Origin: a virus
DNA length: 64,000 nt
Direction: 5' to 3' (one strand)
IMG/VR virus record: IMGVR_UViG_3300050011_000061
Location: 1-64,000 of that record
This document shows, in pieces, positions 1 through 64,000 of this stretch. Each line of letters begins with the position of its first letter. Position 1 is the stretch's first letter. Both the position numbers and the translations under genes were made by a program. The notes beneath the pieces were generated by a model, which saw nothing but the letters and a program-made list of their open reading frames with translations, was not told the origin of the DNA and did no database searches.

Positions 1-392
1 CCGCCGACCGAACCGCTGGGCGCCACGCTGTAGACCCCCGTGCCGCCGACGGAGCCAGACACCTGCGACTGCACCGAGAACACCACTCCGGTGCCGCCGA
101 CCGCACTAAACACAACGGAGCCTACTTGCAAACTGCCGTAGCTGAGCCCGGTCACCGTCATCAAGTTGCCGGCGATGGAACCGACACCCTTGGTATCAAC
201 GAACTGGTCGACGTTGGTCTCCAGGCGGCGGCGCATGATCGGCCACATGACGATGAAATCGCTGTCTGCCGGCTCCGGTACGCGGTTGATCTGGCCACGG
301 ATCACGTCAACGCTGCTCGGCAGCACGCTACTCATAAAGGAGCGCAGCGCCATGATGGCGTCGTCTTCGGTAGGAGTCAGCAATATAGTCAC
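1..392 (-). CDS. Putative phage neck/tail terminator protein (3' partial)
   Basis: The frame opens at a GTG at 392, which overlaps the upstream stop (GTGA) and has AGGA about 8 bases before it. It has no stop before the window edge, so the C-terminus is missing. The first ~70 residues (about 25 residues in: SSVDVIRGQINRVPEPADSD) resemble the small neck or tail terminator proteins that follow head-tail connectors in myovirus cassettes. From about residue 70 it carries a Gly/Ser/Val-rich module ending GSVGGTGVYSV, a type also found in the cement and baseplate J proteins of this window. The assignment is by local resemblance and gene order; the module is seen directly. Confidence 0.55.
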   Translation of the reverse strand, partial: MTILLTPTEDDAIMALRSFMSSVLPSSVDVIRGQINRVPEPADSDFIVMWPIMRRRLETNVDQFVDTKGVGSIAGNLMTVTGLSYGSLQVGSVVFSAVGGTGVVFSVQSQVSGSVGGTGVYSVAPSGSVG

Positions 393-772
393 GAGCCATC
401 CTGGAGTACGACTGCCACTTTGCACCAGTCAGGCCACTGTTCGAGGGACTGAACCACTAACCAAGTGCCAATGCTTGTCCCATTATTGATGACAATCAAG
501 TCACCGCCCTTGCCAGCGACGCGCACCGTACCGTCGAGCTTGCCCTTGATGTAGATGGCCCGCTTCTCGCCGTTGAGGTTGAGGCCCTCGACCTGCATCA
601 GGTCCCTAAACGACAAGCTTTGAACCTGCACCGGAACTTCGGTAACTGTGTTGTAAGCCGGCGTCTGTTTGCCGTCGGGAGCGATCGTGTAGCCGGTAGA
701 CGACATAACAGTAGCGAAGATATCCGGGTTAACCGCCGTTATGACGCTTCCGGCTATAGAGCGAAGATCCAC
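389..772 (-). CDS. Hypothetical phage head-tail connector-region protein (127 aa)
   Basis: The GTG start at 772 directly follows the upstream stop (TAAGTG), and the end overlaps the next gene by GTGA. The protein is mostly beta-predicted (VTEVPVQVQSLSF, RAIYIKGKLDGTVRVAGKGG) with no signal peptide or membrane segment. It lies between the HK97 gp10-like/DUF4054 connector genes and the putative terminator, the usual place for small neck or tail-completion proteins. I do not recognise the family; a structural role is inferred from position only. Confidence 0.6.
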   Translation of the reverse strand: MDLRSIAGSVITAVNPDIFATVMSSTGYTIAPDGKQTPAYNTVTEVPVQVQSLSFRDLMQVEGLNLNGEKRAIYIKGKLDGTVRVAGKGGDLIVINNGTSIGTWLVVQSLEQWPDWCKVAVVLQDGS

Positions 773-1699
773 TTAGGCAACCTTCCGCTGCGCCGAATCG
801 TCTGTCATGCCGATCGCCGCCAAGGCGTGGCCGACGCAGAACTCCGGCGAAAGCTTCTTCTTGAACTTTTCCATTTGGCTACCATGCAACCCCTTCCACA
901 TGGCCTTGGCCATAATAGCCTTGGAGAAGAAGTCGTCGATCGAGGCGGCGAAATCGACCACCTCGTCCCACGGCTTCGACAGTAGGTGTGGCTCGGCCAC
1001 CACTGGGCGACCGATATGCAACGCTGTGTTGCAGCGTGAACTCGACACCAGGCCCATCTCCTCGAACTTCCTTATCTGCACGATCACCTTGGCGCGCGAC
1101 ATCAATTGGTCGCGCTCGGTCTGGGTCTTGAAGTCGCTCACGATCTTAACCGCCTTGGGCGAATTGATTTTGTTCGCCAGCCGCTTGAGCAACTTGAGCC
1201 GGCGCGGCGTCAGCGAGCCGTAGAAACCGAAGTCATAGTCCGGTACGATGCCGTGGTTGCGTACCAAAGTCGGCGCGTAGCCCAACTCGATCTGCGCGGT
1301 CGGCGCGAATTGGCCGTACCAGCGCGTGATGTTCTCGCCAGGCACCAAGTGGAGGATGCCGTCAAAGTATTTGGCCACTTCGGGGAACACCCGTTGGCGC
1401 ACAACCATCTCTTCCTGGGTACCGTGGTTGAAGCCTTTATCGGTTGGCTCCTCGGTCGCCAACATCAGAAAGCGGGCGCCCTTGCTGTGGGCCTCGGCGA
1501 TAATTGGAACGTGATAGGGGAAGAAGCCCTCGACGATGATATTTATGCCTTGACCAGGGCCGAGGAAGCGCGTGTTACTGGTCTCCCACACGATCTGGTG
1601 ACCGAATGATCTCAACTGATGGCCAAAAATTCCCACAACATCTTCTAGTGAGCGTTGCCCAACTTCATTGTGGTTGAACATATTAACGAGAAAGATCAT
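773..1699 (-). CDS. GT-B-fold glycosyltransferase-like protein within the head-tail cassette
   Basis: This 308-residue protein starts at ATG 1699, in an ATGA overlap with the preceding gene. The C-terminal half has a GT-B layout: DYDFGFYGSLTPRR around residue 155, then KVIVQIRKFEEMGLVSSSR and ALHIGRPVVAEPH, matching the nucleotide-sugar side of family 1-like transferases (donor loop plus a glycine/proline turn). No signal peptide or membrane segment is seen. Modification of virion or host glycans is inferred. It is the only non-structural gene in the connector block, which suggests an inserted 'moron'. The exact family, donor and acceptor cannot be told from the sequence. Confidence 0.6.
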   Translation of the reverse strand: MIFLVNMFNHNEVGQRSLEDVVGIFGHQLRSFGHQIVWETSNTRFLGPGQGINIIVEGFFPYHVPIIAEAHSKGARFLMLATEEPTDKGFNHGTQEEMVVRQRVFPEVAKYFDGILHLVPGENITRWYGQFAPTAQIELGYAPTLVRNHGIVPDYDFGFYGSLTPRRLKLLKRLANKINSPKAVKIVSDFKTQTERDQLMSRAKVIVQIRKFEEMGLVSSSRCNTALHIGRPVVAEPHLLSKPWDEVVDFAASIDDFFSKAIMAKAMWKGLHGSQMEKFKKKLSPEFCVGHALAAIGMTDDSAQRKVA

Positions 1700-2148
1700 T
1701 TAACCACCCATGTTATAGAATTAGACATTGCGCCAGTGTCAACCAATGGTTGCGTTCCCGACTTCCTGGCGAGAGTAGATGGCTTATTCGGCAGCCAACC
1801 GCCGTTAAAAATAGAATCCACGAGCTGGCCCTTGATCTTATCGCCCATGTAATCGAGCGTTACCGTAGCATCGTAGTCGTTGGCCTTTAGCAGCTTCTCA
1901 ATGTCGCCGGCCCAGCCGCCGCTTTTGTTGGCAACCATGGTGCGAAAGAACGGCCGCGGCGGGATGTTTTTGGTGCCGTACTCGTTCAAAGCAGCCTTCA
2001 TTGCGTTGAGCGTTCCGCTCTCGTCCGTAGACCCGTCCTGAAACCCGACGCTCAGCGTCCCTGGGCTGCGAACCTTTTCGGCCATCGCCTTGAGTGCGGC
2101 CGCCAGCTTAGCGCCACCACTGAACTTAGTGGTGAAGATATCGGCCAC
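1696..2148 (-). CDS. HK97 gp10-like tail completion/connector protein
   Basis: This 150-residue protein starts at GTG 2148, next to the upstream TAA. Its features fit the HK97 gp10/tail-completion class: a positively charged N-terminus, a central IPPRPFFRTMV motif (small tail-completion proteins often have such an 'RPF' segment), and a C-terminal LVDTGAMSNSITWVV, the 'L.DTG.m..si.w.v' signature of that class. It lies just downstream of a DUF4054 protein, as in many myoviruses. The role at the head-tail joint is inferred from motif and order. Confidence 0.7.
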   Translation of the reverse strand: MADIFTTKFSGGAKLAAALKAMAEKVRSPGTLSVGFQDGSTDESGTLNAMKAALNEYGTKNIPPRPFFRTMVANKSGGWAGDIEKLLKANDYDATVTLDYMGDKIKGQLVDSIFNGGWLPNKPSTLARKSGTQPLVDTGAMSNSITWVVK

Positions 2149-2589
2149 TTAATAACCACCGATCATCGGCCAGCGCCCGCCAACCACAAACTGCGGTCGC
2201 GCCCTATACCTAGCGGTGCGGTAGCCCACCGTGGCTTGCCAAAACGCAAGACCATATTTTGTCTGCGTGAAAAAAGCCGCGGCAGCCGACATGTTCGTCG
2301 GCATCTCGACTGCAACGTGAACGCTACCTTCGGCCGCATCGCTAATGCGACCCACCAACTGTGATGGTGCCTCACCGTTGGCGCCGGAATACAAAAAGGC
2401 AAGATGAGCTGTTAACATATTTAGTAAGGTGCTTTGGATTGCTGCAGTAGGCACCGGGCCGCCGCCGTCATTTCGACAATACATTGTGGCTTCATTGAAA
2501 TATTCTTGAGCTGTCGGCTGGGACACAGCCGCAAATTCAGGATATCTCGCGACCCACGACGCATAGTCGAATGTGACGACGACGCCCAT
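2149..2589 (-). CDS. DUF4054 family head-tail adaptor protein
   Basis: This 146-residue protein has an N-terminal FDYASWVARYPEFAAVSQPT segment, typical of DUF4054 phage proteins ('F...yP.fa.vs...v...f..A...'), followed by helices with AHLAFLYSGANGE. DUF4054 members sit between capsid and tail-completion genes and act as head-tail adaptors by analogy with gp6-like connectors. ATG start at 2589. No anomaly. Confidence 0.72.
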   Translation of the reverse strand: MGVVVTFDYASWVARYPEFAAVSQPTAQEYFNEATMYCRNDGGGPVPTAAIQSTLLNMLTAHLAFLYSGANGEAPSQLVGRISDAAEGSVHVAVEMPTNMSAAAAFFTQTKYGLAFWQATVGYRTARYRARPQFVVGGRWPMIGGY

Positions 2590-2596
2590 GTGCTTA

Positions 2597-3112
2597 TCAC
2601 CCCGTCCGAGCGCCGGTCTGGATTGGGGTTACACCCGAACCTCCCGGTGCCATCGGTACAGCCTTCGGCCAGCGCGGGTCGACATTGACCTCGCGCCCCT
2701 TGACGTTGATGGTCGCGGGATCGAGCGGCTCGAGGTTACTTTTGACTTCCTCATGCTCTACGGCCATCTTGGCTGCAGCCTCGGAAGTAGCGGCGGCGAA
2801 GATCTGCTTGTTCTTCACCATGACGCTATCCTCGTTGGCCTTGAGCCAAGATTCCCACACGTCCGCCGGCACGTTGTGCGTCAATGCGTAGCCGCCCGGC
2901 ATGGCGAAGTTTGGCTGCGCACTGAGCGGCTTCGGGCCGTTGACCTTGAATCCCTCACCGACCTGGTAGTTGACTTCAACCTCACGGCTGCCACCACCCA
3001 TGACTTGCTGATGTTCCTTGCGGGACTTGAACACCCTCAAGACGAGACCGTTCGGGACCTTGCACGCCACGCTGACGTGCTTCGATCCCTTGGAGGCTTC
3101 GTTTTCTGCCAT
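2597..3112 (-). CDS. Conserved phage virion-region protein of unknown function (171 aa)
   Basis: It follows the capsid gene by 3 bases and precedes DUF4054. It has an N-terminal beta region (KHVSVACKVPNGLVLRVF), GGGSREVEVNYQVGEGFKVNGP, then VPADVWESWLKANEDS, a pattern found in small proteins next to DUF2184 capsids in myoviruses. No catalytic motif or membrane segment. A structural or assembly role is inferred from position. Confidence 0.6.
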   Translation of the reverse strand: MAENEASKGSKHVSVACKVPNGLVLRVFKSRKEHQQVMGGGSREVEVNYQVGEGFKVNGPKPLSAQPNFAMPGGYALTHNVPADVWESWLKANEDSVMVKNKQIFAAATSEAAAKMAVEHEEVKSNLEPLDPATINVKGREVNVDPRWPKAVPMAPGGSGVTPIQTGARTG

Positions 3113-3115
3113 GGT

Positions 3116-4222
3116 TCAGACTCCTACCATTCCCTGGAAGGCGACCGGCATGCGGATGATTGCACCCCAAGTGCCGCCAGTAACCTTCTGCTTGAACGCG
3201 CTCATCTCGCGCACGATGACATGGGCACGCATCTTCTCATTGAAGGAGCAGTAACCAGTAGCTTGCCCCTCAATCGACTCGGCGATCATCTGCACCATGT
3301 TGCCGGCCGCAATGCCTTGCGGATTGGAAGCCGTCAACACCCCGTACTGCACCGCGGTCACGAACCGAAGACCTGGGAAGGTCCTCTTCAACATATCGCT
3401 GACGGTGATGCCGAAGGAGTTGGTGAAGTCGAGCGCCACTTGCGAGCCCGGCGACATGGCGAGCACCAACTTGGTGCCCTTGTCAACGAGGCCGGCAGCG
3501 GTAGTAACCAGCGTTTCGTAGATCGCCAAGATGTCGTTGTAGACCTCGTTGGCCGTGCAGTTCGGCGCCCCGCCAGTAGTGAACCAAGTGACGCCCACAG
3601 CGGGTGATGCCTTGCTTCCAGGTGTCAGGTTGGCCGGCAGGTTCGGGTCGTTGAGCAAACCGTAGTTCTGCAGGCCATTAACACCGTAAAAGTACGACAG
3701 GTTCGTAAACTTATTGAGCTGCGTGGCGGCGGACTTATCGATCTCCGACACGTAGTTGATGCGGCCCAGGCCGGCACGCTCGAGTTCGCGCTCGCCGTAC
3801 TGCTTGACGGTCTGGAACAGGTAGGACTGGCGAGCCGGCCAGTTCATGTTGAGGCCAGCGCGTCCAGAGTTGGCGTAGTCGCCGTAGCTGGACACCTCGC
3901 CGGTGTGCTCGACCACCGGGAACAGCGCGGCGTCGTCAAGCCAGGTTCCCTTACGGTTCTCGCCGAGAATCTCCGCTGCCTTGTTCGGGCTGAACAAGAT
4001 CTCGTAGACCTGCGGGTCGATCAACGTAGTGAGCATCGCCGGGATGCCCGCATTGGGGTCCGTCGTCAACGTGGGCATTGCGTCCATAGCGAGTGCCCAG
4101 TTGCGGCGAAACTCTTCGGGTACATAGGCTTTCGCCTCGGCGCCCGGTTCCCAACTAACGCCAAGTTCCATGAGCCGCGCCTTGTCGGCAGCAAAGGTGC
4201 GGACTGCTTCTTGCAGGTTCAT
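3116..4222 (-). CDS. Major capsid protein, DUF2184 family
   Basis: This 368-residue protein matches the DUF2184 type of HK97-fold major capsid protein (Bcep781-like phages): LTTLIDPQVYEILFSPNKAAEILGE around residues 65-90, aromatic-rich central region (GYC, NYGLLNDPNLP), and the C-terminal ending TGGTWGAIIRMPVAFQGMVGV. It is encoded directly after the cement protein and the DUF2213 protease, the standard assembly order. It forms the icosahedral shell. An SD (AGGAGAAACACAA) precedes ATG 4222. Confidence 0.85.
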   Translation of the reverse strand: MNLQEAVRTFAADKARLMELGVSWEPGAEAKAYVPEEFRRNWALAMDAMPTLTTDPNAGIPAMLTTLIDPQVYEILFSPNKAAEILGENRKGTWLDDAALFPVVEHTGEVSSYGDYANSGRAGLNMNWPARQSYLFQTVKQYGERELERAGLGRINYVSEIDKSAATQLNKFTNLSYFYGVNGLQNYGLLNDPNLPANLTPGSKASPAVGVTWFTTGGAPNCTANEVYNDILAIYETLVTTAAGLVDKGTKLVLAMSPGSQVALDFTNSFGITVSDMLKRTFPGLRFVTAVQYGVLTASNPQGIAAGNMVQMIAESIEGQATGYCSFNEKMRAHVIVREMSAFKQKVTGGTWGAIIRMPVAFQGMVGV

Positions 4223-4234
4223 TTGTGTTTCTCC

Positions 4235-5224
4235 TTAACCGAGCGGATGGCTGGAAGTTTTGACCAGCTCGCCCGGTGCGCCGCTGGACATGGCGATCCA
4301 CTTCGTCTCAACATTTCCGTAGGCCGTAATTGAAGTCGAGTTGAGAGTCTGTGTCTTGTTGACGATATAGGTGCCGGAGCCACCTGCTCCAGTACCGAGC
4401 GCCGTGATCCAAGTAGTCGTAGCGCTTGTCGTGGTCGTGCCATCGGTACCAGCGATGCTCTGACCAACGGCTAACGTGCCGGTGAGCGAACCACCCACAG
4501 TCAACGTACCGTAAGTCTCGGTGATAGTCGTCGAGGTGACGTTCTGTTCGCCGATGCTGACAGTGTAGGTACCAACCGAACCGGAGGTTCCGCCAGTTAA
4601 CTGACTGACGATCTGCGTGCCGGTGGCAACCGCCACGCCGCCCGCCGAACCTGCGGAACCGGCGATAGTGGCACCAACCACCAACTTGCCGCTGCCGATC
4701 GTGCTGACCGTCAGGATGTTGCCGGAGATGGAACCAGTGACCGAGGCCGAACCGGCCGCAATCGAGGCAGCCGTCGAGGTGGCCCCCGCGGTTGGGCTGG
4801 CGGTGGCCGCAAACGTCACCTTGCCAGTGGCGAGGTCGGCGTAAGCTTTCTGCCCCATCAAGGCGTCGGCGGTGCCGTCGTTCTTCATGAGGAAGTCACC
4901 ACCAGTCATCAGCGAGACATCAAGGCCGGCCGGAACCACCATCGACGCATCGGCAAGATAAGTAGTGATCAACGCTCGCTGAGAGCGATGCACGAAACCG
5001 GCAACTTGGCCGATGCCGTTGTTGTTGGCTACTTGGCCGGCGTTGTCCGCATCGAGAGGATACGGGGCAACCCAGGCGAAGCGGCCAACAGTAAGACCGT
5101 TGGCACCAGCCACGAGTCCTCCAGGGCCGGCGTCGTAGCTGAAGTACGGATTGGCGCTGGCGAAGTCGCCCGCAACGCCAAGTGCCGGAAGGGTGGTAAC
5201 GGAAGTTTGGAAACCGCCACTCAT
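4235..5224 (-). CDS. Gp24-like structural cement protein with inserted repeat modules
   Basis: The N-terminal ~135 residues resemble Gp24-like capsid cement proteins (GDFASANPYFSYDAGPGGLVAGANGLTVGRFAW, with the family's 'aGpgGLvaG..G..vGrFaw' core, read in two parts). Such proteins are usually about 130-160 residues; this one has 329. The extra length is two Gly/Ser/Thr-rich modules at about residues 160-233 and 235-300, each ending in GTYTVS or GTYIVN, so they probably project from the capsid surface. Located between protease and capsid genes. The ATG at 5224 has a GGAGATATC SD region. Confidence 0.75.
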   Translation of the reverse strand: MSGGFQTSVTTLPALGVAGDFASANPYFSYDAGPGGLVAGANGLTVGRFAWVAPYPLDADNAGQVANNNGIGQVAGFVHRSQRALITTYLADASMVVPAGLDVSLMTGGDFLMKNDGTADALMGQKAYADLATGKVTFAATASPTAGATSTAASIAAGSASVTGSISGNILTVSTIGSGKLVVGATIAGSAGSAGGVAVATGTQIVSQLTGGTSGSVGTYTVSIGEQNVTSTTITETYGTLTVGGSLTGTLAVGQSIAGTDGTTTTSATTTWITALGTGAGGSGTYIVNKTQTLNSTSITAYGNVETKWIAMSSGAPGELVKTSSHPLG

Positions 5225-5236
5225 GTTGATATCTCC

Positions 5237-6802
5237 TTATGCCTGTCCGATGCGAGCGGCACCGGGGAAACGCTTGTTGAAGCTGTCGACGGAGGCCGCA
5301 TCCATCGCGATGTGCTCAGCCGCCGGCTTCTTCTCGTTGGGCTTGGGTTGAGCTTCAAGGACGTGCTTGAGCGCGGCAGGATGGATCTGATCGACATCCT
5401 TCTTGCCGAGCGCACCAAGCGCAGTGCGGTAGACGCCTTCGGCGCTGTCGTGCGCCATGGCGATATTGCCCACCCACGGCCGCACGAAGTTCTCGGCCTC
5501 GCGGATGTCCTTCTGGGTCTTGGTGGCGGTATCGGCAGCGACCTTGATCGCCGACTTGATCGCCGCGTCCATTGCCTTCTTCGGCACCATTTCTTCCTTC
5601 TCCTCGTCTTTGGCCGGCTCCTTGACGGGAGTAGACTCGTCTGCGTCCTTGGCTCCGGACATGAGTGCGTCGAGCGCCTTCATATCGTCTTCGGAGATCT
5701 TGTCCTTAAGGAAGTTTTTGACGCCCTCGGCGTCCATTGCCGTGTCGTCCTCGTCCTCAGCGGGCTTCTTGACTTCGTCTTTTTCTTCGTCCTTGGCCGG
5801 CTCGTCCTTTTTCTCCGGCTCTTCGTCGCCGGCAGGCTCTTCCCTGTCAAGCGAATCGAGGAAGCCGTGGACGTCCTCAAGCTTGGCGTCCTTGGCCAGC
5901 TTGCCGTCGAGCAGCTTGGCGATGCCGGCGAAGATTGCCGGCTTGCTCTCGACGTAGTTCTTGGCCGTGACGCCCTTGAGTACTGACGCGAGGTCAATCT
6001 TGGCGTCTTGTGCCATCTTCGGCTTCAGGAAGACCATCAGGGCTCCCTGGGCCAGTGCAGCCTTGCGGCTCAGTTTCACACCCATCTGGATGATCTCCTC
6101 TGTTATGGGTAATGCCGAATCTCCGACAATGACATCACTGCCGGCTCTCCCTTCCCTTACCAAAGCGACGTGATTGCCGATGATGTCGCGCATCACGCCG
6201 TCGTATTCTGCTCCGTTGTAGTTGCCGGGCGTCATATCGGCCCGGTAGCGGTAGGCGGACGAAAGTTCTTTCTGAGTGCCAGACTCCACCGCGTCAATGA
6301 AATCCTTCGCCCATAGCACCAGGCTGTTGCGCAGATAAGGCTCCGCAAACTCAGCATCGGTACCGGTGGAGCCGATCACTAAATCAGGCTGGTGATCTTG
6401 CGCGTTGACCGGGACGTGCTCGCTAAGTAGCGGTAAATTATTGAATGAAGGCGCGGCCTTGCGCAGTTCAGCCGGGTCGCGCAGCAGCTGATAGACCTTG
6501 TCGCGCTTGAGGCCCATCTCTTCCCAGTCAGGGATCTCAGAGCCGAGATAGGGACACACATTCGATTTTGAAATATTTGTTATCTCAACATGCAGCCGAC
6601 CGTCGTCGTCAGTACGGCGCACGCTGGCGCGGTCGAAGGCGAAGGAATCTTGGGCTTGCTTGTCTTCTTCGTCCTCATCCTTCCCAACAAATTCCTCACC
6701 CACCGATTTAGGGATACCAATCGTGCTCTTGCCCTCACGCGCGGCGAACATCGCCCTGCGCTGTGCTTCACTTACCGGAGGATCAGTAGCTATCTGTGGC
6801 AT
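5237..6802 (-). CDS. DUF2213 prohead protease/scaffold protein
   Basis: The N-terminal half (about residues 40-250) is DUF2213-like, the putative capsid maturation protease of myoviruses: PSFNNLPLLSEHVPV and YRADMTPGNYNGAEYDG are recognisable, followed by GNHVALVREGRAG. The C-terminal half is strongly acidic and lysine-rich (repeated PAKDEEKDE-type stretches, about residues 310-400), as in a scaffold. I chose ATG 6802 (521 aa) over an in-frame codon at 6826. It forms a TAATG overlap with the ParA-like gene and has an AAGGAGGGATCG ribosome site. The cleavage residues were not identified. Confidence 0.75.
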   Translation of the reverse strand: MPQIATDPPVSEAQRRAMFAAREGKSTIGIPKSVGEEFVGKDEDEEDKQAQDSFAFDRASVRRTDDDGRLHVEITNISKSNVCPYLGSEIPDWEEMGLKRDKVYQLLRDPAELRKAAPSFNNLPLLSEHVPVNAQDHQPDLVIGSTGTDAEFAEPYLRNSLVLWAKDFIDAVESGTQKELSSAYRYRADMTPGNYNGAEYDGVMRDIIGNHVALVREGRAGSDVIVGDSALPITEEIIQMGVKLSRKAALAQGALMVFLKPKMAQDAKIDLASVLKGVTAKNYVESKPAIFAGIAKLLDGKLAKDAKLEDVHGFLDSLDREEPAGDEEPEKKDEPAKDEEKDEVKKPAEDEDDTAMDAEGVKNFLKDKISEDDMKALDALMSGAKDADESTPVKEPAKDEEKEEMVPKKAMDAAIKSAIKVAADTATKTQKDIREAENFVRPWVGNIAMAHDSAEGVYRTALGALGKKDVDQIHPAALKHVLEAQPKPNEKKPAAEHIAMDAASVDSFNKRFPGAARIGQA

Positions 6803-7527
6803 TACGATCCCTCCTTCGGAGCGCACGCGCTCTTCGCCAAACCGCCCAACCCCACCTTATCGAAGTCTGCCCAAGTCGAAGTTAGCCAAGTTCGCACGTA
6901 GCCGCGCAGCATGCGCGACTGACCGGCGTCGCGGCAGAAGTCGGTAAAGCCGACGCCGAGCTTGTCGACAGTCTCACACGCCCGCTCGGCCAAGTGCGGC
7001 ACTACCACGGTCTGCGGCTCCATTTGGGCTAACACCGCGGCGAACTTGCTGTCAGCGCCGTCCCATTCGAAGTAACCGCCGGCGACATCGCTGATGTGGT
7101 TCTTTACCAGAATGTGCCGCGAGCCACCACCGATCCTGGCGGCAGCCGCCGAAACCTCGCCTAGCGATTGAACGCTTGGTCCCAGCACATGCATCAGAAC
7201 CAGACCGACGGCGCCGGTTTGAACATCGTCCAACAAATGCGCCTGCTCTAGTGTGGCAAGGCTCTTGGACAGCATGCCGGCCCGCACGTCGATGACGGTG
7301 ACGCCGGAGGCGACGTCGAACATCTCCATCTGATCCTCGACGCGCGCCATATCGACGACCTTGGCTGACGGCACGAAGCGTGCCAGGCCGCCAGCCGGGT
7401 TCTCCGAGTCGAATGCCCTACCTGACACGCCAGTCGAGGCCAGATAGTCGATCAGCGACCGGGTAACGGTGGTCTTGCCGACGCCGCCCTTATCGGAGCC
7501 GACCATGATAATCAGAGGCACTGTCAT
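6802..7527 (-). CDS. ParA/MinD-like P-loop ATPase in the head operon
   Basis: A deviant Walker A motif, GSDKGGVGKTT, lies at the N-terminus, followed by TVIDVRAG (switch/Walker B-like region) and a C-terminal domain without recognisable DNA-binding elements. ParA-type ATPases form ATP-dependent sandwich dimers. The start is taken at ATG 7527 (MTVPLI), so the P-loop lies near the N-terminus as usual; GAGAG precedes it. An upstream in-frame start at 7590 would add 21 residues of low-complexity look. No ParB partner is adjacent. Its place between fibre genes and the protease suggests an assembly or packaging-related role, which is inference only. Confidence 0.7.
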   Translation of the reverse strand: MTVPLIIMVGSDKGGVGKTTVTRSLIDYLASTGVSGRAFDSENPAGGLARFVPSAKVVDMARVEDQMEMFDVASGVTVIDVRAGMLSKSLATLEQAHLLDDVQTGAVGLVLMHVLGPSVQSLGEVSAAAARIGGGSRHILVKNHISDVAGGYFEWDGADSKFAAVLAQMEPQTVVVPHLAERACETVDKLGVGFTDFCRDAGQSRMLRGYVRTWLTSTWADFDKVGLGGLAKSACAPKEGS

Positions 7528-7593
7528 TAGTTTTTCTCTCGGCCCGGCACGGTCATAGCGCCGCGGGTGCAGCGGAAAGCTGTAGCTCATGCA

Positions 7594-7791
7594 TCAGCAT
7601 TTCCCCATCGGCGCGGTGGCGCATAATTGCTGGGCCGCGCAGCGCAGATTGTCATTGATGACGTGCATACGGCTTTCTTCCACCTTGCCGAGGCGAATTT
7701 CCTCGATCTCCTCAGGCGAGGTACCGACGGTGACCGACTCGGCCAAGAAGTAGCCGCCGGGATCGATCAACATGTTAACGAGGTGGGTCAC
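7594..7791 (-). CDS. Small hypothetical protein (65 aa)
   Basis: GTG start at 7791, in a GTGA overlap with the upstream exported-protein gene. The protein (MTHLVNMLIDPGGYF at the start, acidic EEIEEIRLGKVEES centre) has two cysteines near the C-terminus and no membrane segment. Translational coupling is the main support. Function unknown. Confidence 0.5.
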   Translation of the reverse strand: MTHLVNMLIDPGGYFLAESVTVGTSPEEIEEIRLGKVEESRMHVINDNLRCAAQQLCATAPMGKC

Positions 7792-8204
7792 TTAATCTCC
7801 GGCGGCTTCCTGTTCGGGTCGATCAGCGGGATGGCGCGCATGAGAACAATGCCGCCGTACATTTTGCCCAATCGCTTAACAACTAGATCAGCTTCTGCGG
7901 CGGTTAAAGCCGCCTGCTTTTCATTGCGAACCTTGTCCGCGAACGTAGCCCAAGACCATTTCTGCTCAGGGGTTACATCCTTTTCATCGCCACCGACAAA
8001 GAACAGCGCGTGCGCCACGGCATTGCCGAGCGTAAGTGGCTTGCAATGCGAGCAATCCTTGTCGCCTTCCGACTTGGTGAATTGATCGTCAATTGGCTTG
8101 CCTGCATCGTCATGCAGGATGGTTGTCATATCGACGGTGCGTGGCTTGTCCTGGGCATAAGCAGGCGAACATAACAATGACAGAGCGATGATTAGATATT
8201 TCAT
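7788..8204 (-). CDS. Exported phage protein with Sec signal peptide (138 aa)
   Basis: I start this gene at ATG 8204 (MKYLIIALSLLCSPAYAQ), not at the in-frame codon 12 bases upstream. Codon 8204 overlaps the stop of the preceding small gene (ATGA). The N-terminus is a clear Sec signal peptide with an AYA|Q cleavage site. The mature part has a DCSHCKP dicysteine and a lysine/alanine-rich helix, without a recognised domain. It lies in a run of exported proteins downstream of a fibre gene. Function unknown. Confidence 0.65.
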   Translation of the reverse strand: MKYLIIALSLLCSPAYAQDKPRTVDMTTILHDDAGKPIDDQFTKSEGDKDCSHCKPLTLGNAVAHALFFVGGDEKDVTPEQKWSWATFADKVRNEKQAALTAAEADLVVKRLGKMYGGIVLMRAIPLIDPNRKPPEIK

Positions 8205-8377
8205 TTTGAGCACCATTCTGGGAATGAGACACCTTTTTCAAGCGAGAATACAGGTTTGCCGTTAATCTCAGCGCTAAGGCGCATGTTCAGTGCGCGCAAT
8301 TCAGGAGATTGCTGTTGCGGCGCTTGAGCTTGAGCGGCCCCACACATAAACAGAAAACAGAAAAGTAGACGTTTCAT
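8201..8377 (-). CDS. 58-aa exported peptide between fibre and next exported gene
   Basis: The ATG at 8377 overlaps the stop of the fibre gene (TAATG), and the TGA at 8203-8201 overlaps the next start (ATGA). The product begins MKRLLFCFLFMCGAAQAQAP, a canonical Sec signal peptide with an AQA|Q site. The ~40-residue mature part is polar (QQQSPELRALNMRLSAEING), ending PEWCSK. Coupled starts on both sides and the signal peptide make this a real gene despite its length. Function unknown. Confidence 0.6.
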   Translation of the reverse strand: MKRLLFCFLFMCGAAQAQAPQQQSPELRALNMRLSAEINGKPVFSLEKGVSFPEWCSK

Positions 8378-10194
8378 TAGCGCAGTGTCCTCTTCAATTG
8401 TTCGATTTCCGCCTGCTGTTGCTGCACCGCCCGAACTAGCACAGGCACGACTCCGAGATAGTCAAACGTGTTCGGCCTGCCGCTTGCATCAACGCCCATC
8501 AAATCTGGAAGCACCGTCCCACCCTGTTCGGCCGTGAAGCCATAGAGCAAGTGATCTGGGTTTCCGTGATCGGCATTGAGATAGTAGCTGACCGGGCGAA
8601 GCTGCATGATCTGGTCTAGGCCGGCGTTTAGTTCCGCAATGCTGTGCTTATAGCGCGCGGACGATGTGCCGAGACAGATACCGATGGTGCCGGAGCCTGA
8701 GTAAAGCGAGTGAGTAGTCGTATCCTCACAAACCGTGGCATCGGTATGGGCAGTATCAGCAGTAATGGACGGCAACAGGACGGTTCCACCAGAAGTATCG
8801 ACCGTCAAATAAACCGCCCCGCCGCCTGCTTTTTGAACACGAAATGCCGAAGTGCTATCCGTTCCTGGTCGGAACAAATGTCCAACATTGCCTTTGCTAA
8901 CGTATAATATTTCTATGTTTGTGTCGGAGCCAATAGCGTTAAGCGTCACAATTCCTGGCGTTCCCGTAACACCACCAGTCAGCCCAAATTGGTCGGCGCA
9001 GGTGCCACCGCAATCCTGCACAACCGCGGAAACACCATTCGTAACCGTACCTAAACTAAGCGTTCCGGTGCCTGCACTCTCAATCAATAGAGCACGCGAA
9101 GCATCTACACCAGTTCCTTGAATTGTAGCTGCGACTCCAGTAGTTGTTGAAACAACTTTAATGCCGTTGTGAGTAGCATCCGCGCCGATAGAATTAGCAA
9201 ATATGTTAAAACTGCCGTCAATCTTTCCATTCGATCCCGGCCCAAGTAAAATGTTATTTGTGATTGTAGAATAATTGCTAAGGTCAAACCCAGACCCGAT
9301 AGTTCCGCAGTTTCCAGTATTGGCGTGCGGATAACAGGCAAAAATTTTGCCGGTTGATTTAAGAGAGTGATACCCGGCGAATGATCCATCCAATAAAAGA
9401 TAGTCCCACCCCGTTGCACCAGTTGCATTGTTTGCTGAATAGGCAACTCCAAATTGATTTGGAGACACAGTAGATGAGCCATCTTGGACAATTTGCATTC
9501 CAATCATTTGATCGGCACTTGCTCCGGTTCGCAAACTCATATCTATTTCAAGGCCAACTCCTTGGCTCCAATCAGTTGCACCGGATAAAAATCGAACATA
9601 TGGATTAAGTCCGAACAAGGAGCCTGCGCCGTTTCCGGTACCCGATGTTCCTCCCACATTTACGCTGGCCTGAGCGGTCAATCCTATTGTCGAATATTGT
9701 GAATTGGTGTCGGAAGGAACCGCATTGAGATTTAAATCAAATTGAGCAAGCGAGCGGCCACCTTTCATCCCAGTGCCGCCATAGTTTCCTGAAAAATAAA
9801 ACGTGTAAAGAGACACGCCCGATCCGCTGGCATCAACCGTGTCTGAGTTCATAAGAAACAAATTCAGCGAACATCGGCCAGAGTTACACGCCCCTGTCGC
9901 CGTATCCGTCGATGTTATTCCGCGCATGCCCGCACTTGAGGATGCGCCTGCGCCGTAGTTAATAGTTGAACTTAGATTTAACCCTGTAGGAAGAGAGACA
10001 TACCCCGGCGACGACGCCAGCGCCGAACTATCCTGTATCTGCGTCGTGCCAAGGCCAACGATTACGTCGCCAGCGGTGACAGTGCCGGGCAACGGATTGG
10101 TTCCACCGGAACCTGGCGGGAGAGGCCCAATCGTCTGCGCGTGCAGAGACGTGGCGAACAACAGGCCGAAGATAAGTGCTAAGATTTTTTTCAT
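8377..10194 (-). CDS. Tail fibre/spike with C-terminal S74 intramolecular chaperone and N-terminal signal peptide
   Basis: 605 residues. The C-terminal ~95 residues form a peptidase S74/endosialidase-type auto-cleaving chaperone: SSARYKHSIAELNAGLDQIM, then LRPVSYYLN, a helix ending QQQQAEIEQLKRTLR. This domain trimerises fibres and then releases itself. Residues 20-500 are Gly/Thr/Ser-rich beta repeats. Unusually, the N-terminus is a Sec signal peptide (MKKILALIFGLLFATSLHAQ) instead of a virion-attachment domain. A coupled small exported gene follows. Receptor binding is inferred from the family. Confidence 0.8.
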   Translation of the reverse strand: MKKILALIFGLLFATSLHAQTIGPLPPGSGGTNPLPGTVTAGDVIVGLGTTQIQDSSALASSPGYVSLPTGLNLSSTINYGAGASSSAGMRGITSTDTATGACNSGRCSLNLFLMNSDTVDASGSGVSLYTFYFSGNYGGTGMKGGRSLAQFDLNLNAVPSDTNSQYSTIGLTAQASVNVGGTSGTGNGAGSLFGLNPYVRFLSGATDWSQGVGLEIDMSLRTGASADQMIGMQIVQDGSSTVSPNQFGVAYSANNATGATGWDYLLLDGSFAGYHSLKSTGKIFACYPHANTGNCGTIGSGFDLSNYSTITNNILLGPGSNGKIDGSFNIFANSIGADATHNGIKVVSTTTGVAATIQGTGVDASRALLIESAGTGTLSLGTVTNGVSAVVQDCGGTCADQFGLTGGVTGTPGIVTLNAIGSDTNIEILYVSKGNVGHLFRPGTDSTSAFRVQKAGGGAVYLTVDTSGGTVLLPSITADTAHTDATVCEDTTTHSLYSGSGTIGICLGTSSARYKHSIAELNAGLDQIMQLRPVSYYLNADHGNPDHLLYGFTAEQGGTVLPDLMGVDASGRPNTFDYLGVVPVLVRAVQQQQAEIEQLKRTLR

Positions 10195-10195
10195 G

Positions 10196-10651
10196 TCACT
10201 GGCTCGTCACAATGTAGCCGTCACCAGAGGTACCGGTGATGTCAACGGCATCTGTTAAAACGATTGTTCCGGCAGTACAGGAAATTGTTTGGCCGGGGTT
10301 GATCTGGAAAGCATTAGAGGTTGTGGCGCTACCAATGGTGCCAAAGTAAATGTACTGCACATGCGCTCCGGTGTTTTGCAGCAAACAGCCTTTGCGCGTG
10401 CTTGATGAGGCGAGAGCTGCCTGGAACGTATTGGTGACGGAGATCGTTGAATTGGTTGTAGTTGTCGTGGCGCCAGAAGTGGTGCTCGCATTGATACACA
10501 GCTTTCCGTTAGTATCAATATACAAGTCACCGCTGAAGCCCGTCACCGCCGTTATCGATGAGCAGGATGACACTACAACGACAGCATTAGCCGGCAGCGG
10601 CACTAGCAACCAGGCACAAGCTAGTACGATAGCAGTAATTATCTTTTTCAT
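10196..10651 (-). CDS. Exported beta-rich protein with signal peptide, fibre block
   Basis: I use ATG 10651 (MKKIITAIVLACAWLLVPLP, ANA|V cleavage) rather than in-frame codons further upstream, because the signal peptide starts there and GAGGAAA lies before it. The ~130-residue mature part is Ser/Thr-rich (TTSGATTTTTNSTISV) with four cysteines. It ends 2 bases before the fibre gene start. It may be a fibre-associated or periplasmic protein. No family recognised. Confidence 0.6.
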   Translation of the reverse strand: MKKIITAIVLACAWLLVPLPANAVVVVSSCSSITAVTGFSGDLYIDTNGKLCINASTTSGATTTTTNSTISVTNTFQAALASSSTRKGCLLQNTGAHVQYIYFGTIGSATTSNAFQINPGQTISCTAGTIVLTDAVDITGTSGDGYIVTSQ

Positions 10652-10667
10652 TGCCACATTTTCCTCA

Positions 10668-10868
10668 TCATGCATGAGCCCAGAAGTGCATAGACAGAAC
10701 ACCAACCAGCACGCCGAACCAGAACGGGATGATTGGCCACTGGCGCGTCCACTTGCGGATGTGATCGGATAGTGTGCCCGCTGTGCCGTTGCGATAATAG
10801 CTGACCGCTTCCAGCGCGCCGAGGCTTACGATGAAGCAACCGATCCAGATCAGCCAGATCACAGTCAC
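10668..10868 (-). CDS. Small two-helix membrane protein (66 aa)
   Basis: GTG start at 10868, overlapping the preceding stop (GTGA). There are two hydrophobic segments: VIWLIWIGCFIVSLGALEAV and, near the C-terminus, IIPFWFGVLVGVLSMHFWA, linked by a basic loop. The layout is holin-like in size, but the lysis genes lie elsewhere, so no role is claimed. It is co-transcribed with fibre genes. Confidence 0.55.
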   Translation of the reverse strand: MTVIWLIWIGCFIVSLGALEAVSYYRNGTAGTLSDHIRKWTRQWPIIPFWFGVLVGVLSMHFWAHA

Positions 10869-11311
10869 GGTATTGAAACAAGCGCCGCGGCTGTGACTAG
10901 CGCCGTGATCTGATCTGCCGTTAAGCCTATAGCCTCACCGAGCGCGAGTAGCGTCGTCGAGTTGGCTGGAATTACATTGGTGCCGTGCGCGAAGAACGCC
11001 GACACCGCCGAATTGTTGAGCGCAGCAACCGCAGCTTGTGCCGCGGTCCACTGCGTCGGTGTCATAACCGACTGCAACTGCCAGAGCTGACAACTTGGAA
11101 TCGGCGCGGGTGGTGCCACATAAGCAGCAATTGCGCCAAAGTCGCCAGCAACTGCTCTGCTAAAAATTTCAGCGCCATGTGCTTCATAATCTGTAGCAGT
11201 TGCTGTAAACGGTATAGTCCCTAATGTATCAAACGTTACTTGGCAATTGATCATAGTATGCGCAGCATCAGCCCATTGGCAATCAGCGACCGTTGTGTAT
11301 GCCAGTGTCAT
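10865..11311 (-). CDS. Fibre-associated protein, possible fibre assembly/tip protein
   Basis: 148 residues. The N-terminal half resembles tail-fibre accessory proteins (CQWADAAHTMINCQVTFDTLG, FTATATDYEAHGAEIF). The C-terminal half is alanine-rich helix (TPTQWTAAQAAVAALNNSA). It directly follows the fibre gene 11324-12559, where fibre assembly proteins usually sit. The family is not firmly recognised; assignment from layout. Confidence 0.5.
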   Translation of the reverse strand: MTLAYTTVADCQWADAAHTMINCQVTFDTLGTIPFTATATDYEAHGAEIFSRAVAGDFGAIAAYVAPPAPIPSCQLWQLQSVMTPTQWTAAQAAVAALNNSAVSAFFAHGTNVIPANSTTLLALGEAIGLTADQITALVTAAALVSIP

Positions 11312-11323
11312 TTGTTTTTCCGT

Positions 11324-12559
11324 TTAAGCTATTCTAACAAAAAGACCTATATAATATTGGGGAACTTGGTTTCCAGTAATATTTCTCCAAGTGCCACTTT
11401 GTGGGGTGCCAGCGCCATTTACAGTGGTGGTAGCCAAATTAAAGTTGCACAAATTTAATGCTGATCCAGCTACCGTTGCCTCATCAGAAACGAAGCTAAC
11501 ACCACTTAACAGCACCGGACCGGACCATCCAACTGGCATAGTACCGTTCGTCGGTATCGGCGCGTAAGCAGCCAAGGCTGCCGCAGCAGCTCTTGACGTG
11601 TCGGTAGGATGGATGTGATCGATGCGGGCGCCGTGGGTTGAGGTCCCAGCCGATGCTGTACCATCAACTACCGGCGTCTCAGTAGCGGCAAGCTGGGCGA
11701 GGACGAACTGCGCGGTAGCAATCGCCGTCGAGTTAGTGTCACGCGCCACCGTTGTGGTAGTCGGCGTGCCGCTGAACGCCGGCCCCGCCAACAGCGCATA
11801 AGCTGACAAGTCGGGGGTCGGGGCATCATCCCAAGTACCGCGCGCCGTTAAATACTTCGGGTCGGTGCCGTCACCTGCGGCCGGTGCCGGTACCAAACCC
11901 CTGACGCCGACTGCGGTCCCGGATGCCCCCACCATGTCCGGCACCGCGGACGTGATGGTACTGATAGGTATGGCCGTGGGCGACGCCGCCCCAGTGCCGT
12001 TGTTGCCGACCAACGTGCTGCCGGCTTGAACCGCCAGGTTGCTTAGCGCGATGCCAGTGACGGTCGTATAGGTTGGCGAAACACGGTGCCAAGTATTGTC
12101 GGAGCCACCGCTGTAGACAATCCAATCGCCGACGCTCCAGGTGGAGACGCCAGAAACTGTAGCAGTGCCGGCGACGTTGCAGATGTAGAAATTGCCGCTG
12201 ATACCGCTGCCAGAGGCAAGATGTGGCGAGTTAGTACTACCATTCCAAACACCGAGATAACTCAAACCGCCAAGCACCGACGATGGCAGCTCAGCGGTTG
12301 GAATACGCCCGGTGGCGTCAAGCGTCGCCACGCCATTGGAGGTGCCCAGCAGCCGATCGAAGTAGGCAGTGGTCGCCAACAACGCCGAGTTACTATTTTG
12401 CGCCGGCGTCGGTGCCGTCGGCAGTCCGGTAAAATTAGGAGAGTTTAGTGGGGCTGCGCCAGCTAGAGAAGCTGCCGCGGCTGCCGCCTCGTTGGCCGCG
12501 ATGACGCATTGGGCCAGCAACGACTCACACTGCCGAATAATCTGGGACGTGGTCGTCAT
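11324..12559 (-). CDS. Tail fibre protein with SPxFTG-type repeats
   Basis: 411 residues. It has the phage fibre repeat motif LNSPNFTGLPTAPTPAQN near residue 40 and a second copy, LAGPAFSGTPTTTTVARDTN, near residue 255, both followed by a TA(Y/Q)F segment. THGARIDHIHPTDTSRAA (about residue 300) is a common fibre linker before the receptor-binding C-terminus. The N-terminus is helical and alanine-rich (virion attachment). No signal peptide here. ATGA overlap with the upstream HTH gene. Confidence 0.75.
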   Translation of the reverse strand: MTTTSQIIRQCESLLAQCVIAANEAAAAAASLAGAAPLNSPNFTGLPTAPTPAQNSNSALLATTAYFDRLLGTSNGVATLDATGRIPTAELPSSVLGGLSYLGVWNGSTNSPHLASGSGISGNFYICNVAGTATVSGVSTWSVGDWIVYSGGSDNTWHRVSPTYTTVTGIALSNLAVQAGSTLVGNNGTGAASPTAIPISTITSAVPDMVGASGTAVGVRGLVPAPAAGDGTDPKYLTARGTWDDAPTPDLSAYALLAGPAFSGTPTTTTVARDTNSTAIATAQFVLAQLAATETPVVDGTASAGTSTHGARIDHIHPTDTSRAAAAALAAYAPIPTNGTMPVGWSGPVLLSGVSFVSDEATVAGSALNLCNFNLATTTVNGAGTPQSGTWRNITGNQVPQYYIGLFVRIA

Positions 12560-13068
12560 TCTTTTACCTTGACGCTGCCAGGGTAGACCTCATCACGCGG
12601 GGTAACATGGATGCGTCGTAGCATGATCAGCAACTTGTCCTTGCCAACTGATATCTGATGGCCCAAGTCATAATCGCGCATGGCATAGATCTTTGGGTCT
12701 TTCTTCCGCAGCCGCTTCTTGAACGGTATCGGCGCGCCGATGGTAAGAGCGCGAAGCCTAACCGAGCTGAACGAACAGTTGGTAGCACCAGCAACCTTGG
12801 ACAGCCCTATTTCGCCGCGAGCACACTTGCGGATAAGTTCGTCGTCCTGCTCGGTGAAATATAGCCGACGACGACGCTGCGGAAACACCAACCCTATGCG
12901 CTTGGCATGGTAGGCGATGGTGGTCTTGGCCGCTTCAAGTCGGTAACAAGTCTCAGTGACCGTAAGGCCGTCGACTGCACACTGTATCAACTCGGGGTCG
13001 GTGAACTTACGCAGCTTTGAGTGTGATAGCACTTGTGCCAAGTGACGGCGTTCAGAGAAGATGGTCAC
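12556..13068 (-). CDS. HTH DNA-binding protein (two helix-turn-helix-like units)
   Basis: 170 residues from GTG 13068 (GTGA overlap with the head gene). The sequence suggests two homeodomain/HTH-like units: FTDPELIQCAVDGLTVTETC and FTEQDDELIRKCARGEIGLS, each followed by a basic recognition-like helix (RRRRLYF separates them). Many phage HTH proteins with 'D.ELI' units are regulators or intron-like endonuclease relatives; no HNH or GIY-YIG nuclease motif is seen. Its role in a late operon is unknown. Confidence 0.5.
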   Translation of the reverse strand: MTIFSERRHLAQVLSHSKLRKFTDPELIQCAVDGLTVTETCYRLEAAKTTIAYHAKRIGLVFPQRRRRLYFTEQDDELIRKCARGEIGLSKVAGATNCSFSSVRLRALTIGAPIPFKKRLRKKDPKIYAMRDYDLGHQISVGKDKLLIMLRRIHVTPRDEVYPGSVKVKE

Positions 13069-13883
13069 ATGTCAAGTCCCGGTATGACCGAACGCGACAC
13101 GCAACGGCAGTTTATCAATTCGCCAGGCAGGATAAATTTCCCCTCATCGGGGTCATACCAGCCTTCAGATATTTTATACCGCTTACCGTTGTTCTTGACG
13201 TGACTTGGCCTCGGCGTCTTGCCACCGTGCGAATGCATCCAAATAGCTTCGGTAATCTTCATTTCTTTTTGTCTGGCACGCTGCATGGCAGCAGTCGCCA
13301 AGTTGTTCTGGCTACGCGCTATAAGCGCGGCCCGCCGCTTAGTGACGCCTAATTGTTCTCGAAGCTCTTTAGCCAGTCCGCCAATATCGCGACCGGTCTG
13401 GACCGACCGCATCACCATGCCCTCAACTTGACTGAGGTATGTAGCTGGGATGCTCTTGATCAGTGCGACGTTCTGATGAATAGTGGCGTCGATGATGTCG
13501 CGCATTGCCGGCGTCATGGTAAAGCCCACCGCAAAGCCGCCCTTCCTCAAGGCCGATAAGAGAGCCGCATCGCTGCGCTGGCTGACGTCCTGCGCAAAGT
13601 AATGGGCCAGCTCAGTGGCGGCTTGGTCGAAGTTGTACATCCACTGACGCACCAGCTGCTGGACGGCGGCCTGTAGCTCGCTGGCAGGCGTTGCGTCTTG
13701 GGCCAATTCAGGTCGCAGTCGTTTGTACTGCTGCTCGATCCAGTGCTGGACTGAGACGCCCATCTTCTCAATCAGCTCAACCAGCCGACGCCGGTAGGCT
13801 ACCTCGAGGCCAATATTAGGGCGCACGGGGCGTAGCACCTTGTCAGTGCGATCGCGATCCTTGCGGTAGATGTAAGGGGCCAT
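13065..13883 (-). CDS. SPP1 gp7/Mu gpF-like head morphogenesis protein
   Basis: 272 residues from ATG 13883, chosen because it forms a TAATG overlap with the preceding gene; an in-frame TTG at 13901 is less likely. The C-terminal domain shows the family signature: ARSQNNLATAAMQRARQ, then IWMHSHGGKTPRPSHVKNNG, and GELINCRCVSRSVIPG. These minor head proteins bind near the portal and help DNA ejection or head assembly. The order portal, small membrane genes, gp7-like protein is consistent. Confidence 0.82.
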   Translation of the reverse strand: MAPYIYRKDRDRTDKVLRPVRPNIGLEVAYRRRLVELIEKMGVSVQHWIEQQYKRLRPELAQDATPASELQAAVQQLVRQWMYNFDQAATELAHYFAQDVSQRSDAALLSALRKGGFAVGFTMTPAMRDIIDATIHQNVALIKSIPATYLSQVEGMVMRSVQTGRDIGGLAKELREQLGVTKRRAALIARSQNNLATAAMQRARQKEMKITEAIWMHSHGGKTPRPSHVKNNGKRYKISEGWYDPDEGKFILPGELINCRCVSRSVIPGLDM

Positions 13884-14074
13884 TAGGACGCCAGCAGACA
13901 AGCTATTGCACTGATCACGATTATTGCAGCGAGAGACAACAAGCCATTATTATTGCGAATGACCCAAGGCACCGGTGGCAACATATCGTGGTACTCACGT
14001 CTCCTGGTGATCCTTACGAACAGGACCCCTTCGGCGGCAAGCGCGTCTCTTAGATGAACAGTGGTAAGGCTCAT
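13883..14074 (-). CDS. Small C-tail-anchored membrane protein (63 aa)
   Basis: ATG 14074 lies one base after the preceding TGA. The basic N-terminal half (RDALAAEGVLFVRITRRREY) is followed by one C-terminal hydrophobic helix (GLLSLAAIIVISAIACLLAS). It is coupled to the head morphogenesis gene by TAATG. Function unknown. Confidence 0.5.
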   Translation of the reverse strand: MSLTTVHLRDALAAEGVLFVRITRRREYHDMLPPVPWVIRNNNGLLSLAAIIVISAIACLLAS

Positions 14075-14075
14075 A

Positions 14076-14159
14076 TCAACCCATCGTCACTCTAAGCACC
14101 ACCATCGACAGCACAATCATTACCACCAGCAAACTACCGTAGCCAATAATCTGTGCCAT
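14076..14159 (-). CDS. 27-aa single-helix membrane microprotein
   Basis: ATG 14159, preceded by GGGACGGG. The product, MAQIIGYGSLLVVMIVLSMV followed by VLRVTMG, is almost one transmembrane helix. Its TGA is one base from the next ATG (TGATATG). It is one of three consecutive tiny membrane-protein genes between portal and head morphogenesis genes. Short length keeps confidence moderate. Confidence 0.4.
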   Translation of the reverse strand: MAQIIGYGSLLVVMIVLSMVVLRVTMG

Positions 14160-14250
14160 GAAACCCGTCCCGGCGCTCGACTGCACTCGTCTTCACTACG
14201 GCTGACCTGTGGTTGAGGAGTCGTCGAAGGCGCCGGGAGGTAACAATCAT
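14134..14250 (-). CDS. Possible 38-aa arginine-rich peptide
   Basis: ATG 14250 overlaps the stop of the preceding membrane gene (ATGA). The product is short and basic (MIVTSRRLRRLLNHRSAVVK at the start). It overlaps the start of the 27-aa gene by 26 bases. Only the coupling supports it; it may be a chance reading frame. Confidence 0.2.
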   Translation of the reverse strand: MIVTSRRLRRLLNHRSAVVKTSAVERRDGFHGTDYWLR

Positions 14251-14432
14251 AACTGGATCAAGGCGAAGAGCACGACTGCAGCTATAATGGCAACAACGAA
14301 CACGACGGCAAAGCCTGCCCAATATAAGTAGTCCCGCCGGCTTGGCCTAGCTACTTTGGCGTTCGGGTATAGATGAGCGGTTGACACCTTCTTGACGCGA
14401 AGCTGGATCAAGCGCGGATGCTCGTCTGCCAT
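14247..14432 (-). CDS. Small C-tail-anchored membrane protein (61 aa)
   Basis: ATG 14432 overlaps the portal stop (TGATG). The polar, basic N-terminus (RLIQLRVKKVSTAHLYPNAK) is followed by a hydrophobic C-terminal helix (AGFAVVFVVAIIAAVVLFAL). Unknown role; companion to the two small membrane genes that follow. Confidence 0.5.
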   Translation of the reverse strand: MADEHPRLIQLRVKKVSTAHLYPNAKVARPSRRDYLYWAGFAVVFVVAIIAAVVLFALIQL

Positions 14433-16135
14433 CAGTCTTTACCCGCCTTCTGTGATGCCGGTCCCTCGCCCTTCTTGGTGGTGCCCCTCAAGCTTATATT
14501 CTGCCCCTTCAAAGGCTCACCGGTAGCCGGGTCAACCTCCGGCGCAGGCGGCTCCGGCATGTCTTCCACATCCAAGCTGGCATACGGCGCGTCAACGTCA
14601 GCCGCGATGCGTTGCCGCACTTCCTCAGACGCCAGCGCCCCTACGCCGTTCACAAGGATGTCGTCAGTCTCGGCATCCATCTTGCGGATAGTTGCCTCCT
14701 GCAGTGCGTCGATCGACCACAGCTCCTCGAACCTGATAGTGATGGCCGGGTCAACCTCGCCCCACAGACTGAGCTGGCAGAAGTCAATAACGCGCGACAA
14801 GCCAGGGCGGAAGAACTGCTCCTGGAACGCATGGATAGTGTCGTAGAAGGCGCGAATCTCGCCCTCGCTCGAAGCGTTCAAGCCGGCCGGGCTAACGCCC
14901 AACAGCTTAACCAACGGAATACGCGACACCGAAGCCATGTGCTCCTGGCTCTGCGCCTGCAGTGAGTCCAAGGTACTCAATGGCGTCGTAACGTTCTTAA
15001 AGTCCTCGGTGTCCTTGTTAAGCGCGAAGATGCCACGGTTGTCACGCAGCGAGTTAAACATATCGAGCCGGTTGAACATGGCATCGCCGGTCGTGCTGCC
15101 CGCATCCGAGCCATCGAGCGCCGCATTGCTGGAACTAATCATCGCGCTCATGTCCGTCATCAGCACCATCACCGAGAAGCTGTGGATCAGGTCGTTGACC
15201 GACTGGCGCGTGGTCAACCAGTTGTCGACGTAGGGCTTGGCAATTTGGCTGCGTGATAGGCCGCCGAAGGCGTAAGCCGGCTTTAAGATGTCCGGCACCT
15301 TGTTGCCGACGAACGTCAGCAGCCGCGAGGCGTGGATCTCCTTGGACATGCAGAACCAGACTTCTGGATTGTACCAGTCCGGTCGCAGCGGGTCGTTGGA
15401 GTTGTAGCGCTGAGGGTAACACCAGATCGGCTCGATCACGGCCAGGCGCTGCAGCGGGTTCTTTGGGTTGACCTTCATCTTGCTGCGGTCGTTGCGACCG
15501 TCGCCAAGGTCCTGGGCCAACTCGTCCCGATCGTCAGTGTCGCCGGTGTCGAGGTACAAATGCGTGCGACCGAAGAAGCCGTCCTGTTCCGCCAGTTGGT
15601 AGAACACATCGCGCACATTGAGCCGGTCGAGATAATCTTCCAGCTCCTTAATCTTATCGGTCTTGTCCTCGGCCTCCTCGTCGCCCTCGGACGCCTCGAG
15701 CTTGATCCACTTGCGGGTCATCTCGGTGGCAATCACCGAACTGATAACGCGGTATTCGGGGCGCTGGCTGAGTTCGGACAGATAGGCGTAACCGAGGAAC
15801 GTTAAGCCCTCCGACCACATGCCGGAGATGGTGGCTTGCGCCGCCCAAGTCAGCGCGCCGGACATCGCCTCGTCCATCGCCAGGCTGTGACCGGCAGGCA
15901 CAACACCTGGCGGCGGTTGGTACGGCTCAAACGGATTGATGCGCGGCTTGCTGTCCAACTGGCGCGTCTTCTTCAGCGCCCTGGCGCGAGCAAGCGTGAA
16001 GTCATGAACCTTGAACGGCGGCTTGGTCGGCTTATTGGCCTCAACCACAGTGACCTTCTTCGGCACACGCTTACCGCGACGACGCTCCTGACGCACGGTC
16101 TCTTGGAGGATCTTCTTGAGCTTAGAGCGTTTCAT
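14432..16135 (-). CDS. Portal protein, DUF1073 (Phage_portal_3) type
   Basis: 567 residues. The core matches DUF1073 portals: LSQRPEYRVISSVIATEMTR near residue 125, YNSNDPLRPDWYNPEVWF, HASRLLTFVG, and the crown/stem region SRIPLVKLLGVSPAGLNASS. The N-terminus is very basic (KRVPKKVTVVEANKPTKPP). The dodecameric portal forms the DNA entry vertex. ATG 16135 is preferred; an in-frame TTG at 16168 is unlikely. It follows the terminase genes after a 149-base gap. Confidence 0.82.
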   Translation of the reverse strand: MKRSKLKKILQETVRQERRRGKRVPKKVTVVEANKPTKPPFKVHDFTLARARALKKTRQLDSKPRINPFEPYQPPPGVVPAGHSLAMDEAMSGALTWAAQATISGMWSEGLTFLGYAYLSELSQRPEYRVISSVIATEMTRKWIKLEASEGDEEAEDKTDKIKELEDYLDRLNVRDVFYQLAEQDGFFGRTHLYLDTGDTDDRDELAQDLGDGRNDRSKMKVNPKNPLQRLAVIEPIWCYPQRYNSNDPLRPDWYNPEVWFCMSKEIHASRLLTFVGNKVPDILKPAYAFGGLSRSQIAKPYVDNWLTTRQSVNDLIHSFSVMVLMTDMSAMISSSNAALDGSDAGSTTGDAMFNRLDMFNSLRDNRGIFALNKDTEDFKNVTTPLSTLDSLQAQSQEHMASVSRIPLVKLLGVSPAGLNASSEGEIRAFYDTIHAFQEQFFRPGLSRVIDFCQLSLWGEVDPAITIRFEELWSIDALQEATIRKMDAETDDILVNGVGALASEEVRQRIAADVDAPYASLDVEDMPEPPAPEVDPATGEPLKGQNISLRGTTKKGEGPASQKAGKD

Positions 16136-16284
16136 TTTGATCCACGCAGGCCGAGGACAACTCGGCAACCCGACATCTTTTTCCTCGACAGCCGGGGTCC
16201 TGTGACCAGAGCGGGCAACTTAATCCCGTTGTAGTCCGAGGTGGTGACCGTCCCACTAAAGGGTTTCTGCGTAGAACTCTTCAC

Positions 16285-17670
16285 TTAAAACCGCGTCCTA
16301 CCGCGCATCGGCATCGAGGCGCGTTGTAGCATGCCGGCGGAGATGACCATGGGCGCGCGCACATGGCCACGATGCATCACGGCCAACGCCAGCGAACACA
16401 CACAGTCGTCGTGGAAACCTTCGGGAGCCGTATACCTTACGCCGGTCCTCGTATACTCGTACTCAAAGTCATCAAGTTCATTTCGAATTACCCCATCAGG
16501 GAAACTTATGCTGCCACTCTGGATGGCCACCGCCAAGCCTTCCATCAGTTGCTGCTTGGAGCCGGAGGTAAACTTGTAACCTTGGAACGAGGAACCTGGC
16601 ACCTTCTCCAGCATGCCGGCCCTGTCCTCGTAATTCTGCGGCGGGGCACCCGAGCGCTTCTGCAGCATCTCCACCACCGGATCACCAAGACCAGTACTGT
16701 CCACCAGTGCCGGCGTGCCGCCGGTTACTTTCTTGATGCGCTCAATGGCCTCGGGCCATGGCATCTGGAAGCGTTCAATACGGCACACCGCGCCGCTTCC
16801 ATCAAGCGCCGTACCAACGGTCCAGTCGACGCTCTTGCCCAAATCCCAACCCCAGACTTTGGGGGCACCGGCCGACATTGGCTTGACGCAGGCTGCTATC
16901 GCCGCCAGGCCAAATGGATTGCCACCGTCGTCGGATGGCTCTGCCAGATACAATTCACGAAAGACTTGTTCCGGTAGATCGCGTTTAGCTTCCGCAATTT
17001 CTTGGTCGGCAAGGACACCGGCAGCAACTGCGTCGGAGGCAACAATCTTGAAGTGAGCCATCCCCGGCTCACCGCTCTCCGCCTTGCGCGCCAAAGCATA
17101 GAACCAATTCTTGCGCCCTTTGACATTCCCAATAAAGCGAACAGGGCCACGAGTGGCAGTAATAGTAGAGCGGATCGCATGCCAGCTCTCCTCGCGCATA
17201 CGGGAGGCTTCGTCGAGCACTGCGGCGTAGACGTCTTCACCATATAGATTATCAGGCTTCTCGGCGCTCTTGAACCAAATCACCGTGCCGGAAACATTTA
17301 TCCGAAGAATCAAATCACCATCGTTGGAATGAAACGTGCCCTCGGGATAGGCGCGCTTCATACGGGTGTAGGCAATGTTGGCCTGAACGTAGACCGGCGC
17401 CACCCACCAATAGTTCTGCCCAGCTTTGCCGAACAGCGCCTGCTCAAACAACCATGCGATGCAGCCAACAGTCTTGCCGGTTTTGGTGGCGGCCTCAATT
17501 AAGCTGAAGCGCGCCAGCGCGCCGGAAGGATCGCGCGGGTAAAATATGGCATGCTCTTGCTTCGGATAAAGCCAGGGCCGCTCGTAGGTGACATCAACGA
17601 CGTCGCCATCAGCCGGTACGCTTGACGAAGGGGACGACGTCTCCTCGGTAGGCTGCTCGTTCAGCGTCAT
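16285..17670 (-). CDS. terL: Terminase large subunit (packaging ATPase/nuclease)
   Basis: 461 residues. Walker A-like EAATKTGKT lies at residues 59-67 and Walker B VLDEAS at 151-156. The C-terminal RNase H-like nuclease shows WGWDLGKSVDWT (first Asp), LVDSTGLGDPV (second) and EGFHDDCVCSLALA (third acidic cluster). It drives DNA into the prohead and cuts concatemers. It overlaps the small subunit gene by 62 bases in another frame. Confidence 0.9.
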   Translation of the reverse strand: MTLNEQPTEETSSPSSSVPADGDVVDVTYERPWLYPKQEHAIFYPRDPSGALARFSLIEAATKTGKTVGCIAWLFEQALFGKAGQNYWWVAPVYVQANIAYTRMKRAYPEGTFHSNDGDLILRINVSGTVIWFKSAEKPDNLYGEDVYAAVLDEASRMREESWHAIRSTITATRGPVRFIGNVKGRKNWFYALARKAESGEPGMAHFKIVASDAVAAGVLADQEIAEAKRDLPEQVFRELYLAEPSDDGGNPFGLAAIAACVKPMSAGAPKVWGWDLGKSVDWTVGTALDGSGAVCRIERFQMPWPEAIERIKKVTGGTPALVDSTGLGDPVVEMLQKRSGAPPQNYEDRAGMLEKVPGSSFQGYKFTSGSKQQLMEGLAVAIQSGSISFPDGVIRNELDDFEYEYTRTGVRYTAPEGFHDDCVCSLALAVMHRGHVRAPMVISAGMLQRASMPMRGRTRF

Positions 17671-18085
17671 CGGAGGCCGACTTCAATTCCATCTTGATGT
17701 GCGTGGTGGTAGAGTTCTTAGTAACAGTGATTGCTTGCAGCCGCGGGTTAGTGTACGGCGCAACATCGCGAGCGCAGTCCTGAGACTTCTCACGTGCGGC
17801 GATATAGTAGGCAGAAACCTTATTGAAATCCTTCAAGGCGTCTTCAAGCTCCTGCGCCTTCTCTGCCGGAAGCGAGTTGAGTTTTGCAATCAACGCTTCA
17901 TGCTGCTCGCCCAGCTTGTCGGCCTTGTCCTTCCAAAACAGCATGTTGTCGACCATCACCGACAAACCGTCAAAGCCTTGACGCACCAATTCGTTGGCGA
18001 GGCTACGCGTGAGCTTGGTTGCAGCGCCTTTGGGCCGCCCGCCCTTCTTGCCGTTCTCTCTGGATACTTCTGCTGGAATTGGCAC
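17609..18085 (-). CDS. terS: Putative terminase small subunit
   Basis: 158 residues. The N-terminal SRENGKKGGRPKGAATKLT is a common start of phage small terminases or their DNA-binding region. A long charged helical segment follows (LGEQHEALIAKLNSLPAEKA), as in the oligomerisation domain. Position just before and overlapping terL supports the call. It would recognise the packaging site. Confidence 0.65.
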   Translation of the reverse strand: MPIPAEVSRENGKKGGRPKGAATKLTRSLANELVRQGFDGLSVMVDNMLFWKDKADKLGEQHEALIAKLNSLPAEKAQELEDALKDFNKVSAYYIAAREKSQDCARDVAPYTNPRLQAITVTKNSTTTHIKMELKSASDDAERAAYRGDVVPFVKRTG

Positions 18086-18180
18086 GGTTAAAACCTGACT
18101 AAACTATTGATCCCATTGCCGCAGCATCGGCAGACAAGCTTGCGCTTTCCTGCTCCCCGGTCGACAACACTCATGCAGGC

Positions 18181-18654
18181 CTAAGCCGCGACGAGGTCGC
18201 CTATCTCAAACTTAATCGAGCGCTTGGCGCCAAGAATGCTGAACAACGCAGCCTCCCGCTCGCCGGGCAGCTCGCCGATGTAACTTCCAATTTTATCTGA
18301 TAACGGCCCGGTGGCCGGGCGTACTTGCTGGCCGGGTTGAAACCTCGGCGCCTTGAGCTGGATGAGAACCCCGTCCTTGTCGCAGCGGGCCTTCAACCTA
18401 ATGATCTCGCCTTCGTGCGCCGGCCCTATCACGTCGGCCACCCCCCGCATGTCGAAGATAACTTCCCAACCGGGGGATAACTTGATGGGCAAATAATTGA
18501 ACAGCAATGGATCGAGCCGGTGGACGCGCTTGCCGCGATGCCTGACCGTGCGTCTAACGCGCGGGAAGAAGTATTCGAACTGGGCTTTAAGAAGTTGTTC
18601 AATGACGTCTTCCTGTTGATGCCAGAACGTAACCGCGCAGGCCCAGCCGTGCAA
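18181..18654 (-). CDS. RfaH/NusG-like transcription antiterminator
   Basis: 157 residues. The N-terminal NGN domain runs from WACAVTFWHQQEDVIEQLLK through a basic segment (RVRRTVRHRGKRVHR) to DPLLFNYLPIKL and MRGVADVIG, matching RfaH positions 'PLFPNYLFV' and 'TRGV'. The C-terminal KOW-like domain begins FQPGQQVRPATGPLSDKIG. These proteins bind RNA polymerase and suppress pausing or termination. I start at TTG 18654: it has AAGGGG seven bases upstream and the NGN domain begins right there; an in-frame TTG at 18714 adds unrelated residues. As first gene of the head operon it may allow processive late transcription (inference). Confidence 0.75.
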   Translation of the reverse strand: MHGWACAVTFWHQQEDVIEQLLKAQFEYFFPRVRRTVRHRGKRVHRLDPLLFNYLPIKLSPGWEVIFDMRGVADVIGPAHEGEIIRLKARCDKDGVLIQLKAPRFQPGQQVRPATGPLSDKIGSYIGELPGEREAALFSILGAKRSIKFEIGDLVAA

Positions 18655-18684
18655 TTGAAAGCCCCTTCGGGTTGCTGGGGTCGG

Positions 18685-18714
18685 TTTATAATAGCACCGG
18701 CCGCAACAAAGCAA
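18685..18714 (-). promoter_or_regulatory. Putative promoter of the late leftward operon
   Basis: On the minus strand TTGCTT (18714-18709) is followed by TATTAT (15-bp spacing) or TATAAA (18-bp spacing, 18690-18685). The TTGCTTT box is the same as in the early cassettes of this window. It lies about 30 bases before the antiterminator TTG start. Confidence 0.35.
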
Positions 18715-18760
18715 GGGGGGAATTGCGAAGACCTACCCCTAGGTATGGGGGGTCGGCCAA

Positions 18761-19106
18761 AAACGTTTTAGGCATTTTAGGCATACCCCCCTTAAATATC
18801 CCCCCAAAAAGACCAGACAATGTTATTGTCCCTAAAATACCTATAATGTATATATATATTATAATATATAAGGAAATACAAGCAGTTAAGCCCATTTTTA
18901 TTGGCAAAACGTTTTAGGAGTCGCTATGCCTAAAACGATCGATTTAGGCAATGGGTTTTTGGATTTGCAGTACCTAAAACGTGGGAGGGGGAGCCGTTTA
19001 CCTTGTACGTCTCCCTAAAACGTCGGGCGGGGAAAAGCTATATATAGGGGGTAGTGGCAGGCTAAGGATTCGGGGATAAGGGGGCTTTAGCGATACCAAA
19101 ACGTTG
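18761..19106. promoter_or_regulatory. Intergenic control region with repeated CTAAAACG motif
   Basis: The non-coding stretch 18655-19086 lies between the primase-polymerase gene and the late operon. Copies of (C)CTAAAACG or its complement occur at about 18764-18772, 18910-18918, 18930-18937, 18973-18981, 19014-19022, with relaxed copies at 18775-18784, 18831-18839 and 19096-19104. An AT-only-like stretch (TATATATATTATAATATATA, about 18850-18870) lies in the middle. Clustered motif plus AT-rich DNA fits a replication origin or a multi-operator late switch; the sequence does not decide between them. Confidence 0.5.
18927..18950. promoter_or_regulatory. 24-bp near-perfect palindrome, candidate operator
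   Basis: TGCCTAAA at 18927-18934 and its exact reverse complement TTTAGGCA at 18943-18950 flank an 8-bp spacer that contains the palindrome CGATCG. Only one base pair (18935/18942) breaks the symmetry. Each half overlaps the repeated TAAAACG/TTTAGG motif of the region. A dimeric repressor or activator site is the simplest reading. Confidence 0.5.
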
Positions 19107-21240
19107 GCGGCCCCCCGCCTTCCGGTGTTTGGCGCTCGGCCTTTATGCTGCCGGCCACAATCAATTGCTCCAACGCTTCTTTTAAATCGCGCGACTTATA
19201 TTTGTATTTAAGCGCCTGTATCAGGTCGCTATGCCTAACCCGTTTAGAGCCATTGCTGAGCCGGCCGATGGTCCGCTTAATATCGTTGGCCATGGCTTGG
19301 TGCTCGCTATCGGCAATATAAAGCCCGGCGGAGACCACCAGCTTGTTGGCTGACCAGCGGGCAAATTCGCAGGCCCAGGTCATAACATCTATTTCAATGC
19401 AATCTGTGCCAAGCCCAACGGTAACAATAGTGGCCAACCGCATGGCAATCTCGGCGGTGCGGGCCATGAGGGAGCCAACATCCTCGTCCTGATCGTTTAG
19501 GTTTTGCAGCTCCTCGGCAAACCGGTTCCAATGGGTATCGGCTACGTCGGAAATAGCCAGGCTAACGTAGGAGGGCGAGGATGCCGATAGTTTGTTCATG
19601 GCCCCGCCCAAGCGGCCGTATATGGCCCGCAACCCATGCACAATGCCCTCCGGGGGCCGGGCCGGGTCCTGTTGGGGGGTTTGTTTGGCAGGGCGACCGG
19701 GGCTTTCAATAATAAGGAAGCGGTTGAGGATGCCGTTAACAATATCGGCACCCTCCAGGCTGGTGTAGAACTCGCCAGCGGTCGATGTGCCAAAGATGGA
19801 CATGGCTGGGCTTTCAATCTTGCGCGCCGGGAGCTGCGCCCACTCAGGCGTAGTCATAGTAGTAAAGCTGTTGCCCCACGCCATACGCAGAACCGAGGAC
19901 ACCGCGCCCTCAAAGCCAGAGGCCCGCTTGTTGTTGACCCGCTTTAGGAAGGCACCGAACTCGTCCATGGCACAGACCGACAAGGGTTCCCTGACCAAGA
20001 AGTTGATAACCGCCGGCATGCTAATAAATTGGCTAGGGCCAACGTGGGAACCCATGCCGGAGGCTTGGAGAATAGTGCCTATTTGGGAGAGCGGGTGGTT
20101 TTTGCCCGCCCCGGTACGGGCTATGCCAATAACGTACAGGTGGGTGCCTGAGCGTGTAGGGCCGGCTATGTGGCGCCCGGCAGCGGTGCCTACGATGGTC
20201 AAGGCAGCACCCAAGGAAAGAGCAGGCTGCGGATACATGGCGGTGTCACATATCCATTTGGCAATGGCACCGACCAGGCCGGGGACCTGGAAAGAAGGTG
20301 TAGGTGCTTCCTTGGGGTTGGAGGTTGGGGCCGGGGGAGCCGCCGCAAGCTGCGGCAGGTCGATAACAACACCGCTGGGCAGAGAGTCGGAGGGACCTTT
20401 TGGGTGTCCTATACCGTCTTGTAGGGCGCGCGCTATAGTGCCCTTGGGGCCTAGCGCCTTGTCGTAGGGCTTAATGCCCCAGGAAGAGGCCGCCTGCCAA
20501 AGTCTGGTGCGGGTAGTTGTAAGGTCAAGGCATTCCCCGCCAACCAGTTGGCCGGCGCGGAACGCCAAGGCGTTGGCTTGGTTGTTGCGCTCGCCTTGTG
20601 GGGTGTTCTTAAGTTCCTCGAGGATTTCATTGAACGCGGCCTCGCCATAAGCCTTAAGCCGATCGTCGGGAAGAAGGGCTATGGGTTGGGGAGCGGACTG
20701 TTGATGGGGCGATAATAGTTCAAGCAACCATGGCGGTGGGTCTTGGGCGTTGGTAAGCAGACCATGCAGAACGTAAGCCTGCATGGTGTCGGTAAAGATA
20801 GAACCCGGCCCTATAACAAAGCCGCCCATGCCGCGCACGTCAATACCACACTCGTGCTTGGGCGGCAGCCTACCGCGGGCATTGTTGTGCTCCGTTGGGT
20901 TGCGGTAGAACAAATGCCGGCCGCCGGACGGTGTATCGCTATAAGGAACGTTGAGTGGGTCATTGAATTGTTCAGCATAATGGGTGAGCCAGGCTAGACC
21001 GTCCGCTGGCTTCTTGTCGCAGTCGATAACCAGCAGATTACACTTGGCCAAGTCAATACCGGGCACCGCATCAGGGTGCTTCTGCCATAACCTGCTTATC
21101 TTGTCGGGATCGGTGGTTGAGACCGAACGCCAATAGACGCCCTTGTGCGGGGATTTCTTTGAGCCGCCTTCTTCCTGGCAAGGAAAAACATAGTAGCCCT
21201 GGGCTGCTAGCTGTAGAGCCGTCTGACGGTTAATGGACAC
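19087..21240 (-). CDS. Primase-polymerase (Prim-Pol) fused to a DUF3987-like ATPase/helicase
   Basis: 717 residues. The N-terminal Prim-Pol domain shows its three motifs: VIDCD (71-75), SGGRHLFY (105-112) and GIDVRG (132-137). The C-terminal part from about residue 330 is a P-loop ATPase with RTGAGKNHP (Walker A) and SVCAMDEFGAFL (Walker B), as in DUF3987-type helicases. The last ~70 residues look like a winged helix (RVRHSDLIQALKYKYKSRDL). It would prime and unwind DNA at the fork. GTG start at 21240; a repeat-bearing promoter region lies upstream. Confidence 0.82.
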   Translation of the reverse strand: MSINRQTALQLAAQGYYVFPCQEEGGSKKSPHKGVYWRSVSTTDPDKISRLWQKHPDAVPGIDLAKCNLLVIDCDKKPADGLAWLTHYAEQFNDPLNVPYSDTPSGGRHLFYRNPTEHNNARGRLPPKHECGIDVRGMGGFVIGPGSIFTDTMQAYVLHGLLTNAQDPPPWLLELLSPHQQSAPQPIALLPDDRLKAYGEAAFNEILEELKNTPQGERNNQANALAFRAGQLVGGECLDLTTTRTRLWQAASSWGIKPYDKALGPKGTIARALQDGIGHPKGPSDSLPSGVVIDLPQLAAAPPAPTSNPKEAPTPSFQVPGLVGAIAKWICDTAMYPQPALSLGAALTIVGTAAGRHIAGPTRSGTHLYVIGIARTGAGKNHPLSQIGTILQASGMGSHVGPSQFISMPAVINFLVREPLSVCAMDEFGAFLKRVNNKRASGFEGAVSSVLRMAWGNSFTTMTTPEWAQLPARKIESPAMSIFGTSTAGEFYTSLEGADIVNGILNRFLIIESPGRPAKQTPQQDPARPPEGIVHGLRAIYGRLGGAMNKLSASSPSYVSLAISDVADTHWNRFAEELQNLNDQDEDVGSLMARTAEIAMRLATIVTVGLGTDCIEIDVMTWACEFARWSANKLVVSAGLYIADSEHQAMANDIKRTIGRLSNGSKRVRHSDLIQALKYKYKSRDLKEALEQLIVAGSIKAERQTPEGGGPPTFWYR

Positions 21241-21396
21241 GGGAGCGGGGCCTTCCTCACAAGGCTATGAAACGGTGCGCCGGGTAATCCTCGCAGTGTG
21301 AGGCTGCAAAGAAACCGAGCTTGGGGGGAACGGCTGTCCCCGGCGCGCGTTCGGGTAACTTATAGGCTTTACTTAGACGTCCTATCCCGGTTCCCC

Positions 21397-21435
21397 AAAC
21401 ATGGTTAATAAACTAGGTTAACAAACGTGGTTAAC
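21397..21435. repeat. Three tandem 13-bp direct repeats (consensus AAACNNGGTTAAY)
   Basis: AAACATGGTTAAT (21397-21409), AAACTAGGTTAAC (21410-21422) and AAACGTGGTTAAC (21423-21435) are adjacent with no gap. They lie just downstream of a promoter-like element for the primase-polymerase gene, i.e. across the expected transcription start. They could be iterons of an origin or operator sites for a regulator of the replication gene. Confidence 0.6.
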
Positions 21436-21462
21436 TTTTAGGGGGTAGTTTGGTTTAAACAA
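21435..21462 (-). promoter_or_regulatory. Putative promoter of the primase-polymerase gene
   Basis: TTGTTT (21462-21457), 16-bp spacer, TAAAAG (21440-21435) on the minus strand, with GGGC just before the -35 as in two other early promoters here. The three 13-bp repeats begin at the -10. The remaining 5' leader to 21241 shows nothing else recognisable. Confidence 0.4.
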
Positions 21463-21512
21463 GCCCCCTAGGACTAGGGTGGGTTGGGGCAAGTAAGGGC
21501 TAGGGTTGGGGG

Positions 21513-23117
21513 TCATTCGGCCGCTTCCTCTGTTATTTGTTCAAACCTTACGCCTACCACTCGAAAATATTTGCCATCGGGCTGCACGCAGATTTCTGTG
21601 GGTATCTTCAGCTCTTTAATGCGCGAAAGGGCTTCTGAAACTGTTGCGGGGATCGGCCGCTGTCCAGTCTTAAGCCACCATTGCTCGGCGCGTGATCTCA
21701 TTTGCCCTTGGTGCTGGAAGCCCAGCCATTCCTTGTGGGTGACAAAGCCGCAGGAGTATTCAACGCGAAGGGAATTGGGGGAGCCGGGCTTGGTGTGGAC
21801 GTAATACTTGACCGCGTCGACGTCGACCCATTGGGCTTTGCCTTTGGAGAGGATATTTGTGTTGGCATCGGCTACGGCTTCGTGCTTGGGCATTAGATCG
21901 CGCGGGAACAGATGTCCGCAGATAGGGCATTGCTGGGCAGCCAGCGCCAGGATGGTTTGGCACACAGGACAGGCCTTGGAGAGCGCTTCACCGTCGCCTT
22001 TGTTCTCGCCGGCCGACTTGGCCGTGATGGTATCGATAGGACCATGGCGTTCGGTATTGCGAGCGAAGTCGAGAACAAGGCAGTTATCCTTGCCGGGAGC
22101 GCGACGAAGCCCACGGCCTACTTGCTGGACGAACAGGCCGGCACTGGCCGTTGGCCTCAAGAGGGCAATAAGATCGGTGCCGGGGTGGTTAAAGCCGGTG
22201 CCCAGCACACCTACGCTAGTGAGGCACCTGATATCCCCCTGCGAGAACTGTCTGATAAAACTATCACGCTCGGCCTTGGGGGTTTCACCGGTAACCGTCT
22301 CGCAGCTAACGCCTTCGGCGCGGATAGCATCGCGCATGTGGCCGGCATGTTCGACACCAGAACAGAATGCTAACCAGCTTTTTCTCCCGGCGCCTAGCTG
22401 GGCAATCTCCTTGGCCGCCGACTTGGTGATCCAGTCCTTATCAACCGCCACCTCGAGCTGGCCGGGGATAAATTCACCACCGCGTTTTTGTACGCCGGAA
22501 ATGTCAAACTGGGTAAGAGTAGCTTTGCTAAGTAGGGGAGACAAATAGCCCTGTTCAATAAGGTCGGTCACCTTGGCTTCATAGACCACCTTGTCAAATA
22601 AGCGGCCTTTGCCGTAGTCGAGGCGGCCTGAGTCAAGGCGAAATGCTGTCGCCGTTGTACCTACCATTCGCATATCTGGGGTCTGGGCACGCAAAGCATT
22701 AATAAAGGCCCCGTACATGGTGGCCTGGTTGCGGCTGATGAGGTGGGCCTCGTCGATAAGAAGGATATCAAACCCACCTAACAGAGGAACCTTGTTGTAG
22801 ACCGACTGGATGCCGACCAACATGATTTGATGATGGCGATCGCGACGCCCGATGCCAGCGCTGTAGATACCGGCCGGGGCCTCCGGCCAAAGGGCAATGA
22901 GTTCTTTGTAGTTCTGGCTAATAAGTTCACGGACATGCGTGGCAATGGCAATGCGTAAGCTGGGGTAGCGGGCAAGAATCTCCTTGCAGATAGAAGCAAG
23001 GATCAATGACTTGCCAGAGCCGGTCGGCAACACAATGAGGCCATTGACACCGCCCTTGAGCCAATAGGTGTAAAGGGCATCAAGCGCTTGGCGTTGATAG
23101 GGGCGGGGATAGAGCAT
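21513..23117 (-). CDS. SF2 DEAH-type helicase with zinc-binding insert
   Basis: 534 residues. Motif I LPTGSGKS (30-37), motif II LLIDEAH, motif III VGTTATAFR, and motif VI QQVGRGLRRAPGK mark a complete two-RecA-domain superfamily 2 helicase of the UvrB/Res-like branch. After the helicase core (about residue 385) two CPxC pairs (CPVCQ and CPICG) form a zinc ribbon. The C-terminal ~100 residues are unassigned. It probably unwinds or remodels DNA during replication or recombination. Confidence 0.82.
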   Translation of the reverse strand: MLYPRPYQRQALDALYTYWLKGGVNGLIVLPTGSGKSLILASICKEILARYPSLRIAIATHVRELISQNYKELIALWPEAPAGIYSAGIGRRDRHHQIMLVGIQSVYNKVPLLGGFDILLIDEAHLISRNQATMYGAFINALRAQTPDMRMVGTTATAFRLDSGRLDYGKGRLFDKVVYEAKVTDLIEQGYLSPLLSKATLTQFDISGVQKRGGEFIPGQLEVAVDKDWITKSAAKEIAQLGAGRKSWLAFCSGVEHAGHMRDAIRAEGVSCETVTGETPKAERDSFIRQFSQGDIRCLTSVGVLGTGFNHPGTDLIALLRPTASAGLFVQQVGRGLRRAPGKDNCLVLDFARNTERHGPIDTITAKSAGENKGDGEALSKACPVCQTILALAAQQCPICGHLFPRDLMPKHEAVADANTNILSKGKAQWVDVDAVKYYVHTKPGSPNSLRVEYSCGFVTHKEWLGFQHQGQMRSRAEQWWLKTGQRPIPATVSEALSRIKELKIPTEICVQPDGKYFRVVGVRFEQITEEAAE

Positions 23118-23124
23118 TGACTAG

Positions 23125-23367
23125 TTACTTAGATGTTTTCTTCGGCGGCCAGTTGCCTTCGTCTTTCGCCCGTTGCTTGGCCTGGTCCACCATGTCGGAG
23201 TACTTGTCCCGGTAGCGTCCATAAGCAGAGTCAGCAGTTCGATCGTAAGCGCGGGCTTCCTCAGCGCAATACTCGGCGTAAGTATAACTGGGGTGCTTGT
23301 TGCACCAACGGGTCATGCGTTCTTCAATTAGCTCTTCGTGGGCTTCGATGAATAGTTCTTTGGTCAT
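23125..23367 (-). CDS. Small charged hypothetical protein (80 aa)
   Basis: ATG 23367 is taken as the start because it overlaps the upstream stop (TAATG). The protein is helical and highly charged (KELFIEAHEELIEERMTRWC; C-terminus NWPPKKTSK). No domain recognised. It is in the replication operon between the helicase and a zinc-ribbon protein. Confidence 0.55.
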   Translation of the reverse strand: MTKELFIEAHEELIEERMTRWCNKHPSYTYAEYCAEEARAYDRTADSAYGRYRDKYSDMVDQAKQRAKDEGNWPPKKTSK

Positions 23368-23702
23368 TAGAATACCCCTACAAATTGACCGTGGCATTCA
23401 TACGAACAAAATACGTAGTTGCTTTCATAGTCTCCGTCTTCCTCTTTTATCTGTTTTCCGCAATTTGAACATTCAACAATACCGTCAAATTCAACATACG
23501 CGCCACGGCCTTGCGACGGGAATTGATATTTGGTGGGGTCAACGATTGTGCCGTCTGGTTGTTTGCACCACCAGTGCGCTTGTTCACCCCACTGCAAGCA
23601 AAAGTAATGCCCTCGAACTAACGTCAATGTCGGGTCGGCAGCAACTAACGCTTCCGACATTTCTTTGCACTTTCCGCGATACTTGGCGTAGTCGTCGCTC
23701 AT
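23367..23702 (-). CDS. Zinc-ribbon hypothetical protein (111 aa)
   Basis: Start at ATG 23702, overlapping the nuclease stop (ATGA) and preceded by ACACAGGAG. The C-terminus holds VECSNCGKQIKE and VFCSYECHGQFVG, a CxxC...CxxxC treble-clef/zinc-ribbon pattern. The middle is tryptophan-rich (YFCLQWGEQAHWWCK). Function unknown; metal binding is inferred from cysteine spacing. Confidence 0.55.
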   Translation of the reverse strand: MSDDYAKYRGKCKEMSEALVAADPTLTLVRGHYFCLQWGEQAHWWCKQPDGTIVDPTKYQFPSQGRGAYVEFDGIVECSNCGKQIKEEDGDYESNYVFCSYECHGQFVGVF

Positions 23703-24655
23703 TTGGGCTCTCCTGTGTTGACCCACTCCGACCCGTCAGCCATCTTATACTTAACCCACCTATCGTTTTCCGAAGCGTCGATCTGCTCGCCCGGCACTAA
23801 CGACGGCAAAAACAGATGAGACCCGCACCCAACTTGCTGCGCCTTGTAATCCAGCTCCACATCCTTCAAAGCGCACCTGACCACCGCGCCGTCTAAAAAC
23901 TCTGCACTAATGCAGGTCCGGCAATTCTTCCGCGCCCATTCACCTTCGTGGCATTGCGGCCTTGAGGCGCACCAGCCACAAGGGAATGCCGCTTTGGCTG
24001 TAGGGTCTTCAAACAATTTAGAGGGAGCCGCATCGGCCCTAACAATGCGGTCGACCTTGGTTTCCAGCCTAACCGCCAGCGCATGGTCATACTCCACCCG
24101 TTCGGCGTAGCGCTCGTCGGTGTCCTTATTCACGGCGTAGTACAGGCAGCGTGTCAGACTTTGCGCGTGCATGTAAAGTTGGCATTGGGCGTAGTGGTCT
24201 GGCTTGGCGAGCTGGAGTTTCTTCTTCACAAGGTCCTTGAAGCTTTTGCTATTGTGCGACTTGGTTTCAACCACATGCAAGGTCTTGGCTGCTTCCGGTA
24301 AACCTAGAACTTGGCCGTCCAGCTTGCCGCGGAGCCATGAGTGGGCCAAAGCAACCTTGAACTGCTGACCGGTGGCCGGGTCAAGCCGTTCGACTTGGCA
24401 ACCTATGGCCTCAAGGTCATCCAATAGACGTTCTTCCCAATAGCGCCCAGTGGCGAAGATGCTTTCCTTTTTGCCTGGGTTGTCTTCCTGGCGCGGTGGG
24501 CTTGCCCAACGAAAGGCATACCACAGCTTCCGCTCGCACTCGTCCGCCACCATCGACATACCAATACCAAGGCTGTCGCCGTGGTGGGCGTTCTTTTCGT
24601 AGGCGCTGTAGACGGCCAGGACGGTGTGGCTGATGGGTTCGGGGAGTTCGGTCAT
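23699..24655 (-). CDS. PD-(D/E)XK nuclease of the Cas4/RecB-exonuclease type
   Basis: 318 residues. The nuclease core shows WLRGKLDGQVLGL followed by LHVVETKSHN, the GxxD...ExK motif of PD-(D/E)XK enzymes, and HYAQCQLYMHA (the QxxxY motif). Several cysteines near residues 230-260 (CGWCASRPQC, NCRTC) could bind an Fe-S cluster as in Cas4/AddB relatives. It probably resects DNA ends for recombination together with the Sak4-like and DUF669 proteins of the same operon. Confidence 0.75.
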   Translation of the reverse strand: MTELPEPISHTVLAVYSAYEKNAHHGDSLGIGMSMVADECERKLWYAFRWASPPRQEDNPGKKESIFATGRYWEERLLDDLEAIGCQVERLDPATGQQFKVALAHSWLRGKLDGQVLGLPEAAKTLHVVETKSHNSKSFKDLVKKKLQLAKPDHYAQCQLYMHAQSLTRCLYYAVNKDTDERYAERVEYDHALAVRLETKVDRIVRADAAPSKLFEDPTAKAAFPCGWCASRPQCHEGEWARKNCRTCISAEFLDGAVVRCALKDVELDYKAQQVGCGSHLFLPSLVPGEQIDASENDRWVKYKMADGSEWVNTGEPK

Positions 24656-24753
24656 TTAATCTTCCCTAGAGGGCCGCACCGCGGGCAAACCCGGCGGCGG
24701 GTTTTCTTGTTTTTAGGCACCTTGCGGCGCCCGCATTTTGGACAGGCTGACAT
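24652..24753 (-). CDS. 33-aa zinc-ribbon microprotein
   Basis: ATG 24753 has AAGG nine bases upstream, and the TGA overlaps the nuclease start (ATGA). The product carries two CxxC pairs, CPKC near the start and CPRC after a lysine/arginine-rich centre (VPKNKKTRRRVC). This is a minimal zinc ribbon that could bind nucleic acid. Coupling and motif support it despite its size. Confidence 0.5.
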   Translation of the reverse strand: MSACPKCGRRKVPKNKKTRRRVCPRCGPLGKIK

Positions 24754-24774
24754 TTTGTTTGCCTTGCTGCATCG

Positions 24775-24813
24775 AGCGTAGGGCGTTCGTCCTAATCCTC
24801 ACCGCCCTACGCT
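24775..24813. other. 11-bp perfect hairpin between replication genes
   Basis: AGCGTAGGGCG (24775-24785) and CGCCCTACGCT (24803-24813) are exact reverse complements around a 17-base loop. There is no T-run on either strand, so it is not a standard intrinsic terminator. It may be an RNA-processing or stability element. The rest of the gap 24754-24915 holds nothing recognisable. Confidence 0.4.
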
Positions 24814-24915
24814 ACCAACAGTTCTTCCTTGTATGCTTCCTGCGAGCGCATGCGAGCAGGATTTGGCTGCCACTCCTATGAGGGTAAGGACACTAGGGCA
24901 CAGCCGCCAAACACG

Positions 24916-25347
24916 TCAGGCGGCCGACTTTGGTTCGGTCGACACACCATTCTTGTAGATAGGCAACGCCCGGATGGCGTCAGCATCTTCCGGGTTGACC
25001 ATATTGGCCATAAGGTCACGCCGCATTTTGTTGAACTCGGCCTGCTTGACCTTTTCGACGGCATCGGTTTCGTTGGTTACGATTTCTTTGTGTTCCGTCA
25101 AGTCAATTTTGGAAACCATCCACTTCACTTTCAGATCGTTGTCTTGGATATCGACGCTGGCGTTGGGGTCGATCACCTTGACAACCGTGAAGTTGTGGCG
25201 AGTACCGGATTCCACAACAACCAAATCATCCTTCTTGAGCGTCTGATCGAAAGTCTTGAAATACTCGGCCTTGTGGCCGTCTTCGTAGATGGCGGTGAAG
25301 GCACGGATATCCTTATTGATAAGGAACACTGTAGTTGAGCGGTTCAT
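24916..25347 (-). CDS. Conserved phage hypothetical protein (143 aa)
   Basis: ATG 25347 with AGGAG seven to eight bases before it. The N-terminal half is beta-rich (TVFLINKDIRAFTAIYEDGH, DDLVVVESGTRHNFTVVKV); the C-terminal half is helical (AVEKVKQAEFNKMRRDLMAN). No known motif. Position between the DUF669 gene and the nuclease suggests a replication or recombination accessory function. Confidence 0.6.
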   Translation of the reverse strand: MNRSTTVFLINKDIRAFTAIYEDGHKAEYFKTFDQTLKKDDLVVVESGTRHNFTVVKVIDPNASVDIQDNDLKVKWMVSKIDLTEHKEIVTNETDAVEKVKQAEFNKMRRDLMANMVNPEDADAIRALPIYKNGVSTEPKSAA

Positions 25348-25387
25348 CTTGAACTCCTGTTAAAGTTTTGTTTCTCTTTTTGGCCTC

Positions 25388-25432
25388 CCCCGGCTCTTCA
25401 GGGTAGGTGGGGGTGGGGGAAAAGAGCCGGGG
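25388..25432. other. 11-bp perfect hairpin in the replication operon
   Basis: CCCCGGCTCTT (25388-25398) pairs exactly with AAGAGCCGGGG (25422-25432) across a G-rich 23-base loop. No poly-T follows in the leftward direction. Lies in the 128-base gap between the DUF669 gene and the 143-aa gene; probably a transcript-structure element. Confidence 0.4.
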
Positions 25433-25475
25433 TTGCCAAGGACGCGGGGCGCATTACCAACCCGCGTCAAGCTGG

Positions 25476-26057
25476 CTAGGTGTGAAACGGAGGATCGATT
25501 TCCTCAGGCTGCTGGGCCGAAGCTTGCTGCGGCTTGGGCTGATTCCAAGGCTTGCCGCCGGCCGCGGGCTTGCCCTGGGCCGTAGCTTGCTGGGGTGGCC
25601 TGCCTTGCTGTGCCGCCGGCCTCTGAGCCTGCGTTGGCGCCGCACCAGGCGCCCCTTTGCCGACCGTATAGCGGACGGTATTCTGCGGGCCGTATTGGCC
25701 GGTCTTGTCCTGCCGGATACCAATGCGGCAAATAAACGGCTTGAACTGAAGTTCATCGGTATCACGCAGTTGCGCCACACCGATGGCCAAGCAAAGGTCG
25801 GCCAGCGCCCGCTGGGCAATCCGCTGGGCGTCGGGATTATCATTGCGAATGTTGAGGCGGTCCCAGACGCGGCGATTGGCAAACGGACCTTCCAACACTT
25901 CAAGTGTCAGAACGAGCATCTGGCCGGTGCCGGACTTGGTGTCCTCAATCTTGCTTTCGATGATTTGCACCTTGTACTGCCCAATCGGGAGCGGTTCAAA
26001 GTTGCGATCATCTTCCGGCACATCGGCCGGTGCGAAGGTTTCTGGAAGTGCGACCAT
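25476..26057 (-). CDS. DUF669 family protein, putative single-stranded DNA-binding/recombination protein
   Basis: 193 residues. The N-terminal ~130 residues fit DUF669: PIGQYKVQIIESKIEDTKSG, MLVLTLEVLEGPFANRRVWD, and AQRIAQRALADLCLAIGV. The C-terminal 60 residues are a Gln/Pro/Ala-rich tail ending EEIDPPFHT, like the disordered tail and acidic-aromatic tip of SSB proteins. It sits next to the Sak4-like ATPase, as in other phage recombination modules. SSB-like activity is inference. Confidence 0.7.
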   Translation of the reverse strand: MVALPETFAPADVPEDDRNFEPLPIGQYKVQIIESKIEDTKSGTGQMLVLTLEVLEGPFANRRVWDRLNIRNDNPDAQRIAQRALADLCLAIGVAQLRDTDELQFKPFICRIGIRQDKTGQYGPQNTVRYTVGKGAPGAAPTQAQRPAAQQGRPPQQATAQGKPAAGGKPWNQPKPQQASAQQPEEIDPPFHT

Positions 26058-26081
26058 AGGAGTTGCTTTCTATAAGAGGGG

Positions 26082-26882
26082 TTACGCGGCCTTGGTGACG
26101 GCGGCTGTGGGCTTTTTGCTGTTCGGGAAGAATGGCTCCATGACTTTGTACCCTTCGCCCTTTTTGTATTCCAGCTTGTCCGGCATGCCGTAGCGGTTCT
26201 TGGCTACATAGGCTGGCCGCGGCGTACAATGTATCCAGCGGTTGCCACCACCAGCGGCCCTTACGCGAGTGCCAGGGCCGGCCTTGGCCTTGGGGTCATT
26301 CTGCAACAGGCTGACGTCCTGGTTCAGCAGGAAGATGGCGTCAACTTCATCTTGCATAATGCCGACCGCACGCTTGTGCAAGCGGATGTCGTAACGCGAG
26401 TAGCTAGCGGTCATAGGATCGTTGACATTCTCGATGGTTGAGTGGGCAATATAAACAATGCCCATATTCTTGTCGCGGCGCAGGGCATTCATTCCCTCGA
26501 GGATGTCCCGCCACGCGCCGTCGGCGCTGACGTAGCCTTTGCCGTAGCCGGGCGCCTCGATATTCAACCAGCTATTGTCGGCGCAGACCTTGGCCCAAAC
26601 CAACGGTTCCAGCTTGTCCAGGCTGTCGAGCACAACGGTTCTACCTTTGTGGTCCTCGGTGTAGAGCGCAGCAATCGATTCCATGACCTCTTCGTAAGTG
26701 GTCAGGCGGCCGAAGCTGGAAAGCACCAGGTCGGACGGCGTGCCGTCTTCAATCTGCAAGAAGATTGGGTCGGGAAACTCCGATGCCAATGTAGTCTTGC
26801 CGATACCCGGCGGCCCATAAATGAGCGCACGCGGCGGCTGGGTAGCCTTGACCTGCCGAAGGTCTTTAATACTGATAGCCAT
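26082..26882 (-). CDS. Sak4-like RecA-fold ATPase (AAA_24)
   Basis: 266 residues. Walker A IYGPPGIGKTTLA lies near residue 20, Walker B TVVLDSLDKLEPLVW near 85, and a conserved sensor-like IVYIAHSTIENV near 140. This is the short RecA-like family (Sak4) used for single-strand annealing and strand exchange with a phage SSB. The neighbouring DUF669 and VRR-NUC genes fit a recombination module. Confidence 0.75.
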   Translation of the reverse strand: MAISIKDLRQVKATQPPRALIYGPPGIGKTTLASEFPDPIFLQIEDGTPSDLVLSSFGRLTTYEEVMESIAALYTEDHKGRTVVLDSLDKLEPLVWAKVCADNSWLNIEAPGYGKGYVSADGAWRDILEGMNALRRDKNMGIVYIAHSTIENVNDPMTASYSRYDIRLHKRAVGIMQDEVDAIFLLNQDVSLLQNDPKAKAGPGTRVRAAGGGNRWIHCTPRPAYVAKNRYGMPDKLEYKKGEGYKVMEPFFPNSKKPTAAVTKAA

Positions 26883-26960
26883 TAGACTTCTCCTTTGATG
26901 GACCGCTGCCTTGTGAAGTACGGGAGAGGCTGAGTGGCAGCCGGGAGAACCATCTTGGGG

Positions 26961-27356
26961 CTATGCCCCTGCTCGGGCCTCACTGGTTCGAATGGATATG
27001 TTTGGCCTAAACGCCTCAATGTCGGTTAATATCGTGATGGCCTCATTAAGCCCGTAGGCCACATGGTATATACCGCCAGCGCGTTCCAGGTTCTCTTGGA
27101 ACTGCTCTTGTGCTTTGCTTAGATGTCCTGATTCGGTTTTGAGTTCCAAGCCGTGAAACAAATGATCAATGATAAACATAAGATCGGCAGCACCGGCGCG
27201 TACTCCTTGCTGTTTTAGCCGCTGGGCAGTCTTGGGGTTGCGTTGCTCGCCGTTCGGGCAGGCGAACCAAATGATGTCGTAGCGCCCATAGGCGTTCAAA
27301 AGTTTGCAGACATGAGTCTGCAAAGTGCCCTCAGACATTGTGGCGCGTTTGGCCAT
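26961..27356 (-). CDS. VRR-NUC domain nuclease
   Basis: 131 residues. WFACPNGEQRNPKTAQRLKQ, RAGAADLMFI and HGLELKTESGHLSKAQ form the VRR-NUC (PD-(D/E)XK-like) core: the conserved G.pDl.f and ElK motif with the following Q. These are standalone phage Holliday-junction-type or structure-specific nucleases. Located between polymerase and Sak4 genes. Confidence 0.8.
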   Translation of the reverse strand: MAKRATMSEGTLQTHVCKLLNAYGRYDIIWFACPNGEQRNPKTAQRLKQQGVRAGAADLMFIIDHLFHGLELKTESGHLSKAQEQFQENLERAGGIYHVAYGLNEAITILTDIEAFRPNISIRTSEARAGA

Positions 27357-27362
27357 TGCCCC

Positions 27363-27482
27363 CTACCAGCCGCGCAGCCGTTCCCAGTACGCAATCCAAT
27401 CCGATCGCGCGATGCGGTTGGGGCGTTTGATAACGACGCCCTCGACGGTCACCTGATCCATATCGACTTCAATGTTTGGCAT
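27363..27482 (-). CDS. 39-aa peptide with strong early promoter-RBS cassette
   Basis: ATG 27482 is preceded by ACACAGGAG seven bases away and by a TTGCTT promoter element. The product (MPNIEVDMDQVTVEGVVIKR, then a Trp/Arg-rich end WIAYWERLRGW) ends 7 bases before the VRR-NUC start. The signals upstream support it as the first gene of a transcript. Function unknown. Confidence 0.5.
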   Translation of the reverse strand: MPNIEVDMDQVTVEGVVIKRPNRIARSDWIAYWERLRGW

Positions 27483-27505
27483 TTAGGTCTCCTGTGTTGC
27501 TGGCA

Positions 27506-27534
27506 AGCCTATTTTAACGTGGGGTAGAAAGCAA
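27506..27534 (-). promoter_or_regulatory. Putative early promoter (TTGCTT-17-TAGGCT)
   Basis: TTGCTT at 27534-27529 and TAGGCT at 27511-27506 on the minus strand, 17 bp apart, followed by the CACAGGAG ribosome site. GGGC precedes the -35 as upstream of 30791. It sits at the end of the polymerase gene. Confidence 0.4.
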
Positions 27535-27538
27535 GCCC

Positions 27539-29536
27539 CTATATATTGGGGGCGTCTGCTTTCCACCCCATATTCTCCAGCATCTCCTTGGCTCTTTTTA
27601 TATACCTTTCATAGTCGATATCTTCTGGCAACTCCAAGGGCAAATCCATTAGCGGCCACGCGCCTTCGGTATCGGCAACAATTCTGTTCGACGTAATGTA
27701 GTTGATTGTCTGCGTCCGCCCTTTCACATAGACCCAGCGAACCACCTTGCCCAAATAGTCGCCTTCGTAATGCGCACCCCCTGTTACGTTCTTGATGGCC
27801 ACGAACCTTGTTACGTCGTTACATTCCAGAATTGTTTCCTCTAAAGGTATGCCCTTGGTCAAAAACAACTCAACCGCCTCGACGCAAATTTGGCAGGTAG
27901 GATTCTTTTGGAAGCGCCAATAGGCGTCTTTTGCACTCACCCCGCGCCAAGGGTCATAATAGATATTCTTGGCTTTCACTTTTCCGTCCATCGCAATAGC
28001 CAAGTAAGCATTCACATCCCGCGCGTGATACGATCGATATTGCGTGGCTTCGGTTACAAAGCCGGTCGCTGCTTCCCACGCCTTAATCGTAACTTGCATC
28101 TTTCTTCTTAAGGCAACAGGACATTTGATTAGTACACCGTCGGTATTGGCGCTAACTACACTTGCCCCCATAGCTTCCAAGTTTTCAATCAACATCAACA
28201 AATAAAGCTGGCCGCCTAACAAAATTTGAATGATAACTTCAGGCGCATAGAAAATTGAGTGCGGCGAGCCGGTCTTGCCAAAGGTACCGTTCACAAGCAC
28301 CTTTTTTGATTCGGATTGGGCCAGCCGCTTGGCCTTCTTGTCCTCAAGGCGGCTGTCGACCAAGCCTTTATAAATCGTTAGAAAGTCAGCGCCTAAATGC
28401 TTAGGCGTAAGCTTGCAGTTGAGAATGATGGCCGGGTAGTAGCTGGCAACATCCGCGTCCCATAGCTCGAAAGTATCGTCGGCTATCAGGCTTGTTGTCT
28501 CCTCCGAGCTATGCAAGCCCCCGATACCCATACGGTAGACTGAGCCGCCGATCTCAATTCTTAAGTCCTCAATCTCTTTCGGCCTTTCCAGGTAACCGTC
28601 GGCGCCAATCTTAAATTCGGCTTTTTCAACTGTGGTCAATACCGAATGCATATACTCGGTCTGAAACTTAAGGTTCTCTGGCGGTACAAAATAGTGAACT
28701 TTTCCTACCTGCACCTTCGGCCGACCGGGGTAGCGGCCTTTTATTCTTTTCAACTCACTTCCTATTACCGCTTCGGCAATTTGTGCGTCGGATTTGCTCA
28801 TTAAGTCTTGCTTGTATTCTTTGGACAAAGAAGTGCGCAGGGCAAGCTGCTCCTGTAGCCCATTATAAACAAATTCTGTGTTGTCTAGATCGTTGATGCA
28901 GTAGTCCGTCGTGATAGGAATTTGCCAATCTTCCAAGCTTTGTTCGGCAGCCCACGGTACGTCCTGAATCCTTTTAGCGTGTAGCCTGCCGCCGTATAAC
29001 TTTAATGAGCCATGGCCGGGGCAAACTTCGATGAGGTCGATGTGCTTTAAATGAGGAATTGTGAAGGAGTACTTTTGCGCGGCTTGCTTGAAATAAAGGC
29101 CCTTGATAAGATCGTTGGAGAGGAGCTTGAGATTTTGAGTTGTGGCGCCGGTAAGCGCATAGGCAAGTAGAGGCAGGTCATACTTTAAGCTGTTGAAGCC
29201 GACTAGGGTGTAGCTTTGTAGGAGCCAGGAGAGCTTGTCAGCGTCAAGCGGATGGGTGAAAGTTAAAACGTGGGAAGAAAGAAGGTGCTTAAAGGCAGCT
29301 AGAAAAAAGTTTGAAAAGCATTCGGTGTCAAAAATAAGAATATCGCCAGCATTGGCGGCAAGTTCTTCATCGGTAAACGGCGTGAAGGGGATAGGTGAGC
29401 GGGGCTGGTAGGGTTTGAGGACGACGGGCTCGCGTGGTACAGGCGGTGCCTTGGGGGCTTTAGCCTCGCCCGGTACATACCGCTTGGCCACCTCAGGTCC
29501 CGGCCAAAAACCGCTATCGCCCCCAAGTCCGCTCAC
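27539..29536 (-). CDS. Family B-type DNA polymerase with 3'-5' exonuclease
   Basis: 665 residues. Exonuclease motifs: LIFDTECF (Exo I), FNSLKYDLPL (Exo II) and DYCINDLDN (Exo III, YxxxD). Polymerase motifs: WDADVASYYPAIIL (A), KKVLVNGTFGKTGS (B) and SANTDGVLI (C). Motif C differs from YxDTDS by Asn in place of the first Asp, while the catalytic second Asp is kept. The N-terminal ~60 residues are proline-rich. It replicates the phage genome with the adjacent clamp-like protein, whose gene overlaps by ATGA. Confidence 0.85.
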   Translation of the reverse strand: MSGLGGDSGFWPGPEVAKRYVPGEAKAPKAPPVPREPVVLKPYQPRSPIPFTPFTDEELAANAGDILIFDTECFSNFFLAAFKHLLSSHVLTFTHPLDADKLSWLLQSYTLVGFNSLKYDLPLLAYALTGATTQNLKLLSNDLIKGLYFKQAAQKYSFTIPHLKHIDLIEVCPGHGSLKLYGGRLHAKRIQDVPWAAEQSLEDWQIPITTDYCINDLDNTEFVYNGLQEQLALRTSLSKEYKQDLMSKSDAQIAEAVIGSELKRIKGRYPGRPKVQVGKVHYFVPPENLKFQTEYMHSVLTTVEKAEFKIGADGYLERPKEIEDLRIEIGGSVYRMGIGGLHSSEETTSLIADDTFELWDADVASYYPAIILNCKLTPKHLGADFLTIYKGLVDSRLEDKKAKRLAQSESKKVLVNGTFGKTGSPHSIFYAPEVIIQILLGGQLYLLMLIENLEAMGASVVSANTDGVLIKCPVALRRKMQVTIKAWEAATGFVTEATQYRSYHARDVNAYLAIAMDGKVKAKNIYYDPWRGVSAKDAYWRFQKNPTCQICVEAVELFLTKGIPLEETILECNDVTRFVAIKNVTGGAHYEGDYLGKVVRWVYVKGRTQTINYITSNRIVADTEGAWPLMDLPLELPEDIDYERYIKRAKEMLENMGWKADAPNI

Positions 29537-30501
29537 ATGCGCCGCCCTACAATGTAGCCAGCCACTGTGGGGCCTTTAAAGGGGGCGGGGGCGGGCCAGG
29601 TAGCCGGTGCCCATCTGTCTGCGGCCTGTAACGCCGATAAAAGGAAACGCGCGCCCCAAATGCTTGAACCTTCCTTAGGCACCTCGCATTCGATACCATC
29701 TTCGACAACGCCTCTATCAAATTTTGCTTCAAGGCGGTCAGCGTAAACAGTCACCGTATCTTCCGCTAGTTCAGACACGCGGCCCAAGGCTTCCTTAAAT
29801 TCGTCTGTCACAACTTGCTTGGACTTAACCTTCCAAGCCGCCTTAACCATCGCAGCGGCCTTTTCAGGAAAGCTGCCTATAACAAGCTGCGTGCGGCACC
29901 ATGCACCGTTAGCCCAACGAAATGCAATGTAGTTATCATCGCCAACCCAATCGGTAAGACCATCTAAACGGGCAAGCAAAAAATCCACCATTTCTACAGG
30001 CAACAAAGCTTTAACGGTATCGGCAAGCCCTTCACATTCAGCCCCAGCTATTGTCATGTTGTTTGTAGCATAGGCCCAACCATCATCTAGAGCTACACAC
30101 CGCCCCCATGCCGGTTGCTCGTTTTCGGAAACAAACGGACGCAAGGCTGTTAATAGGGTAGTGAGGCCTTCAGGCAAAGGCTGCCATGCAGCGTTAGCAA
30201 CGCCTGGGTAGGACCACTCGGTTAGCGGTAAGGTTTGAATGGTGCCTGAAAAGCGACCGCATTTGAGTTTGACAGTAGCTTCCTCGACTTCGATAGTCGG
30301 GTCTGAGGGCATCCTCTTGAGCACTTTTTCAAACGCCTCACCGGGCACAAAAAATTTGCCGCCCCAAGACCACGGCGCGCAGGCCGTAAGGTGGCCATTA
30401 GTAGCCGAGATCGTATCGCCGTTGACTTTGTAGTAAGTCATTCCTGCCGACAATTCCTTGCCAGCTATAGCCGCGTTAAGCCAAGCTATGATAGCTTTCA
30501 T
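29533..30501 (-). CDS. Diverged sliding clamp-like protein (DnaN-like)
   Basis: 322 residues. Features recall the beta-clamp subunit folds: KVNGDTISATNGHLTACAPW (a 'tng' turn), KFFVPGEAFEKVLKRMP, ATVKLKCGRFSGTIQTLPLT and EWSYPG, then CVALDDGWAYATNNMTIAGA in the next repeat and GYIVGRRM at the end. DnaN proteins are ~366 residues, so this is a short version. The gene is translationally coupled to the polymerase, as for a processivity factor. The call is by pattern and context; a structure prediction would decide. Confidence 0.55.
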   Translation of the reverse strand: MKAIIAWLNAAIAGKELSAGMTYYKVNGDTISATNGHLTACAPWSWGGKFFVPGEAFEKVLKRMPSDPTIEVEEATVKLKCGRFSGTIQTLPLTEWSYPGVANAAWQPLPEGLTTLLTALRPFVSENEQPAWGRCVALDDGWAYATNNMTIAGAECEGLADTVKALLPVEMVDFLLARLDGLTDWVGDDNYIAFRWANGAWCRTQLVIGSFPEKAAAMVKAAWKVKSKQVVTDEFKEALGRVSELAEDTVTVYADRLEAKFDRGVVEDGIECEVPKEGSSIWGARFLLSALQAADRWAPATWPAPAPFKGPTVAGYIVGRRM

Positions 30502-30791
30502 GCCGCAGCCTGTGAAAGTTGAAGATACCTGAGCCAGTATTTTTCGGCTAACATTGTAAAGCGCCCCGACGCGGTAACGGCGTAAATGGTAGCCCGCGCG
30601 CCGGGCATTGTTTTGTCTTGCCGTACCGACCCAACTGTTCTTACAGCAGTTTCAAACGTGTCGGCATCTGTGGAATCGTGTTGACCTTGACCGTAGAACC
30701 TATGGACGCGGAAATAAGCGGCGTTTAAGAAAACGCGCTCTTCCCATTGATCGACGGTGCCGCTAAAGTCGTGTTCTGATGGGTGTGTCAT
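30498..30791 (-). CDS. Hypothetical early protein (97 aa)
   Basis: ATG 30791, with ACACAGGAGG five bases before it and an early-type promoter. The protein (FLNAAYFRVHRFYGQGQHDS, then GARATIYAVTASGRFTMLAE) has no known motif. It overlaps the clamp-like gene by ATGA and is probably the first gene of the clamp-polymerase transcript. Confidence 0.6.
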   Translation of the reverse strand: MTHPSEHDFSGTVDQWEERVFLNAAYFRVHRFYGQGQHDSTDADTFETAVRTVGSVRQDKTMPGARATIYAVTASGRFTMLAEKYWLRYLQLSQAAA

Positions 30792-30811
30792 AAAGCCTCC
30801 TGTGTGGCTCT

Positions 30812-30839
30812 AATCTAACCTTACCTAAGCCAAAAGCAA
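30812..30839 (-). promoter_or_regulatory. Putative early promoter (TTGCTT-16-TAGATT)
   Basis: TTGCTT at 30839-30834 and TAGATT at 30817-30812 on the minus strand, preceded by GGGC and followed by ACACAGGAGG. It would drive the clamp-like and polymerase genes. Confidence 0.45.
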
Positions 30840-30842
30840 GCC

Positions 30843-31991
30843 CTATTTATCATCTTCTTTACAAGCATCTGCGGCCTTTTTGGGGTCGCCTTTTACGAAA
30901 ATATAGACATTTTGATGGGTCTTTCCAAGCTTGCGCCCAGCCTCAAACTGGCGGGTAATGCGGATAGGCAGCGATCCGATTGCGGTTATTAAAATTGCTT
31001 CATTGTAAAGTTTAAGCCCGGCTTGAACAAAGGCGTTGATTGTATCGCCAGGGAAATTGTAATAGCAGCCATCCTTGCCGCGCACATCACCCACCACAAT
31101 GGCCGCGAAGCGGTTGGGCTTTAATTTGGCGCAGGCGGCTTTGATGATTTCGCTGTAAACGGTTTGAAATTCCTTATAACCCAAATTAGATAAATCTTTC
31201 GGATCGTCCGAATAGACTTCAAGATCGGCGTATGGCGGGCAGGTAAAAACAAAGTCAACAGGTTCGGTGACCAAAGAAGCAACATTACGGCTGTCGTCAT
31301 TGTGCCAAATAGGTGGCGGCGTATCGGTACAAATTTGTTCGGCCTGTATGCGGTTAGCCTTCACTTGTGGGCTTGAAAGGTCAATGCCTATATATTTGTG
31401 CCCAAGTTTTGAGGCGACAATGCCACGCACTGAGCCGCCAGCAAACGGGTCTAGCACTACACCTTGCAGCGGGCAAAACCAGCGGTAAGCAAGTTCACAA
31501 ATGATGGGGTCGAAGATGGAGGTCCCCGACGTTTGCGTTTCTTCTCTCGTACCTTCTTTAACCCTGTAGTGATCAAAGTTGGCGGCAGCGCCGGTCCAAG
31601 TTAACCCGGACGGCGCTGCCGCTTTTTGTTTCATAATTTCCGTTAATCTATTTTGCGCTTTTTGGCTAAACAAAACAGCATCGCCTCCTTCTAAATTCTC
31701 GCCACGTCCCAACTCCGACTTAATCCCCAACTCCAGCCACGCCCGCTTGCGGTCCTGCCACCAACCTTCGCGAGCATTCAAAACAGTAAACGGCGGAAGC
31801 AAAAACTTTTCACCCAACGTGCTCGAATGCTTGCCTTCCGACAGCTCTTCAAACAACCCCACATGCGGGCTAAATTTGGTCATTTTACGCCCCCCCCTTA
31901 GTATTCTTTGGGAGACGTCATCTAATTGGCTTGGGTCCCGATTTCCTTTTACCCAAGTCAAATTACCAGGTTTTTTGACATCATCAGACAT
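30843..31991 (-). CDS. DNA N4/N6 methyltransferase
   Basis: 382 residues. The AdoMet-binding motif I VVLDPFAGGSVRG lies near residue 180 and the catalytic motif IV FTCPPYADLE near 240, with GHKYIGIDLSSPQVKANRIQ between. T/SPPY motifs belong to amino-methyltransferases acting on adenine N6 or cytosine N4. No restriction partner is adjacent, so protection of phage DNA or regulation is inferred. It overlaps the YkgJ-like gene by 8 bases. Confidence 0.8.
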   Translation of the reverse strand: MSDDVKKPGNLTWVKGNRDPSQLDDVSQRILRGGRKMTKFSPHVGLFEELSEGKHSSTLGEKFLLPPFTVLNAREGWWQDRKRAWLELGIKSELGRGENLEGGDAVLFSQKAQNRLTEIMKQKAAAPSGLTWTGAAANFDHYRVKEGTREETQTSGTSIFDPIICELAYRWFCPLQGVVLDPFAGGSVRGIVASKLGHKYIGIDLSSPQVKANRIQAEQICTDTPPPIWHNDDSRNVASLVTEPVDFVFTCPPYADLEVYSDDPKDLSNLGYKEFQTVYSEIIKAACAKLKPNRFAAIVVGDVRGKDGCYYNFPGDTINAFVQAGLKLYNEAILITAIGSLPIRITRQFEAGRKLGKTHQNVYIFVKGDPKKAADACKEDDK

Positions 31992-32490
31992 GACGCTTTG
32001 CCTCGTCGTTGTCTTTAAGTCTCTGATAATTATCCAAAAACATATCCATTATAAGATCGTTACCGCCATTGTCAAAATGTTCCACTAACATTTCGGCTCC
32101 AACTACCCCAAACAAAAGCGAAAGCGACGAAAAGAATGCCTTGTAAGCCGGTTCCTTTGCCGCTTTCCCTCGATAGCACGGCAGCATCTTATAACGGTTG
32201 CGAACAATTAAAGTATCTCTCCCGTTCAATGTAAACGGTGAAGCAATGCAGCCAAACGGCTTGTCGGGGGTAAAATGCAGGCCGCACAGCCCATCCTTTT
32301 TGAACGGACAACCCCTACATCCTTCACGAGGTTGCAAAAAACCCTCAATCACAATACCGCCCCTACCTTCCACCCTCGCTTGCTCACTAGGATGCACCGT
32401 AACCATGCAGCCGGTAGGGCGCGAAGGGGCGTCGCAACAATTGCCCTTGCAGCCCGCCGCTATGCACAGCGGGCCGCATTGGGTAAACAT
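31984..32490 (-). CDS. YkgJ-like cysteine-cluster protein
   Basis: 168 residues from ATG 32490, because the in-frame region further upstream overlaps the DUF3489 gene and looks non-coding. Cysteine-rich: CGPLCIAAGCKGNCC, then CRGCPFKKDGLCGLH and KPFGCIASPF, the pattern of zinc/iron-cluster YkgJ-type proteins. The remaining C-terminal part is helical. A GC hairpin (GCGGC-TTCTT-GCCGC) sits between an AAGG element and the start. It is co-translated with the methyltransferase. Function unknown. Confidence 0.6.
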   Translation of the reverse strand: MFTQCGPLCIAAGCKGNCCDAPSRPTGCMVTVHPSEQARVEGRGGIVIEGFLQPREGCRGCPFKKDGLCGLHFTPDKPFGCIASPFTLNGRDTLIVRNRYKMLPCYRGKAAKEPAYKAFFSSLSLLFGVVGAEMLVEHFDNGGNDLIMDMFLDNYQRLKDNDEAKRHV

Positions 32491-32521
32491 CAAGCGGCAA
32501 GAAGCCGCACTTACCTTGACG

Positions 32522-33367
32522 TTAGGCACCGTAATAGCGCGTGATGCCGGCGGCCGACTTTTCCTTGGTGACCTTGAGGCCGAACTTCTTGCCCCAAGTT
32601 GCCACGCCGCAAGTCTGCCAGCCGGTGGCCTTGACGGCTTCATCGGTAGTGCATCCGCTCTTGCGGGTGAGCATATTGTAAAGCATTTCCTGCTTGCTAC
32701 CGGCGCGCAAACCGCCGGCACCGGGCGCCTTCTTGGTTGTGGTTTTCTTCGCCTTCGGCGTCTTCTTCACCTTCGTTTTACGCTTGGCCATACCGGCCTC
32801 CTCTGTTTCGGCGGCGGGGTTTTCTTCAGCAACAACCGGCTCGCCGTCGGCAGGTGCTTGGGGGACAGTCTTGAACGGTTCGGCATCGCAAGGGGCAACA
32901 ACCCCTTCGGCAACCGACCACGCCAGCACAACTTCGCTGAGCGTATTGATCAGTAAGACATTGACGATCTTCGAACCACCGCGCTTGACCGCAGATGTAA
33001 CCTTAGCGTCGATTTCCTCTTGCGCAGCGGTATCGTTGATCGAAGTCATCCCACGCATAACCGGATGACCTAACTTGTCCAAAGGCTTTATCACATATTT
33101 TGACATCGCTTGCTCCTGTGTGTGGACGGGGTTTGTAGCGGAACCATAGAATGAGTTCAAGCCCTTTGATTGCCTGAGCGCATCTATTTTTAATTTCTTC
33201 TGTTGCTCCCTGAGTTGTCTATCTTGTTCCAAGCGAGGATCAAGGAAGCTTGGACTGTTCTTTGGCGGGTTGGCTTCCCAAAGGGCGTGGCGCTCCTGAG
33301 CGGTCATAATAAACGCTGACGGCAGGCCGTCGTCGAGCATCATTTGCTGGGCGCGGTGGAGTTTCAT
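32522..33367 (-). CDS. DUF3489 winged-helix protein with possible internal start
   Basis: 281 residues from ATG 33367, which overlaps the preceding microgene and has GGAGG six bases upstream. The C-terminal ~55 residues match DUF3489: MLTRKSGCTTDEAVKATGWQ and GITRYYGA. Before it lies a Lys/Thr/Ala-rich linker (KTKVKKTPKAKKTTTKKAP). An ATG at 33106 with ACACAGGAG and a promoter-like element lies inside the frame, so a shorter 194-aa form (MSKYVIKPLDKLGHP start) is likely also made, or is the main product. Confidence 0.65.
   Translation of the reverse strand: MKLHRAQQMMLDDGLPSAFIMTAQERHALWEANPPKNSPSFLDPRLEQDRQLREQQKKLKIDALRQSKGLNSFYGSATNPVHTQEQAMSKYVIKPLDKLGHPVMRGMTSINDTAAQEEIDAKVTSAVKRGGSKIVNVLLINTLSEVVLAWSVAEGVVAPCDAEPFKTVPQAPADGEPVVAEENPAAETEEAGMAKRKTKVKKTPKAKKTTTKKAPGAGGLRAGSKQEMLYNMLTRKSGCTTDEAVKATGWQTCGVATWGKKFGLKVTKEKSAAGITRYYGA
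33132..33160 (-). promoter_or_regulatory. Putative internal early promoter (TTGAAC-17-TACAAA)
   Basis: TTGAAC at 33160-33155 and TACAAA at 33137-33132 on the minus strand, within the long DUF3489 reading frame, followed by CACACAGGAG and the ATG at 33106. The layout equals the other early cassettes. Confidence 0.4.
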
Positions 33368-33432
33368 TTCAGCCTCCAATAATGCACCGCTACCCCGCCG
33401 AACAGGCAGATGGCTATGATGGCAATGGTCAC
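33364..33432 (-). CDS. 22-aa membrane microprotein
   Basis: GTG 33432 forms a GTGA overlap with the upstream stop, has AAGGAG eight bases before it, and its TGA overlaps the next ATG (ATGA). The product is one hydrophobic helix with a basic end (MTIAIIAICLFGGVAVHYWR, LK). Both junctions are coupled, which chance rarely gives. Function unknown. Confidence 0.5.
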   Translation of the reverse strand: MTIAIIAICLFGGVAVHYWRLK

Positions 33433-33731
33433 GACGCGATCTCCTTCGCCCCTAAACCACCTTGCTTGACCCACGCCTCATATTTTTCCTCGCTGCCCCA
33501 GCAGTTAGATGGGGCAAAGTTGTAGAGGAAGTCGACGTAGTCGCGAACGAGATAGACATTGGTGGAATCCGCGGCCAAAAAAGTCCCTTTAAGATCGTTG
33601 CGGAGGAGGTTCGATAGAAAACTCCCCGGCTCGATGCCATTTTCAATATAGCGCCTCAAACCACCGACCATGTAGTCGGGGATCAGGTCCCAGTTAGCTT
33701 TACTGGCGGTGTAGGATGGCAGGTCGATCAT
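33429..33731 (-). CDS. Conserved small phage protein (100 aa)
   Basis: ATG 33731 with CACAGGAGG seven bases upstream. The sequence DYMVGGLRRYIENGIEPGSF, LSNLLRNDLKGTFLAADSTN is a pattern I associate with short conserved phage proteins of unknown function. Translationally coupled to the 22-aa microgene. Confidence 0.6.
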   Translation of the reverse strand: MIDLPSYTASKANWDLIPDYMVGGLRRYIENGIEPGSFLSNLLRNDLKGTFLAADSTNVYLVRDYVDFLYNFAPSNCWGSEEKYEAWVKQGGLGAKEIAS

Positions 33732-33743
33732 TGTGTCCTCCTG

Positions 33744-33788
33744 TGAACTTCGTGCTGGGCCGCGCTACTGGCCCAGAGGCGAAGGTCA
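33744..33788. repeat. Hairpin repeat, copy 1
   Basis: On the plus strand: TGA-a-CTTCG-tg-CTGGGCC, 8-base loop, GGCCCAG-agg-CGAAG-g-TCA, i.e. a 15-bp interrupted stem. In the transcribed (minus) direction it begins with the TGA stop codon of the upstream gene and ends just before the next ribosome site. A second copy lies at 34124-34170. Confidence 0.55.
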
Positions 33789-34103
33789 GCTATATTTTCG
33801 TGAACCGGTTAGAATATGATTGGCAAAACATTCCGCAGCTGCTCGGCTCATGCTTACGGATATTGTACGGCTTTGCAATCGTCCGCTTTCGCCTTTGGTT
33901 GTTTCTTCCAGCCGAACAGAAACCCAATCCTCGCCATTTTGAATCTGAAGCTCGGCTTGACTGTCAACTGTACCAGAAACCTTATTCCACGGAGTGTGTT
34001 TTGAGTCTCTTAGAGTAAGGGCTATGCCGTCTTCAACTTGTGCAAGGCCAACATCATGCGGGCGATGCGGCCCAATTATCTTTTGTGAAGGTTGCATTTT
34101 CAT
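33786..34103 (-). CDS. Hypothetical early protein (105 aa)
   Basis: ATG 34103 with AAGGAG further upstream. Contents: MKMQPSQKIIGPHRPHDVGL, a beta-rich centre (ELQIQNGEDWVSVRLEETTK) and a C-terminal helix (MSRAAAECFANHIL). No domain recognised. Its stop codon is the first triplet of the hairpin repeat. Confidence 0.5.
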   Translation of the reverse strand: MKMQPSQKIIGPHRPHDVGLAQVEDGIALTLRDSKHTPWNKVSGTVDSQAELQIQNGEDWVSVRLEETTKGESGRLQSRTISVSMSRAAAECFANHILTGSRKYS

Positions 34104-34123
34104 CTTTCATCTCCTTGTGGTAG

Positions 34124-34170
34124 TGAGCTTCGTGCTGGCCCCCGCAGCGGAGGACCAGAGGCGAAGGTCA
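34124..34170. repeat. Hairpin repeat, copy 2
   Basis: Same outer architecture as copy 1: TGA-g-CTTCG-tg-CTGG ... CCAG-agg-CGAAG-g-TCA, with a different GC-rich inner stem. Again it starts with the TGA stop of the preceding gene. The conserved outer stem with variable core suggests an RNA element rather than conserved coding sequence. Confidence 0.55.
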
Positions 34171-34395
34171 CGAGGCTTCGTCAATAATGCGCTGGGCACG
34201 GAATTGTGCCTGCTTCAACGACGAAAAATTACCGTTACGTTTTGACGGATCATCGCCAACCTTTTCGCGCATTGAGAAAGTGCCGTCCTCAGCCTTGATG
34301 ATAGAAAAGCTGTGACCTAATCCTCCGGCTTGCCACAAGCCGTCGTCGATTTGGTTCCAAACCAGCCTAGTTAGTCCGTGTTGGTGAATGGCCAT
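34168..34395 (-). CDS. First gene of the leftward early operon, hypothetical (75 aa)
   Basis: ATG 34395, with ACACAGGAGG six bases upstream and a good promoter (34422-34449). The protein (HQHGLTRLVWNQIDDGLWQA, FSIIKAEDGTFSMRE, SLKQAQFRAQRIIDEAS) has no recognised domain. As an immediate early small protein it may target the host, but the sequence does not show how. Confidence 0.55.
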   Translation of the reverse strand: MAIHQHGLTRLVWNQIDDGLWQAGGLGHSFSIIKAEDGTFSMREKVGDDPSKRNGNFSSLKQAQFRAQRIIDEAS

Positions 34396-34421
34396 TGTAT
34401 CCTCCTGTGTAAGTGATTAGG

Positions 34422-34449
34422 ATAATAACCACTTCCATCAAAATATCAA
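34422..34449 (-). promoter_or_regulatory. Leftward early promoter (TTGATA-16-TATTAT)
   Basis: TTGATA at 34449-34444 and TATTAT at 34427-34422 on the minus strand are close to the sigma-70 consensus. The ACACAGGAGG ribosome site follows about 10 bases later, so the 5' leader is very short. Confidence 0.6.
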
Positions 34450-34648
34450 GAACTATTTTCAGCTAAAAATATCCCCTGTTTATAAGGGTTTCTTGCATCC
34501 CCCACCCCGTGGCCCCCGCGCCGGGCATTATGTCGACTTCGGTCCCCACAGGAGTAGAGGGAACGACGGCAAGGCCGCTCTACCTACTTCACGGAACGCT
34601 TATGCGCGGCGTCCCAGGACGAAACCGAACCACGTTAGGCACATATAG

Positions 34649-34677
34649 TTGCTTTTTTAAGTTTTGTAAACTAAGGT
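34649..34677 (+). promoter_or_regulatory. Rightward promoter candidate (TTGCTT-17-TAAGGT)
   Basis: TTGCTT at 34649-34654 and TAAGGT at 34672-34677, followed by GGCACAGGAG. Weak -10, but it has the same spacing to the ribosome site as the leftward early cassettes. Confidence 0.35.
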
Positions 34678-34698
34678 GCTAAGGCACAGGAGAACTTG

Positions 34699-35169
34699 AT
34701 GGCAATCGTTCATCCAGCCTTTGATACAAAAAGTAAAATGTGGTTTGTAGACGGCGTTGAAGCGCCAACCCTCGCTGCGCTCCGCAAGCTATTGCCCCGG
34801 CGTACCAAGATAGAAGGCTACTGGCCTAACGGGTTTATATTTAGACGCGTCCTCTCCAACCAGCCGACACGCGCCATAACAAAAGAGCCGTTCAGCCTTG
34901 TTCATATTAAAAAGCCCAAACCTAGCCGTGCTTATACGCCCCACAAAACAAAGCCAAAGCTGTATGATCACAACGCCGTGCTCGGACTCTGGATGGAAGG
35001 CTTAAGCGGCCCGGAAATAGGGGTAAGGCTTGGCTTGCCACTTAGCACAACGGCTGGAGGTATTGTGGCCAGGTGCCGAGAACAAGGCGACCCGCGCGCA
35101 TTGCCCCGTTCGACCAACGGCTCAAAGATAGCGGCGGCTTACGCGAGGAAGCGCGAGATGTTGAAATGA
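34699..35169 (+). CDS. HTH protein with GcrA-like C-terminal unit
   Basis: 156 residues from ATG 34699 (AGGAG six bases before; a TTG three bases earlier is ignored). The C-terminal region YDHNAVLGLWMEGLSGPEIG followed by RLGLPLSTTAGGIVARCREQ resembles the GcrA/homeodomain-like unit 'v..Lw.eGlS..qIa..lg....av.gk..R'. GcrA is an alphaproteobacterial cell-cycle regulator. The basic N-terminal part is unassigned. As first rightward gene it is a candidate regulator of this operon. Confidence 0.55.
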   Translation: MAIVHPAFDTKSKMWFVDGVEAPTLAALRKLLPRRTKIEGYWPNGFIFRRVLSNQPTRAITKEPFSLVHIKKPKPSRAYTPHKTKPKLYDHNAVLGLWMEGLSGPEIGVRLGLPLSTTAGGIVARCREQGDPRALPRSTNGSKIAAAYARKREMLK

Positions 35170-35414
35170 AAACAAAAATTCATTTAGAACTTGATATGCT
35201 TGATTGGCGCGTTCCAAAAGAGGGGACTAAATCAGCGAAAATATACCAACTTATGCGCAATGGAGTAAGACCCAAAGAAATATCAAAACGATTAAATACA
35301 ACTCGTAACTCAGTTAAAGTTACGATGTGGCAAATTCGTCATCCCAAAGAAGCAAACATCAGGCAGAGGCTATCACCATATTATAAGCGGAAATTTAAAT
35401 GCGCCAGCACTTAA
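35166..35414 (+). CDS. Small HTH protein (82 aa)
   Basis: ATG 35166 overlaps the preceding stop (ATGA). KSAKIYQLMRNGVRPKEISK followed by RLNTTRNSVKVTMWQIRHP is a helix-turn-helix in the same style as the neighbour's C-terminus. The basic tail RLSPYYKRKFK may bind DNA. Probably a paired regulator with the preceding gene. Confidence 0.6.
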   Translation: MKTKIHLELDMLDWRVPKEGTKSAKIYQLMRNGVRPKEISKRLNTTRNSVKVTMWQIRHPKEANIRQRLSPYYKRKFKCAST

Positions 35415-35704
35415 CCAACCGCCGCCCGGCGCAAACCTTAAACTTTGAGGTCGACGGCCAACGATACGTTGCCACGGTCAGCCTGTTCGACGACGGCCGA
35501 CTTGGTGAATTATTTATTAACAGCGGTGGTAAACTTGGCTCAACTTCCGACGTCAACGCGGCCGACGGTGCTTTGGCTATTTCGCTGGCTCTTCAATACG
35601 GCTGCCCCGCCGAGGTTCTGCAAAGGGCAATGAAACGCAATACCGATGGTACCGCGCAAGGCCCGTTAGGCGCGGCGTTGGATGCCGTGCTCAAGGGGAC
35701 TTGA
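35399..35704 (+). CDS. TSCPD-like domain protein (101 aa)
   Basis: ATG 35399 overlaps the preceding gene by 16 bases. LNFEVDGQRYVATVSLFDDG, RLGELFINSGGKLGSTSDVN and ALAISLALQYGCPAEVLQRA match the small TSCPD-like domain also found appended to ribonucleotide reductases. Here it stands alone, without the catalytic domain. Biochemical role unknown. Confidence 0.6.
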   Translation: MRQHLTNRRPAQTLNFEVDGQRYVATVSLFDDGRLGELFINSGGKLGSTSDVNAADGALAISLALQYGCPAEVLQRAMKRNTDGTAQGPLGAALDAVLKGT

Positions 35705-35729
35705 TTTTCTGCTATAAAGGGTTTAGGGA
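35701..35729 (+). promoter_or_regulatory. Putative promoter (TTGATT-17-TAGGGA)
   Basis: TTGATT overlaps the preceding stop codon; TAGGGA lies 17 bp later and ACACAGGAGG follows at 35737-35746. Same cassette geometry as the leftward early promoters; the -10 is weak. Confidence 0.35.
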
Positions 35730-35753
35730 TGAAGGTACACAGGAGGCTTAATG

Positions 35754-35927
35754 ATGTTCACAGACCAACAAGTATTAACCGCCCTCCGCGCGTGGTGGAA
35801 CCTAGAACCAGGCGAACCAATGCCGTGGGAGACAGGCCGCGACATAACCAGCTTTCAAGAATCGTCAATGCGCGACATGCGGGCCGCGCTTGAAGCCGTG
35901 GCCAAAACCACAGGAGCCACCTCATGA
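35754..35927 (+). CDS. 57-aa early peptide
   Basis: Two adjacent ATGs (35751, 35754) follow ACACAGGAGG; the second has better spacing. Product: MFTDQQVLTALRAWWNLEPG with an alanine-rich end (MRAALEAVAKTTGATS). The TGA overlaps the next ATG (ATGA). No family recognised. Confidence 0.5.
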   Translation: MFTDQQVLTALRAWWNLEPGEPMPWETGRDITSFQESSMRDMRAALEAVAKTTGATS

Positions 35928-36124
35928 ACATCTTCCACTTCCGCTGCTTGAACGGCGATATCATTACCGTCGAGGCGGCCGACGAACGAGCCGCCCGATC
36001 GTGGGCTATGGAACGGCGCTGGGGGCCGCCGCAGCTTAACCAGACTTGGGCCTGTGCCGAATGGCAGGGGCTTGGGCTGCGGCTGGTGGACGAGCAGGGC
36101 ATGCCAATACTAGAGGCAATGTGA
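35924..36124 (+). CDS. Small hypothetical protein (66 aa)
   Basis: ATGA-coupled on the left and TGATG-coupled on the right. MNIFHFRCLNGDIITVEAAD and ERAARSWAMERRWGPPQ suggest a small alpha/beta protein that resembles short phage proteins with an 'A.de..A...a..r.G' pattern. Function unknown. Confidence 0.5.
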   Translation: MNIFHFRCLNGDIITVEAADERAARSWAMERRWGPPQLNQTWACAEWQGLGLRLVDEQGMPILEAM

Positions 36125-36231
36125 TGACAGTTATGCAAGCATTCTTACTTGGCATAATGGTGGTGCTAACACCGTCATTGATCTGCGTGGCGTGGCTGTT
36201 TTTGACGGCAGCGGCATCGGACAATTTATGA
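36124..36231 (+). CDS. 35-aa single-helix membrane peptide
   Basis: ATG 36124 overlaps the preceding stop (TGATG), and the TGA overlaps the next start (ATGA). Most of it is one hydrophobic helix (FLLGIMVVLTPSLICVAWLF). Coupled on both sides. Confidence 0.45.
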   Translation: MTVMQAFLLGIMVVLTPSLICVAWLFLTAAASDNL

Positions 36232-36392
36232 CCGACTTCAGCCTCAACGAGTATATGCACCTTAAGACCTTCGAGGAGCGCAAGGCGTATTGCCTGGCGC
36301 ATCAAAATAAACACCAACCGTTGCCAGTTGACGACCTAGACTGGGACTACGAAAAGCAGAACAGCTACACCAATGCCGAGTTGGGGGAGTGA
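36228..36392 (+). CDS. 54-aa charged hypothetical protein
   Basis: ATG 36228 in an ATGA overlap. Sequence MTDFSLNEYMHLKTFEERKA with an acidic C-terminal half (VDDLDWDYEKQNS). No domain recognised. Confidence 0.45.
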   Translation: MTDFSLNEYMHLKTFEERKAYCLAHQNKHQPLPVDDLDWDYEKQNSYTNAELGE

Positions 36393-36393
36393 A

Positions 36394-36579
36394 ATGAAGA
36401 TTATCTATTCTGACAATATCCCAACCGATATGTCTAGCGAGAGCCTATGGCTCGATGACGTTCCGGCGGATGTTGGCAAGCGTATCTGCGAAAAGCTGAA
36501 CGAACGCCTTGGTGATTATCAGGGGCCATACTACCGCGTAGTGGACGACACCCACAAACTGTACGTTTGGAAACCATGA
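36394..36579 (+). CDS. 61-aa hypothetical protein
   Basis: ATG 36394, one base after the preceding TGA, with GGGGGAG upstream. MKIIYSDNIPTDMSSESLWL, then a helix (KRICEKLNERLGDY) and a beta end (YYRVVDDTHKLYVWKP). Function unknown. Confidence 0.5.
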   Translation: MKIIYSDNIPTDMSSESLWLDDVPADVGKRICEKLNERLGDYQGPYYRVVDDTHKLYVWKP

Positions 36580-36812
36580 CCATGCTAGGCTCCAACCCAG
36601 ATGCTGCCGAGGTCCACCGCTGGCGTTACGAGCGTGCCTGCCGGGAATACGCGGCAGGCGGCAGCGAAGCGGTCTTGAAAGCTAGCCTCAAGTGCGCCGG
36701 CTACTACGGCACGCGGTTAGCCGAAGAGCTGCGGTATCAGGTGGGATTGCGGGAGGGTGGGACGAAGAAAGTTGTGAGGTTCACCAGCGGTTTGGCCGCG
36801 AGGAGTTGGTGA
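36576..36812 (+). CDS. 78-aa hypothetical protein
   Basis: ATG 36576 overlaps the preceding stop (ATGA); an in-frame TTG at 36567 is less likely. Arg-rich helix (EVHRWRYERACREYAAGGSE) and KCAGYYGTRLAEELRYQVGL. No domain recognised. Confidence 0.5.
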   Translation: MTMLGSNPDAAEVHRWRYERACREYAAGGSEAVLKASLKCAGYYGTRLAEELRYQVGLREGGTKKVVRFTSGLAARSW

Positions 36813-36813
36813 G

Positions 36814-36966
36814 ATGATTGCACGGCCAATATGTCCTAGGTGCGGAAGCGCTATGAAGACGTCTAAACAAGTCAATAAGAATAACGGGTATGCCAGAACT
36901 CGTTTTAGGTGCAAGCGCAGCTCATGTCATTACGCCACAACCAATAAAACTAAGGTGCTGAGATAA
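36814..36966 (+). CDS. 50-aa Ogr/Delta-type zinc-finger protein
   Basis: ATG 36814; its TAA overlaps the radical SAM start (TAATG). Cysteines at 7, 10, 33 and 38 give C-x2-C-x22-C-x4-C, the exact spacing described for the Ogr/Delta late transcription activators of P2-like phages. Other parts are basic (KTSKQVNKNNGYARTRFRCK). Ogr proteins are ~72 residues, so this is shorter. A role in turning on late genes is inferred from the spacing alone; it could be another zinc ribbon. Confidence 0.55.
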   Translation: MIARPICPRCGSAMKTSKQVNKNNGYARTRFRCKRSSCHYATTNKTKVLR

Positions 36967-38486
36967 TGATCGACGTAGTCCTGATCCACCCCAACGGCGT
37001 CCACGGCATCTACGGCCAGCTCGGCGACACGCTTGTCAGCCGTGAGCAGCCGTTGTGGCCCCGTCTTATTGCAGGCTACCTGCTCGACCACGGCGTCGAC
37101 GTCAAGATCATCGACGCCGAGTGCGAGGGGTTGAGCCCGAAGCGGGTTGCCGATTTAGTGGCCGGTTACGCACCCAAGCTGGCTTGCATTGTGGTGTCGG
37201 GCCATCAGCCCAGTGCTTCAACGCAGGCCATGCCGGGGGCGAGGGAGGTGGCGTCCGCCATTCTGTCTTTAAACGCGCCTCATCCATTTATTCCTGAACG
37301 ACCCATGGTCATTATGATGGGCAATCATCCGTCGGCGCTGCCCGTCCAGACCATACTCGAGGAGCCGGTCGACTATGTGATTGATGGTGAAGGACCGCTG
37401 ACCATCATGGGGCTGTTGAACGGCGACCCAGTGGACAAGATACCTGGACTGGTATGGTGCAGTACAGAAGCTCTAGAAGCTGGTCGTGCCAAAACCCTGG
37501 ATGATGTTGTTAAGCAAAACCCCCGCGCCCCGCTGCTCGACATCAACAAGGACCTGCATGGCCGCGCCTGGCACCTGCTGCCGGCGCCGTCAAAGTACCG
37601 CTCGCATAACTGGCAGCGGTTCGACGACCAATCAAAGCGGAGCCCCTACGCAGCCATCTGCACCTCACTTGGGTGCGCGTTCACTTGTAGTTTCTGTATG
37701 ATCAACGTCTTCCAGCACACCAATCGCTACCGCATGCGCGACCCGCAGGCGGTGGTCGACGAGATGGTGATGCTCAACCGCGACCACGGTGTCGAAACCT
37801 TCAAGTTCGTCGATGAACTGTTCGTCTTGAACCGCCGCCACACCATGGCGATCTGCGATCGGCTGATCCTGTTAGGGCTGGGCGCCAAGATCAACTCGTG
37901 GTGCTACTGCCGTCCTGACTACAAGTTTGAAAACGGTGAGCTCGAGATGTTCCGCGCCGCTGGCTTCAAGTGGTTCGCCTTGGGCATCGAGTCCGGCAGC
38001 GCCGAAGTACGCGACGGTGCCGATAAGAGCATGTCGTCCGAGCAGATCAAGGCGGTGGTCCATAAAATCGAGGCGGCCGGCATCCACATCGGCGCTAATT
38101 ACATTTTTGGCTTGCCGGGCGAGACGCATCATACCATGGAGGCAACCCTTGCGCTGGCCCAAGAACTCAACACCGCGTGGGCGAACTTCTACCCAACGCA
38201 AGCCTTCCCCGGATCGCAGCTATACGACGACGCGGTTGCCGCCGGCTGGAAGCCGCCGCCGTGGGAGGCCTTCAGCATGCACAATGAGCACACCATCCCT
38301 TACGTCACCGGAGACTTATCGCCCGCCGTCGTTCTCCGCGCTCGCGATCAGGCGTTCCAAGCGTACTTTTCTAGCCCCCGCTACCTTGATTCAATTGCTC
38401 AGCGGTTTGGGCAAGGGGCGCGGGTCCACGTCAGAGCAATGACGTCGTATAAGTTGAAGAGAAATTTGTTGGAGGGAGGGAGATGA
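36966..38486 (+). CDS. B12-binding/radical SAM enzyme
   Basis: 506 residues. The N-terminal ~180 residues resemble a cobalamin-binding Rossmann domain (VVLIHPNGVHGIYGQ, IIDAEC, MVIMMGNHPSALP, DYVIDGEGPL), although the DxHxxG histidine loop is not evident. The radical SAM cluster cysteines are C237, C241 and C244 in SLGCAFTCSFCMIN. FKFVDELFVLNRR and FALGIESGSAEVRDGADKSM follow as in the TIM barrel. Such enzymes do radical methylations or rearrangements. Context with sugar enzymes suggests a sugar or lipid substrate (inference). Confidence 0.8.
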   Translation: MIDVVLIHPNGVHGIYGQLGDTLVSREQPLWPRLIAGYLLDHGVDVKIIDAECEGLSPKRVADLVAGYAPKLACIVVSGHQPSASTQAMPGAREVASAILSLNAPHPFIPERPMVIMMGNHPSALPVQTILEEPVDYVIDGEGPLTIMGLLNGDPVDKIPGLVWCSTEALEAGRAKTLDDVVKQNPRAPLLDINKDLHGRAWHLLPAPSKYRSHNWQRFDDQSKRSPYAAICTSLGCAFTCSFCMINVFQHTNRYRMRDPQAVVDEMVMLNRDHGVETFKFVDELFVLNRRHTMAICDRLILLGLGAKINSWCYCRPDYKFENGELEMFRAAGFKWFALGIESGSAEVRDGADKSMSSEQIKAVVHKIEAAGIHIGANYIFGLPGETHHTMEATLALAQELNTAWANFYPTQAFPGSQLYDDAVAAGWKPPPWEAFSMHNEHTIPYVTGDLSPAVVLRARDQAFQAYFSSPRYLDSIAQRFGQGARVHVRAMTSYKLKRNLLEGGR

Positions 38487-38665
38487 TCTTTCGGTTGCAA
38501 GGTTTCTTAGGTCTGCTGACGCTATTATTCATCGGTATGAAGCTGGCGCATCACATCGACTGGTCGTGGTGGTACGTGCTGGCCCCGGCTTGGGTGTTGC
38601 CGTTTATTGTCTTGGTCGCATTTGGTGTTTTGTACGCAGTTGCCGGAGCTAGTGGAAAGTCATGA
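38483..38665 (+). CDS. 60-aa two-helix membrane protein
   Basis: Overlaps the radical SAM stop (ATGA) and the next start. Two hydrophobic segments (FLGLLTLLFIGMKLAHHI and WVLPFIVLVAFGVLYAVAGA). It is co-translated with the sugar enzymes, so it may anchor or export; no family recognised. Confidence 0.5.
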   Translation: MIFRLQGFLGLLTLLFIGMKLAHHIDWSWWYVLAPAWVLPFIVLVAFGVLYAVAGASGKS

Positions 38666-40500
38666 TCAAACTCGCCGACTACGTCGTCAACACGCTTGCC
38701 GCCCACGGCATCGACCGAGCCTTCCTGGTGTACGGCTCGGCCAACGGCGACTTGGTCGACGCCTTCACGCGCACCAACGCCATCAGCTACGTCGCCACCA
38801 TGACCGAGCAGGCCGCGGGCTTTGCCGCCGAGGGCTACGCCAAGGTCAAGGGTGTGCCGGGGTTGGCCATGGCTACCTCCGGCCCCGGCGGTATGAACTT
38901 GGTCACCTGCGCCGGCAATGCGTTTTATGATTCCGTTCCCGTCATCTTCATCACTGGGCAGATCAAGACGCGTTTCCTGCGGCCCGACCCTTCCTTAAGG
39001 CAGATAGGTTTTCAAGAAGCCGACATGGTGGCGCTGTTTACGCCCGTGACCAAGTCCGCCGTCATGGTGGCCAACCCCAACCGCATCCGCTACGAGCTTG
39101 AGAAGGCGCTATTCTTGTGCAGTCACGGCCGCCCCGGACCTGTTTTATTGGATCTGCCGATTGACGTTCAGCAAGCCATGATCGACCCAGATGCGCTGGA
39201 AGGCTTCGACCTGCGCGCCGCTGAGAACCGCGAGCTGCTCAATGCCTCCGTGTCGCTGGCCGAAGTCGATCGCGACGTCGCCGACTTCGTGATCGACCTC
39301 GAGCAGAGCGAGCGGCCGGTGCTGCTAATCGGCGGCGGCGTTCGTTCGGCGGGGGCGGTCGACCGTTTCCGCGAGGTGGCCGCACTGCTTCAGATCCCGT
39401 GCTACCCCACTTGGAACGCGCTCGACGTCGTTACTTCCGACCTGCCGTGGTACGGCGGCCGCATTGGTACCTACGGCGGCGCCGGCCGCAACTTCGGCCT
39501 CCAAAATTCAGATCTTTTATTAGCGGTCGGCTCGCGCATATCAGGGAGGATAACAGGCGGGGCACCGGAGACCTGGGCGCGAGGCGCTAAGAAGTACCTA
39601 GTCGACATCGACTCGGCGTTGACGAGGCGCGAGCTGCAACAGGTGCCGTTTGACGTAAGTACGCGGGCCGACGTGCGGCTATACCTAGCGCGGTTGTCGT
39701 GTGCGTTGGAGGGCTACCGGCCGCGCCACGCCGACTGGCTCGATAAGTGCCTCGGTTGGCGCAGGCAGTACCCGGCGCGGCCAGCCAAGAAGGTAAGGGC
39801 TGGCTGCGACTTCTATACCTTCGTCGAAACGCTATCCGAAAAGTGCGGTCCAGAAACAATTCTGGTCGGCGACTGCGGCGGCAACATTGTGGTGCTGTCG
39901 CATGCCTTCGAGACCAAGCGCGGCCAGCGCTTCATTACCAACAATGGCAACAGCCCGATGGGCTTCTCGTTTGCCGGCGCACTGGGAGCCTGGTTCGCCG
40001 ACCCGACCAAGACTATCATCTGCGTCATCGGCGATGGCGGCTTTAATATGAACCTCCAGGAGATCCAGACGCTGATCAATTACGGCGCGGTGGTCAAGAC
40101 CATCATCCTTGATAATCGCATCTACGGCATCACCAAGGCGTTCCAGGAGACTAACTTCGAGGGTCGCGCCGAGGCCTGCGGGCCGAAGGGCTATAACCCG
40201 CCGGACTTCGAGAAGATCGCCAAGGCATACGGCATGGATGTGATCCGCATCGGCGGGCAGCACTCGGGTGCGTTGAAAGATATGGGCGCGGCGATCAACG
40301 TCCTGCTAGCGCATCCCAAGTCGATGATCTGCATCGTCGAGTGCTGGGACTACCACACCTACGAGCCGAGAATCGTCGGTTGGAAGACGCCGCTAGAGGA
40401 CATGTACCCGTATTTGCCGCGCGCCGAGTTTCGCAAGAACATGACCATCGAGCCGGTCGAAGGTTGGTTAGAGCCGACCATGCCAAATGTGGTGGGGTAG
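38662..40500 (+). CDS. ThDP-dependent enzyme, acetolactate synthase-like fold
   Basis: 612 residues with the three domains of the family. The PYR domain has the catalytic Glu (MTEQAAGFAAEGYAK, about residue 48) and GPGGMNLVTCAGNAF. The PP domain binds ThDP through GDGGFNMNLQE and the Asn ~27 residues later (IILDNRIYG). Relatives in polysaccharide loci, such as YerE, add a two-carbon unit from pyruvate to keto-sugars; others are acetolactate synthases. In this window the partner genes are sugar-nucleotide enzymes, which favours the former. The substrate is not visible in the sequence. Confidence 0.82.
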   Translation: MIKLADYVVNTLAAHGIDRAFLVYGSANGDLVDAFTRTNAISYVATMTEQAAGFAAEGYAKVKGVPGLAMATSGPGGMNLVTCAGNAFYDSVPVIFITGQIKTRFLRPDPSLRQIGFQEADMVALFTPVTKSAVMVANPNRIRYELEKALFLCSHGRPGPVLLDLPIDVQQAMIDPDALEGFDLRAAENRELLNASVSLAEVDRDVADFVIDLEQSERPVLLIGGGVRSAGAVDRFREVAALLQIPCYPTWNALDVVTSDLPWYGGRIGTYGGAGRNFGLQNSDLLLAVGSRISGRITGGAPETWARGAKKYLVDIDSALTRRELQQVPFDVSTRADVRLYLARLSCALEGYRPRHADWLDKCLGWRRQYPARPAKKVRAGCDFYTFVETLSEKCGPETILVGDCGGNIVVLSHAFETKRGQRFITNNGNSPMGFSFAGALGAWFADPTKTIICVIGDGGFNMNLQEIQTLINYGAVVKTIILDNRIYGITKAFQETNFEGRAEACGPKGYNPPDFEKIAKAYGMDVIRIGGQHSGALKDMGAAINVLLAHPKSMICIVECWDYHTYEPRIVGWKTPLEDMYPYLPRAEFRKNMTIEPVEGWLEPTMPNVVG

Positions 40501-40509
40501 GAGGTCTCC

Positions 40510-40887
40510 ATGAGCGTCTACCTAAGAAATCTTCTGATCATCGCGGTGACAGTCTTGGTCGCCTTGACGGGCATGTTCCTGACGGCAGGTCCCGTGGTTC
40601 CCGTGACGGCACAAGTCTCTGCAATGTCGCAAGGCGAAAGATTTTTGATATCGCAGAAGTTTGAGAGAGAACTTCAAACGTGCCTACTAACTCAAGGCCG
40701 AAGCGGCTCTTATTCCTCGCATGACGAGGATCTCGAATCCACTTTCATGTTGTTTGCCAGCGCCTGCCGGCCAGCGTGGAAGGTGTGGTGCTGGGACCAC
40801 CCGGAGTGGCCCGAGACCGGACGGGATAGCTGCATGATACGCGCAGCGTTCATGGCCCAAGATGCGCTTAGGCAAGTAGGGAAGTAA
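40510..40887 (+). CDS. Membrane-anchored or exported hypothetical protein (125 aa)
   Basis: AGGAGG precedes ATG 40510. The N-terminus holds a hydrophobic segment (LLIIAVTVLVALTGMFLTAG) that reads as a signal anchor or signal peptide. The rest has four cysteines (QTCLLTQGRSG, ACRPAWKVWCWDH, DSCMIR). No domain recognised. It interrupts the sugar genes. Confidence 0.55.
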   Translation: MSVYLRNLLIIAVTVLVALTGMFLTAGPVVPVTAQVSAMSQGERFLISQKFERELQTCLLTQGRSGSYSSHDEDLESTFMLFASACRPAWKVWCWDHPEWPETGRDSCMIRAAFMAQDALRQVGK

Positions 40888-40888
40888 A

Positions 40889-42019
40889 ATGACCGCTTAC
40901 AAATATCCCACGGCATTCAAGCACTGGTCGCATGAGGAGTACGACGCCATCAAACGCGTCGTGGCCTCCGACTGGCTGACCATGGGGTCGGAGACCGAGG
41001 CATTCGAGATCGAGCTGGCCGCCTACAACCAACGTAAGCACGCTATCTGCTGCAACTCGGGGTCGAGTGCCAACCTGCTGGCGGTGGCTGCGATGTATCT
41101 TGTCGGCAACGGTGGTTGGCGTCCGTACTCTTGCCTAGTGCCGGCGCTGGCGTGGGCGACTACTTACGCGCCGTTGGTACAGCATAACATCGACATGCAA
41201 TTGCTCGACTGTGACGACACCTGGAACGCCTGCAATTCTAATCTCTCGGCCACGGTGGAACCATACAACTTGTACGTCGCCTGTTCGATACTGGGAAACC
41301 CGTCGCAAAAACTGATCGACGCCGACAATGGTTTAGAGCGGGAAAAGTTTTTCTTCCTCAACGACAATTGCGAAGCTTTCGGCGCCGAAATCGACGGCCG
41401 CCCCACCGGCGCCTACGGCGACATGGCCACGCTTTCCTTCTTCCACTCACATCAACTCTCGGCAATAGAGGGCGGCTGCGTACTGACCGACGACGACGAG
41501 CTGGCGCGGCTGTGCCGCATCCTGCGCGACCACGGTGCTACACGGTCGGTTGAGAAAGCTAAGAAATTCGAAGACGAATATAATTTCGTTCTTTTTGGCT
41601 ACAACCTTCGCCCAGCCGAGATCAACATGGCGGTTGGCCGCGAACAGCTAAAGAAGATGGCGCTGTTCCGCACCGCGCGGCGACAGAACTGGTACCAGTT
41701 CAAGAAGCTGACCGAGGGGCTGCCGATAACAATGCCGCGGGAGAACGGGTTGATAAATCCGTTCGGGATACACTGGACCATGAACAACGAGAAGCAACGC
41801 GCCCCCTTGGTCCAGGCGTTCCGGGCCGCTGGCGTCGACTGCCGGCTACCCACCGGGGGCAGCTTTCATTTGCACGAGTACGGCAAGCCCTGGGCCGACC
41901 AGCTAACACCAAACGCCGACCGCATCCACCGCGCTGGCTTGTTCATTGGAAATGCGCCCTACCCCATCCCTGAGCTAATCGAACTGGCGGTCGGCGTCAT
42001 TGAGGAGGTACTGGAATGA
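40889..42019 (+). CDS. DegT/ColD-family PLP enzyme with catalytic Lys replaced by His (3-dehydratase-like)
   Basis: 376 residues, fold type I DegT/DnrJ/EryC1/StrS family. SDWLTMGSETEAFE, CCNSGSSANLLA and the PLP-ring Asp in FFLNDNCEAFGAEIDGR are in place. The active-site segment reads SFFHSHQLSAIEGG, where aminotransferases have SFxxxKxxxxGEGG: the Schiff-base Lys is His (H188). That change is the mark of ColD and E1/RfbH-type sugar 3-dehydratases. A role in making a 3-deoxy keto-sugar nucleotide is therefore likely. The catalytic assignment rests on this single, ungapped alignment. Confidence 0.8.
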   Translation: MTAYKYPTAFKHWSHEEYDAIKRVVASDWLTMGSETEAFEIELAAYNQRKHAICCNSGSSANLLAVAAMYLVGNGGWRPYSCLVPALAWATTYAPLVQHNIDMQLLDCDDTWNACNSNLSATVEPYNLYVACSILGNPSQKLIDADNGLEREKFFFLNDNCEAFGAEIDGRPTGAYGDMATLSFFHSHQLSAIEGGCVLTDDDELARLCRILRDHGATRSVEKAKKFEDEYNFVLFGYNLRPAEINMAVGREQLKKMALFRTARRQNWYQFKKLTEGLPITMPRENGLINPFGIHWTMNNEKQRAPLVQAFRAAGVDCRLPTGGSFHLHEYGKPWADQLTPNADRIHRAGLFIGNAPYPIPELIELAVGVIEEVLE

Positions 42020-42225
42020 TTGAATTTTGGTGTATTACAGAAACTAAAACCAACTATATTGGAGTAGCGTCTAGCCTTGAAGGCGTAATGTACATTTTTG
42101 CTAATGCAGATCCGGCTATGGTTCAATTGGTTTTGTGCGTTGACGTTCCAAGATGTATGTACGTTTCGTCTGTATATGAAGCACAGCAGTTTTTTAAGAA
42201 TCAACAGCTGGAAGGTGGGTCATGA
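42016..42225 (+). CDS. 69-aa hypothetical protein
   Basis: Coupled to the PLP enzyme gene by ATGA. MIEFWCITETKTNYIGVASS, LEGVMYIFANADPAMVQLVL; beta-rich, no motif. Low-GC relative to its neighbours (TTAAGAATCAACAG-type codons), a hint of separate origin. Confidence 0.5.
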   Translation: MIEFWCITETKTNYIGVASSLEGVMYIFANADPAMVQLVLCVDVPRCMYVSSVYEAQQFFKNQQLEGGS

Positions 42226-42344
42226 AAAACGCAGAGCGACTTATCTACTTCGTCAACCACTGCGTGGTGATCGTTGTTATGCTTGCGGTGGCTACCCTGG
42301 TCTTCGGCTTTCACATTGGCCATGTCGGATGGTGGTTCAGATGA
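42222..42344 (+). CDS. 40-aa membrane microprotein
   Basis: ATG 42222 and TGA 42342-42344 overlap the genes on both sides (ATGA each). One hydrophobic helix (VVIVVMLAVATLVFGFHIGH) with a positively charged N-terminus (KNAER). Confidence 0.45.
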   Translation: MKNAERLIYFVNHCVVIVVMLAVATLVFGFHIGHVGWWFR

Positions 42345-42541
42345 GCCCATTTCACATTCACAAGTACGAGACGATGCTAGAGATGGACGACTTCCATCTG
42401 ACGTGCCGCTGCGGCGACGAGTGCTCGTCCATAGCAGCCGCTCTTGGTATGACCGAGAGGTCCAAGGAGATGGTGGCCAACCGCATCGCCTGGCTGGCAT
42501 TAGCGATGACTGCCATCGGGCTGGTATGGGTGGTGGCATGA
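42341..42541 (+). CDS. 66-aa protein with CxC motif and C-terminal membrane helix
   Basis: ATG 42341 (ATGA overlap). MSPFHIHKYETMLEMDDFHL followed by TCRCGDECSS, then a C-terminal hydrophobic helix (RIAWLALAMTAIGLVWVVA). The TGA overlaps the SDR start (ATGA). Function unknown. Confidence 0.5.
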   Translation: MSPFHIHKYETMLEMDDFHLTCRCGDECSSIAAALGMTERSKEMVANRIAWLALAMTAIGLVWVVA

Positions 42542-43470
42542 ATATATTAGTGATCGGCGGCGCCGGCTATATTGGCAGCATCCTAGTCGAGCACCTGCTC
42601 GGCCAGGGCTGCCACAAGGTTGTTGTGCTAGATAATTTTATGTACGGGCAAAATTCGTTAGCTCACCTGTGCCACAACCCCAATCTGGAGATTGTACGGG
42701 GAGATGCAAGATCGGAAGACACTCTGATGCCGCTAGTTCTTCGCGCTGACGCCGTGATTCCGCTGGCTGCCATCGTAGGTGCGCCGGCCTGCGATGCTGA
42801 CTATGCGGCGGCTTATTCGACAAATTACGGCGCCGTCAGAACGTTGTGCAATTTGATGGGAGACTCTCAACTCCTCGTCATTCCAGTAACGAACAGTGGT
42901 TACGGCGTCGGCACCGACGGCGAGTGTACCGAAGAGTCGCCGCTCAGTCCCATCAGCCTCTACGGCCGCCTCAAGGTGCAGGCTGAAAAGGTCGCCATGT
43001 TCCGCGCCAACTCCATCTCCCTTCGTCTCGCCACCGTATTCGGCATGTCGCCGAGAATAAGGTTGGATCTCCTTGTTAATGACTTCGTCTACCGCGCCGT
43101 GCGCGACCGCTTTATCGTGCTGTTTGAGGAGCATTTCCGGCGCAACTACGTCCACGTCCGCGACGTGGCGGACGCCTTCACGCACGCATTGACTAAGTTC
43201 GACGTCATGAGGGGCCAGGTCTACAACGTCGGCCTCAGCTCGGCCAACATTAGCAAGCGCGAGCTGGTCGTCAAGATAAAGCAGCACGTGCCGGGTTTGT
43301 TCTTTGTCGGCGCCGACGTGGGGGAAGACCCGGACAAGCGCGACTACGTGGTCAGCAACGCCAAGATTGAGGCTACCGGCTGGCGAGCAACGCGGTCGCT
43401 GGATCAGGGGATTGAGGAGCTGGTCAAGGGGTATCAGATGCTACGAGATGGAAAATACAGGAACGCATAG
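42538..43470 (+). CDS. NAD-dependent epimerase/dehydratase (extended SDR)
   Basis: 310 residues from ATG 42538. The Rossmann motif GGAGYIGS is at the N-terminus, the active-site YxxxK is YGRLK (after SPISLYGRLKVQAE), preceded by NSGYGVG. RNYVHVRDVADAF is the family's C-terminal substrate-domain signature. Such enzymes act on NDP-sugars (epimerisation, 4,6-dehydration). With the ThDP and ColD-like enzymes it supplies or modifies a keto-sugar nucleotide. Substrate not determined. Confidence 0.82.
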   Translation: MNILVIGGAGYIGSILVEHLLGQGCHKVVVLDNFMYGQNSLAHLCHNPNLEIVRGDARSEDTLMPLVLRADAVIPLAAIVGAPACDADYAAAYSTNYGAVRTLCNLMGDSQLLVIPVTNSGYGVGTDGECTEESPLSPISLYGRLKVQAEKVAMFRANSISLRLATVFGMSPRIRLDLLVNDFVYRAVRDRFIVLFEEHFRRNYVHVRDVADAFTHALTKFDVMRGQVYNVGLSSANISKRELVVKIKQHVPGLFFVGADVGEDPDKRDYVVSNAKIEATGWRATRSLDQGIEELVKGYQMLRDGKYRNA

Positions 43471-43480
43471 GAGAACGAAA

Positions 43481-43819
43481 ATGGTATTTCACGTTGGGCA
43501 GAAGGTGGTGTGTGTGGATGCGGATGATACCTCAGCGCATGGGCGCAAGGAACTTAGCGAGGGATCGGTTTACACCGTGAGATGGGTTGGACAGAATGAC
43601 AGAAAGCACCCTGCGCGGCCAGAATTAAGCAACACGGTTGGCGTGCGTCTTATTGAAATCCCAATCCGATCGCATGGCGATAATCCATTTAGCGCGCTGC
43701 GCTTCCGCCCTCTTGTCTCCAAATCCACCGAAACCGGCATGGCAATCCTGCGCGAAATTCTTGATCGCGAGAACGTCGACGACAAAGTCTCTGACGTCAT
43801 TGAGATTGTATTTAAATGA
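43481..43819 (+). CDS. 112-aa hypothetical protein
   Basis: ATG 43481 with TAGGAG eight bases upstream; the long upstream in-frame extension overlaps the SDR gene and is rejected. MVFHVGQKVVCVDADDTSAH and GSVYTVRWVGQNDRKHPARP suggest a small beta barrel. Acidic C-terminus (LDRENVDDKVSDVIEI). No motif recognised. Confidence 0.5.
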   Translation: MVFHVGQKVVCVDADDTSAHGRKELSEGSVYTVRWVGQNDRKHPARPELSNTVGVRLIEIPIRSHGDNPFSALRFRPLVSKSTETGMAILREILDRENVDDKVSDVIEIVFK

Positions 43820-44808
43820 TCATCTCCAAGACCCCATTCCGCATCTCGCTTTTCGGAGGTGGCTCCGACTATCCCGCTCACTTCAAGGAGCATGGTGGCG
43901 CGGTGCTGGGCTTTGCCATCGATAAGTACTGCTGGATCACAGTACGTCGACTGCCTCCCTTTTTCTCACACAAATCCAGGATCGCCTACACTAAGATTGA
44001 ACTGGTCAAGGACAACGCCGATATCGTTCACCCATCAGTCAAGGCTGTTCTCCAAACTCTCGACGCTAAGCAGGGGCTGGAGATCCACCACGACGCCGAC
44101 ATCCCGGCCAAGTCTGGCATGGGATCGTCCTCGGCCTTTACGGTAGGGCTGCTCCACGCCATGGCCGCGCTCAACGGGGCCATGATCACCAAGCGGGAGC
44201 TGGCCGACCGGGCCATCCACGTCGAGCAGGAAGTCATCAGGGAGAACGTCGGCTGCCAGGACCAGATCTGGGCGGCCTACGGCGGCCTCAACAAGATCGA
44301 GTTCTACCCAGACCGCGCCTACTCGGTGCAGCCAGTCATTCTAAAGGAAGAGCGGCGCAAGGAGTTCGAGGCGTCGCTGGCGTTGTACTTCACCGGTTTC
44401 TCGCGCATCGCCAGTGAGGTGGCGGGTGCCCAGATAGCGCGTGCCAAGGTCAATGCCGGTCGCTTGCTGGTTATGCAGAAGATGGTAGACGACGGTCTTG
44501 GGCTACTGGCATCCGACGCACCGCTGAGCTACTTAGGAGAGATGCTGCACCACTCGTGGATGTTCAAGCGCGAATTGGCGCCCAACATATCTGATGCAAA
44601 GATAGACGAGATCTACCAGACCGGTCTGGCCGCGGGGGCCTGGGGCGGCAAGCTGCTGGGGGCCGGAGCTGGCGGCTTCATGCTGTTCATGGTGGGGCCA
44701 GGCGAGCGGGCTAAATTACGCGAGGCTATGCGTGGCTTAATTGAGGTAGGCGTGCGGATCGACGATGATGGTTCTAAAATAGTACTGTATCAACCGAATG
44801 GGTTGTGA
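43816..44808 (+). CDS. GHMP kinase, D-glycero-D-manno-heptose 7-phosphate kinase-like
   Basis: 330 residues. The N-terminus SKTPFRISLFGGGSDYPAHF and the ATP-binding PAKSGMGSSSAFTVGLLHAM (P-x-x-x-G-x-G-S-S) mark a GHMP kinase; QDQIWAAYGGLNKIEFYPD and GKLLGAGAGGFMLFMVGP (motif 3) follow. The N-terminal signature is that of HddA/heptokinases that phosphorylate heptose 7-phosphate for GDP- or ADP-heptose synthesis. GmhA/GmhB/HddC partners are not seen in the window. ATGA-coupled to the preceding gene. The heptose assignment is by family resemblance. Confidence 0.8.
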   Translation: MIISKTPFRISLFGGGSDYPAHFKEHGGAVLGFAIDKYCWITVRRLPPFFSHKSRIAYTKIELVKDNADIVHPSVKAVLQTLDAKQGLEIHHDADIPAKSGMGSSSAFTVGLLHAMAALNGAMITKRELADRAIHVEQEVIRENVGCQDQIWAAYGGLNKIEFYPDRAYSVQPVILKEERRKEFEASLALYFTGFSRIASEVAGAQIARAKVNAGRLLVMQKMVDDGLGLLASDAPLSYLGEMLHHSWMFKRELAPNISDAKIDEIYQTGLAAGAWGGKLLGAGAGGFMLFMVGPGERAKLREAMRGLIEVGVRIDDDGSKIVLYQPNGL

Positions 44809-45038
44809 ACAGCGTTAAAGTGAGCTACGATATCTACGGAATAGGGAACATGACCCGCGACGAGCAGCACGCCGTTTGGATAGTTTTATCGAAGCAAATC
44901 GATGCGCTTCGTCCGCGAGTTAATGCTGCTTATGACGTTTGGAATAAATCCTGCACTGAACTTGATAAGCTGGAACGCGAACGAAGCAGACTTTGGCGTG
45001 AATGGGTCGATGAATTCAGCGAAAGTATTGCTCAGTAA
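44805..45038 (+). CDS. 77-aa coiled-coil-like hypothetical protein
   Basis: GTG 44805 overlaps the kinase stop (GTGA). Helical, charged (LRPRVNAAYDVWNKSCTELD, KLERERSRLWREWVDEFSES). An ATG at 44850 is an alternative start. Function unknown. Confidence 0.5.
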   Translation: MNSVKVSYDIYGIGNMTRDEQHAVWIVLSKQIDALRPRVNAAYDVWNKSCTELDKLERERSRLWREWVDEFSESIAQ

Positions 45039-45059
45039 CGGGACATTAGGGAGGCTGAC

Positions 45060-45248
45060 TTGGGAAGCGTTTGGGACGATACGCTTTGGTATCACCAACA
45101 AGAGCGGGAACGGTGGAGCAAGGAACGAGAGAAGTTGCGGGGCGCCCTAAAGGCTATTGATAAGCTGGCCGTGTCTCACCAAAAGGGCGCAATCGGAGAA
45201 GCTCAAAAAATAGCTCGCGCTGGGTTAAGGGAAACAGAACCCCAGTAA
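45060..45248 (+). CDS. 62-aa helical protein, TTG start
   Basis: TTG 45060 after the GGGAGGCTGACTTG leader shared by several small genes here. MGSVWDDTLWYHQQERERWS, then an all-helical charged chain (REKLRGALKAIDKLAVSHQK). Coiled-coil-like; function unknown. Confidence 0.45.
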   Translation: MGSVWDDTLWYHQQERERWSKEREKLRGALKAIDKLAVSHQKGAIGEAQKIARAGLRETEPQ

Positions 45249-45269
45249 TACGGAAACATGGAGGCTGAC

Positions 45270-45455
45270 TTGGCAAAAAAGAAAAAACCATCGACGCTAT
45301 ACATACCCGTCAAAGATTACGGCGATGAATGGATCAACCGGCTCGCTGCGGTTTGTGTGCTTCTAGGAAAAATGAGCGGTGATGAACGGGTAGCCTGTCT
45401 TGGATTTCTACAAGGCAAATATAACGCCGACTGGCCGCGCGATGCTGAATATTAG
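45270..45455 (+). CDS. 61-aa hypothetical protein, TTG start
   Basis: The leader GGAGGCTGACTTG places the start at TTG 45270; an upstream ATG at 45258 forms part of the ribosome site and is less likely. Lys-rich N-terminus (AKKKKPSTLYIPVKDYGDEW) and a helical end. Resembles small accessory phage proteins; no family recognised. Confidence 0.45.
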   Translation: MAKKKKPSTLYIPVKDYGDEWINRLAAVCVLLGKMSGDERVACLGFLQGKYNADWPRDAEY

Positions 45456-45492
45456 AAGCGAACCACTGAATTGACAGAATATGGAGGTTGAC

Positions 45493-45774
45493 TTGAGCAA
45501 AATTTATCTCGTTCAAGGAAATTGCGGCGAATATAGCGATTACCGAGAATGGGTCATCTGCGCCTATCGTGATGAAGCGATGGCTAAGGATCATGCAGTC
45601 CGTGCAAAACAGTGGCTTCAGCAGAATGTCACTAACGACACGCCTTATGACGAGCGCGATGAAATGAAAAATCCTTACGATTGTGCCGAGGACTATAGTT
45701 ATGGGGCCGACCCTCAAACTAGTTGGACCGCCTACGGTGTCGAAATAAGGAAGTCTCTGCCGAAAGAAAAATGA
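45493..45774 (+). CDS. 93-aa hypothetical protein, TTG start
   Basis: TTG 45493 after GGAGGTTGACTTG. SKIYLVQGNCGEYSDYREWV, then a helix (AMAKDHAVRAKQWLQQNV) and an acidic Tyr-rich end. Beta-alpha small protein, possibly of the type that binds small ligands; unassigned. Confidence 0.45.
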   Translation: MSKIYLVQGNCGEYSDYREWVICAYRDEAMAKDHAVRAKQWLQQNVTNDTPYDERDEMKNPYDCAEDYSYGADPQTSWTAYGVEIRKSLPKEK

Positions 45775-45806
45775 ACCCCGGTAACGACTGAACATGGAGG
45801 TTAAAA

Positions 45807-45992
45807 ATGGCATTAATCCTAGGCGGCATAGTTGCCATCGGGACCGTTGTGGTTCTGGTTCTTATCATCGGAGCCGACATGATGAGCGATAATCCATCGG
45901 CGTCAATTTCGCCAGTTCCAACTGCTGTCATAGGCTTTGGTCTTGCCGCAATTTTAATAGCAAGCCACTGGGGTCCTCATATTGGGTGGTGA
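45807..45992 (+). CDS. 61-aa two-helix membrane protein
   Basis: ATG 45807 with GGAGG six bases before. Two hydrophobic segments (GGIVAIGTVVVLVLIIGADM and IGFGLAAILIASHW). Size and layout fit a small phage membrane protein of unknown role. Confidence 0.5.
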   Translation: MALILGGIVAIGTVVVLVLIIGADMMSDNPSASISPVPTAVIGFGLAAILIASHWGPHIGW

Positions 45993-46023
45993 GCCACCAT
46001 AACGTCGCGATAGGGATGCTGAG

Positions 46024-46305
46024 ATGAAACTAGACGAAGCCCACAAGAAGGTTCTTGCTGCGCTAACTGAAAGCTACAGCAGTTACGAGGACTTTTGTTT
46101 TGTGGGGTTTGCCACCGTCTGCGAAAGGACAGGTCTAGACCGAAAACAGGTACGCCGATCCTGCCGATTTTTGAAGCGCAAGGGATTGGCCACGTTTGGG
46201 CAAGGATTATGGACAGAGGCCGGTGAACCGGCTGGTAGTGGGTATGCGGCGACGAAAGACGGCGCTGCATTAGTAGAGGCGGAAACTGGAATGCAGCATT
46301 TATGA
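46024..46305 (+). CDS. Winged-helix DNA-binding protein (93 aa)
   Basis: AFTER MKLDEAHKKVLAALTESYSS comes FATVCERTGLDRKQVRRSCR and FLKRKGLATFGQGLWTEAGE, a winged-helix recognition unit with wing, as in small MarR/ArsR-like or phage replication-initiator HTH domains. Gly-rich end with SGYAATKDGAALVEAE. The gene is likely a regulator in this operon. Confidence 0.6.
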   Translation: MKLDEAHKKVLAALTESYSSYEDFCFVGFATVCERTGLDRKQVRRSCRFLKRKGLATFGQGLWTEAGEPAGSGYAATKDGAALVEAETGMQHL

Positions 46306-46415
46306 CAGAAGGCACGATGGTCAATTCTGCTATGGGCGAGTGGGGACTGCACAACCTTCGCATATTGGTGTTTGCGATGGCGCCGCAGATCGCGTTTTGG
46401 GGACATGAAATTTAG
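46302..46415 (+). CDS. 37-aa peptide
   Basis: ATG 46302 overlaps the preceding stop (ATGA). MTEGTMVNSAMGEWGLHNLR then a hydrophobic stretch. Supported only by coupling and the absence of a better use of the gap. Confidence 0.35.
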   Translation: MTEGTMVNSAMGEWGLHNLRILVFAMAPQIAFWGHEI

Positions 46416-46424
46416 GAGAGTGGT

Positions 46425-46760
46425 ATGGTCAAAGAAGCCAAAATGACAGCAACGGAACACACGCTGCCACCGCTCAACATATCGACGCCAGAGGCGGCGA
46501 GGAAGTCGGCTGCCAATCTTTGGAGTTGGAGAGACGGTGTTCGCGTTTACAATCGCGTTCTTTCCACCGCAGAAATAGTCGCAATCTATAATCAAGGCTA
46601 TGAACTATATCACACAGAAATAACAGACGACCTGAATCATCAACTTGATCGGGTATATCTGGATTTACTCGCCTTCACCTCACCCAACGCCCATGAAAGC
46701 GCAGCACTCCGCGAAGCCGCGCTGGCAGACATAGAAAAGTTGAAGGAAATGCTGGCATGA
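46425..46760 (+). CDS. 111-aa protein with LamG-like segment
   Basis: ATG 46425 with TAGGAG before it. WSWRDGVRVYNRVLSTAEIV followed by AIYNQGYE resembles the 'DdvRiYnRaLSaaEIaalYn' strand of LamG/concanavalin-like lectin domains, but only this fragment is present, in a protein too small for the fold. The rest is helical (HESAALREAALADIEKLKEM). Possibly a remnant. Confidence 0.45.
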   Translation: MVKEAKMTATEHTLPPLNISTPEAARKSAANLWSWRDGVRVYNRVLSTAEIVAIYNQGYELYHTEITDDLNHQLDRVYLDLLAFTSPNAHESAALREAALADIEKLKEMLA

Positions 46761-46990
46761 CTTGGCAACCGATTGAGACGGCACCGAAGGATGGCAGCCT
46801 GATAGTATTGGCAGATTATTCCGGCTTCCGCGAACGCGGTAAAGATGGAATGTGGATTGCTACTGGGTGCTGGCTGGCCCCGGAAAGTGATCTTGAGAAA
46901 GGACGATGGTGGGATCGGATAGAATATCTTTACACACCCACTCACTGGATGCCTCTACCAGAACCGCCAATGCTCAGTGAACCACCATAA
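46757..46990 (+). CDS. DUF551 family protein, copy 1 (77 aa)
   Basis: ATG 46757 (ATGA overlap). Starts MTWQPIETAPKDGSLIVLAD and ends THWMPLPEPPMLSEPP, the two conserved ends of DUF551 (W.pietaPkdg ... tHWmplPepP). A second copy lies at 48068. Small phage and prophage proteins of unknown function. Confidence 0.75.
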   Translation: MTWQPIETAPKDGSLIVLADYSGFRERGKDGMWIATGCWLAPESDLEKGRWWDRIEYLYTPTHWMPLPEPPMLSEPP

Positions 46991-47052
46991 CCAAATACAA
47001 GCGACGTAGCGTTGATTTCATTGGGTTTGGGGTGGCGTAGATAGGAGCGACC

Positions 47053-47256
47053 ATGCTTCATCGCGGGCTGCATGTCTGGTCACTCAAGCGCTACTGCGTG
47101 ACAGTCATGGACTGTTGGACGCCGCTGCGACTGTTCTGGACAAGGGATGCGGCAATCCGCTGGCGCGATAAGATCGGTAAGGCTGCCAACGCCTACAGAT
47201 GGCATAGTAACATTAAGACCTGGATTGAAATGTCCCGCGATTGGGACGAACAATAA
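47053..47256 (+). CDS. 67-aa hypothetical protein
   Basis: AGGAGCGACC precedes ATG 47053. Trp/Arg-rich (HVWSLKRYCVTVMDCWTPLR, LFWTRDAAIRWRDKIGKAAN). No domain recognised. Confidence 0.45.
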   Translation: MLHRGLHVWSLKRYCVTVMDCWTPLRLFWTRDAAIRWRDKIGKAANAYRWHSNIKTWIEMSRDWDEQ

Positions 47257-47296
47257 TGAATCGACGCTCAGTAACCAGTGGTTATGGAGGTTGATT

Positions 47297-47413
47297 ATGC
47301 AACGGATGAAACGATGGTTTTATTGGCGCGTAATTTGGCTGAATGACCGAACCAATGGCCGGTATTCTCGCCTTCAATCGAGACTTTGGGTAGCCGGCTG
47401 GGGCGACTACTAA
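47297..47413 (+). CDS. 38-aa tryptophan-rich basic peptide
   Basis: ATG 47297 after the GGAGGTTGATT leader. MQRMKRWFYWRVIWLNDRTN, then RLQSRLWVAGWGDY: short, basic and aromatic. Belongs to the same leader family as its neighbours. Confidence 0.4.
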   Translation: MQRMKRWFYWRVIWLNDRTNGRYSRLQSRLWVAGWGDY

Positions 47414-47447
47414 TCAAGTGACACCCATAGAGGAGAGGACAGGGAAC

Positions 47448-47636
47448 GTGACCCAATTTGACCCGGACTGTGACCACATAGGCGATCTGATCGAGAGCAT
47501 CCCGCCGCCGACCGAGCAGCAAATCAAAGTAGGGATGCTCGCCATTGATTATTACTACGACGGCAAAAAGGACCCTGACTTTGAAGGATCGGTAGCCTCG
47601 GTCTATCGAGCCATGAAGGCGCTAGAGCCAAAATGA
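47448..47636 (+). CDS. 62-aa acidic hypothetical protein
   Basis: I use GTG 47448, which has GAGGAGAGGACAGGGAAC upstream, over an in-frame GTG at 47418. FDPDCDHIGDLIESIPPPTE and an EQQIKVGMLAIDYYYDGKKD helix. No domain recognised. Confidence 0.45.
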   Translation: MTQFDPDCDHIGDLIESIPPPTEQQIKVGMLAIDYYYDGKKDPDFEGSVASVYRAMKALEPK

Positions 47637-47719
47637 ACCACTATGATGGCTAGACACCGAGCATTATTACATGGTGGCAAAAGCTAATGTCGATTTTTTC
47701 GACCGATTAGGAGGTTGAC

Positions 47720-47944
47720 TTGTTTCTGAAAATTCTATTCGGCATCAACATTGTCCTAGCTTGGATAATTTCGCATGGGGGCGCGTTCGCGGACGGATGC
47801 AAACCAATGTGGAGATGGCCGCGACCTGCTGGCGCGCCGGAATGGGATACAGACTTTAATGGACGCTGGCGGATGTACTTTACTTGGATTGCGACGATCA
47901 TGGACGTGACGATAGCGGCGTTGCTGATACGCCACTTTGTATGA
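47720..47944 (+). CDS. 74-aa membrane protein, TTG start
   Basis: TTG 47720 after AGGAGGTTGACTTG. An N-terminal hydrophobic segment (FLKILFGINIVLAWIISHGG) and a C-terminal one (FTWIATIMDVTIAALLIRHF) flank a Pro/Trp-rich loop (CKPMWRWPRPAGAPEW). Function unknown. Confidence 0.45.
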   Translation: MFLKILFGINIVLAWIISHGGAFADGCKPMWRWPRPAGAPEWDTDFNGRWRMYFTWIATIMDVTIAALLIRHFV

Positions 47945-48067
47945 ACATCGCAATGCAGCGGGTATTCGGAAGTTATGGCTGTGAAGGGGTCGCACCCCGG
48001 ACGCAAGACCCATAGAGGGTGCAGCCGCCAGAATGAAGCCGGATAAGCAGCGGATAGGGAGACTTAA

Positions 48068-48280
48068 ATGAGCGAATGGCAGCCGATTGAGACAGCGCCT
48101 AAAGATGGAACCGTCGTTAGGCTTTATATTCCCGGCCATCCCGAGTTAGAGGGCATGACAGGGCGGTGGGATATGTTTTATAAAGATTGGGCAGCTCATC
48201 CTATGCCGATGACGCTTGGTAAAGAGAAGTCAGTACCAGATCCAATTTATTGGATGCCATTACCAGAGCCGCCAAAGTAA
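48068..48280 (+). CDS. DUF551 family protein, copy 2 (70 aa)
   Basis: ATG 48068 with GGGAG before it. MSEWQPIETAPKDGTVVRLY at the start and IYWMPLPEPPK at the end match DUF551 and the copy at 46757; the middle differs. Two paralogues in 1.5 kb suggest local duplication and divergence. Confidence 0.7.
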   Translation: MSEWQPIETAPKDGTVVRLYIPGHPELEGMTGRWDMFYKDWAAHPMPMTLGKEKSVPDPIYWMPLPEPPK

Positions 48281-48311
48281 CCCGCCATATCATCACAACT
48301 AGGAGGTTAAC

Positions 48312-48473
48312 TTGCAGGAGGAGACACTAACTACGGTGAGAGGAGAACTAGATCGCTTGCAATCTTGCGCGCGGATAATTGCTGCCAAACTATCGAAGCG
48401 CGCTGAGGCTTCTCCGCCGGCCACCCGTGAATTTCTCCGTCAACTCGCCAACGAATTGCTAGAATCGCTTTAA
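48312..48473 (+). CDS. 53-aa helical peptide, TTG start
   Basis: AGGAGGTTAACTTG places the start at TTG 48312. MQEETLTTVRGELDRLQSCA then RIIAAKLSKRAEAS and a C-terminal helix. The stop codon lies in the loop of a 14-bp hairpin. Confidence 0.45.
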   Translation: MQEETLTTVRGELDRLQSCARIIAAKLSKRAEASPPATREFLRQLANELLESL

Positions 48474-48491
48474 GCCGAGCGATTCTAGCAA
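48456..48491. other. 14-bp perfect hairpin at the end of the 53-aa gene
   Basis: TTGCTAGAATCGCT (48456-48469) pairs exactly with AGCGATTCTAGCAA (48478-48491) around an 8-base loop that includes the TAA stop. No T-run follows, so it is not a typical intrinsic terminator. Confidence 0.5.
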
Positions 48492-48527
48492 AATGACCCA
48501 CATAATTACCTGAATATGGAGGCTGCC

Positions 48528-48824
48528 GTGGAACTAGATCGAGAAGTAGAAGTTGTGGCGGATGCCCTAATGCGCGGCATGTTTGCACCTCACGAGCTTC
48601 CGCTGGATCACGATCTGGAACAGAAATATAGAAAGCTTGCCGTCGCGGCTATAGAGGCGCTTCGCAGTTTAGAGGAAACCGCCGACGAGATCGAGCGGCT
48701 GCGGGCGGCGCTCCTGCTGGCTAAGGTTGCGCTTTACAATCCGTTTGAACCAAACAATCAATCAAATACCTACAAGCACATAGAGGCGGCGCTCGGTAAT
48801 GATCAGATAGGGATGGAGGATTGA
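48528..48824 (+). CDS. 98-aa helical protein
   Basis: GTG 48528 after GGAGGCTGCC, the same leader as the genes with TTG starts; the ATG at 48516 lies inside the ribosome site. ELDREVEVVADALMRGMFAP and a long coiled helix (EALRSLEETADEIERLRAAL). No domain recognised. Confidence 0.5.
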   Translation: MELDREVEVVADALMRGMFAPHELPLDHDLEQKYRKLAVAAIEALRSLEETADEIERLRAALLLAKVALYNPFEPNNQSNTYKHIEAALGNDQIGMED

Positions 48825-48825
48825 A

Positions 48826-49203
48826 ATGGCCGAATGGGATTTTCCAAAATACCGCGAACGTCCGACGCGATATAATCGTCATGAAGTAGTTCTTGTTGAT
48901 GCCGAGAAGTATGATTCCGGATTCCCGCAAGATGAGAACGCGCACGATTTTATCAAATGGTTAAATGATTTGATCGAGGAGGCCCCTGTTGAGTTTAGGG
49001 ATTCAGTTTACATCGCATTAGATAGCGCAAGCGGCTATGAGGGCTCTCACTATGCCACTGTGAAGGTCGCTTATTTCAGGCCTGAGACTGATGAGGAATT
49101 GGGAGCAAGGATAGCTGAATATGAGCGTGTCAAGGCGGCAAAGGACGCTTATGACCGAGCTGAATTTCATCGCTTACAGCATAAGTTCAGCGAACATCAG
49201 TAA
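48826..49203 (+). CDS. 125-aa hypothetical protein
   Basis: ATG 48826 shortly after the preceding stop. MAEWDFPKYRERPTRYNRHE, DSVYIALDSASGYEGSHYAT and a helical C-terminus (EELGARIAEYERVKAAKDAY). The central beta region is typical of small alpha/beta phage proteins; unassigned. Confidence 0.55.
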   Translation: MAEWDFPKYRERPTRYNRHEVVLVDAEKYDSGFPQDENAHDFIKWLNDLIEEAPVEFRDSVYIALDSASGYEGSHYATVKVAYFRPETDEELGARIAEYERVKAAKDAYDRAEFHRLQHKFSEHQ

Positions 49204-49225
49204 TAAGCGAATATGGAGGCTGACA

Positions 49226-49357
49226 ATGACAATGCTCATCCGTCGACTAAGAAAACAAAAAAGCCCCAGCTCTTTCAAGCCGGGGCCAAGTCGTCAGGGA
49301 GGTGCCCGCCGGGTGAGTAAAGCCCGACGTGCAGGTGGAAGGGCAACGGTGCCCTAA
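49226..49357 (+). CDS. Possible 43-aa basic peptide across the terminator
   Basis: ATG 49226 follows ATGGAGGCTGACA, the leader of this gene family. The frame encodes a very basic peptide (MTMLIRRLRKQKSPSSFKPG) but runs through the hairpin of the leftward terminator. It may be a real last gene or chance. Confidence 0.3.
   Translation: MTMLIRRLRKQKSPSSFKPGPSRQGGARRVSKARRAGGRATVP
49257..49286 (-). terminator. Intrinsic terminator of the leftward late tail/lysis operon
   Basis: On the minus strand GCCCCGGCT, loop, AGCTGGGGC form a 9-bp stem (one G-U pair) followed by TTTTTT (49262-49257). It stops leftward transcription at the point where the rightward genes end. There is no U-run in the rightward direction. 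Confidence 0.7.
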
Positions 49358-49360
49358 TTT

Positions 49361-49852
49361 CTATCCATGAGGGTTAACAACGTGGAAGCCGCGTAAGCTG
49401 ACTACGTGTATCCTTGTTCGGCCGTGCCCGCTGTTGGGGTCGTAGGCCAACACCTCGCCGTCGCCCAGCACTTCCTCAATGGCGAACACGTGCCCCCAGC
49501 GCCATGCGGCCATGCCGCGAGCTGGTGCCGCCGGAGGGAAGCGCCGCCAGTTGGCAGCTAGGTTCAGCTCCGGGATTATACGTCCGAAGATATGTAGCGA
49601 GGTGCCACAGCCGCAGAAGGCGTGCGGGCAGCCACGCGGCCTACCGCCGACGATAGATTCAACGGCACGCTCGATGTGCCTAACGGTTTCTCTCACAATC
49701 CTGGTAGGTGCGCGGTAGGTAGCCCGATCGTTACAGCCATATTGATTGCAAGTTATTGTTGCCTGACTGAGGTGATGTTTTGCTTCTGCCGGGCTGGCCA
49801 GAAGAACTGCGATGACAGTAGCGGCGAGTGCCGCCGTGATCTTAAACTTCAC
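49361..49852 (-). CDS. Exported cysteine-peptidase-like (CHAP/papain-like) protein
   Basis: 163 residues with a Sec signal peptide (MKFKITAALAATVIAVLLAS, AEA|K). The mature part has a Cys-rich PHAFCGCGTSLHIFG, then WRWGHVFAIEEVLG and LAYDPNSGHGRTR: a C...H...N-type layout seen in papain-like and CHAP folds. Members of this style are common in Rhizobiales genomes as exported proteins. Cell wall or envelope remodelling is inferred. Last gene before the terminator. Confidence 0.55.
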   Translation of the reverse strand: MKFKITAALAATVIAVLLASPAEAKHHLSQATITCNQYGCNDRATYRAPTRIVRETVRHIERAVESIVGGRPRGCPHAFCGCGTSLHIFGRIIPELNLAANWRRFPPAAPARGMAAWRWGHVFAIEEVLGDGEVLAYDPNSGHGRTRIHVVSLRGFHVVNPHG

Positions 49853-49912
49853 GGTAGTCTCCTTCGTTGATTTCAGGGCAAGTTCTCTGTCCCGCCTCCT
49901 AGGGGGATTGTA

Positions 49913-50017
49913 CTAATGAAGCTGGCAGCAATTCCAGATGCCGGCATAATAAAGCCCGATCGCGCTCACCAGAACGATGAGCGCGATCAAGAGCATTGCG
50001 CCTTGGTTGGAGAACAT
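49913..50017 (-). CDS. 34-aa membrane microprotein
   Basis: ATG 50017 directly follows the upstream TAA (TAAATG). MFSNQGAMLLIALIVLVSAI then GLYYAGIWNCCQLH: a single helix. Adjacent to another small membrane protein; a pinholin- or antiholin-like role is possible but unproved. Confidence 0.4.
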   Translation of the reverse strand: MFSNQGAMLLIALIVLVSAIGLYYAGIWNCCQLH

Positions 50018-50197
50018 TTAGGCGTGAACTACTGGCCCAAACACCTGCCAGCCGAGCAGACTGAACAGAACGAACTCAATCACGCCGCCGCCTGCGAAGC
50101 GCATGGCCATCGGACCGCCGACGCCGCCGAAGTTGATGCCGAGCCACACAAGAACGCAGACGACCCAGATAACCCAAAATAACAAACCACGGGACAT
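50018..50197 (-). CDS. 59-aa two-helix membrane protein
   Basis: ATG 50197 with GGAGG five bases upstream. Hydrophobic stretches LLFWVIWVVCVLVWLGINFG and VIEFVLFSLLGWQVFGPVV flank a Gly-rich loop. Good ribosome site. In the lysis end of the operon, so a holin-related role is possible. Confidence 0.5.
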   Translation of the reverse strand: MSRGLLFWVIWVVCVLVWLGINFGGVGGPMAMRFAGGGVIEFVLFSLLGWQVFGPVVHA

Positions 50198-50248
50198 AGT
50201 AGCCTCCTTGTTGTTAGAACCTTCTAAGCGAGGAAGAATAACGCCAGA

Positions 50249-50605
50249 CTACGGAGTAGGAGCCGGCGGGGCGACAGGTGGCGCCGGGGGCGGGGGCGTC
50301 AGCGCAGCCGCGGCAGCGGTCATTGCCTGGGTGGCTGCGGTTACCTTGGCGTCGGCAGCATCAATGGCCGGGTCCGGGCTCGCCGCTTGGGCAGCGGCGA
50401 GCGCCGCTGTGATTTCCGCAACGCCGGCAGCGATGAGTGCCGCGACGTCGGCAGTGTACTTGTCGATCTGTGTTTGGGTAGCCATTTGGAATTTCTCCTG
50501 ATTGTTTATGATAGGGGCGAGCATGTGGTATAATTCGACAACCGCAGGGCTTGCCCCGTCCAGCGGATTGGCTTTGTGATGATGCTCGTAGCCGAATAGT
50601 TGCAT
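50249..50605 (-). CDS. Ala/Pro-rich protein; possible internal start at 50485
   Basis: 118 residues from ATG 50605 (MQLFGYEHHHKANPLDGASP). An internal ATG at 50485 (MATQTQIDKYTADVAALIAA) has AGGAG nine bases before it and would give 78 residues. The C-terminal half is Ala- and Pro-rich (TAAAAALTPPPPAPPVAPPA). Similar short 'MATQ.Q.D..t.dVaaL' proteins occur in phage tail/lysis regions. Function unknown. Confidence 0.5.
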   Translation of the reverse strand: MQLFGYEHHHKANPLDGASPAVVELYHMLAPIINNQEKFQMATQTQIDKYTADVAALIAAGVAEITAALAAAQAASPDPAIDAADAKVTAATQAMTAAAAALTPPPPAPPVAPPAPTP

Positions 50606-50610
50606 GGGGC

Positions 50611-50883
50611 TTATTTCATTGGAAGGTGATACATTAGCGCAACTATGACGGATACAATAAAGCTTCCAACCATACCGGCAGCGGCCCCCCACATGCTTGC
50701 CTTCAACTTGAGCGTTAAGACATCGGCCTCGAGCCTAGAGATAGCTTTCCTTTGATCGCGATCTCGCGACTCCAGCTTGGTATCTAGATTGATAATAGTC
50801 TGATTCAATCGTACCAACTCAGCAAGCACGAGCCGCCGGTACTCCGGCCAGCTCTCCATCTGACCTTCCGAAATATCACTCAT
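50611..50883 (-). CDS. XhlA-like coiled-coil membrane protein, possible holin accessory
   Basis: 90 residues. A coiled coil (LAELVRLNQTIINLDTKLES, KAISRLEADVLTLKLKAS) is followed by a C-terminal membrane helix (GMVGSFIVSVIVALMYHL), the XhlA layout. XhlA-like proteins work with a holin in lysis. Overlaps the PAS gene by 8 bases. Confidence 0.6.
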   Translation of the reverse strand: MSDISEGQMESWPEYRRLVLAELVRLNQTIINLDTKLESRDRDQRKAISRLEADVLTLKLKASMWGAAAGMVGSFIVSVIVALMYHLPMK

Positions 50884-51418
50884 CGATTTGTTTCTCTCTG
50901 ACTACTGCCAAAATGAAGGTGGAGTTTAAGACCAAGATAGTGGTCAGGCTTATGTCGAGAGAAACTTCAGATTTGTCTTTGCGAACGCCACGTATATCTA
51001 ACCCTGTTCCCATCTTGCGGGAGATCGGGTTCTCTGAAAACTTATTAACGTGTAGTGTGTGCGTAGCCTGGCAATCTTGCGGCACCAAAGTATTTAGTTG
51101 CTGACCGTCTAGTTCTCGTCTGGAATAGCCAAAGAGTCGCTCGGTTTCCTTGTTAATCAGTCTAATAGTCATGCTTGTGTCAATGAGCAAAATGCCGTCC
51201 GGCATCTCGTCGAGAACGTGAATCGATAATTCAGGGTCTGATAGACTTTCTGAGATTTCTCGGATGCGCTTAATGTTGAATTCGCTATTTGTTTCTAACT
51301 GCTTCGCCTTCTCCAGAACCAGGAGCGCCGCTTCTCTCGCTTCCTCTAGCCGACTAGCTGCTTCAACCGCGACATCAACTATTGTCTGAGCAGCAATTTT
51401 GTCAGTTCCTAAACTCAT
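50876..51418 (-). CDS. Stand-alone PAS domain protein
   Basis: 180 residues. An N-terminal coiled coil (AASRLEEAREAALLVLEKAK) leads into a PAS domain from about residue 65: LDEMPDGILLIDTSMTIRLI, NKETERLFGYSRRELDGQ, LNTLVPQDCQATH and TGLDIRGVRKDKSEVSLDIS. The pattern is that of FixL-type sensor PAS folds. There is no kinase, cyclase or output domain. A ligand- or redox-responsive regulator of a partner protein is possible; the ligand is not predictable. Confidence 0.75.
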   Translation of the reverse strand: MSLGTDKIAAQTIVDVAVEAASRLEEAREAALLVLEKAKQLETNSEFNIKRIREISESLSDPELSIHVLDEMPDGILLIDTSMTIRLINKETERLFGYSRRELDGQQLNTLVPQDCQATHTLHVNKFSENPISRKMGTGLDIRGVRKDKSEVSLDISLTTILVLNSTFILAVVREKQIDE

Positions 51419-51475
51419 TGTTTAAATACCTCCTGAACCTTCATCGTATCGGACCGCCAATCCAAGGCGTCGAGA

Positions 51476-51889
51476 TCATTTGCTGAGCTTCTCATTGAAT
51501 AACGATTTGTCCTTCTCATCAAGAGTCTTCAATTCACTCTTAACGCGATCAACGCGCGATTGAACCAATGCTCGATACTGCGGAAGATGTTTAGCTTGCT
51601 CGCTCTGCAACTCAAGTTCCCGCTTAGGAACCTCGTCAAGCAGCCGCTGACGCTTCTCGGAGTTCTGGTTTAGTTGGACCTCGATGATACGTTCAAGCAA
51701 CGGCTGGTGCATGTCGTCACGAACGTAACCGCGGCTCGCATACCACCACGGCTCAATAATTGGAGCAGCCTTTGCCACGCCGACTACTGCGCCAGTAATG
51801 GCGGCAATCAAGCCACAAATTGTGACTGTTTTGCGACGCCAAGTACTCCACGCGATCCCAACAATCCCACCAATAACGGTTGGTGTCAT
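51476..51889 (-). CDS. Membrane-anchored coiled-coil protein (137 aa), possible spanin-like
   Basis: Hydrophobic segment VTICGLIAAITGAVVGVAKA near the N-terminus, then a long charged helix (RQRLLDEVPKRELELQSEQA, VDRVKSELKTLDEKDKSLF). The layout recalls i-spanins (single helix, periplasmic coil), but no o-spanin partner is coded inside it. Located among lysis genes. Confidence 0.5.
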   Translation of the reverse strand: MTPTVIGGIVGIAWSTWRRKTVTICGLIAAITGAVVGVAKAAPIIEPWWYASRGYVRDDMHQPLLERIIEVQLNQNSEKRQRLLDEVPKRELELQSEQAKHLPQYRALVQSRVDRVKSELKTLDEKDKSLFNEKLSK

Positions 51890-51892
51890 AGT

Positions 51893-52573
51893 TTATCCTC
51901 GCAGTAGTTCAAAACGACCATCCCAGTGCTCGACAACTGCCGTACAGTGATAGATCCAATCCCCCGCGTTGATGTAGATTGCTCCACCCCGCACTACAGT
52001 TTCTATCTTGGGGAAGTGCACATGACCGCACACAACACCGTAAAAGCCCCGCGCACGAGCATAATCAATCATACCCTGCTCAAACTTAAGTTCATGCCGC
52101 TTAAGAATATATCTGAGGTATTTTCGAAGCAATTCCCAAAGGTTCTTTTTGATTACTTTTTCTACCGCAGTTAAAATGTGGAGCAACGTCCAGGACTTAA
52201 ATCTGTCAATCTGATCGCCATGCGTGACAAGCAAAACTTTACCATCAACCATTGTATGCGAAACACATCTGGCAATCTGTAGGTTGTTATAGTCCCCTAC
52301 ATAATTAAGAAATATTCTGTCGTGGTTACCTGGGATGTAGAATATTTCTGTACCAGTTTGTAGTTTATTCGATAATTCTTTAATCACATTGCAATGAGCC
52401 GCAGGCCAGCTGAGATGATTGTTGGCCTCAATAATATCCCCGACAAGGTAGATACGTTCTGCATTGTGAGTAGCCAGAAAGTTACTTAGCCTACCAGCTT
52501 CGCAATGGGGCGAACCAAGGTGAAAATCAGATATAAATATAGAACGAAACCTAGTTTGATGCACGAATATCAT
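51893..52573 (-). CDS. LpxH-like calcineurin-type phosphoesterase
   Basis: 226 residues. All five metal-site motifs are visible: ISDFHLGS, LVGDIIEANN, IPGNHDR, VTHGDQ and VCGHVHFP. The family includes UDP-2,3-diacylglucosamine hydrolase (lipid A) and related metallophosphoesterases. It overlaps the GT2 gene by 23 bases. Action on a lipid A-type or sugar-phosphate substrate is inferred. No host-specific marker tells which. Confidence 0.75.
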   Translation of the reverse strand: MIFVHQTRFRSIFISDFHLGSPHCEAGRLSNFLATHNAERIYLVGDIIEANNHLSWPAAHCNVIKELSNKLQTGTEIFYIPGNHDRIFLNYVGDYNNLQIARCVSHTMVDGKVLLVTHGDQIDRFKSWTLLHILTAVEKVIKKNLWELLRKYLRYILKRHELKFEQGMIDYARARGFYGVVCGHVHFPKIETVVRGGAIYINAGDWIYHCTAVVEHWDGRFELLRG

Positions 52574-53255
52574 TGTGGTTCTCGCTCCACGGCTTACCGA
52601 GCAAATGGACCGAGAAGTAATTGGCGATATACCTCACGCCGGTGGCAATGAGACCTTCGGCCTGCACGCGCCGTGGCGAGGATTGTATCCACATCGCAGG
52701 AACAAATTTGATTTTTCCGATCTTGGCAAGGCGCACGGCTATATCGGTGTCGTCGCCGTAGAACGTGATCGACGTGTCGAAGCCGCCAATTTGTTTGAAG
52801 GCTGCACGCCGCATTACGAAATTTCCACCTTGGATCATTGGCAAGAATTTGTGAGCCACACGAGCAAAAACATAAAAGACTTCCGTAACAACCCGTTTAT
52901 AAAAAGATAGACCTTCATAATAAAGTGGTCCGCTACACGCCACAACCCCGCGGTCATACATTGTATCTTGCACCGCTTGAATCCAACCCGAAGGTAAAAC
53001 ATTGTCAGCATCCACATGGGCAACGAGGTCATAACGCGCCGCAAGCTGGCCTGCGTTACGCGCTAACGTCAACCCCTTAAGCGGCTCCAAGATAACGCGA
53101 GCGCCTGCGCGGGCAGCAACCTTCGCTGTGGCGTCTGTGCTGCCATTGTCCACAACGATAATCTCAAAGGGAACAGAAACTTCTCGTTTAATAGAACTAA
53201 TGCAGCCCTCTATCAGGGCCTCTTCGTTATAGGCAGGAATTACAAAGCTGATCAT
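52551..53255 (-). CDS. GT2 family glycosyltransferase
   Basis: 234 residues from ATG 53255 (an in-frame GTG nine bases earlier is less likely). SFVIPAYNEEALIEGCISSI, IIVVDNGSTDATAKVAARAG and the DXD-like VAHVDADNVLP mark a GT-A fold; GGNFVMRRAAFKQIGGFDTS and FYGDDTDIAVRLAK complete it. The acceptor is unknown. With the LpxH-like gene it suggests an envelope-modifying pair. Confidence 0.85.
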   Translation of the reverse strand: MISFVIPAYNEEALIEGCISSIKREVSVPFEIIVVDNGSTDATAKVAARAGARVILEPLKGLTLARNAGQLAARYDLVAHVDADNVLPSGWIQAVQDTMYDRGVVACSGPLYYEGLSFYKRVVTEVFYVFARVAHKFLPMIQGGNFVMRRAAFKQIGGFDTSITFYGDDTDIAVRLAKIGKIKFVPAMWIQSSPRRVQAEGLIATGVRYIANYFSVHLLGKPWSENHNDIRASN

Positions 53256-53311
53256 TGAAAGCACCTAATAAAGTGACCCCTCACCTAACTAAGGATGAGG
53301 GGTCAGTCGGC

Positions 53312-53623
53312 CTACTGTACGAAACGCCCGTGAACCGGCACGCCGTTAACATTCGGTGCCGCGCCGCCGAGCCTGCCGCCCTTCGCCGTCACGGCGGAGC
53401 AGATAGCTTGAGCGATGGTCGACACCGTAGCCACGGCTGGGTTACCAGCGGCGATGATGTTGGCAACAGTTGCGGCCGTCGGCAAGAAGCCACAGGCTGC
53501 CACGGCGGCGGCCTGAACGTCGGCCGCCGTGATGGGTGCGCCAGTGAACGGGTTGGAAATAACGCCGCAACCACCGACCAACAACGTGCCGACCAGCGGC
53601 AAGACTCGTAGAAAATTCTTCAT
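53312..53623 (-). CDS. Small lipoprotein (103 aa)
   Basis: The signal sequence MKNFLRVLPLVGTLLVGGCG has a lipobox (LVGG|C). The mature protein is Ala/Thr-rich (TAADVQAAAVAACGFLP). Phage-encoded lipoproteins can act as o-spanins or superinfection-exclusion factors; no such motif is evident. Confidence 0.6.
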   Translation of the reverse strand: MKNFLRVLPLVGTLLVGGCGVISNPFTGAPITAADVQAAAVAACGFLPTAATVANIIAAGNPAVATVSTIAQAICSAVTAKGGRLGGAAPNVNGVPVHGRFVQ

Positions 53624-53636
53624 CTGATTGTCTCCG

Positions 53637-53840
53637 TTAAATGATCGATTTCGAGTTATCGTAAGCCACCAGCGCCGCCATCACAGCGACGGCGACGGTG
53701 TTGCACTCTTGGTCGGTGACGCGGCTCCCAACGTCAAAGCCGTCGTAGGTGAACCCGCTGACGGCTTGTTTTACTGCCGCCTGGGCAGCCGCCACCCGTT
53801 CTAGGTCTACCGTAGTGCCTTGTATCGTAGTATCAGTCAT
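53637..53840 (-). CDS. 67-aa hypothetical protein
   Basis: Helical alanine-rich chain (VDLERVAAAQAAVKQAVSGF, TDQECNTVAVAVMAALVAYD). No domain recognised. Found between the lipoprotein and a papain-like gene. Confidence 0.5.
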   Translation of the reverse strand: MTDTTIQGTTVDLERVAAAQAAVKQAVSGFTYDGFDVGSRVTDQECNTVAVAVMAALVAYDNSKSII

Positions 53841-53853
53841 GGAAAAATTCCTT

Positions 53854-54621
53854 TCAGGTTGTTACTGTAACTAAGTCACGCCGGAGCTGATCCGAGTTGA
53901 ACCCCTCCGGCGACAGGTCGTTCTTCAGCGGGTCAAGCGATATGTAGGCTAGTCCTTCGTCGCAGTAGGCGTTCATAAACGGAGGTTCCACGGCCTGAAG
54001 ACGATTCCACGTCACCACAAGTAAATTGCCATCGCTGTTTCGTCCAATGCAGGGAACGTAGTGACCTCCGACTATTTTGGCGCCGGGGATAACGCTCCAC
54101 GGCACGCCAGCATCAAACTGCTTTTCAGCGCTGTCCGGTAACTGAAGACCGACGCCTGTCGCCGAGAACAAGTAAGTGGCGAGAATAAATTGATCAACAT
54201 CTCCAGGCCGCAGCGCCACGTAGGCGTCGATCTTATGTCGCGCGCCGCTGGCGTCGGAGATCCCCACATTGCGCCTGTAGGACGCCGTTGCCTGCATATC
54301 ACCACCTTGATCGGTGGCTGGGTTAGCAGGGTCAAATCCGGTGGCTGCAGAGTAATCAGCCAGCACCACTGCGTCGTTGAAGGCGACCGGCTCCCCGGTT
54401 CCAGAGCGATGCGTCCACACCATGTGCTCGTGAGCGGCGCCAGCAAAGAGACAATCGGAGTGCCGGTCGTTAGCCAGCATCCCCCAATTTAACCCGATGC
54501 CGATGCCGTAATGGCCGAACTTTGCCGGTGGCGTCGGCAGCGCCTCGGCATTGAAGAACGCCCCGAACTTAAGGCTGACCGCGTCCGGTCGCGCTGGTAA
54601 TTTGCCGAGCTTGTAGTTCAT
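53854..54621 (-). CDS. Papain-like (C-H-N) phage protein
   Basis: 255 residues, no signal peptide. NDRHSDCLFAGAAHEHMVWT (Cys), IVGGHYVPCIG (His) and LLVVTWNRLQA (Asn) give a Cys-His-Asn order in the right spacing for a papain-like fold; GDVDQFILATYLFSATGVGL lies between. Such proteins are common in alphaproteobacterial phages next to lysis genes. Peptidase activity is an inference. Confidence 0.55.
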   Translation of the reverse strand: MNYKLGKLPARPDAVSLKFGAFFNAEALPTPPAKFGHYGIGIGLNWGMLANDRHSDCLFAGAAHEHMVWTHRSGTGEPVAFNDAVVLADYSAATGFDPANPATDQGGDMQATASYRRNVGISDASGARHKIDAYVALRPGDVDQFILATYLFSATGVGLQLPDSAEKQFDAGVPWSVIPGAKIVGGHYVPCIGRNSDGNLLVVTWNRLQAVEPPFMNAYCDEGLAYISLDPLKNDLSPEGFNSDQLRRDLVTVTT

Positions 54622-55259
54622 ATTTTTTCACCTAGTTCAGGTCCGAGTGCAAAATAACATCGTTGCAGTCCGTAGATCGCTTCAGTAAAGGTTTCTGTGA
54701 CGGTTACTAAGCCGCGAAGCTCCGTTGGGTCTGCTACGAGATCTTTAATGACCGCCTCGATGCCGCCCATACCATCTTGCGCAGCTTTCACGATGTCCTG
54801 GTCGTAGGCATCTGAAATGCCCTGAATAACTGCCCAGGATATGCCACGCTTCTCGGCAAAAGCTGCGACGGCGTATGCTCCCATATCGACAGTGGAAACA
54901 GGATATTTAGCAGCAAGGGAAGCTTTCGTTACAGCAGTTGCAGCAACTTCGGTGGAACTGGAGAACCCTCGTCTGATCTTGATCTCTGGGAATACGTCAA
55001 CAATACGTTGCAACCAATCAGCATCAGCCTTGTGCTGTGCACCGTCTGGCGTAAATACAGTTTGTACAGCGACCACGTCGCCAACTTTGACGTCTGAGGT
55101 AAGCGCGCCCGCTGTTCCCCAACTGATGATTGCCTCGCAATCGGATGGAATTAGCCCATCCATGTCGTTGATGGCTGCAAGACCAGTCAATACCTGCACC
55201 ACCCACTGGTCAGTAATAGTATTGGCCTCTTCGCGCAGACCAGTGAGAGCAGCTATCAT
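54618..55259 (-). CDS. Nucleoside phosphorylase-superfamily protein lacking the DME glutamate
   Basis: 213 residues from ATG 55259 (ATGA overlap with the holin-like gene; a longer in-frame extension is rejected). IAALTGLREEANTI, AIISWGTAGALTSDVKVGD and FSSSTEVAATA match the PNP_UDP_1/MTAN fold, close to hopanoid-associated phosphorylase-like proteins. The substrate-binding segment normally VDME reads VDMGAYAVAAFA, so the ribose-binding Glu is Gly; the catalytic Asp region GISDAYDQ is kept. A changed or lost activity is likely. Confidence 0.7.
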   Translation of the reverse strand: MIAALTGLREEANTITDQWVVQVLTGLAAINDMDGLIPSDCEAIISWGTAGALTSDVKVGDVVAVQTVFTPDGAQHKADADWLQRIVDVFPEIKIRRGFSSSTEVAATAVTKASLAAKYPVSTVDMGAYAVAAFAEKRGISWAVIQGISDAYDQDIVKAAQDGMGGIEAVIKDLVADPTELRGLVTVTETFTEAIYGLQRCYFALGPELGEKI

Positions 55260-55636
55260 GTTCTCGGCACTGTTACCGGTGCAGCGGCAATCGCCGCTGT
55301 GATGGCTGGCGTGGTCATCATCACCTTCGACATCGCGGGGTCCCTCGAAGCGGCAAGTACACCGTTTGACGCCGTCGGTGCGACAACAACGCCGAGGATT
55401 TGATCTTTCGGCATTGCATTCACCGCAGCCACCTTGGCTGCGTTGGTGTGAGCAAACATACCCCAGACGAACGACGCGGCAGGAGGAATGACGGCAAAGC
55501 CTGTGAGCAGCCAAGTCGAGAGGTCATTAACTTGATCCGCAGACATGCCGCGAGCCACCAGTAGCGCGCCGAGGGGGCCGCCGACAGACAGAAGCCAGCG
55601 GATGAACATCATTATTTGGTCGTTGTTCGGGATCAT
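55256..55636 (-). CDS. Holin, Pam3-gp28-like
   Basis: 126 residues from ATG 55636, with AAGGAG upstream; the in-frame extension to 55702 overlaps the lysin gene. Two hydrophobic helices (MMFIRWLLSVGGPLGALLVA and TWLLTGFAVIPPAASFVWGM) flank SADQVNDLS, the layout of Pam3 gp28-like holins. The long C-terminal tail is Ala/Thr-rich. It would form the lysis pore next to the two lysin genes. Confidence 0.65.
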   Translation of the reverse strand: MIPNNDQIMMFIRWLLSVGGPLGALLVARGMSADQVNDLSTWLLTGFAVIPPAASFVWGMFAHTNAAKVAAVNAMPKDQILGVVVAPTASNGVLAASRDPAMSKVMMTTPAITAAIAAAPVTVPRT

Positions 55637-55647
55637 ATGGTAGCTCC

Positions 55648-56244
55648 TTAATGAACTCTTGCAAATTGATAGTGCATTGCGTCGACGCTTGTCGAACTCC
55701 AATCTCCGCCCCAGGCCGCTCCTGCTTCTTTGAACTTGACTGTTATTAGCGAACTGTCTTGGAACAAGTGATTCATCGAGTGCTGCTCGTTATCAGCACA
55801 GTCGAAATCTAGTGCGGCACCGTACCCGTGCATACTGCGCATCGTGCCGCCGCGAATTGGCCGTTGATTGTACGATCCAGAGAACAGGTTGTACCGTAGC
55901 GTTTCGATGGCCGACTGCGACTTGCCAGTAGCGTCCCAAATTGCTCCTAGTACCTGCGTCAGACTGACAGCGCATTTCTTGTGGATGCGGATCTGCGTAA
56001 CGACTATGCCATCCATGCTAAGCACCCATGGGCAGGCAACGTCGACCAAATTTGCGGATTCCCAGGCGGCCCACTCGCCGGGCGCACTGCCGGGGTTGCC
56101 GTAGAAGGCGTCACAGTCGGCCTGCAGCGGCCACGTCTGGGGCACAATAATCGACAACGGAGCCGAGGCAACGGCCGGGGGCGGTGGAACAATTTCCGCA
56201 TCAAACAGCTCAACGATCTTGGCCTTGAGAGTTGCGAGGGTCAT
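55648..56244 (-). CDS. M15 family D-Ala-D-Ala carboxypeptidase-type endolysin
   Basis: 198 residues. RSMHGYGAALDFDCADNEQH (metal ligands His and Asp in HGYGAALDFD) and DAMHYQFARVH (second His) mark a VanY/M15-type zinc peptidase. GGDWSSTS precedes the last His. The N-terminus is an unassigned ~40-residue segment with a Pro tract. It cleaves the peptide part of peptidoglycan. Adjacent to a glycosidase lysin. Confidence 0.78.
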   Translation of the reverse strand: MTLATLKAKIVELFDAEIVPPPPAVASAPLSIIVPQTWPLQADCDAFYGNPGSAPGEWAAWESANLVDVACPWVLSMDGIVVTQIRIHKKCAVSLTQVLGAIWDATGKSQSAIETLRYNLFSGSYNQRPIRGGTMRSMHGYGAALDFDCADNEQHSMNHLFQDSSLITVKFKEAGAAWGGDWSSTSVDAMHYQFARVH

Positions 56245-56250
56245 GTCTGT

Positions 56251-56778
56251 CTACGTCCCCATCATTGCCGGCAAACGGCCTCTGACTTTTAGAACCCTGT
56301 TGGTCCACCCCCTGCCGTATTTGCTCCACCCGTCGGCCTCGAGCATACGCTTCCAGGTTAACCACGCTGCGTCGAGTTGCAGGACTAGAACCGCCGGCGT
56401 CGCGACGTTGACGGCCGCCAGCGTCTGGGCGTCCATCGCCCCAGTCGTCGGCCACATAGCAACACACATCTGCAAGGCCTCGATCGACCCGGTGATGCCG
56501 AGAGTTACCGCGCAGTCGAGCATGCGGTAGTCGACGCCGGATGGAAGCTCGTTGAAGTGGATCGGGACGGCGAAGCGAGTGGAAAATATCGCGTTGGCAT
56601 CATCTTGCGTCAGGGCGCCGACGTCGTCGACCGTGCATACCTTGCCGCGCACCTCCGACAAGTCCGTCAGCGTCACTCCCCACTTGCTGGCACCACCAGG
56701 CTCGTCGGGGCTGACGTTGAGTTCCGGTCCCTCGTCGCCAGTGATGTAGGTTAGGGACTGCGCTAGATTACTTTGCAT
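56251..56778 (-). CDS. GH108 muramidase-type endolysin
   Basis: 175 residues from ATG 56778 (TGATG overlap with the preceding gene). The catalytic Glu motif is GDEGPELNVSPDEPGGASKW, with GVTLTDL following; the C-terminal region YGRGWTNRVLKVRGRLPAMM is the peptidoglycan-binding part (PG_binding_3-like). It cuts the glycan backbone. Standard GH108 length (~175). No signal peptide, so a holin is needed for release. Confidence 0.8.
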   Translation of the reverse strand: MQSNLAQSLTYITGDEGPELNVSPDEPGGASKWGVTLTDLSEVRGKVCTVDDVGALTQDDANAIFSTRFAVPIHFNELPSGVDYRMLDCAVTLGITGSIEALQMCVAMWPTTGAMDAQTLAAVNVATPAVLVLQLDAAWLTWKRMLEADGWSKYGRGWTNRVLKVRGRLPAMMGT

Positions 56779-57137
56779 CAATGATAAGTCCAATTAGTCC
56801 CGTTACACCACACTAGCTGGTTCGACGAGCCTGTCGTGCTGACGGTCGCGTTGTAGCTAGGCGAGGCAACGCCGTTGGTGACATAGGCAAGCTCGCCTGC
56901 CAGCGTGGCCACGCAGGTTGGCAGCGAGGCTATGAGTGAGGGGGCGATGCCCAACAAGCCCTGCATGTTGTCACCACCCTTGTTGAGCGCGGTATAACCA
57001 GGGTAATCCCATTTTCCGGCAAAGTATTGCATCCATTGAGCCGCACTCGGCACGAAGCCCTGATAGAGGTTCGGTGCCGACTGTGCCAGTGCGGCAGCAG
57101 GGTAAAGTAATAAGAGGGCGAGTAGCAGCTTTTTCAT
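56778..57137 (-). CDS. Exported tail-module protein with signal peptide (119 aa)
   Basis: ATG 57137 (MKKLLLALLLLYPAAALAQS, ALA|Q) with GAGG five to six bases upstream. The mature part (FVPSAAQWMQYFAGKWDYPG, then GTNWTYH end) resembles the C-terminal segments of tail fibre proteins that follow a collar domain. Its signal peptide is unusual for a virion protein. Confidence 0.6.
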   Translation of the reverse strand: MKKLLLALLLLYPAAALAQSAPNLYQGFVPSAAQWMQYFAGKWDYPGYTALNKGGDNMQGLLGIAPSLIASLPTCVATLAGELAYVTNGVASPSYNATVSTTGSSNQLVWCNGTNWTYH

Positions 57138-57144
57138 GGCTTCC

Positions 57145-58575
57145 TCAGTATGCAATAATATACATCATGTTGATGTTCACCGGGCGCGTCTCCGGGCCGC
57201 TGAGTGTGATGGTGCCGGTTAAGGAAGTGATGTAAACGCCGCCTGGACCGAAGAAATAGATACCGTTCTGGCTATTCGTCGAAGGAAGGGTCACCACCTG
57301 TGGTGAACCACCCAATGGGTACTGCGGCGGGTTGATCGTGACGCTGTTGTTCGGAAGAGTATCGCCCGTGAAGCCATAATTCGTTTGGCCGTAGACATCA
57401 AACTCGGCTACATCCTGGCCAAGAAGAAAATTTGCCGTGCCCCCAGGCCAAGTATGAGAGCCTGCAAGGTTTGAAAATGCCGGCCAATTCACCTGCGGAT
57501 TTGCAATGCTGACCGATGATGAATACGGACCGTTTGCTTGGGCTTCCCAGGTACCTACATGATCGCCGGTGGTGCCGTCGCCGCGGTTGGTGCGAGTTGA
57601 AGCGCTGGGGTCAAGTCCGCGTCCGTGGTCCCAGCCGCGCGCGAAGGCGCCACGCAGGTCCGGCACCTTGAAAGTATTAATGCCGTCGCCGCCGTAGGTC
57701 GCTTTGATGACGTTGAACAGGTTTGGATAGGCAGAGATGTTTTTGGTCGAACCATCACACTCCAGGAAACCCGGCAGCGGGATTTCCACCGGGCACAAGA
57801 TGATGCCGCCGGTCGGCACGCCGCCAGCCGCTCCTCCACCGCCGCCCGATGCCGGCTTACCGGGGGTAGTAACCTGAAACACAGTCGGGCTGGTTAAGTA
57901 GCCTTCGCACATCTGGCCGGCTCGCGAGAACTGGCCGATGACGATGGAAGAGCCGTCGGTATTGATCATCGTTACGGCGCCGAGACCATTAATATTGATG
58001 GTCGGCGTCGTGATGGTGTTGGCGTTGGCGATCAGGAAGCGAATCGGCGAGCCGACAATCGAGGGCAGCGATGCCGGCACCGGCGACAACGTGACAGCGA
58101 CGTGGTTCACTGCACCGGAATCGACCGCTGCATAATTACCGGCCTGTTGCTGGATCAAAATATCAGGGAAAATGGACCAACCAGCGCCGCCAGTATCGGG
58201 GTCGGTAGCGTTGTTGTCGGCTGTGGAAATCCAGTAGTGACCTGGCGGGGTTGATTGCAGGAAGGCCCCGCTGGGATAGCCGCCGATCGCTGTTGAGAAG
58301 GCGACGTCGTAAGCCACTGGAGCCCCGCCGGCCGCCACCCACACCAGCCAGGACGTTATCTCGTTCAATAGGCCGTTGAAGTCGGCACCCCACGGCGGGT
58401 CACCGCCGGCCGCAAGCTGCGTGAAGGTAAGCGGCGGGAAGCCATCGGTGAGCGAGGCGCGACCGGCACCAATGCCGATCTGCGACGGTACCGGGATCGG
58501 CTTCGTGATGTAGGCGCCGGTCGCGCTGTTGGCGAACGGAATGGAAAACTTTGTTGGAATATTACTGGAGATCAT
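57145..58575 (-). CDS. Tail fibre with phage tail collar domain
   Basis: 476 residues. A collar domain lies near residue 270: GFLECDGSTKNISAYPNLFN, VIKATYGGDGINTFKVPDLR, GAFARGWDHG. The N-terminal ~230 residues are beta-rich (baseplate attachment), and the C-terminal 170 residues form the receptor-binding tip with Gly/Ser/Pro-rich loops. The collar domain is typical of short tail fibres. Confidence 0.8.
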   Translation of the reverse strand: MISSNIPTKFSIPFANSATGAYITKPIPVPSQIGIGAGRASLTDGFPPLTFTQLAAGGDPPWGADFNGLLNEITSWLVWVAAGGAPVAYDVAFSTAIGGYPSGAFLQSTPPGHYWISTADNNATDPDTGGAGWSIFPDILIQQQAGNYAAVDSGAVNHVAVTLSPVPASLPSIVGSPIRFLIANANTITTPTININGLGAVTMINTDGSSIVIGQFSRAGQMCEGYLTSPTVFQVTTPGKPASGGGGGAAGGVPTGGIILCPVEIPLPGFLECDGSTKNISAYPNLFNVIKATYGGDGINTFKVPDLRGAFARGWDHGRGLDPSASTRTNRGDGTTGDHVGTWEAQANGPYSSSVSIANPQVNWPAFSNLAGSHTWPGGTANFLLGQDVAEFDVYGQTNYGFTGDTLPNNSVTINPPQYPLGGSPQVVTLPSTNSQNGIYFFGPGGVYITSLTGTITLSGPETRPVNINMMYIIAY

Positions 58576-58588
58576 GGCTAGTTGTTTC

Positions 58589-59254
58589 TCACAGCTGGAC
58601 TATGTTGTAGGATACGCCGGTCGGTTTAGGGAACACGCCGGAGTTAGTTAGGATAGCTGCCTGTACCGGCGACAATTTGAACTCGAAGACGTAGCTCATA
58701 GTCATGTCGAGGTTGTCGACCACGTAACCCTTACCGCTAGAGCCGAACAGCGTGATCAGCAGACGGTTGATGGACTTGATTGAACCATCACAGATGTTGC
58801 TGAAGGCCTTGGCCAGTATCAGGACTCGAAAGCCTGGGTCAGACAGCAGGTAGTTCTCTGTCGTCTGCTGGCCGGAGTAGAACGGCCCGAGGCCGCCGGT
58901 GCCAAACGGCTGGTAGTCGATTCCCTCGTCGAAACCGAAATAGGGCGGCCCGACACCGATCTTGAGTACGCGGTTGACTGCCACGATGCGACCCCAGACG
59001 TCGAGGCCATAACCCTGCGCAGTGTCGACGTTCCAGATCAAGTCGAAGAACTGCTCAAGGTTGGCGGTCTGATCGACGCAGTCGTCGAAGTTCTCAATCA
59101 ACTGCATCAGAATTGGACTATTGGCATACTGACTGATGACTGTGCGCCACCAATCAAACGGCTTGATGGCGCCGATCGAACTCGCGCCGATGGCGAACGT
59201 ACCGATAGCATTCGCCCCCGGCAGGTTACTCGGTGGGTAGGCGGGGCCGGACAT
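58589..59254 (-). CDS. DUF2612 baseplate/tail protein
   Basis: 221 residues. MQLIENFDDCVDQTANLEQF, FDLIWNVDTAQGYGLDVWGR, IVAVNR and ILAKAFSNICDGSIKSINRL are the DUF2612 core (tail protein I-like, next to baseplate J in contractile phages). ATG 59254 overlaps the preceding stop (TAATG). It links the baseplate to fibres. Confidence 0.75.
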   Translation of the reverse strand: MSGPAYPPSNLPGANAIGTFAIGASSIGAIKPFDWWRTVISQYANSPILMQLIENFDDCVDQTANLEQFFDLIWNVDTAQGYGLDVWGRIVAVNRVLKIGVGPPYFGFDEGIDYQPFGTGGLGPFYSGQQTTENYLLSDPGFRVLILAKAFSNICDGSIKSINRLLITLFGSSGKGYVVDNLDMTMSYVFEFKLSPVQAAILTNSGVFPKPTGVSYNIVQL

Positions 59255-59481
59255 TAAGGTTTCTTCGCTTCTGTCTTGTCCTGCGCCTTCTTCAACGCCT
59301 CGTTCTCGGCCATAAGTGCCGCGATCCGCGCGTTGGCCTTGTCGAGTTCGATAGCCAGCGCAGCTTTGATATTGGCATCATTCGCTATGAGTTGCCGAAC
59401 CATTGTCTGCGGCGCTAGCTGTTGGGCATTTGCTGCTGTAGCCACCGCGAGGCCGAGTGCGATAGTAAGTGCTCGGATCAT
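59254..59481 (-). CDS. Exported coiled-coil protein (75 aa)
   Basis: Signal peptide MIRALTIALGLAVATAANAQ (ANA|Q), then a helical chain ending LMAENEALKKAQDKTEAKKP. Coupled by TAATG to the DUF2612 gene. A periplasmic adaptor or fibre chaperone is possible; unassigned. Confidence 0.55.
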   Translation of the reverse strand: MIRALTIALGLAVATAANAQQLAPQTMVRQLIANDANIKAALAIELDKANARIAALMAENEALKKAQDKTEAKKP

Positions 59482-59504
59482 TTTGGTTTTCCTGCGTTCG
59501 CTGC

Positions 59505-59858
59505 TTACTTTGGAAGCGGCTGCTGGAGCTTCACCACAAAACCAGAGATAAAATCATCTTCTGTCTTCTGCTTGGCTGCTGCGGCCACGCCGCTTGCCTG
59601 CCATTGCGTTCGCACCGCATCACAAGTTTGCCAACGCGGCACGCCATTAGAATCCGGCGCCGTATCATATTGCGCGCGCCAGCCATTCTTCGGTTGTATC
59701 CCAATTACAGTATGAAGATATTGGTGGCAAATCTGCATCGCTTTGCCGATGTCGGTGTTTTGATCGTAGGTCTCGCTCTCACTTGCGATCCACACCTGCT
59801 GCGCCACCGCAGCGAATGGCAACACGGCAATGACGAGGCCTACAATAATGCGTCTCAT
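59505..59858 (-). CDS. Exported protein (117 aa)
   Basis: Signal peptide MRRIIVGLVIAVLPFAAVAQ (AVA|Q). The mature part has a pair of cysteines and WIASESETYDQNTDIGKAMQ, ICHQYLHTVIGIQPKNGWRA. Overlaps the S74 fibre stop by 4 bases. Function unknown. Confidence 0.55.
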   Translation of the reverse strand: MRRIIVGLVIAVLPFAAVAQQVWIASESETYDQNTDIGKAMQICHQYLHTVIGIQPKNGWRAQYDTAPDSNGVPRWQTCDAVRTQWQASGVAAAAKQKTEDDFISGFVVKLQQPLPK

Positions 59859-61078
59859 TGTGTTTTTACCTTCTGTTTCAGAGCGACGATTTCTGTTTGC
59901 ATTTCCTGCATGGCCTTAGTGAGCTTCCAGATTTCCGGAACGGCAACCTCGTAATAGCCGCTGTCATCCTTTCGCACCATTTCAGGATGAACTTTGAGCA
60001 TCTGTTGCGCAATCGTGCTAGTCCCTGCTATACCGTTTTTCTTCCAGACATAATCCCGAATTGGAAAACTCATCAGATACGACAATTCACTTTTGGCTTT
60101 GTGAATGTCCTTTTTCAACCTCTCATCCGATGAACAGGCAAAGCCTGGGGCTCCACTTGTGTTTGCGTAAATGTTACAAGTTCCATAAGCATCCGCGATT
60201 TGGATCATTCCATTCCCGGAATGTACTGTTGACGAAGTTCCGATGGAGAATTTACCATCAACATTAAGCGTCGCCACAGTGCCGTACCGATTGAAGAAAT
60301 TCAGCAGATGCGCCGAGGTGTTCGTGGAAACGTCGTTTATAAAGAAAACATCCCCTTGCGTTTCCTGATTGATAGCTAAACCCGGCTGGTCAGTGCCGTT
60401 CCACGTTCCATTAGTATAAGCGCCAATGTTAAGTTGAATGGCCTGGCCAGGATAGGTGACATCCTGATCAAAGGAACCCGCGTTGGTAAATAATTCACTG
60501 ATCGGACAATAGGCAGGATTGCCAAAAGCACCGCTGTCGACGTTGTAACAGGCGCCGTCCATCGTAAACATGTTCTTGATTTCAATCGGGCCTGTTCCTG
60601 TGATAAGCGTGCCGGTGCCAGGTGTGCAGCCGGTATAGGTTGAGCAAACGCTAATGCCCGAAGTTGTCCAATCCTCACCCTGAAAATACATGCCGGTATA
60701 AATGTGGTTGGCCGAAGTGCGGGCTGTCCACGCCGCGTCGCCAAGATAAAGAAAGCATCCGGCAGGCATAAAGAAATGTCTAAAGCCGGCGTCATAAGCA
60801 TTCCATACCGCAGCGGCAACATTCGTTGAGACCGGCGCCGCTGGGTTGCAGGAAAGCGACGCAAACTGCCGAAGATCAGCATAACCTTTTGCCGTTAGGG
60901 ACGAAAAAGTACCAGCCGCGGGGGCTGTACCGCCGATAGCAGGAGGCGAGGCAAAGACTGCACTAATGCCGGTCAAATTTCTTAAATCAGGTTTTGTCGT
61001 TACCGGCTGTGCAATAGTAGATGTCGCCGCAAAAGAAAAAGCAATGATTCCTATTAAGACTGTAACAATTCGATTCAT
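59855..61078 (-). CDS. S74 tail fibre/spike with signal peptide
   Basis: 407 residues. The C-terminal S74 chaperone starts SSDERLKKDIHKAKSELSYL with the catalytic Ser in S-D-x-R-L-K, followed by MSFPIRDYVWKKNGIAGTST and a helical end. N-terminal Sec signal peptide (IIAFSFAATSTIAQP). The body is beta-rich with several cysteines. It is the second fibre of this type in the window; the other lies in the head cluster. Confidence 0.78.
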   Translation of the reverse strand: MNRIVTVLIGIIAFSFAATSTIAQPVTTKPDLRNLTGISAVFASPPAIGGTAPAAGTFSSLTAKGYADLRQFASLSCNPAAPVSTNVAAAVWNAYDAGFRHFFMPAGCFLYLGDAAWTARTSANHIYTGMYFQGEDWTTSGISVCSTYTGCTPGTGTLITGTGPIEIKNMFTMDGACYNVDSGAFGNPAYCPISELFTNAGSFDQDVTYPGQAIQLNIGAYTNGTWNGTDQPGLAINQETQGDVFFINDVSTNTSAHLLNFFNRYGTVATLNVDGKFSIGTSSTVHSGNGMIQIADAYGTCNIYANTSGAPGFACSSDERLKKDIHKAKSELSYLMSFPIRDYVWKKNGIAGTSTIAQQMLKVHPEMVRKDDSGYYEVAVPEIWKLTKAMQEMQTEIVALKQKVKTQ

Positions 61079-61090
61079 CTAGCTTCTCCA

Positions 61091-61801
61091 CTACCCAATC
61101 TTCCAGTAAGTGCCGTCACAGACCACAGGTACGGCGTTCACGCCGCCGCCAACTGCGATTGCCAAAAAGGTGGTTGAGTTTGCATCCGTGACAAACGCCC
61201 GCACCCCCGCCAAACCCGAAGCCGCAGGCAACGTGGCAACAGTAAAGACGTTGTTGCCAACAAGCCCGCATTGCGCTTCTACGACCTGAACATTCCATGG
61301 GATTGCCGCAGAAAACGTAATCACCGCCCCCGCAAGTGACCAGGTATCGTGCGACTGAACTATGCCATCGAACGCTATGAGAAGGGACGCTGCTGAATCT
61401 GGGGTCGTTGAAAGTGTGAGGCTAGTAGTAGTGCCGGGTGTGAAATCACCTGGGGAGACAAAGTCTTGAGCGTAAGCAATTCCGCTACCTCCGCCACCGC
61501 CTCCGGAAAACTGCGCACTGCTGCAATTGACTGTGGTGTTTATCGAAGCGTTGATTGGCGAAGACCCGAGGCTGGAACGCTGCACCGTCCGCGTGAAAGT
61601 CTTAGTCGCGACTGTGTAGACGCCAATGCCTCGTTCCCACGCCGCGCCATCGGCCAAGAAATATCGGATAATCTGTCCATCGACGACGCCAGCACTCTCC
61701 AGTGTTGGAAACGGCGGAATGGCAACGCCGACCGTCACAGGTCCAGTGCCGGGGGCCGAAGCTACTGTCATTTGCGCTAATTGAGATAAGAGGGCGTACA
61801 T
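61091..61801 (-). CDS. Tail fibre/baseplate-associated protein (236 aa)
   Basis: Gly/Ser linker SGGGGGGSG around residue 100 joins two beta domains. The second (FVSPGDFTPGTTTSLTLSTT, DSAASLLIAFDGIVQSHDTW) is a fibre-tip module that I have seen described in phage tail proteins. ATG 61801. No signal peptide. Located just after baseplate J. Confidence 0.6.
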   Translation of the reverse strand: MYALLSQLAQMTVASAPGTGPVTVGVAIPPFPTLESAGVVDGQIIRYFLADGAAWERGIGVYTVATKTFTRTVQRSSLGSSPINASINTTVNCSSAQFSGGGGGGSGIAYAQDFVSPGDFTPGTTTSLTLSTTPDSAASLLIAFDGIVQSHDTWSLAGAVITFSAAIPWNVQVVEAQCGLVGNNVFTVATLPAASGLAGVRAFVTDANSTTFLAIAVGGGVNAVPVVCDGTYWKIG

Positions 61802-61803
61802 GG

Positions 61804-63240
61804 CTAGGACGTGTTAACCACGATATCGAGAGCCGACACTGTCGGTACCTGATTGATCTGTACCGCAACCGAGTTCTGGTTGGCGGTCGCTGTAGCCATC
61901 GCCATCGACGGCACGATTTGCGTAATGCTCACCGTATAGGTGCCGGTGCCGCCGGTCGAACCGGATACCTGCCCGACAATCTGGGTACCGATAGCCACGC
62001 TGCTGCCGCCAGCGCTGCCGGATAAGAATTGATTATTGGCGATGGTCGCTGCGGTGCAACTGGTCACCGTCAGCGTAAGACCGCTGATACTGCCGACGAT
62101 GGAAGCAGCCGGCGTGTTGGCCGAACCGATGTCAATGGCAACGATCTGCGCCCACGGGCCTAATGCTGCCACCGAAGCGTAGAACCTGGAGGCGTAGATG
62201 ATCGAACCGATGCGAGCGCGCTGGCCGCCGTCCTCGCCAGCGAAGGCGGCGATGATGGCACTTTGTATTTGAGTCGCCGCATTTGACGGCACCAGCACGC
62301 CGTTGACGATGTTTACTGAGAATAAGACGTCGAGCGGGTCTGGCGTCTCAAACGATACTGGGTAGGCTGGGTATGGTGGGTCGTAGCCGGATTGGTTGTC
62401 GTATACCGTGACCGTGGTGTTGCCGTTGTAACCACAGCCGGGGGCCTTCTTCTGCCACAGCGCTTGCGCTATATCGGCCGCCAACCCACCGGCCGCCGAC
62501 ACGTAGATCGAACGAGCTGCGATAGTGACGCCGGTAACGATGATAGGGGAGCCTGTGGCGTTCTCCGTCACGTAGGCGTCAACTACGTTTGGCACCGACA
62601 GTACCGCACCCAACACCGACGGCAGGAAACCTAGTGAGTTGTGCGCCACCGACTGGAAGCGGCGATTCTCGAAGTCGGCGCGGTTCTCCACGTCGTTGCC
62701 GATGACGCCATCCGAGGCGTTGGTGATGGAATCCCAACCCAGCACGGTTTGGTAGATGGTCGTCAGACTGTTTGCGGGACAAGAGATACTGCCCTGCACG
62801 TTGCAGGCAAACGATATATCGACCGTACCATTGACGCCAATAATGCCGTCGGCGGTACTAGTGTAGGTATTGCCGTCAGCGGCTTGCGCCAGCGAACCTA
62901 CTGGGATCAGCGTTCCCGTCAACCCTGAGCAAGTTGCCAGCACCACAGTGGACGACGAAGGTATTCGCTCAATGAAGTAGATGCGAGCGATGCCGTCCTG
63001 GTAGCGGCCGGTGGCGTAGGCCGGATCAACAGAATTGGCCATCATCGCGAAAGTGTCCATAGCGTTGCCAGTAACGGCAGCCATCGACGAAGCCAGCTGA
63101 CCCTGCGGCGTATTGAGTGCTGTATTCAGATTGCCACCGAAAGCAGCGTTGATGTCGGCCTGAAAGCCGGCGAGTATCTGCGACTCTAGAGGGGCAATGA
63201 ACCCTCGTGGGCCGAAGGTCGGTGGCGGCACGTTCGTCAT
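61804..63240 (-). CDS. Baseplate J/gp47-like protein with repeat module
   Basis: 478 residues. PRGFIAPLESQILAGFQADI, NAAFGGNLNTALNTPQGQLA and ENRADFENRRFQSVAHNSLG are the baseplate J core (Mu gp47/P2 J); SVLGAVLSVPNVVDAYV follows. The C-terminal ~100 residues include the GTYTVS module shared with the cement and neck proteins. It forms the baseplate wedge. A contractile tail is inferred from this and the next gene. Confidence 0.85.
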   Translation of the reverse strand: MTNVPPPTFGPRGFIAPLESQILAGFQADINAAFGGNLNTALNTPQGQLASSMAAVTGNAMDTFAMMANSVDPAYATGRYQDGIARIYFIERIPSSSTVVLATCSGLTGTLIPVGSLAQAADGNTYTSTADGIIGVNGTVDISFACNVQGSISCPANSLTTIYQTVLGWDSITNASDGVIGNDVENRADFENRRFQSVAHNSLGFLPSVLGAVLSVPNVVDAYVTENATGSPIIVTGVTIAARSIYVSAAGGLAADIAQALWQKKAPGCGYNGNTTVTVYDNQSGYDPPYPAYPVSFETPDPLDVLFSVNIVNGVLVPSNAATQIQSAIIAAFAGEDGGQRARIGSIIYASRFYASVAALGPWAQIVAIDIGSANTPAASIVGSISGLTLTVTSCTAATIANNQFLSGSAGGSSVAIGTQIVGQVSGSTGGTGTYTVSITQIVPSMAMATATANQNSVAVQINQVPTVSALDIVVNTS

Positions 63241-63241
63241 G

Positions 63242-63592
63242 CTAGAAGCCTGCCGCTGAGATTTGGCCAGCCGAGTTTGTTATTTGCACCTGACCTGTGA
63301 CCTTTCGATTAACGAACGAATTTATATAGCAGACCGCCGTGGTAGTGCCTGGAACAAGGAGCGCCATTGTCATGAAGTAGGACTTCATCAGCGCCAGCGA
63401 CGGCGTGAATCCCAGTACGCTACTCCAGTATGGGATGCCAAGATTGATGTTGTAATAGCACTCGCCCTGGAAGGTCTTGATGGCGCTGGCCGCGTCCTGC
63501 GCCTGCGAGTACGGTTCGCTGGCCATGGCGATGTTCCTGTCGGAATCTATCGTCAGATCCCAACCGGCGGTATCGAGGAGAAAGGTTTGCAT
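63242..63592 (-). CDS. Baseplate wedge protein, gp25/W-like
   Basis: 116 residues. DLTIDSDRNIAMASEPYSQA and QDAASAIKTFQGECYYNINL, followed by GIPYWSSVLGF, match GPW/gp25 wedges ('lA..vaqaira.Lgt..GE....d..GvP...ilG'). It overlaps the spike gene start by one base and precedes baseplate J. Confidence 0.78.
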   Translation of the reverse strand: MQTFLLDTAGWDLTIDSDRNIAMASEPYSQAQDAASAIKTFQGECYYNINLGIPYWSSVLGFTPSLALMKSYFMTMALLVPGTTTAVCYINSFVNRKVTGQVQITNSAGQISAAGF

Positions 63593-64000
63593 TACTTCAT
63601 AAACACTTTTGTTGCCGCCGCTTCCTGCGTTAGCGCATCGCCATCAGTATCAACGGTACCAACCATGCCAGCTTTCAAGCTGGCATCCGGACCGCCGAGG
63701 TAAGAAGTCCCGTTGACAATAAACTGAGTGGCCGTGAGCGTCGCTTTATTCTTTTCGAGAAGAAACGAAGTGGTGCCCTCGTCTGGACTCATGTTTATGC
63801 TGCCGTCATCCTTAAATTGAATATAACTCTTCGGCTTACCGCCGAGGAAGCAGCCAAAGAACATACCGTCAGCCATGTCGTGCTGGCGAAACGATCCCGG
63901 CGGGGCCTGGGCGTCGCTTACTTTCTTCGTGCCGTCCCATCCAGAGTTGTTCTTGACGGCAGTACTTATATCCCTGTCCGCAAACACGGCCACACCGATA
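63592..64000 (-). CDS. Baseplate assembly/spike protein V-like (5' partial)
   Basis: The frame stays open to the window edge, so the N-terminus is beyond it; a GTG at 63993 is not required as the start. VAVFADRDISTAVKNNS, GSFRQHDMADGMFFGCFLGG and FKDDGSINMSPDEGTTSFLL are the C-terminal spike region of Mu gp45/P2 V-like proteins. These proteins form the needle at the tail tip. Confidence 0.65.
   Translation of the reverse strand, partial: IGVAVFADRDISTAVKNNSGWDGTKKVSDAQAPPGSFRQHDMADGMFFGCFLGGKPKSYIQFKDDGSINMSPDEGTTSFLLEKNKATLTATQFIVNGTSYLGGPDASLKAGMVGTVDTDGDALTQEAAATKVFMK

What the first reader, a model, noticed from the sequence alone, without database searches (positions are those of the whole stretch)
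18181..18654. RfaH/NusG-like antiterminator as first gene of the late head operon, TTG start
The NGN signature 'PLLFNYL...MRGV' and a C-terminal KOW-like domain are seen. The gene precedes terminase and ~18 kb of leftward head genes. Long-operon antitermination by an RfaH paralogue is a known host strategy; a phage using its own at the late operon head would be a distinct late-switch design.
Basis: partly seen in the sequence, partly recalled or inferred. Interest (0 to 1): 0.65.

Follow-up and report, generated by a model that had tools for sequence, protein, structure and literature searches.

The report
RfaH-like factor at phage late junction
This phage carries its own RfaH-type protein, a factor that rides on RNA polymerase to carry it past stop signals, at the border between its DNA-copying genes and its virion genes; in related prophages the same gene is followed by an RfaH docking signal and then a built-in transcription stop, which looks like a late-gene switch of the lambda Q kind built from unrelated parts.

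Summary
ORF 18181-18654(-), TTG start with an AAGGGG Shine-Dalgarno, is a full-length NusG/RfaH-family protein (NGN above Pfam's cut-off, C-terminal KOW barrel, whole-length match to alphaproteobacterial RfaH paralogues). It lies between primase and the packaging/head genes.

The strongest evidence is in relatives. In Azospirillum prophages, homologues sit in the same slot, between replication genes and holin/terminase, with at least five different terminase families downstream. After the gene comes a leader: a covarying RNA hairpin, then TGCGG[C/T]AGC, which matches E. coli RfaH's ops (GGCGGTAGCGTG), then an intrinsic terminator 50-77 nt on, then late genes. A covariance model found a held-out copy behind a consensus promoter, and genome-wide hits occurred only beside these genes. 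Chromosomal alphaproteobacterial RfaH genes carry the same ops 47-101 nt after their stop (14 of 29; 0.2 expected).

The reading is an RfaH/ops module in phage lambda's Q slot. In the window phage itself, however, no ops or leader terminator was found, one key ops-contact residue is lost, and transcription is untested. Its late-operon antiterminator role is inferred from family and position. I found no description of this RfaH-ops-terminator late cassette.

The parts
18181..18654 (-). RfaH/NusG-family gene, TTG start, 157 aa
18421..18648 (-). NGN domain (residues ~3-78), including PLLFNYL...MRGV
   Evidence: Pfam PF02357 residues 7-78 above cut-off; alignment to RfaH
18187..18345 (-). KOW-type C-terminal domain (residues ~104-156)
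   Evidence: AF2 barrel and Foldseek to NusG CTD; alignment to RfaH CTDs
18662..18667 (-). Shine-Dalgarno AAGGGG for the TTG start
   Evidence: sequence
18655..19086 (-). noncoding region between primase and the RfaH-like gene: AT-rich tract, operator-like repeats, one promoter-like site
18757..19022 (.). cluster of CCTAAAACG / CGTTTTAGG half-sites, some paired as palindromes (5 exact copies)
   Evidence: 6 exact copies in 64 kb versus 0.40 expected
18861..18889 (-). promoter-like site TTAACT-17-TATTAT upstream of the gene
   Evidence: no better than the shuffle expectation for the region
18087..18173 (-). possible 28-aa ORF MSVVDRGAGKRKLVCRCCGNGINSLVRF filling the gap to the next gene
   Evidence: read directly from the sequence; not tested as coding
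17609..18085 (-). presumed terminase small subunit
   Evidence: position before TerL; only weak PHROG hits
16285..17670 (-). terminase large subunit
   Evidence: phrog_2 2.7e-32, PF03237
14432..16168 (-). portal protein
   Evidence: phrog_146 3.8e-101
13065..13901 (-). head morphogenesis protein
   Evidence: phrog_324 1.2e-79
19087..21240 (-). primase-polymerase/DUF3987, last replication gene before the junction
   Evidence: PF09250 3.8e-21, phrog_3022
21513..23117 (-). DNA helicase, homologous to the helicase upstream of the gene in Azospirillum prophages (29-32%)
   Evidence: phrog_16; blastp

Best explanation
The gene encodes a phage RfaH-family elongation factor that occupies the position held by Q in lambdoid phages. 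It most likely binds RNA polymerase early in the leftward late transcription unit through its NGN domain, displaces host NusG, and makes the enzyme resist pausing and termination, while its KOW domain couples transcription to ribosomes. In prophage relatives the loading point is visible: a promoter, an RNA hairpin that would pause polymerase, an ops-like TGCGG[C/T]AGC exposed in the non-template strand at that pause, and 50-77 nt later an intrinsic terminator that blocks holin, terminase and capsid genes unless the factor has loaded. In the window phage the loading signal is diverged, lies elsewhere, or is absent. Shown: family, full-length domain architecture, junction position, and the ops-terminator leader in relatives (sequence evidence). 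Inferred: antitermination activity, late timing, and the loading signal in this phage.
For: Family. IQ-TREE separates window, phage and chromosomal RfaH-like proteins plus E. coli RfaH from NusGs at 100/100. Position: primase, then gene, then TerL and portal in the window; the same slot in Azospirillum prophages with terminases of phrog_15, 9, 979, 38, a phrog_2-related type and others, in Mesorhizobium phage vB_MseS-P1 and, by position, in Bradyrhizobium phage ppBjS10J-1. Leader: hairpin, box and terminator in all 11 leaders collected; hairpin stem 100% paired with 3 of 6 pairs changed on both sides, 0/500 shuffles for paired cells and covariation score; held-out leader in L019, 49.8 bits, E 3e-9, behind TTGACA-18-TAATAT and before a holin homologue and TerL. 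In seven Azospirillum genomes (5.5-9.7 Mb) the 8 model hits all lie just after, or in one case 2.2 kb after, such a gene. A DNA pattern of the leader occurs in 7 of 2.9 million viral contigs, all of which carry the gene. The same ops follows 14 of 29 chromosomal alphaproteobacterial RfaH-like genes, 0.18 expected, mostly before polysaccharide genes.
Against: No match to the leader model or an ops matrix at the window junction or in the rest of the record. No intrinsic terminator between this gene and the next. The window protein is very divergent (end branch 3.85; its grouping with the phage set has only 84/25 support), and the Q24 of the ops pocket is A. Nothing shows when the gene is expressed or what it does.
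Confidence: 0.7

Rival explanations
1. The protein acts globally as a NusG substitute or Rho antagonist that reshapes host and phage transcription, and its place before the terminase is incidental.
For: No ops-like loading site was found in the window phage and the ops pocket is altered, so recruitment may not be sequence-specific.
Against: The slot is conserved across phages that share neither terminase nor host, and relatives carry an operon-specific loading site.
Confidence: 0.15
2. The late switch is made at the promoter: a phage regulator binds the CCTAAAACG operator-like cluster upstream of the gene, and the RfaH-like protein only adds processivity.
For: Five exact copies in about 260 bp against 0.4 expected in 64 kb, with palindromic pairing around an AT-rich promoter-like tract.
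Against: The repeats could equally be origin iterons next to the primase gene; no binding protein was identified. This would complement antitermination rather than exclude it.
Confidence: 0.2
3. The gene is a captured host capsule/exopolysaccharide RfaH that alters the cell surface (a moron) and does not serve late genes.
For: The closest chromosomal relatives stand before polysaccharide genes and reach 31% identity to the window protein.
Against: It is embedded between replication and packaging genes on their strand, and the ops of relatives stands in front of holin/terminase genes.
Confidence: 0.07

Closest known systems
RfaH of Escherichia coli and its ops element
   Same: NGN plus KOW domains; grouped with RfaH rather than NusG; relatives use GCGG[T/C]AGC with the C3:G8 mini-hairpin core of ops (ops described in PMC5995543; GGCGGTAG in PMC6775461).
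   Different: Phage-encoded next to phage late genes; below the RfaH equivalog cut-off; the window lacks a recognisable ops and Q24; relatives add an RNA hairpin directly before ops and an intrinsic terminator just after it.
Chromosomal RfaH-like genes of Alphaproteobacteria, mostly before polysaccharide genes
   Same: Nearest relatives by profile; 14 of 29 have an ops, typically ...CACCCGGAC|TGCGGTAGCGTG, 47-101 nt after their own stop.
   Different: They stand before sugar biosynthesis genes; in the downstream stretches printed I saw no terminator of the prophage type.
Lambda Q late antiterminator (Q, pR', tR')
   Same: Antiterminator gene between replication and lysis/packaging genes, followed in relatives by promoter, pause/loading site and terminator.
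   Different: Unrelated protein family. RfaH is expected to load on an ops pause in elongation, Q at a sigma-dependent promoter-proximal pause. The window phage shows no leader terminator.
PHROG phrog_6386 'transcription antiterminator'; NusG annotations in Mesorhizobium and Microcystis phages
   Same: Phage NusG-like proteins already catalogued; the window matches at 1.5e-4, an Azospirillum relative at 4e-23.
   Different: No leader, ops or late-switch mechanism is attached to the family in the sources available here.
LoaP, UpxY, TaA, ActX (specialised NusG paralogues)
   Same: Operon-specific NusG paralogues, some encoded within the operon they control (PMC7593976, PMC12691694).
   Different: UpxY model below its cut-off; these serve antibiotic, capsule or conjugation operons, not phage late genes.
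GafZ of the Caulobacter gene transfer agent
   Same: Antitermination of a phage-like capsid cluster in an alphaproteobacterium (PMC11150451).
   Different: GafZ works with host NusG; I found no sign in the passages read that it is a NusG paralogue.

Membership tests
NusG/Spt5 superfamily | NGN domain | tested here: met
   PF02357 23.5 bits vs cut-off 22.2; hhalign
NusG/Spt5 superfamily | C-terminal KOW domain | tested here: met
   AF2 barrel, Foldseek TM 0.71 to NusG CTDs; alignment
RfaH subgroup | Branches with RfaH-type paralogues, not housekeeping NusG | tested here: met
   100/100 split from NusG; long branch, so exact placement unsure
RfaH subgroup | Score over NCBIfam RfaH equivalog cut-off | tested here: not met
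   TIGR01955 30.8 vs 144.5 bits; so not filed as an RfaH equivalog
RfaH subgroup | ops element near the start of the target operon | tested here: not met
   No ops or leader match near the gene in the window; met in Azospirillum relatives
RfaH subgroup | ops-contact residues H20, R23, Q24, R73 | tested here: inconclusive
   Window has Q, K, A, R; Q24 is kept in the other phage and chromosomal RfaH-like proteins except L072
RfaH subgroup | Autoinhibition / fold-switching CTD | not testable with these tools
   AF2 predicts the barrel form, which does not exclude a second fold
RfaH subgroup | Antitermination activity | not testable with these tools
   needs an experiment
Lambda Q family | Sequence homology to Q antiterminators | tested here: not met
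   Only NusG/RfaH families matched
Lambda Q-type late switch (works like) | Gene between replication and lysis/packaging genes | tested here: met
   window; relatives
Lambda Q-type late switch (works like) | Late promoter with loading/pause element and promoter-proximal terminator | tested here: inconclusive
   Hairpin, ops and terminator in all relatives' leaders collected, consensus promoter clear in one; not found in the window
UpxY | Score over NCBIfam cut-off | tested here: not met
   NF033644 28.0 vs 100 bits

The most novel reading that the evidence does not exclude
Phages of Alphaproteobacteria repeatedly use an RfaH/ops module as their late switch: ops plus a promoter-proximal terminator makes late genes depend on the phage RfaH, an independent equivalent of lambda Q that stays in place while terminase modules are exchanged. 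The window phage is a far-diverged member that loads at an unknown, non-ops signal.
Probability: 0.5. Interest if true: 0.78.

Novelty: new variant of a known kind. Interest (0 to 1): 0.62.

Why it matters
RfaH is known for rescuing long surface, toxin and conjugation operons. A phage RfaH placed between a late promoter and an immediate intrinsic terminator would be a second solution to the late-switch problem solved by Q in lambda. It would test whether an RfaH-type factor can override intrinsic termination, and it offers ready cognate protein/leader pairs for reporter assays. It also suggests that phage genes annotated only as 'NusG' may be late regulators, and that alphaproteobacterial RfaH genes often carry their own ops directly downstream.

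Tried and rejected
(1) A window ops at 18124 (CTGCGGCA, 57 nt after the stop, the same offset as in relatives): the 8-mer alone has p about 0.01, but it scores -2.4 on the ops matrix (training 11.7-24.4), lacks G8/C9 and lies inside a possible 28-aa ORF. Rejected. (2) GACTGCGCTCGCGAT at 17779, second-best minus-strand matrix site: lies in the next gene and lacks G5. Not claimed. (3) Weak model match 18732-18654 just before the gene: 4.4 bits, E 0.95. Not claimed. (4) GCGGTAG is over-represented in the window (16 vs 8) but scattered over both strands and within genes. (5) GC skew gave no clear origin signal at the repeats. (6) tblastn of the window protein finds nothing in 50,697 phage records; relatives were reached through the shared KARCDKDG motif. 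(7) My first leader pattern had a spacing error and found nothing; corrected. (8) The first genome scan, confirmed against the divergent window protein, found nothing. (9) AF2 models have low overall confidence (pLDDT 56 and 59), so their whole-chain TM values (~0.3) are not used as evidence; only the C-terminal barrel is. (10) The gene in L065/L069 lies near a contig end, so the missing leader there says nothing.

Full report
WHAT IS THERE. The window is part of a 71,920-bp virus record of a tailed phage with baseplate and tail-fibre genes, a DNA polymerase, helicase, primase-polymerase, Sak4-type annealing protein and Cas4-type exonuclease. ORF 18181-18654(-) starts with TTG behind AAGGGG. 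It carries an NGN domain over Pfam's cut-off, matches RfaH and UpxY models below their cut-offs and PHROG phrog_6386 'transcription antiterminator'. Against a profile of 12 alphaproteobacterial RfaH paralogues it aligns from residue 3 to 156, 31% identity to the first of them, E 2.3e-14. AlphaFold models the C-terminal ~50 residues as a barrel (block pLDDT about 85-92) that superposes on NusG C-terminal domains (TM 0.71); the N-terminal half was poorly modelled, so its fold rests on sequence.

POSITION. On the minus strand the order is helicase, primase-polymerase, a 432-bp noncoding gap, this gene, a presumed small terminase, large terminase, portal, head morphogenesis protein and further head and tail genes. 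The gene thus stands where replication ends and virion genes begin. 'First gene of the late operon' fits but is not proven.

RELATIVES. A near-identical phage exists (99%). Other relatives came from Azospirillum prophages and viral contigs. There the homologue also follows replication genes (helicase, O-like or primosomal protein, primase) and precedes holin, terminase and portal. The large terminases downstream belong to different families (phrog_15, phrog_9, phrog_979, phrog_38, a phrog_2-related type, and a further type in L002), so the junction gene stays while packaging modules change. Among annotated phages, Mesorhizobium phage vB_MseS-P1 has replication initiation protein, NusG, HNH, TerS, TerL, portal. 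In Bradyrhizobium phage ppBjS10J-1 the gene is followed at about 1 kb by a probable terminase/portal run (annotated hypothetical; assigned by position only), with a strong hairpin-plus-T stretch in between.

THE LEADER IN RELATIVES. After the stop codon of the Azospirillum prophage genes comes a conserved noncoding leader: a hairpin whose 3' arm ends in AC, directly followed by TGCGG[C/T]AGC (TGCGGACGC in L072), and 50-77 nt later GGCGGGTTT(T) at the end of a G+C-rich stem. In a structural layout made by hand, all cells of the hairpin stem are paired, three of six pairs change on both sides, and no shuffle of 500 reaches the paired fraction or the covariation score. RNAalifold finds the same stem and the terminator on the unedited alignment. 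A covariance model built from 11 leaders found a twelfth that was not in its training set, in L019: 49.8 bits, E 3e-9, 2.2 kb after the gene and before a holin homologue, a phrog_9 terminase and a portal. It stands behind TTGACA-18-TAATAT, and its terminator stem has a different sequence (GCTCGC...GCGAGC then TTTTT). Over seven Azospirillum genomes the model hits eight places, all next to these genes. A DNA pattern of the leader occurs in seven of 2.9 million viral contigs, all of which carry the gene (one search compared).

THE BOX IS OPS-LIKE. E. coli RfaH loads at ops; the loop G4-A7 closed by C3:G8 in the non-template strand is read at G5 and T6 (PMC5995543), and the 8-bp form is GGCGGTAG (PMC6775461). 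Prophage boxes read GCGGTAGC or GCGGCAGC. The link was strengthened from outside the phages: of 29 chromosomal alphaproteobacterial RfaH-like genes, 14 have TGCGG[C/T]AG within 120 nt of their own stop, 0.18 expected from the rest of the same loci. Typical is TTTCACCCGGAC|TGCGGTAGCGTGG, and most stand before polysaccharide genes. The prophages thus appear to use a chromosomal RfaH/ops arrangement with an intrinsic terminator added behind it.

MECHANISM. Polymerase starting at the late promoter would pause when the hairpin forms about 10-12 nt behind the RNA end, the distance typical of hairpin pauses (general knowledge), with the ops-like box exposed on the non-template strand. The phage RfaH would load there, stay on the enzyme and carry it past the terminator into holin and packaging genes. 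Without it, transcription stops within the leader. This is what Q does in lambda, with unrelated parts. All of this is inferred from sequence.

THE WINDOW PHAGE IS DIFFERENT. The leader model gives nothing at the junction or in the remaining 8 kb of the record, the ops matrix finds nothing convincing near the gene, and no intrinsic terminator lies between this gene and the next. The protein lacks Q24, which nearly all relatives keep, but has K at 23 and keeps R73. In the tree it falls firmly on the RfaH side (100/100) and only loosely with the prophage group (84/25), on a very long branch. The gap before the gene holds a dense cluster of CCTAAAACG half-sites, which may bind a regulator or be an origin. 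So the claim for this phage is: RfaH-family factor in the late-switch slot, loading signal unknown.

NOVELTY. Phage NusG-like genes are catalogued (phrog_6386) and prophage RfaH genes are mentioned in passing (PMC7593976). Seven searches of an open-access library found no account of a phage RfaH/NusG paralogue as late antiterminator; subscription papers were not covered. I therefore rate it a new variant of a known kind.

Noticed in passing
18757-19022, plus one copy at 36901-36909: Cluster of CCTAAAACG/CGTTTTAGG half-sites, partly palindromic, around an AT-rich tract between primase and the RfaH-like gene; five exact copies here, a sixth just before the rightward gene at 36966.
   Followed up: partly
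18087-18173 (-): Possible 28-aa ORF with a CRCCG motif (MSVVDRGAGKRKLVCRCCGNGINSLVRF) fills the gap between the RfaH-like gene and the next gene.
   Followed up: no
L035-L063, e.g. L039 about 2055: Chromosomal alphaproteobacterial RfaH-like genes often carry an ops with a preceding hairpin 47-101 nt after their own stop codon (14 of 29), mostly before polysaccharide genes.
   Followed up: partly
L019:12694-12910: A complete promoter (TTGACA-18-TAATAT), GGCGGTAGG near the expected transcript start, hairpin, ops and a sequence-diverged terminator, 2.2 kb after the gene.
   Followed up: partly
L090 about 6836-6885 (Bradyrhizobium phage ppBjS10J-1): Strong terminator-like hairpin followed by ACTTTTATTT between a NusG-like gene annotated hypothetical and the downstream genes, without a recognisable ops.
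   Followed up: no
38662-44808 (+): Rightward block with aminotransferase and nucleotide-sugar epimerase matches and two large proteins of unknown PHROG families; possibly sugar or nucleotide modification.
   Followed up: no
30843-31991 (-): One ORF matching both a ParB-like nuclease family and DNA methyltransferase families.
   Followed up: no
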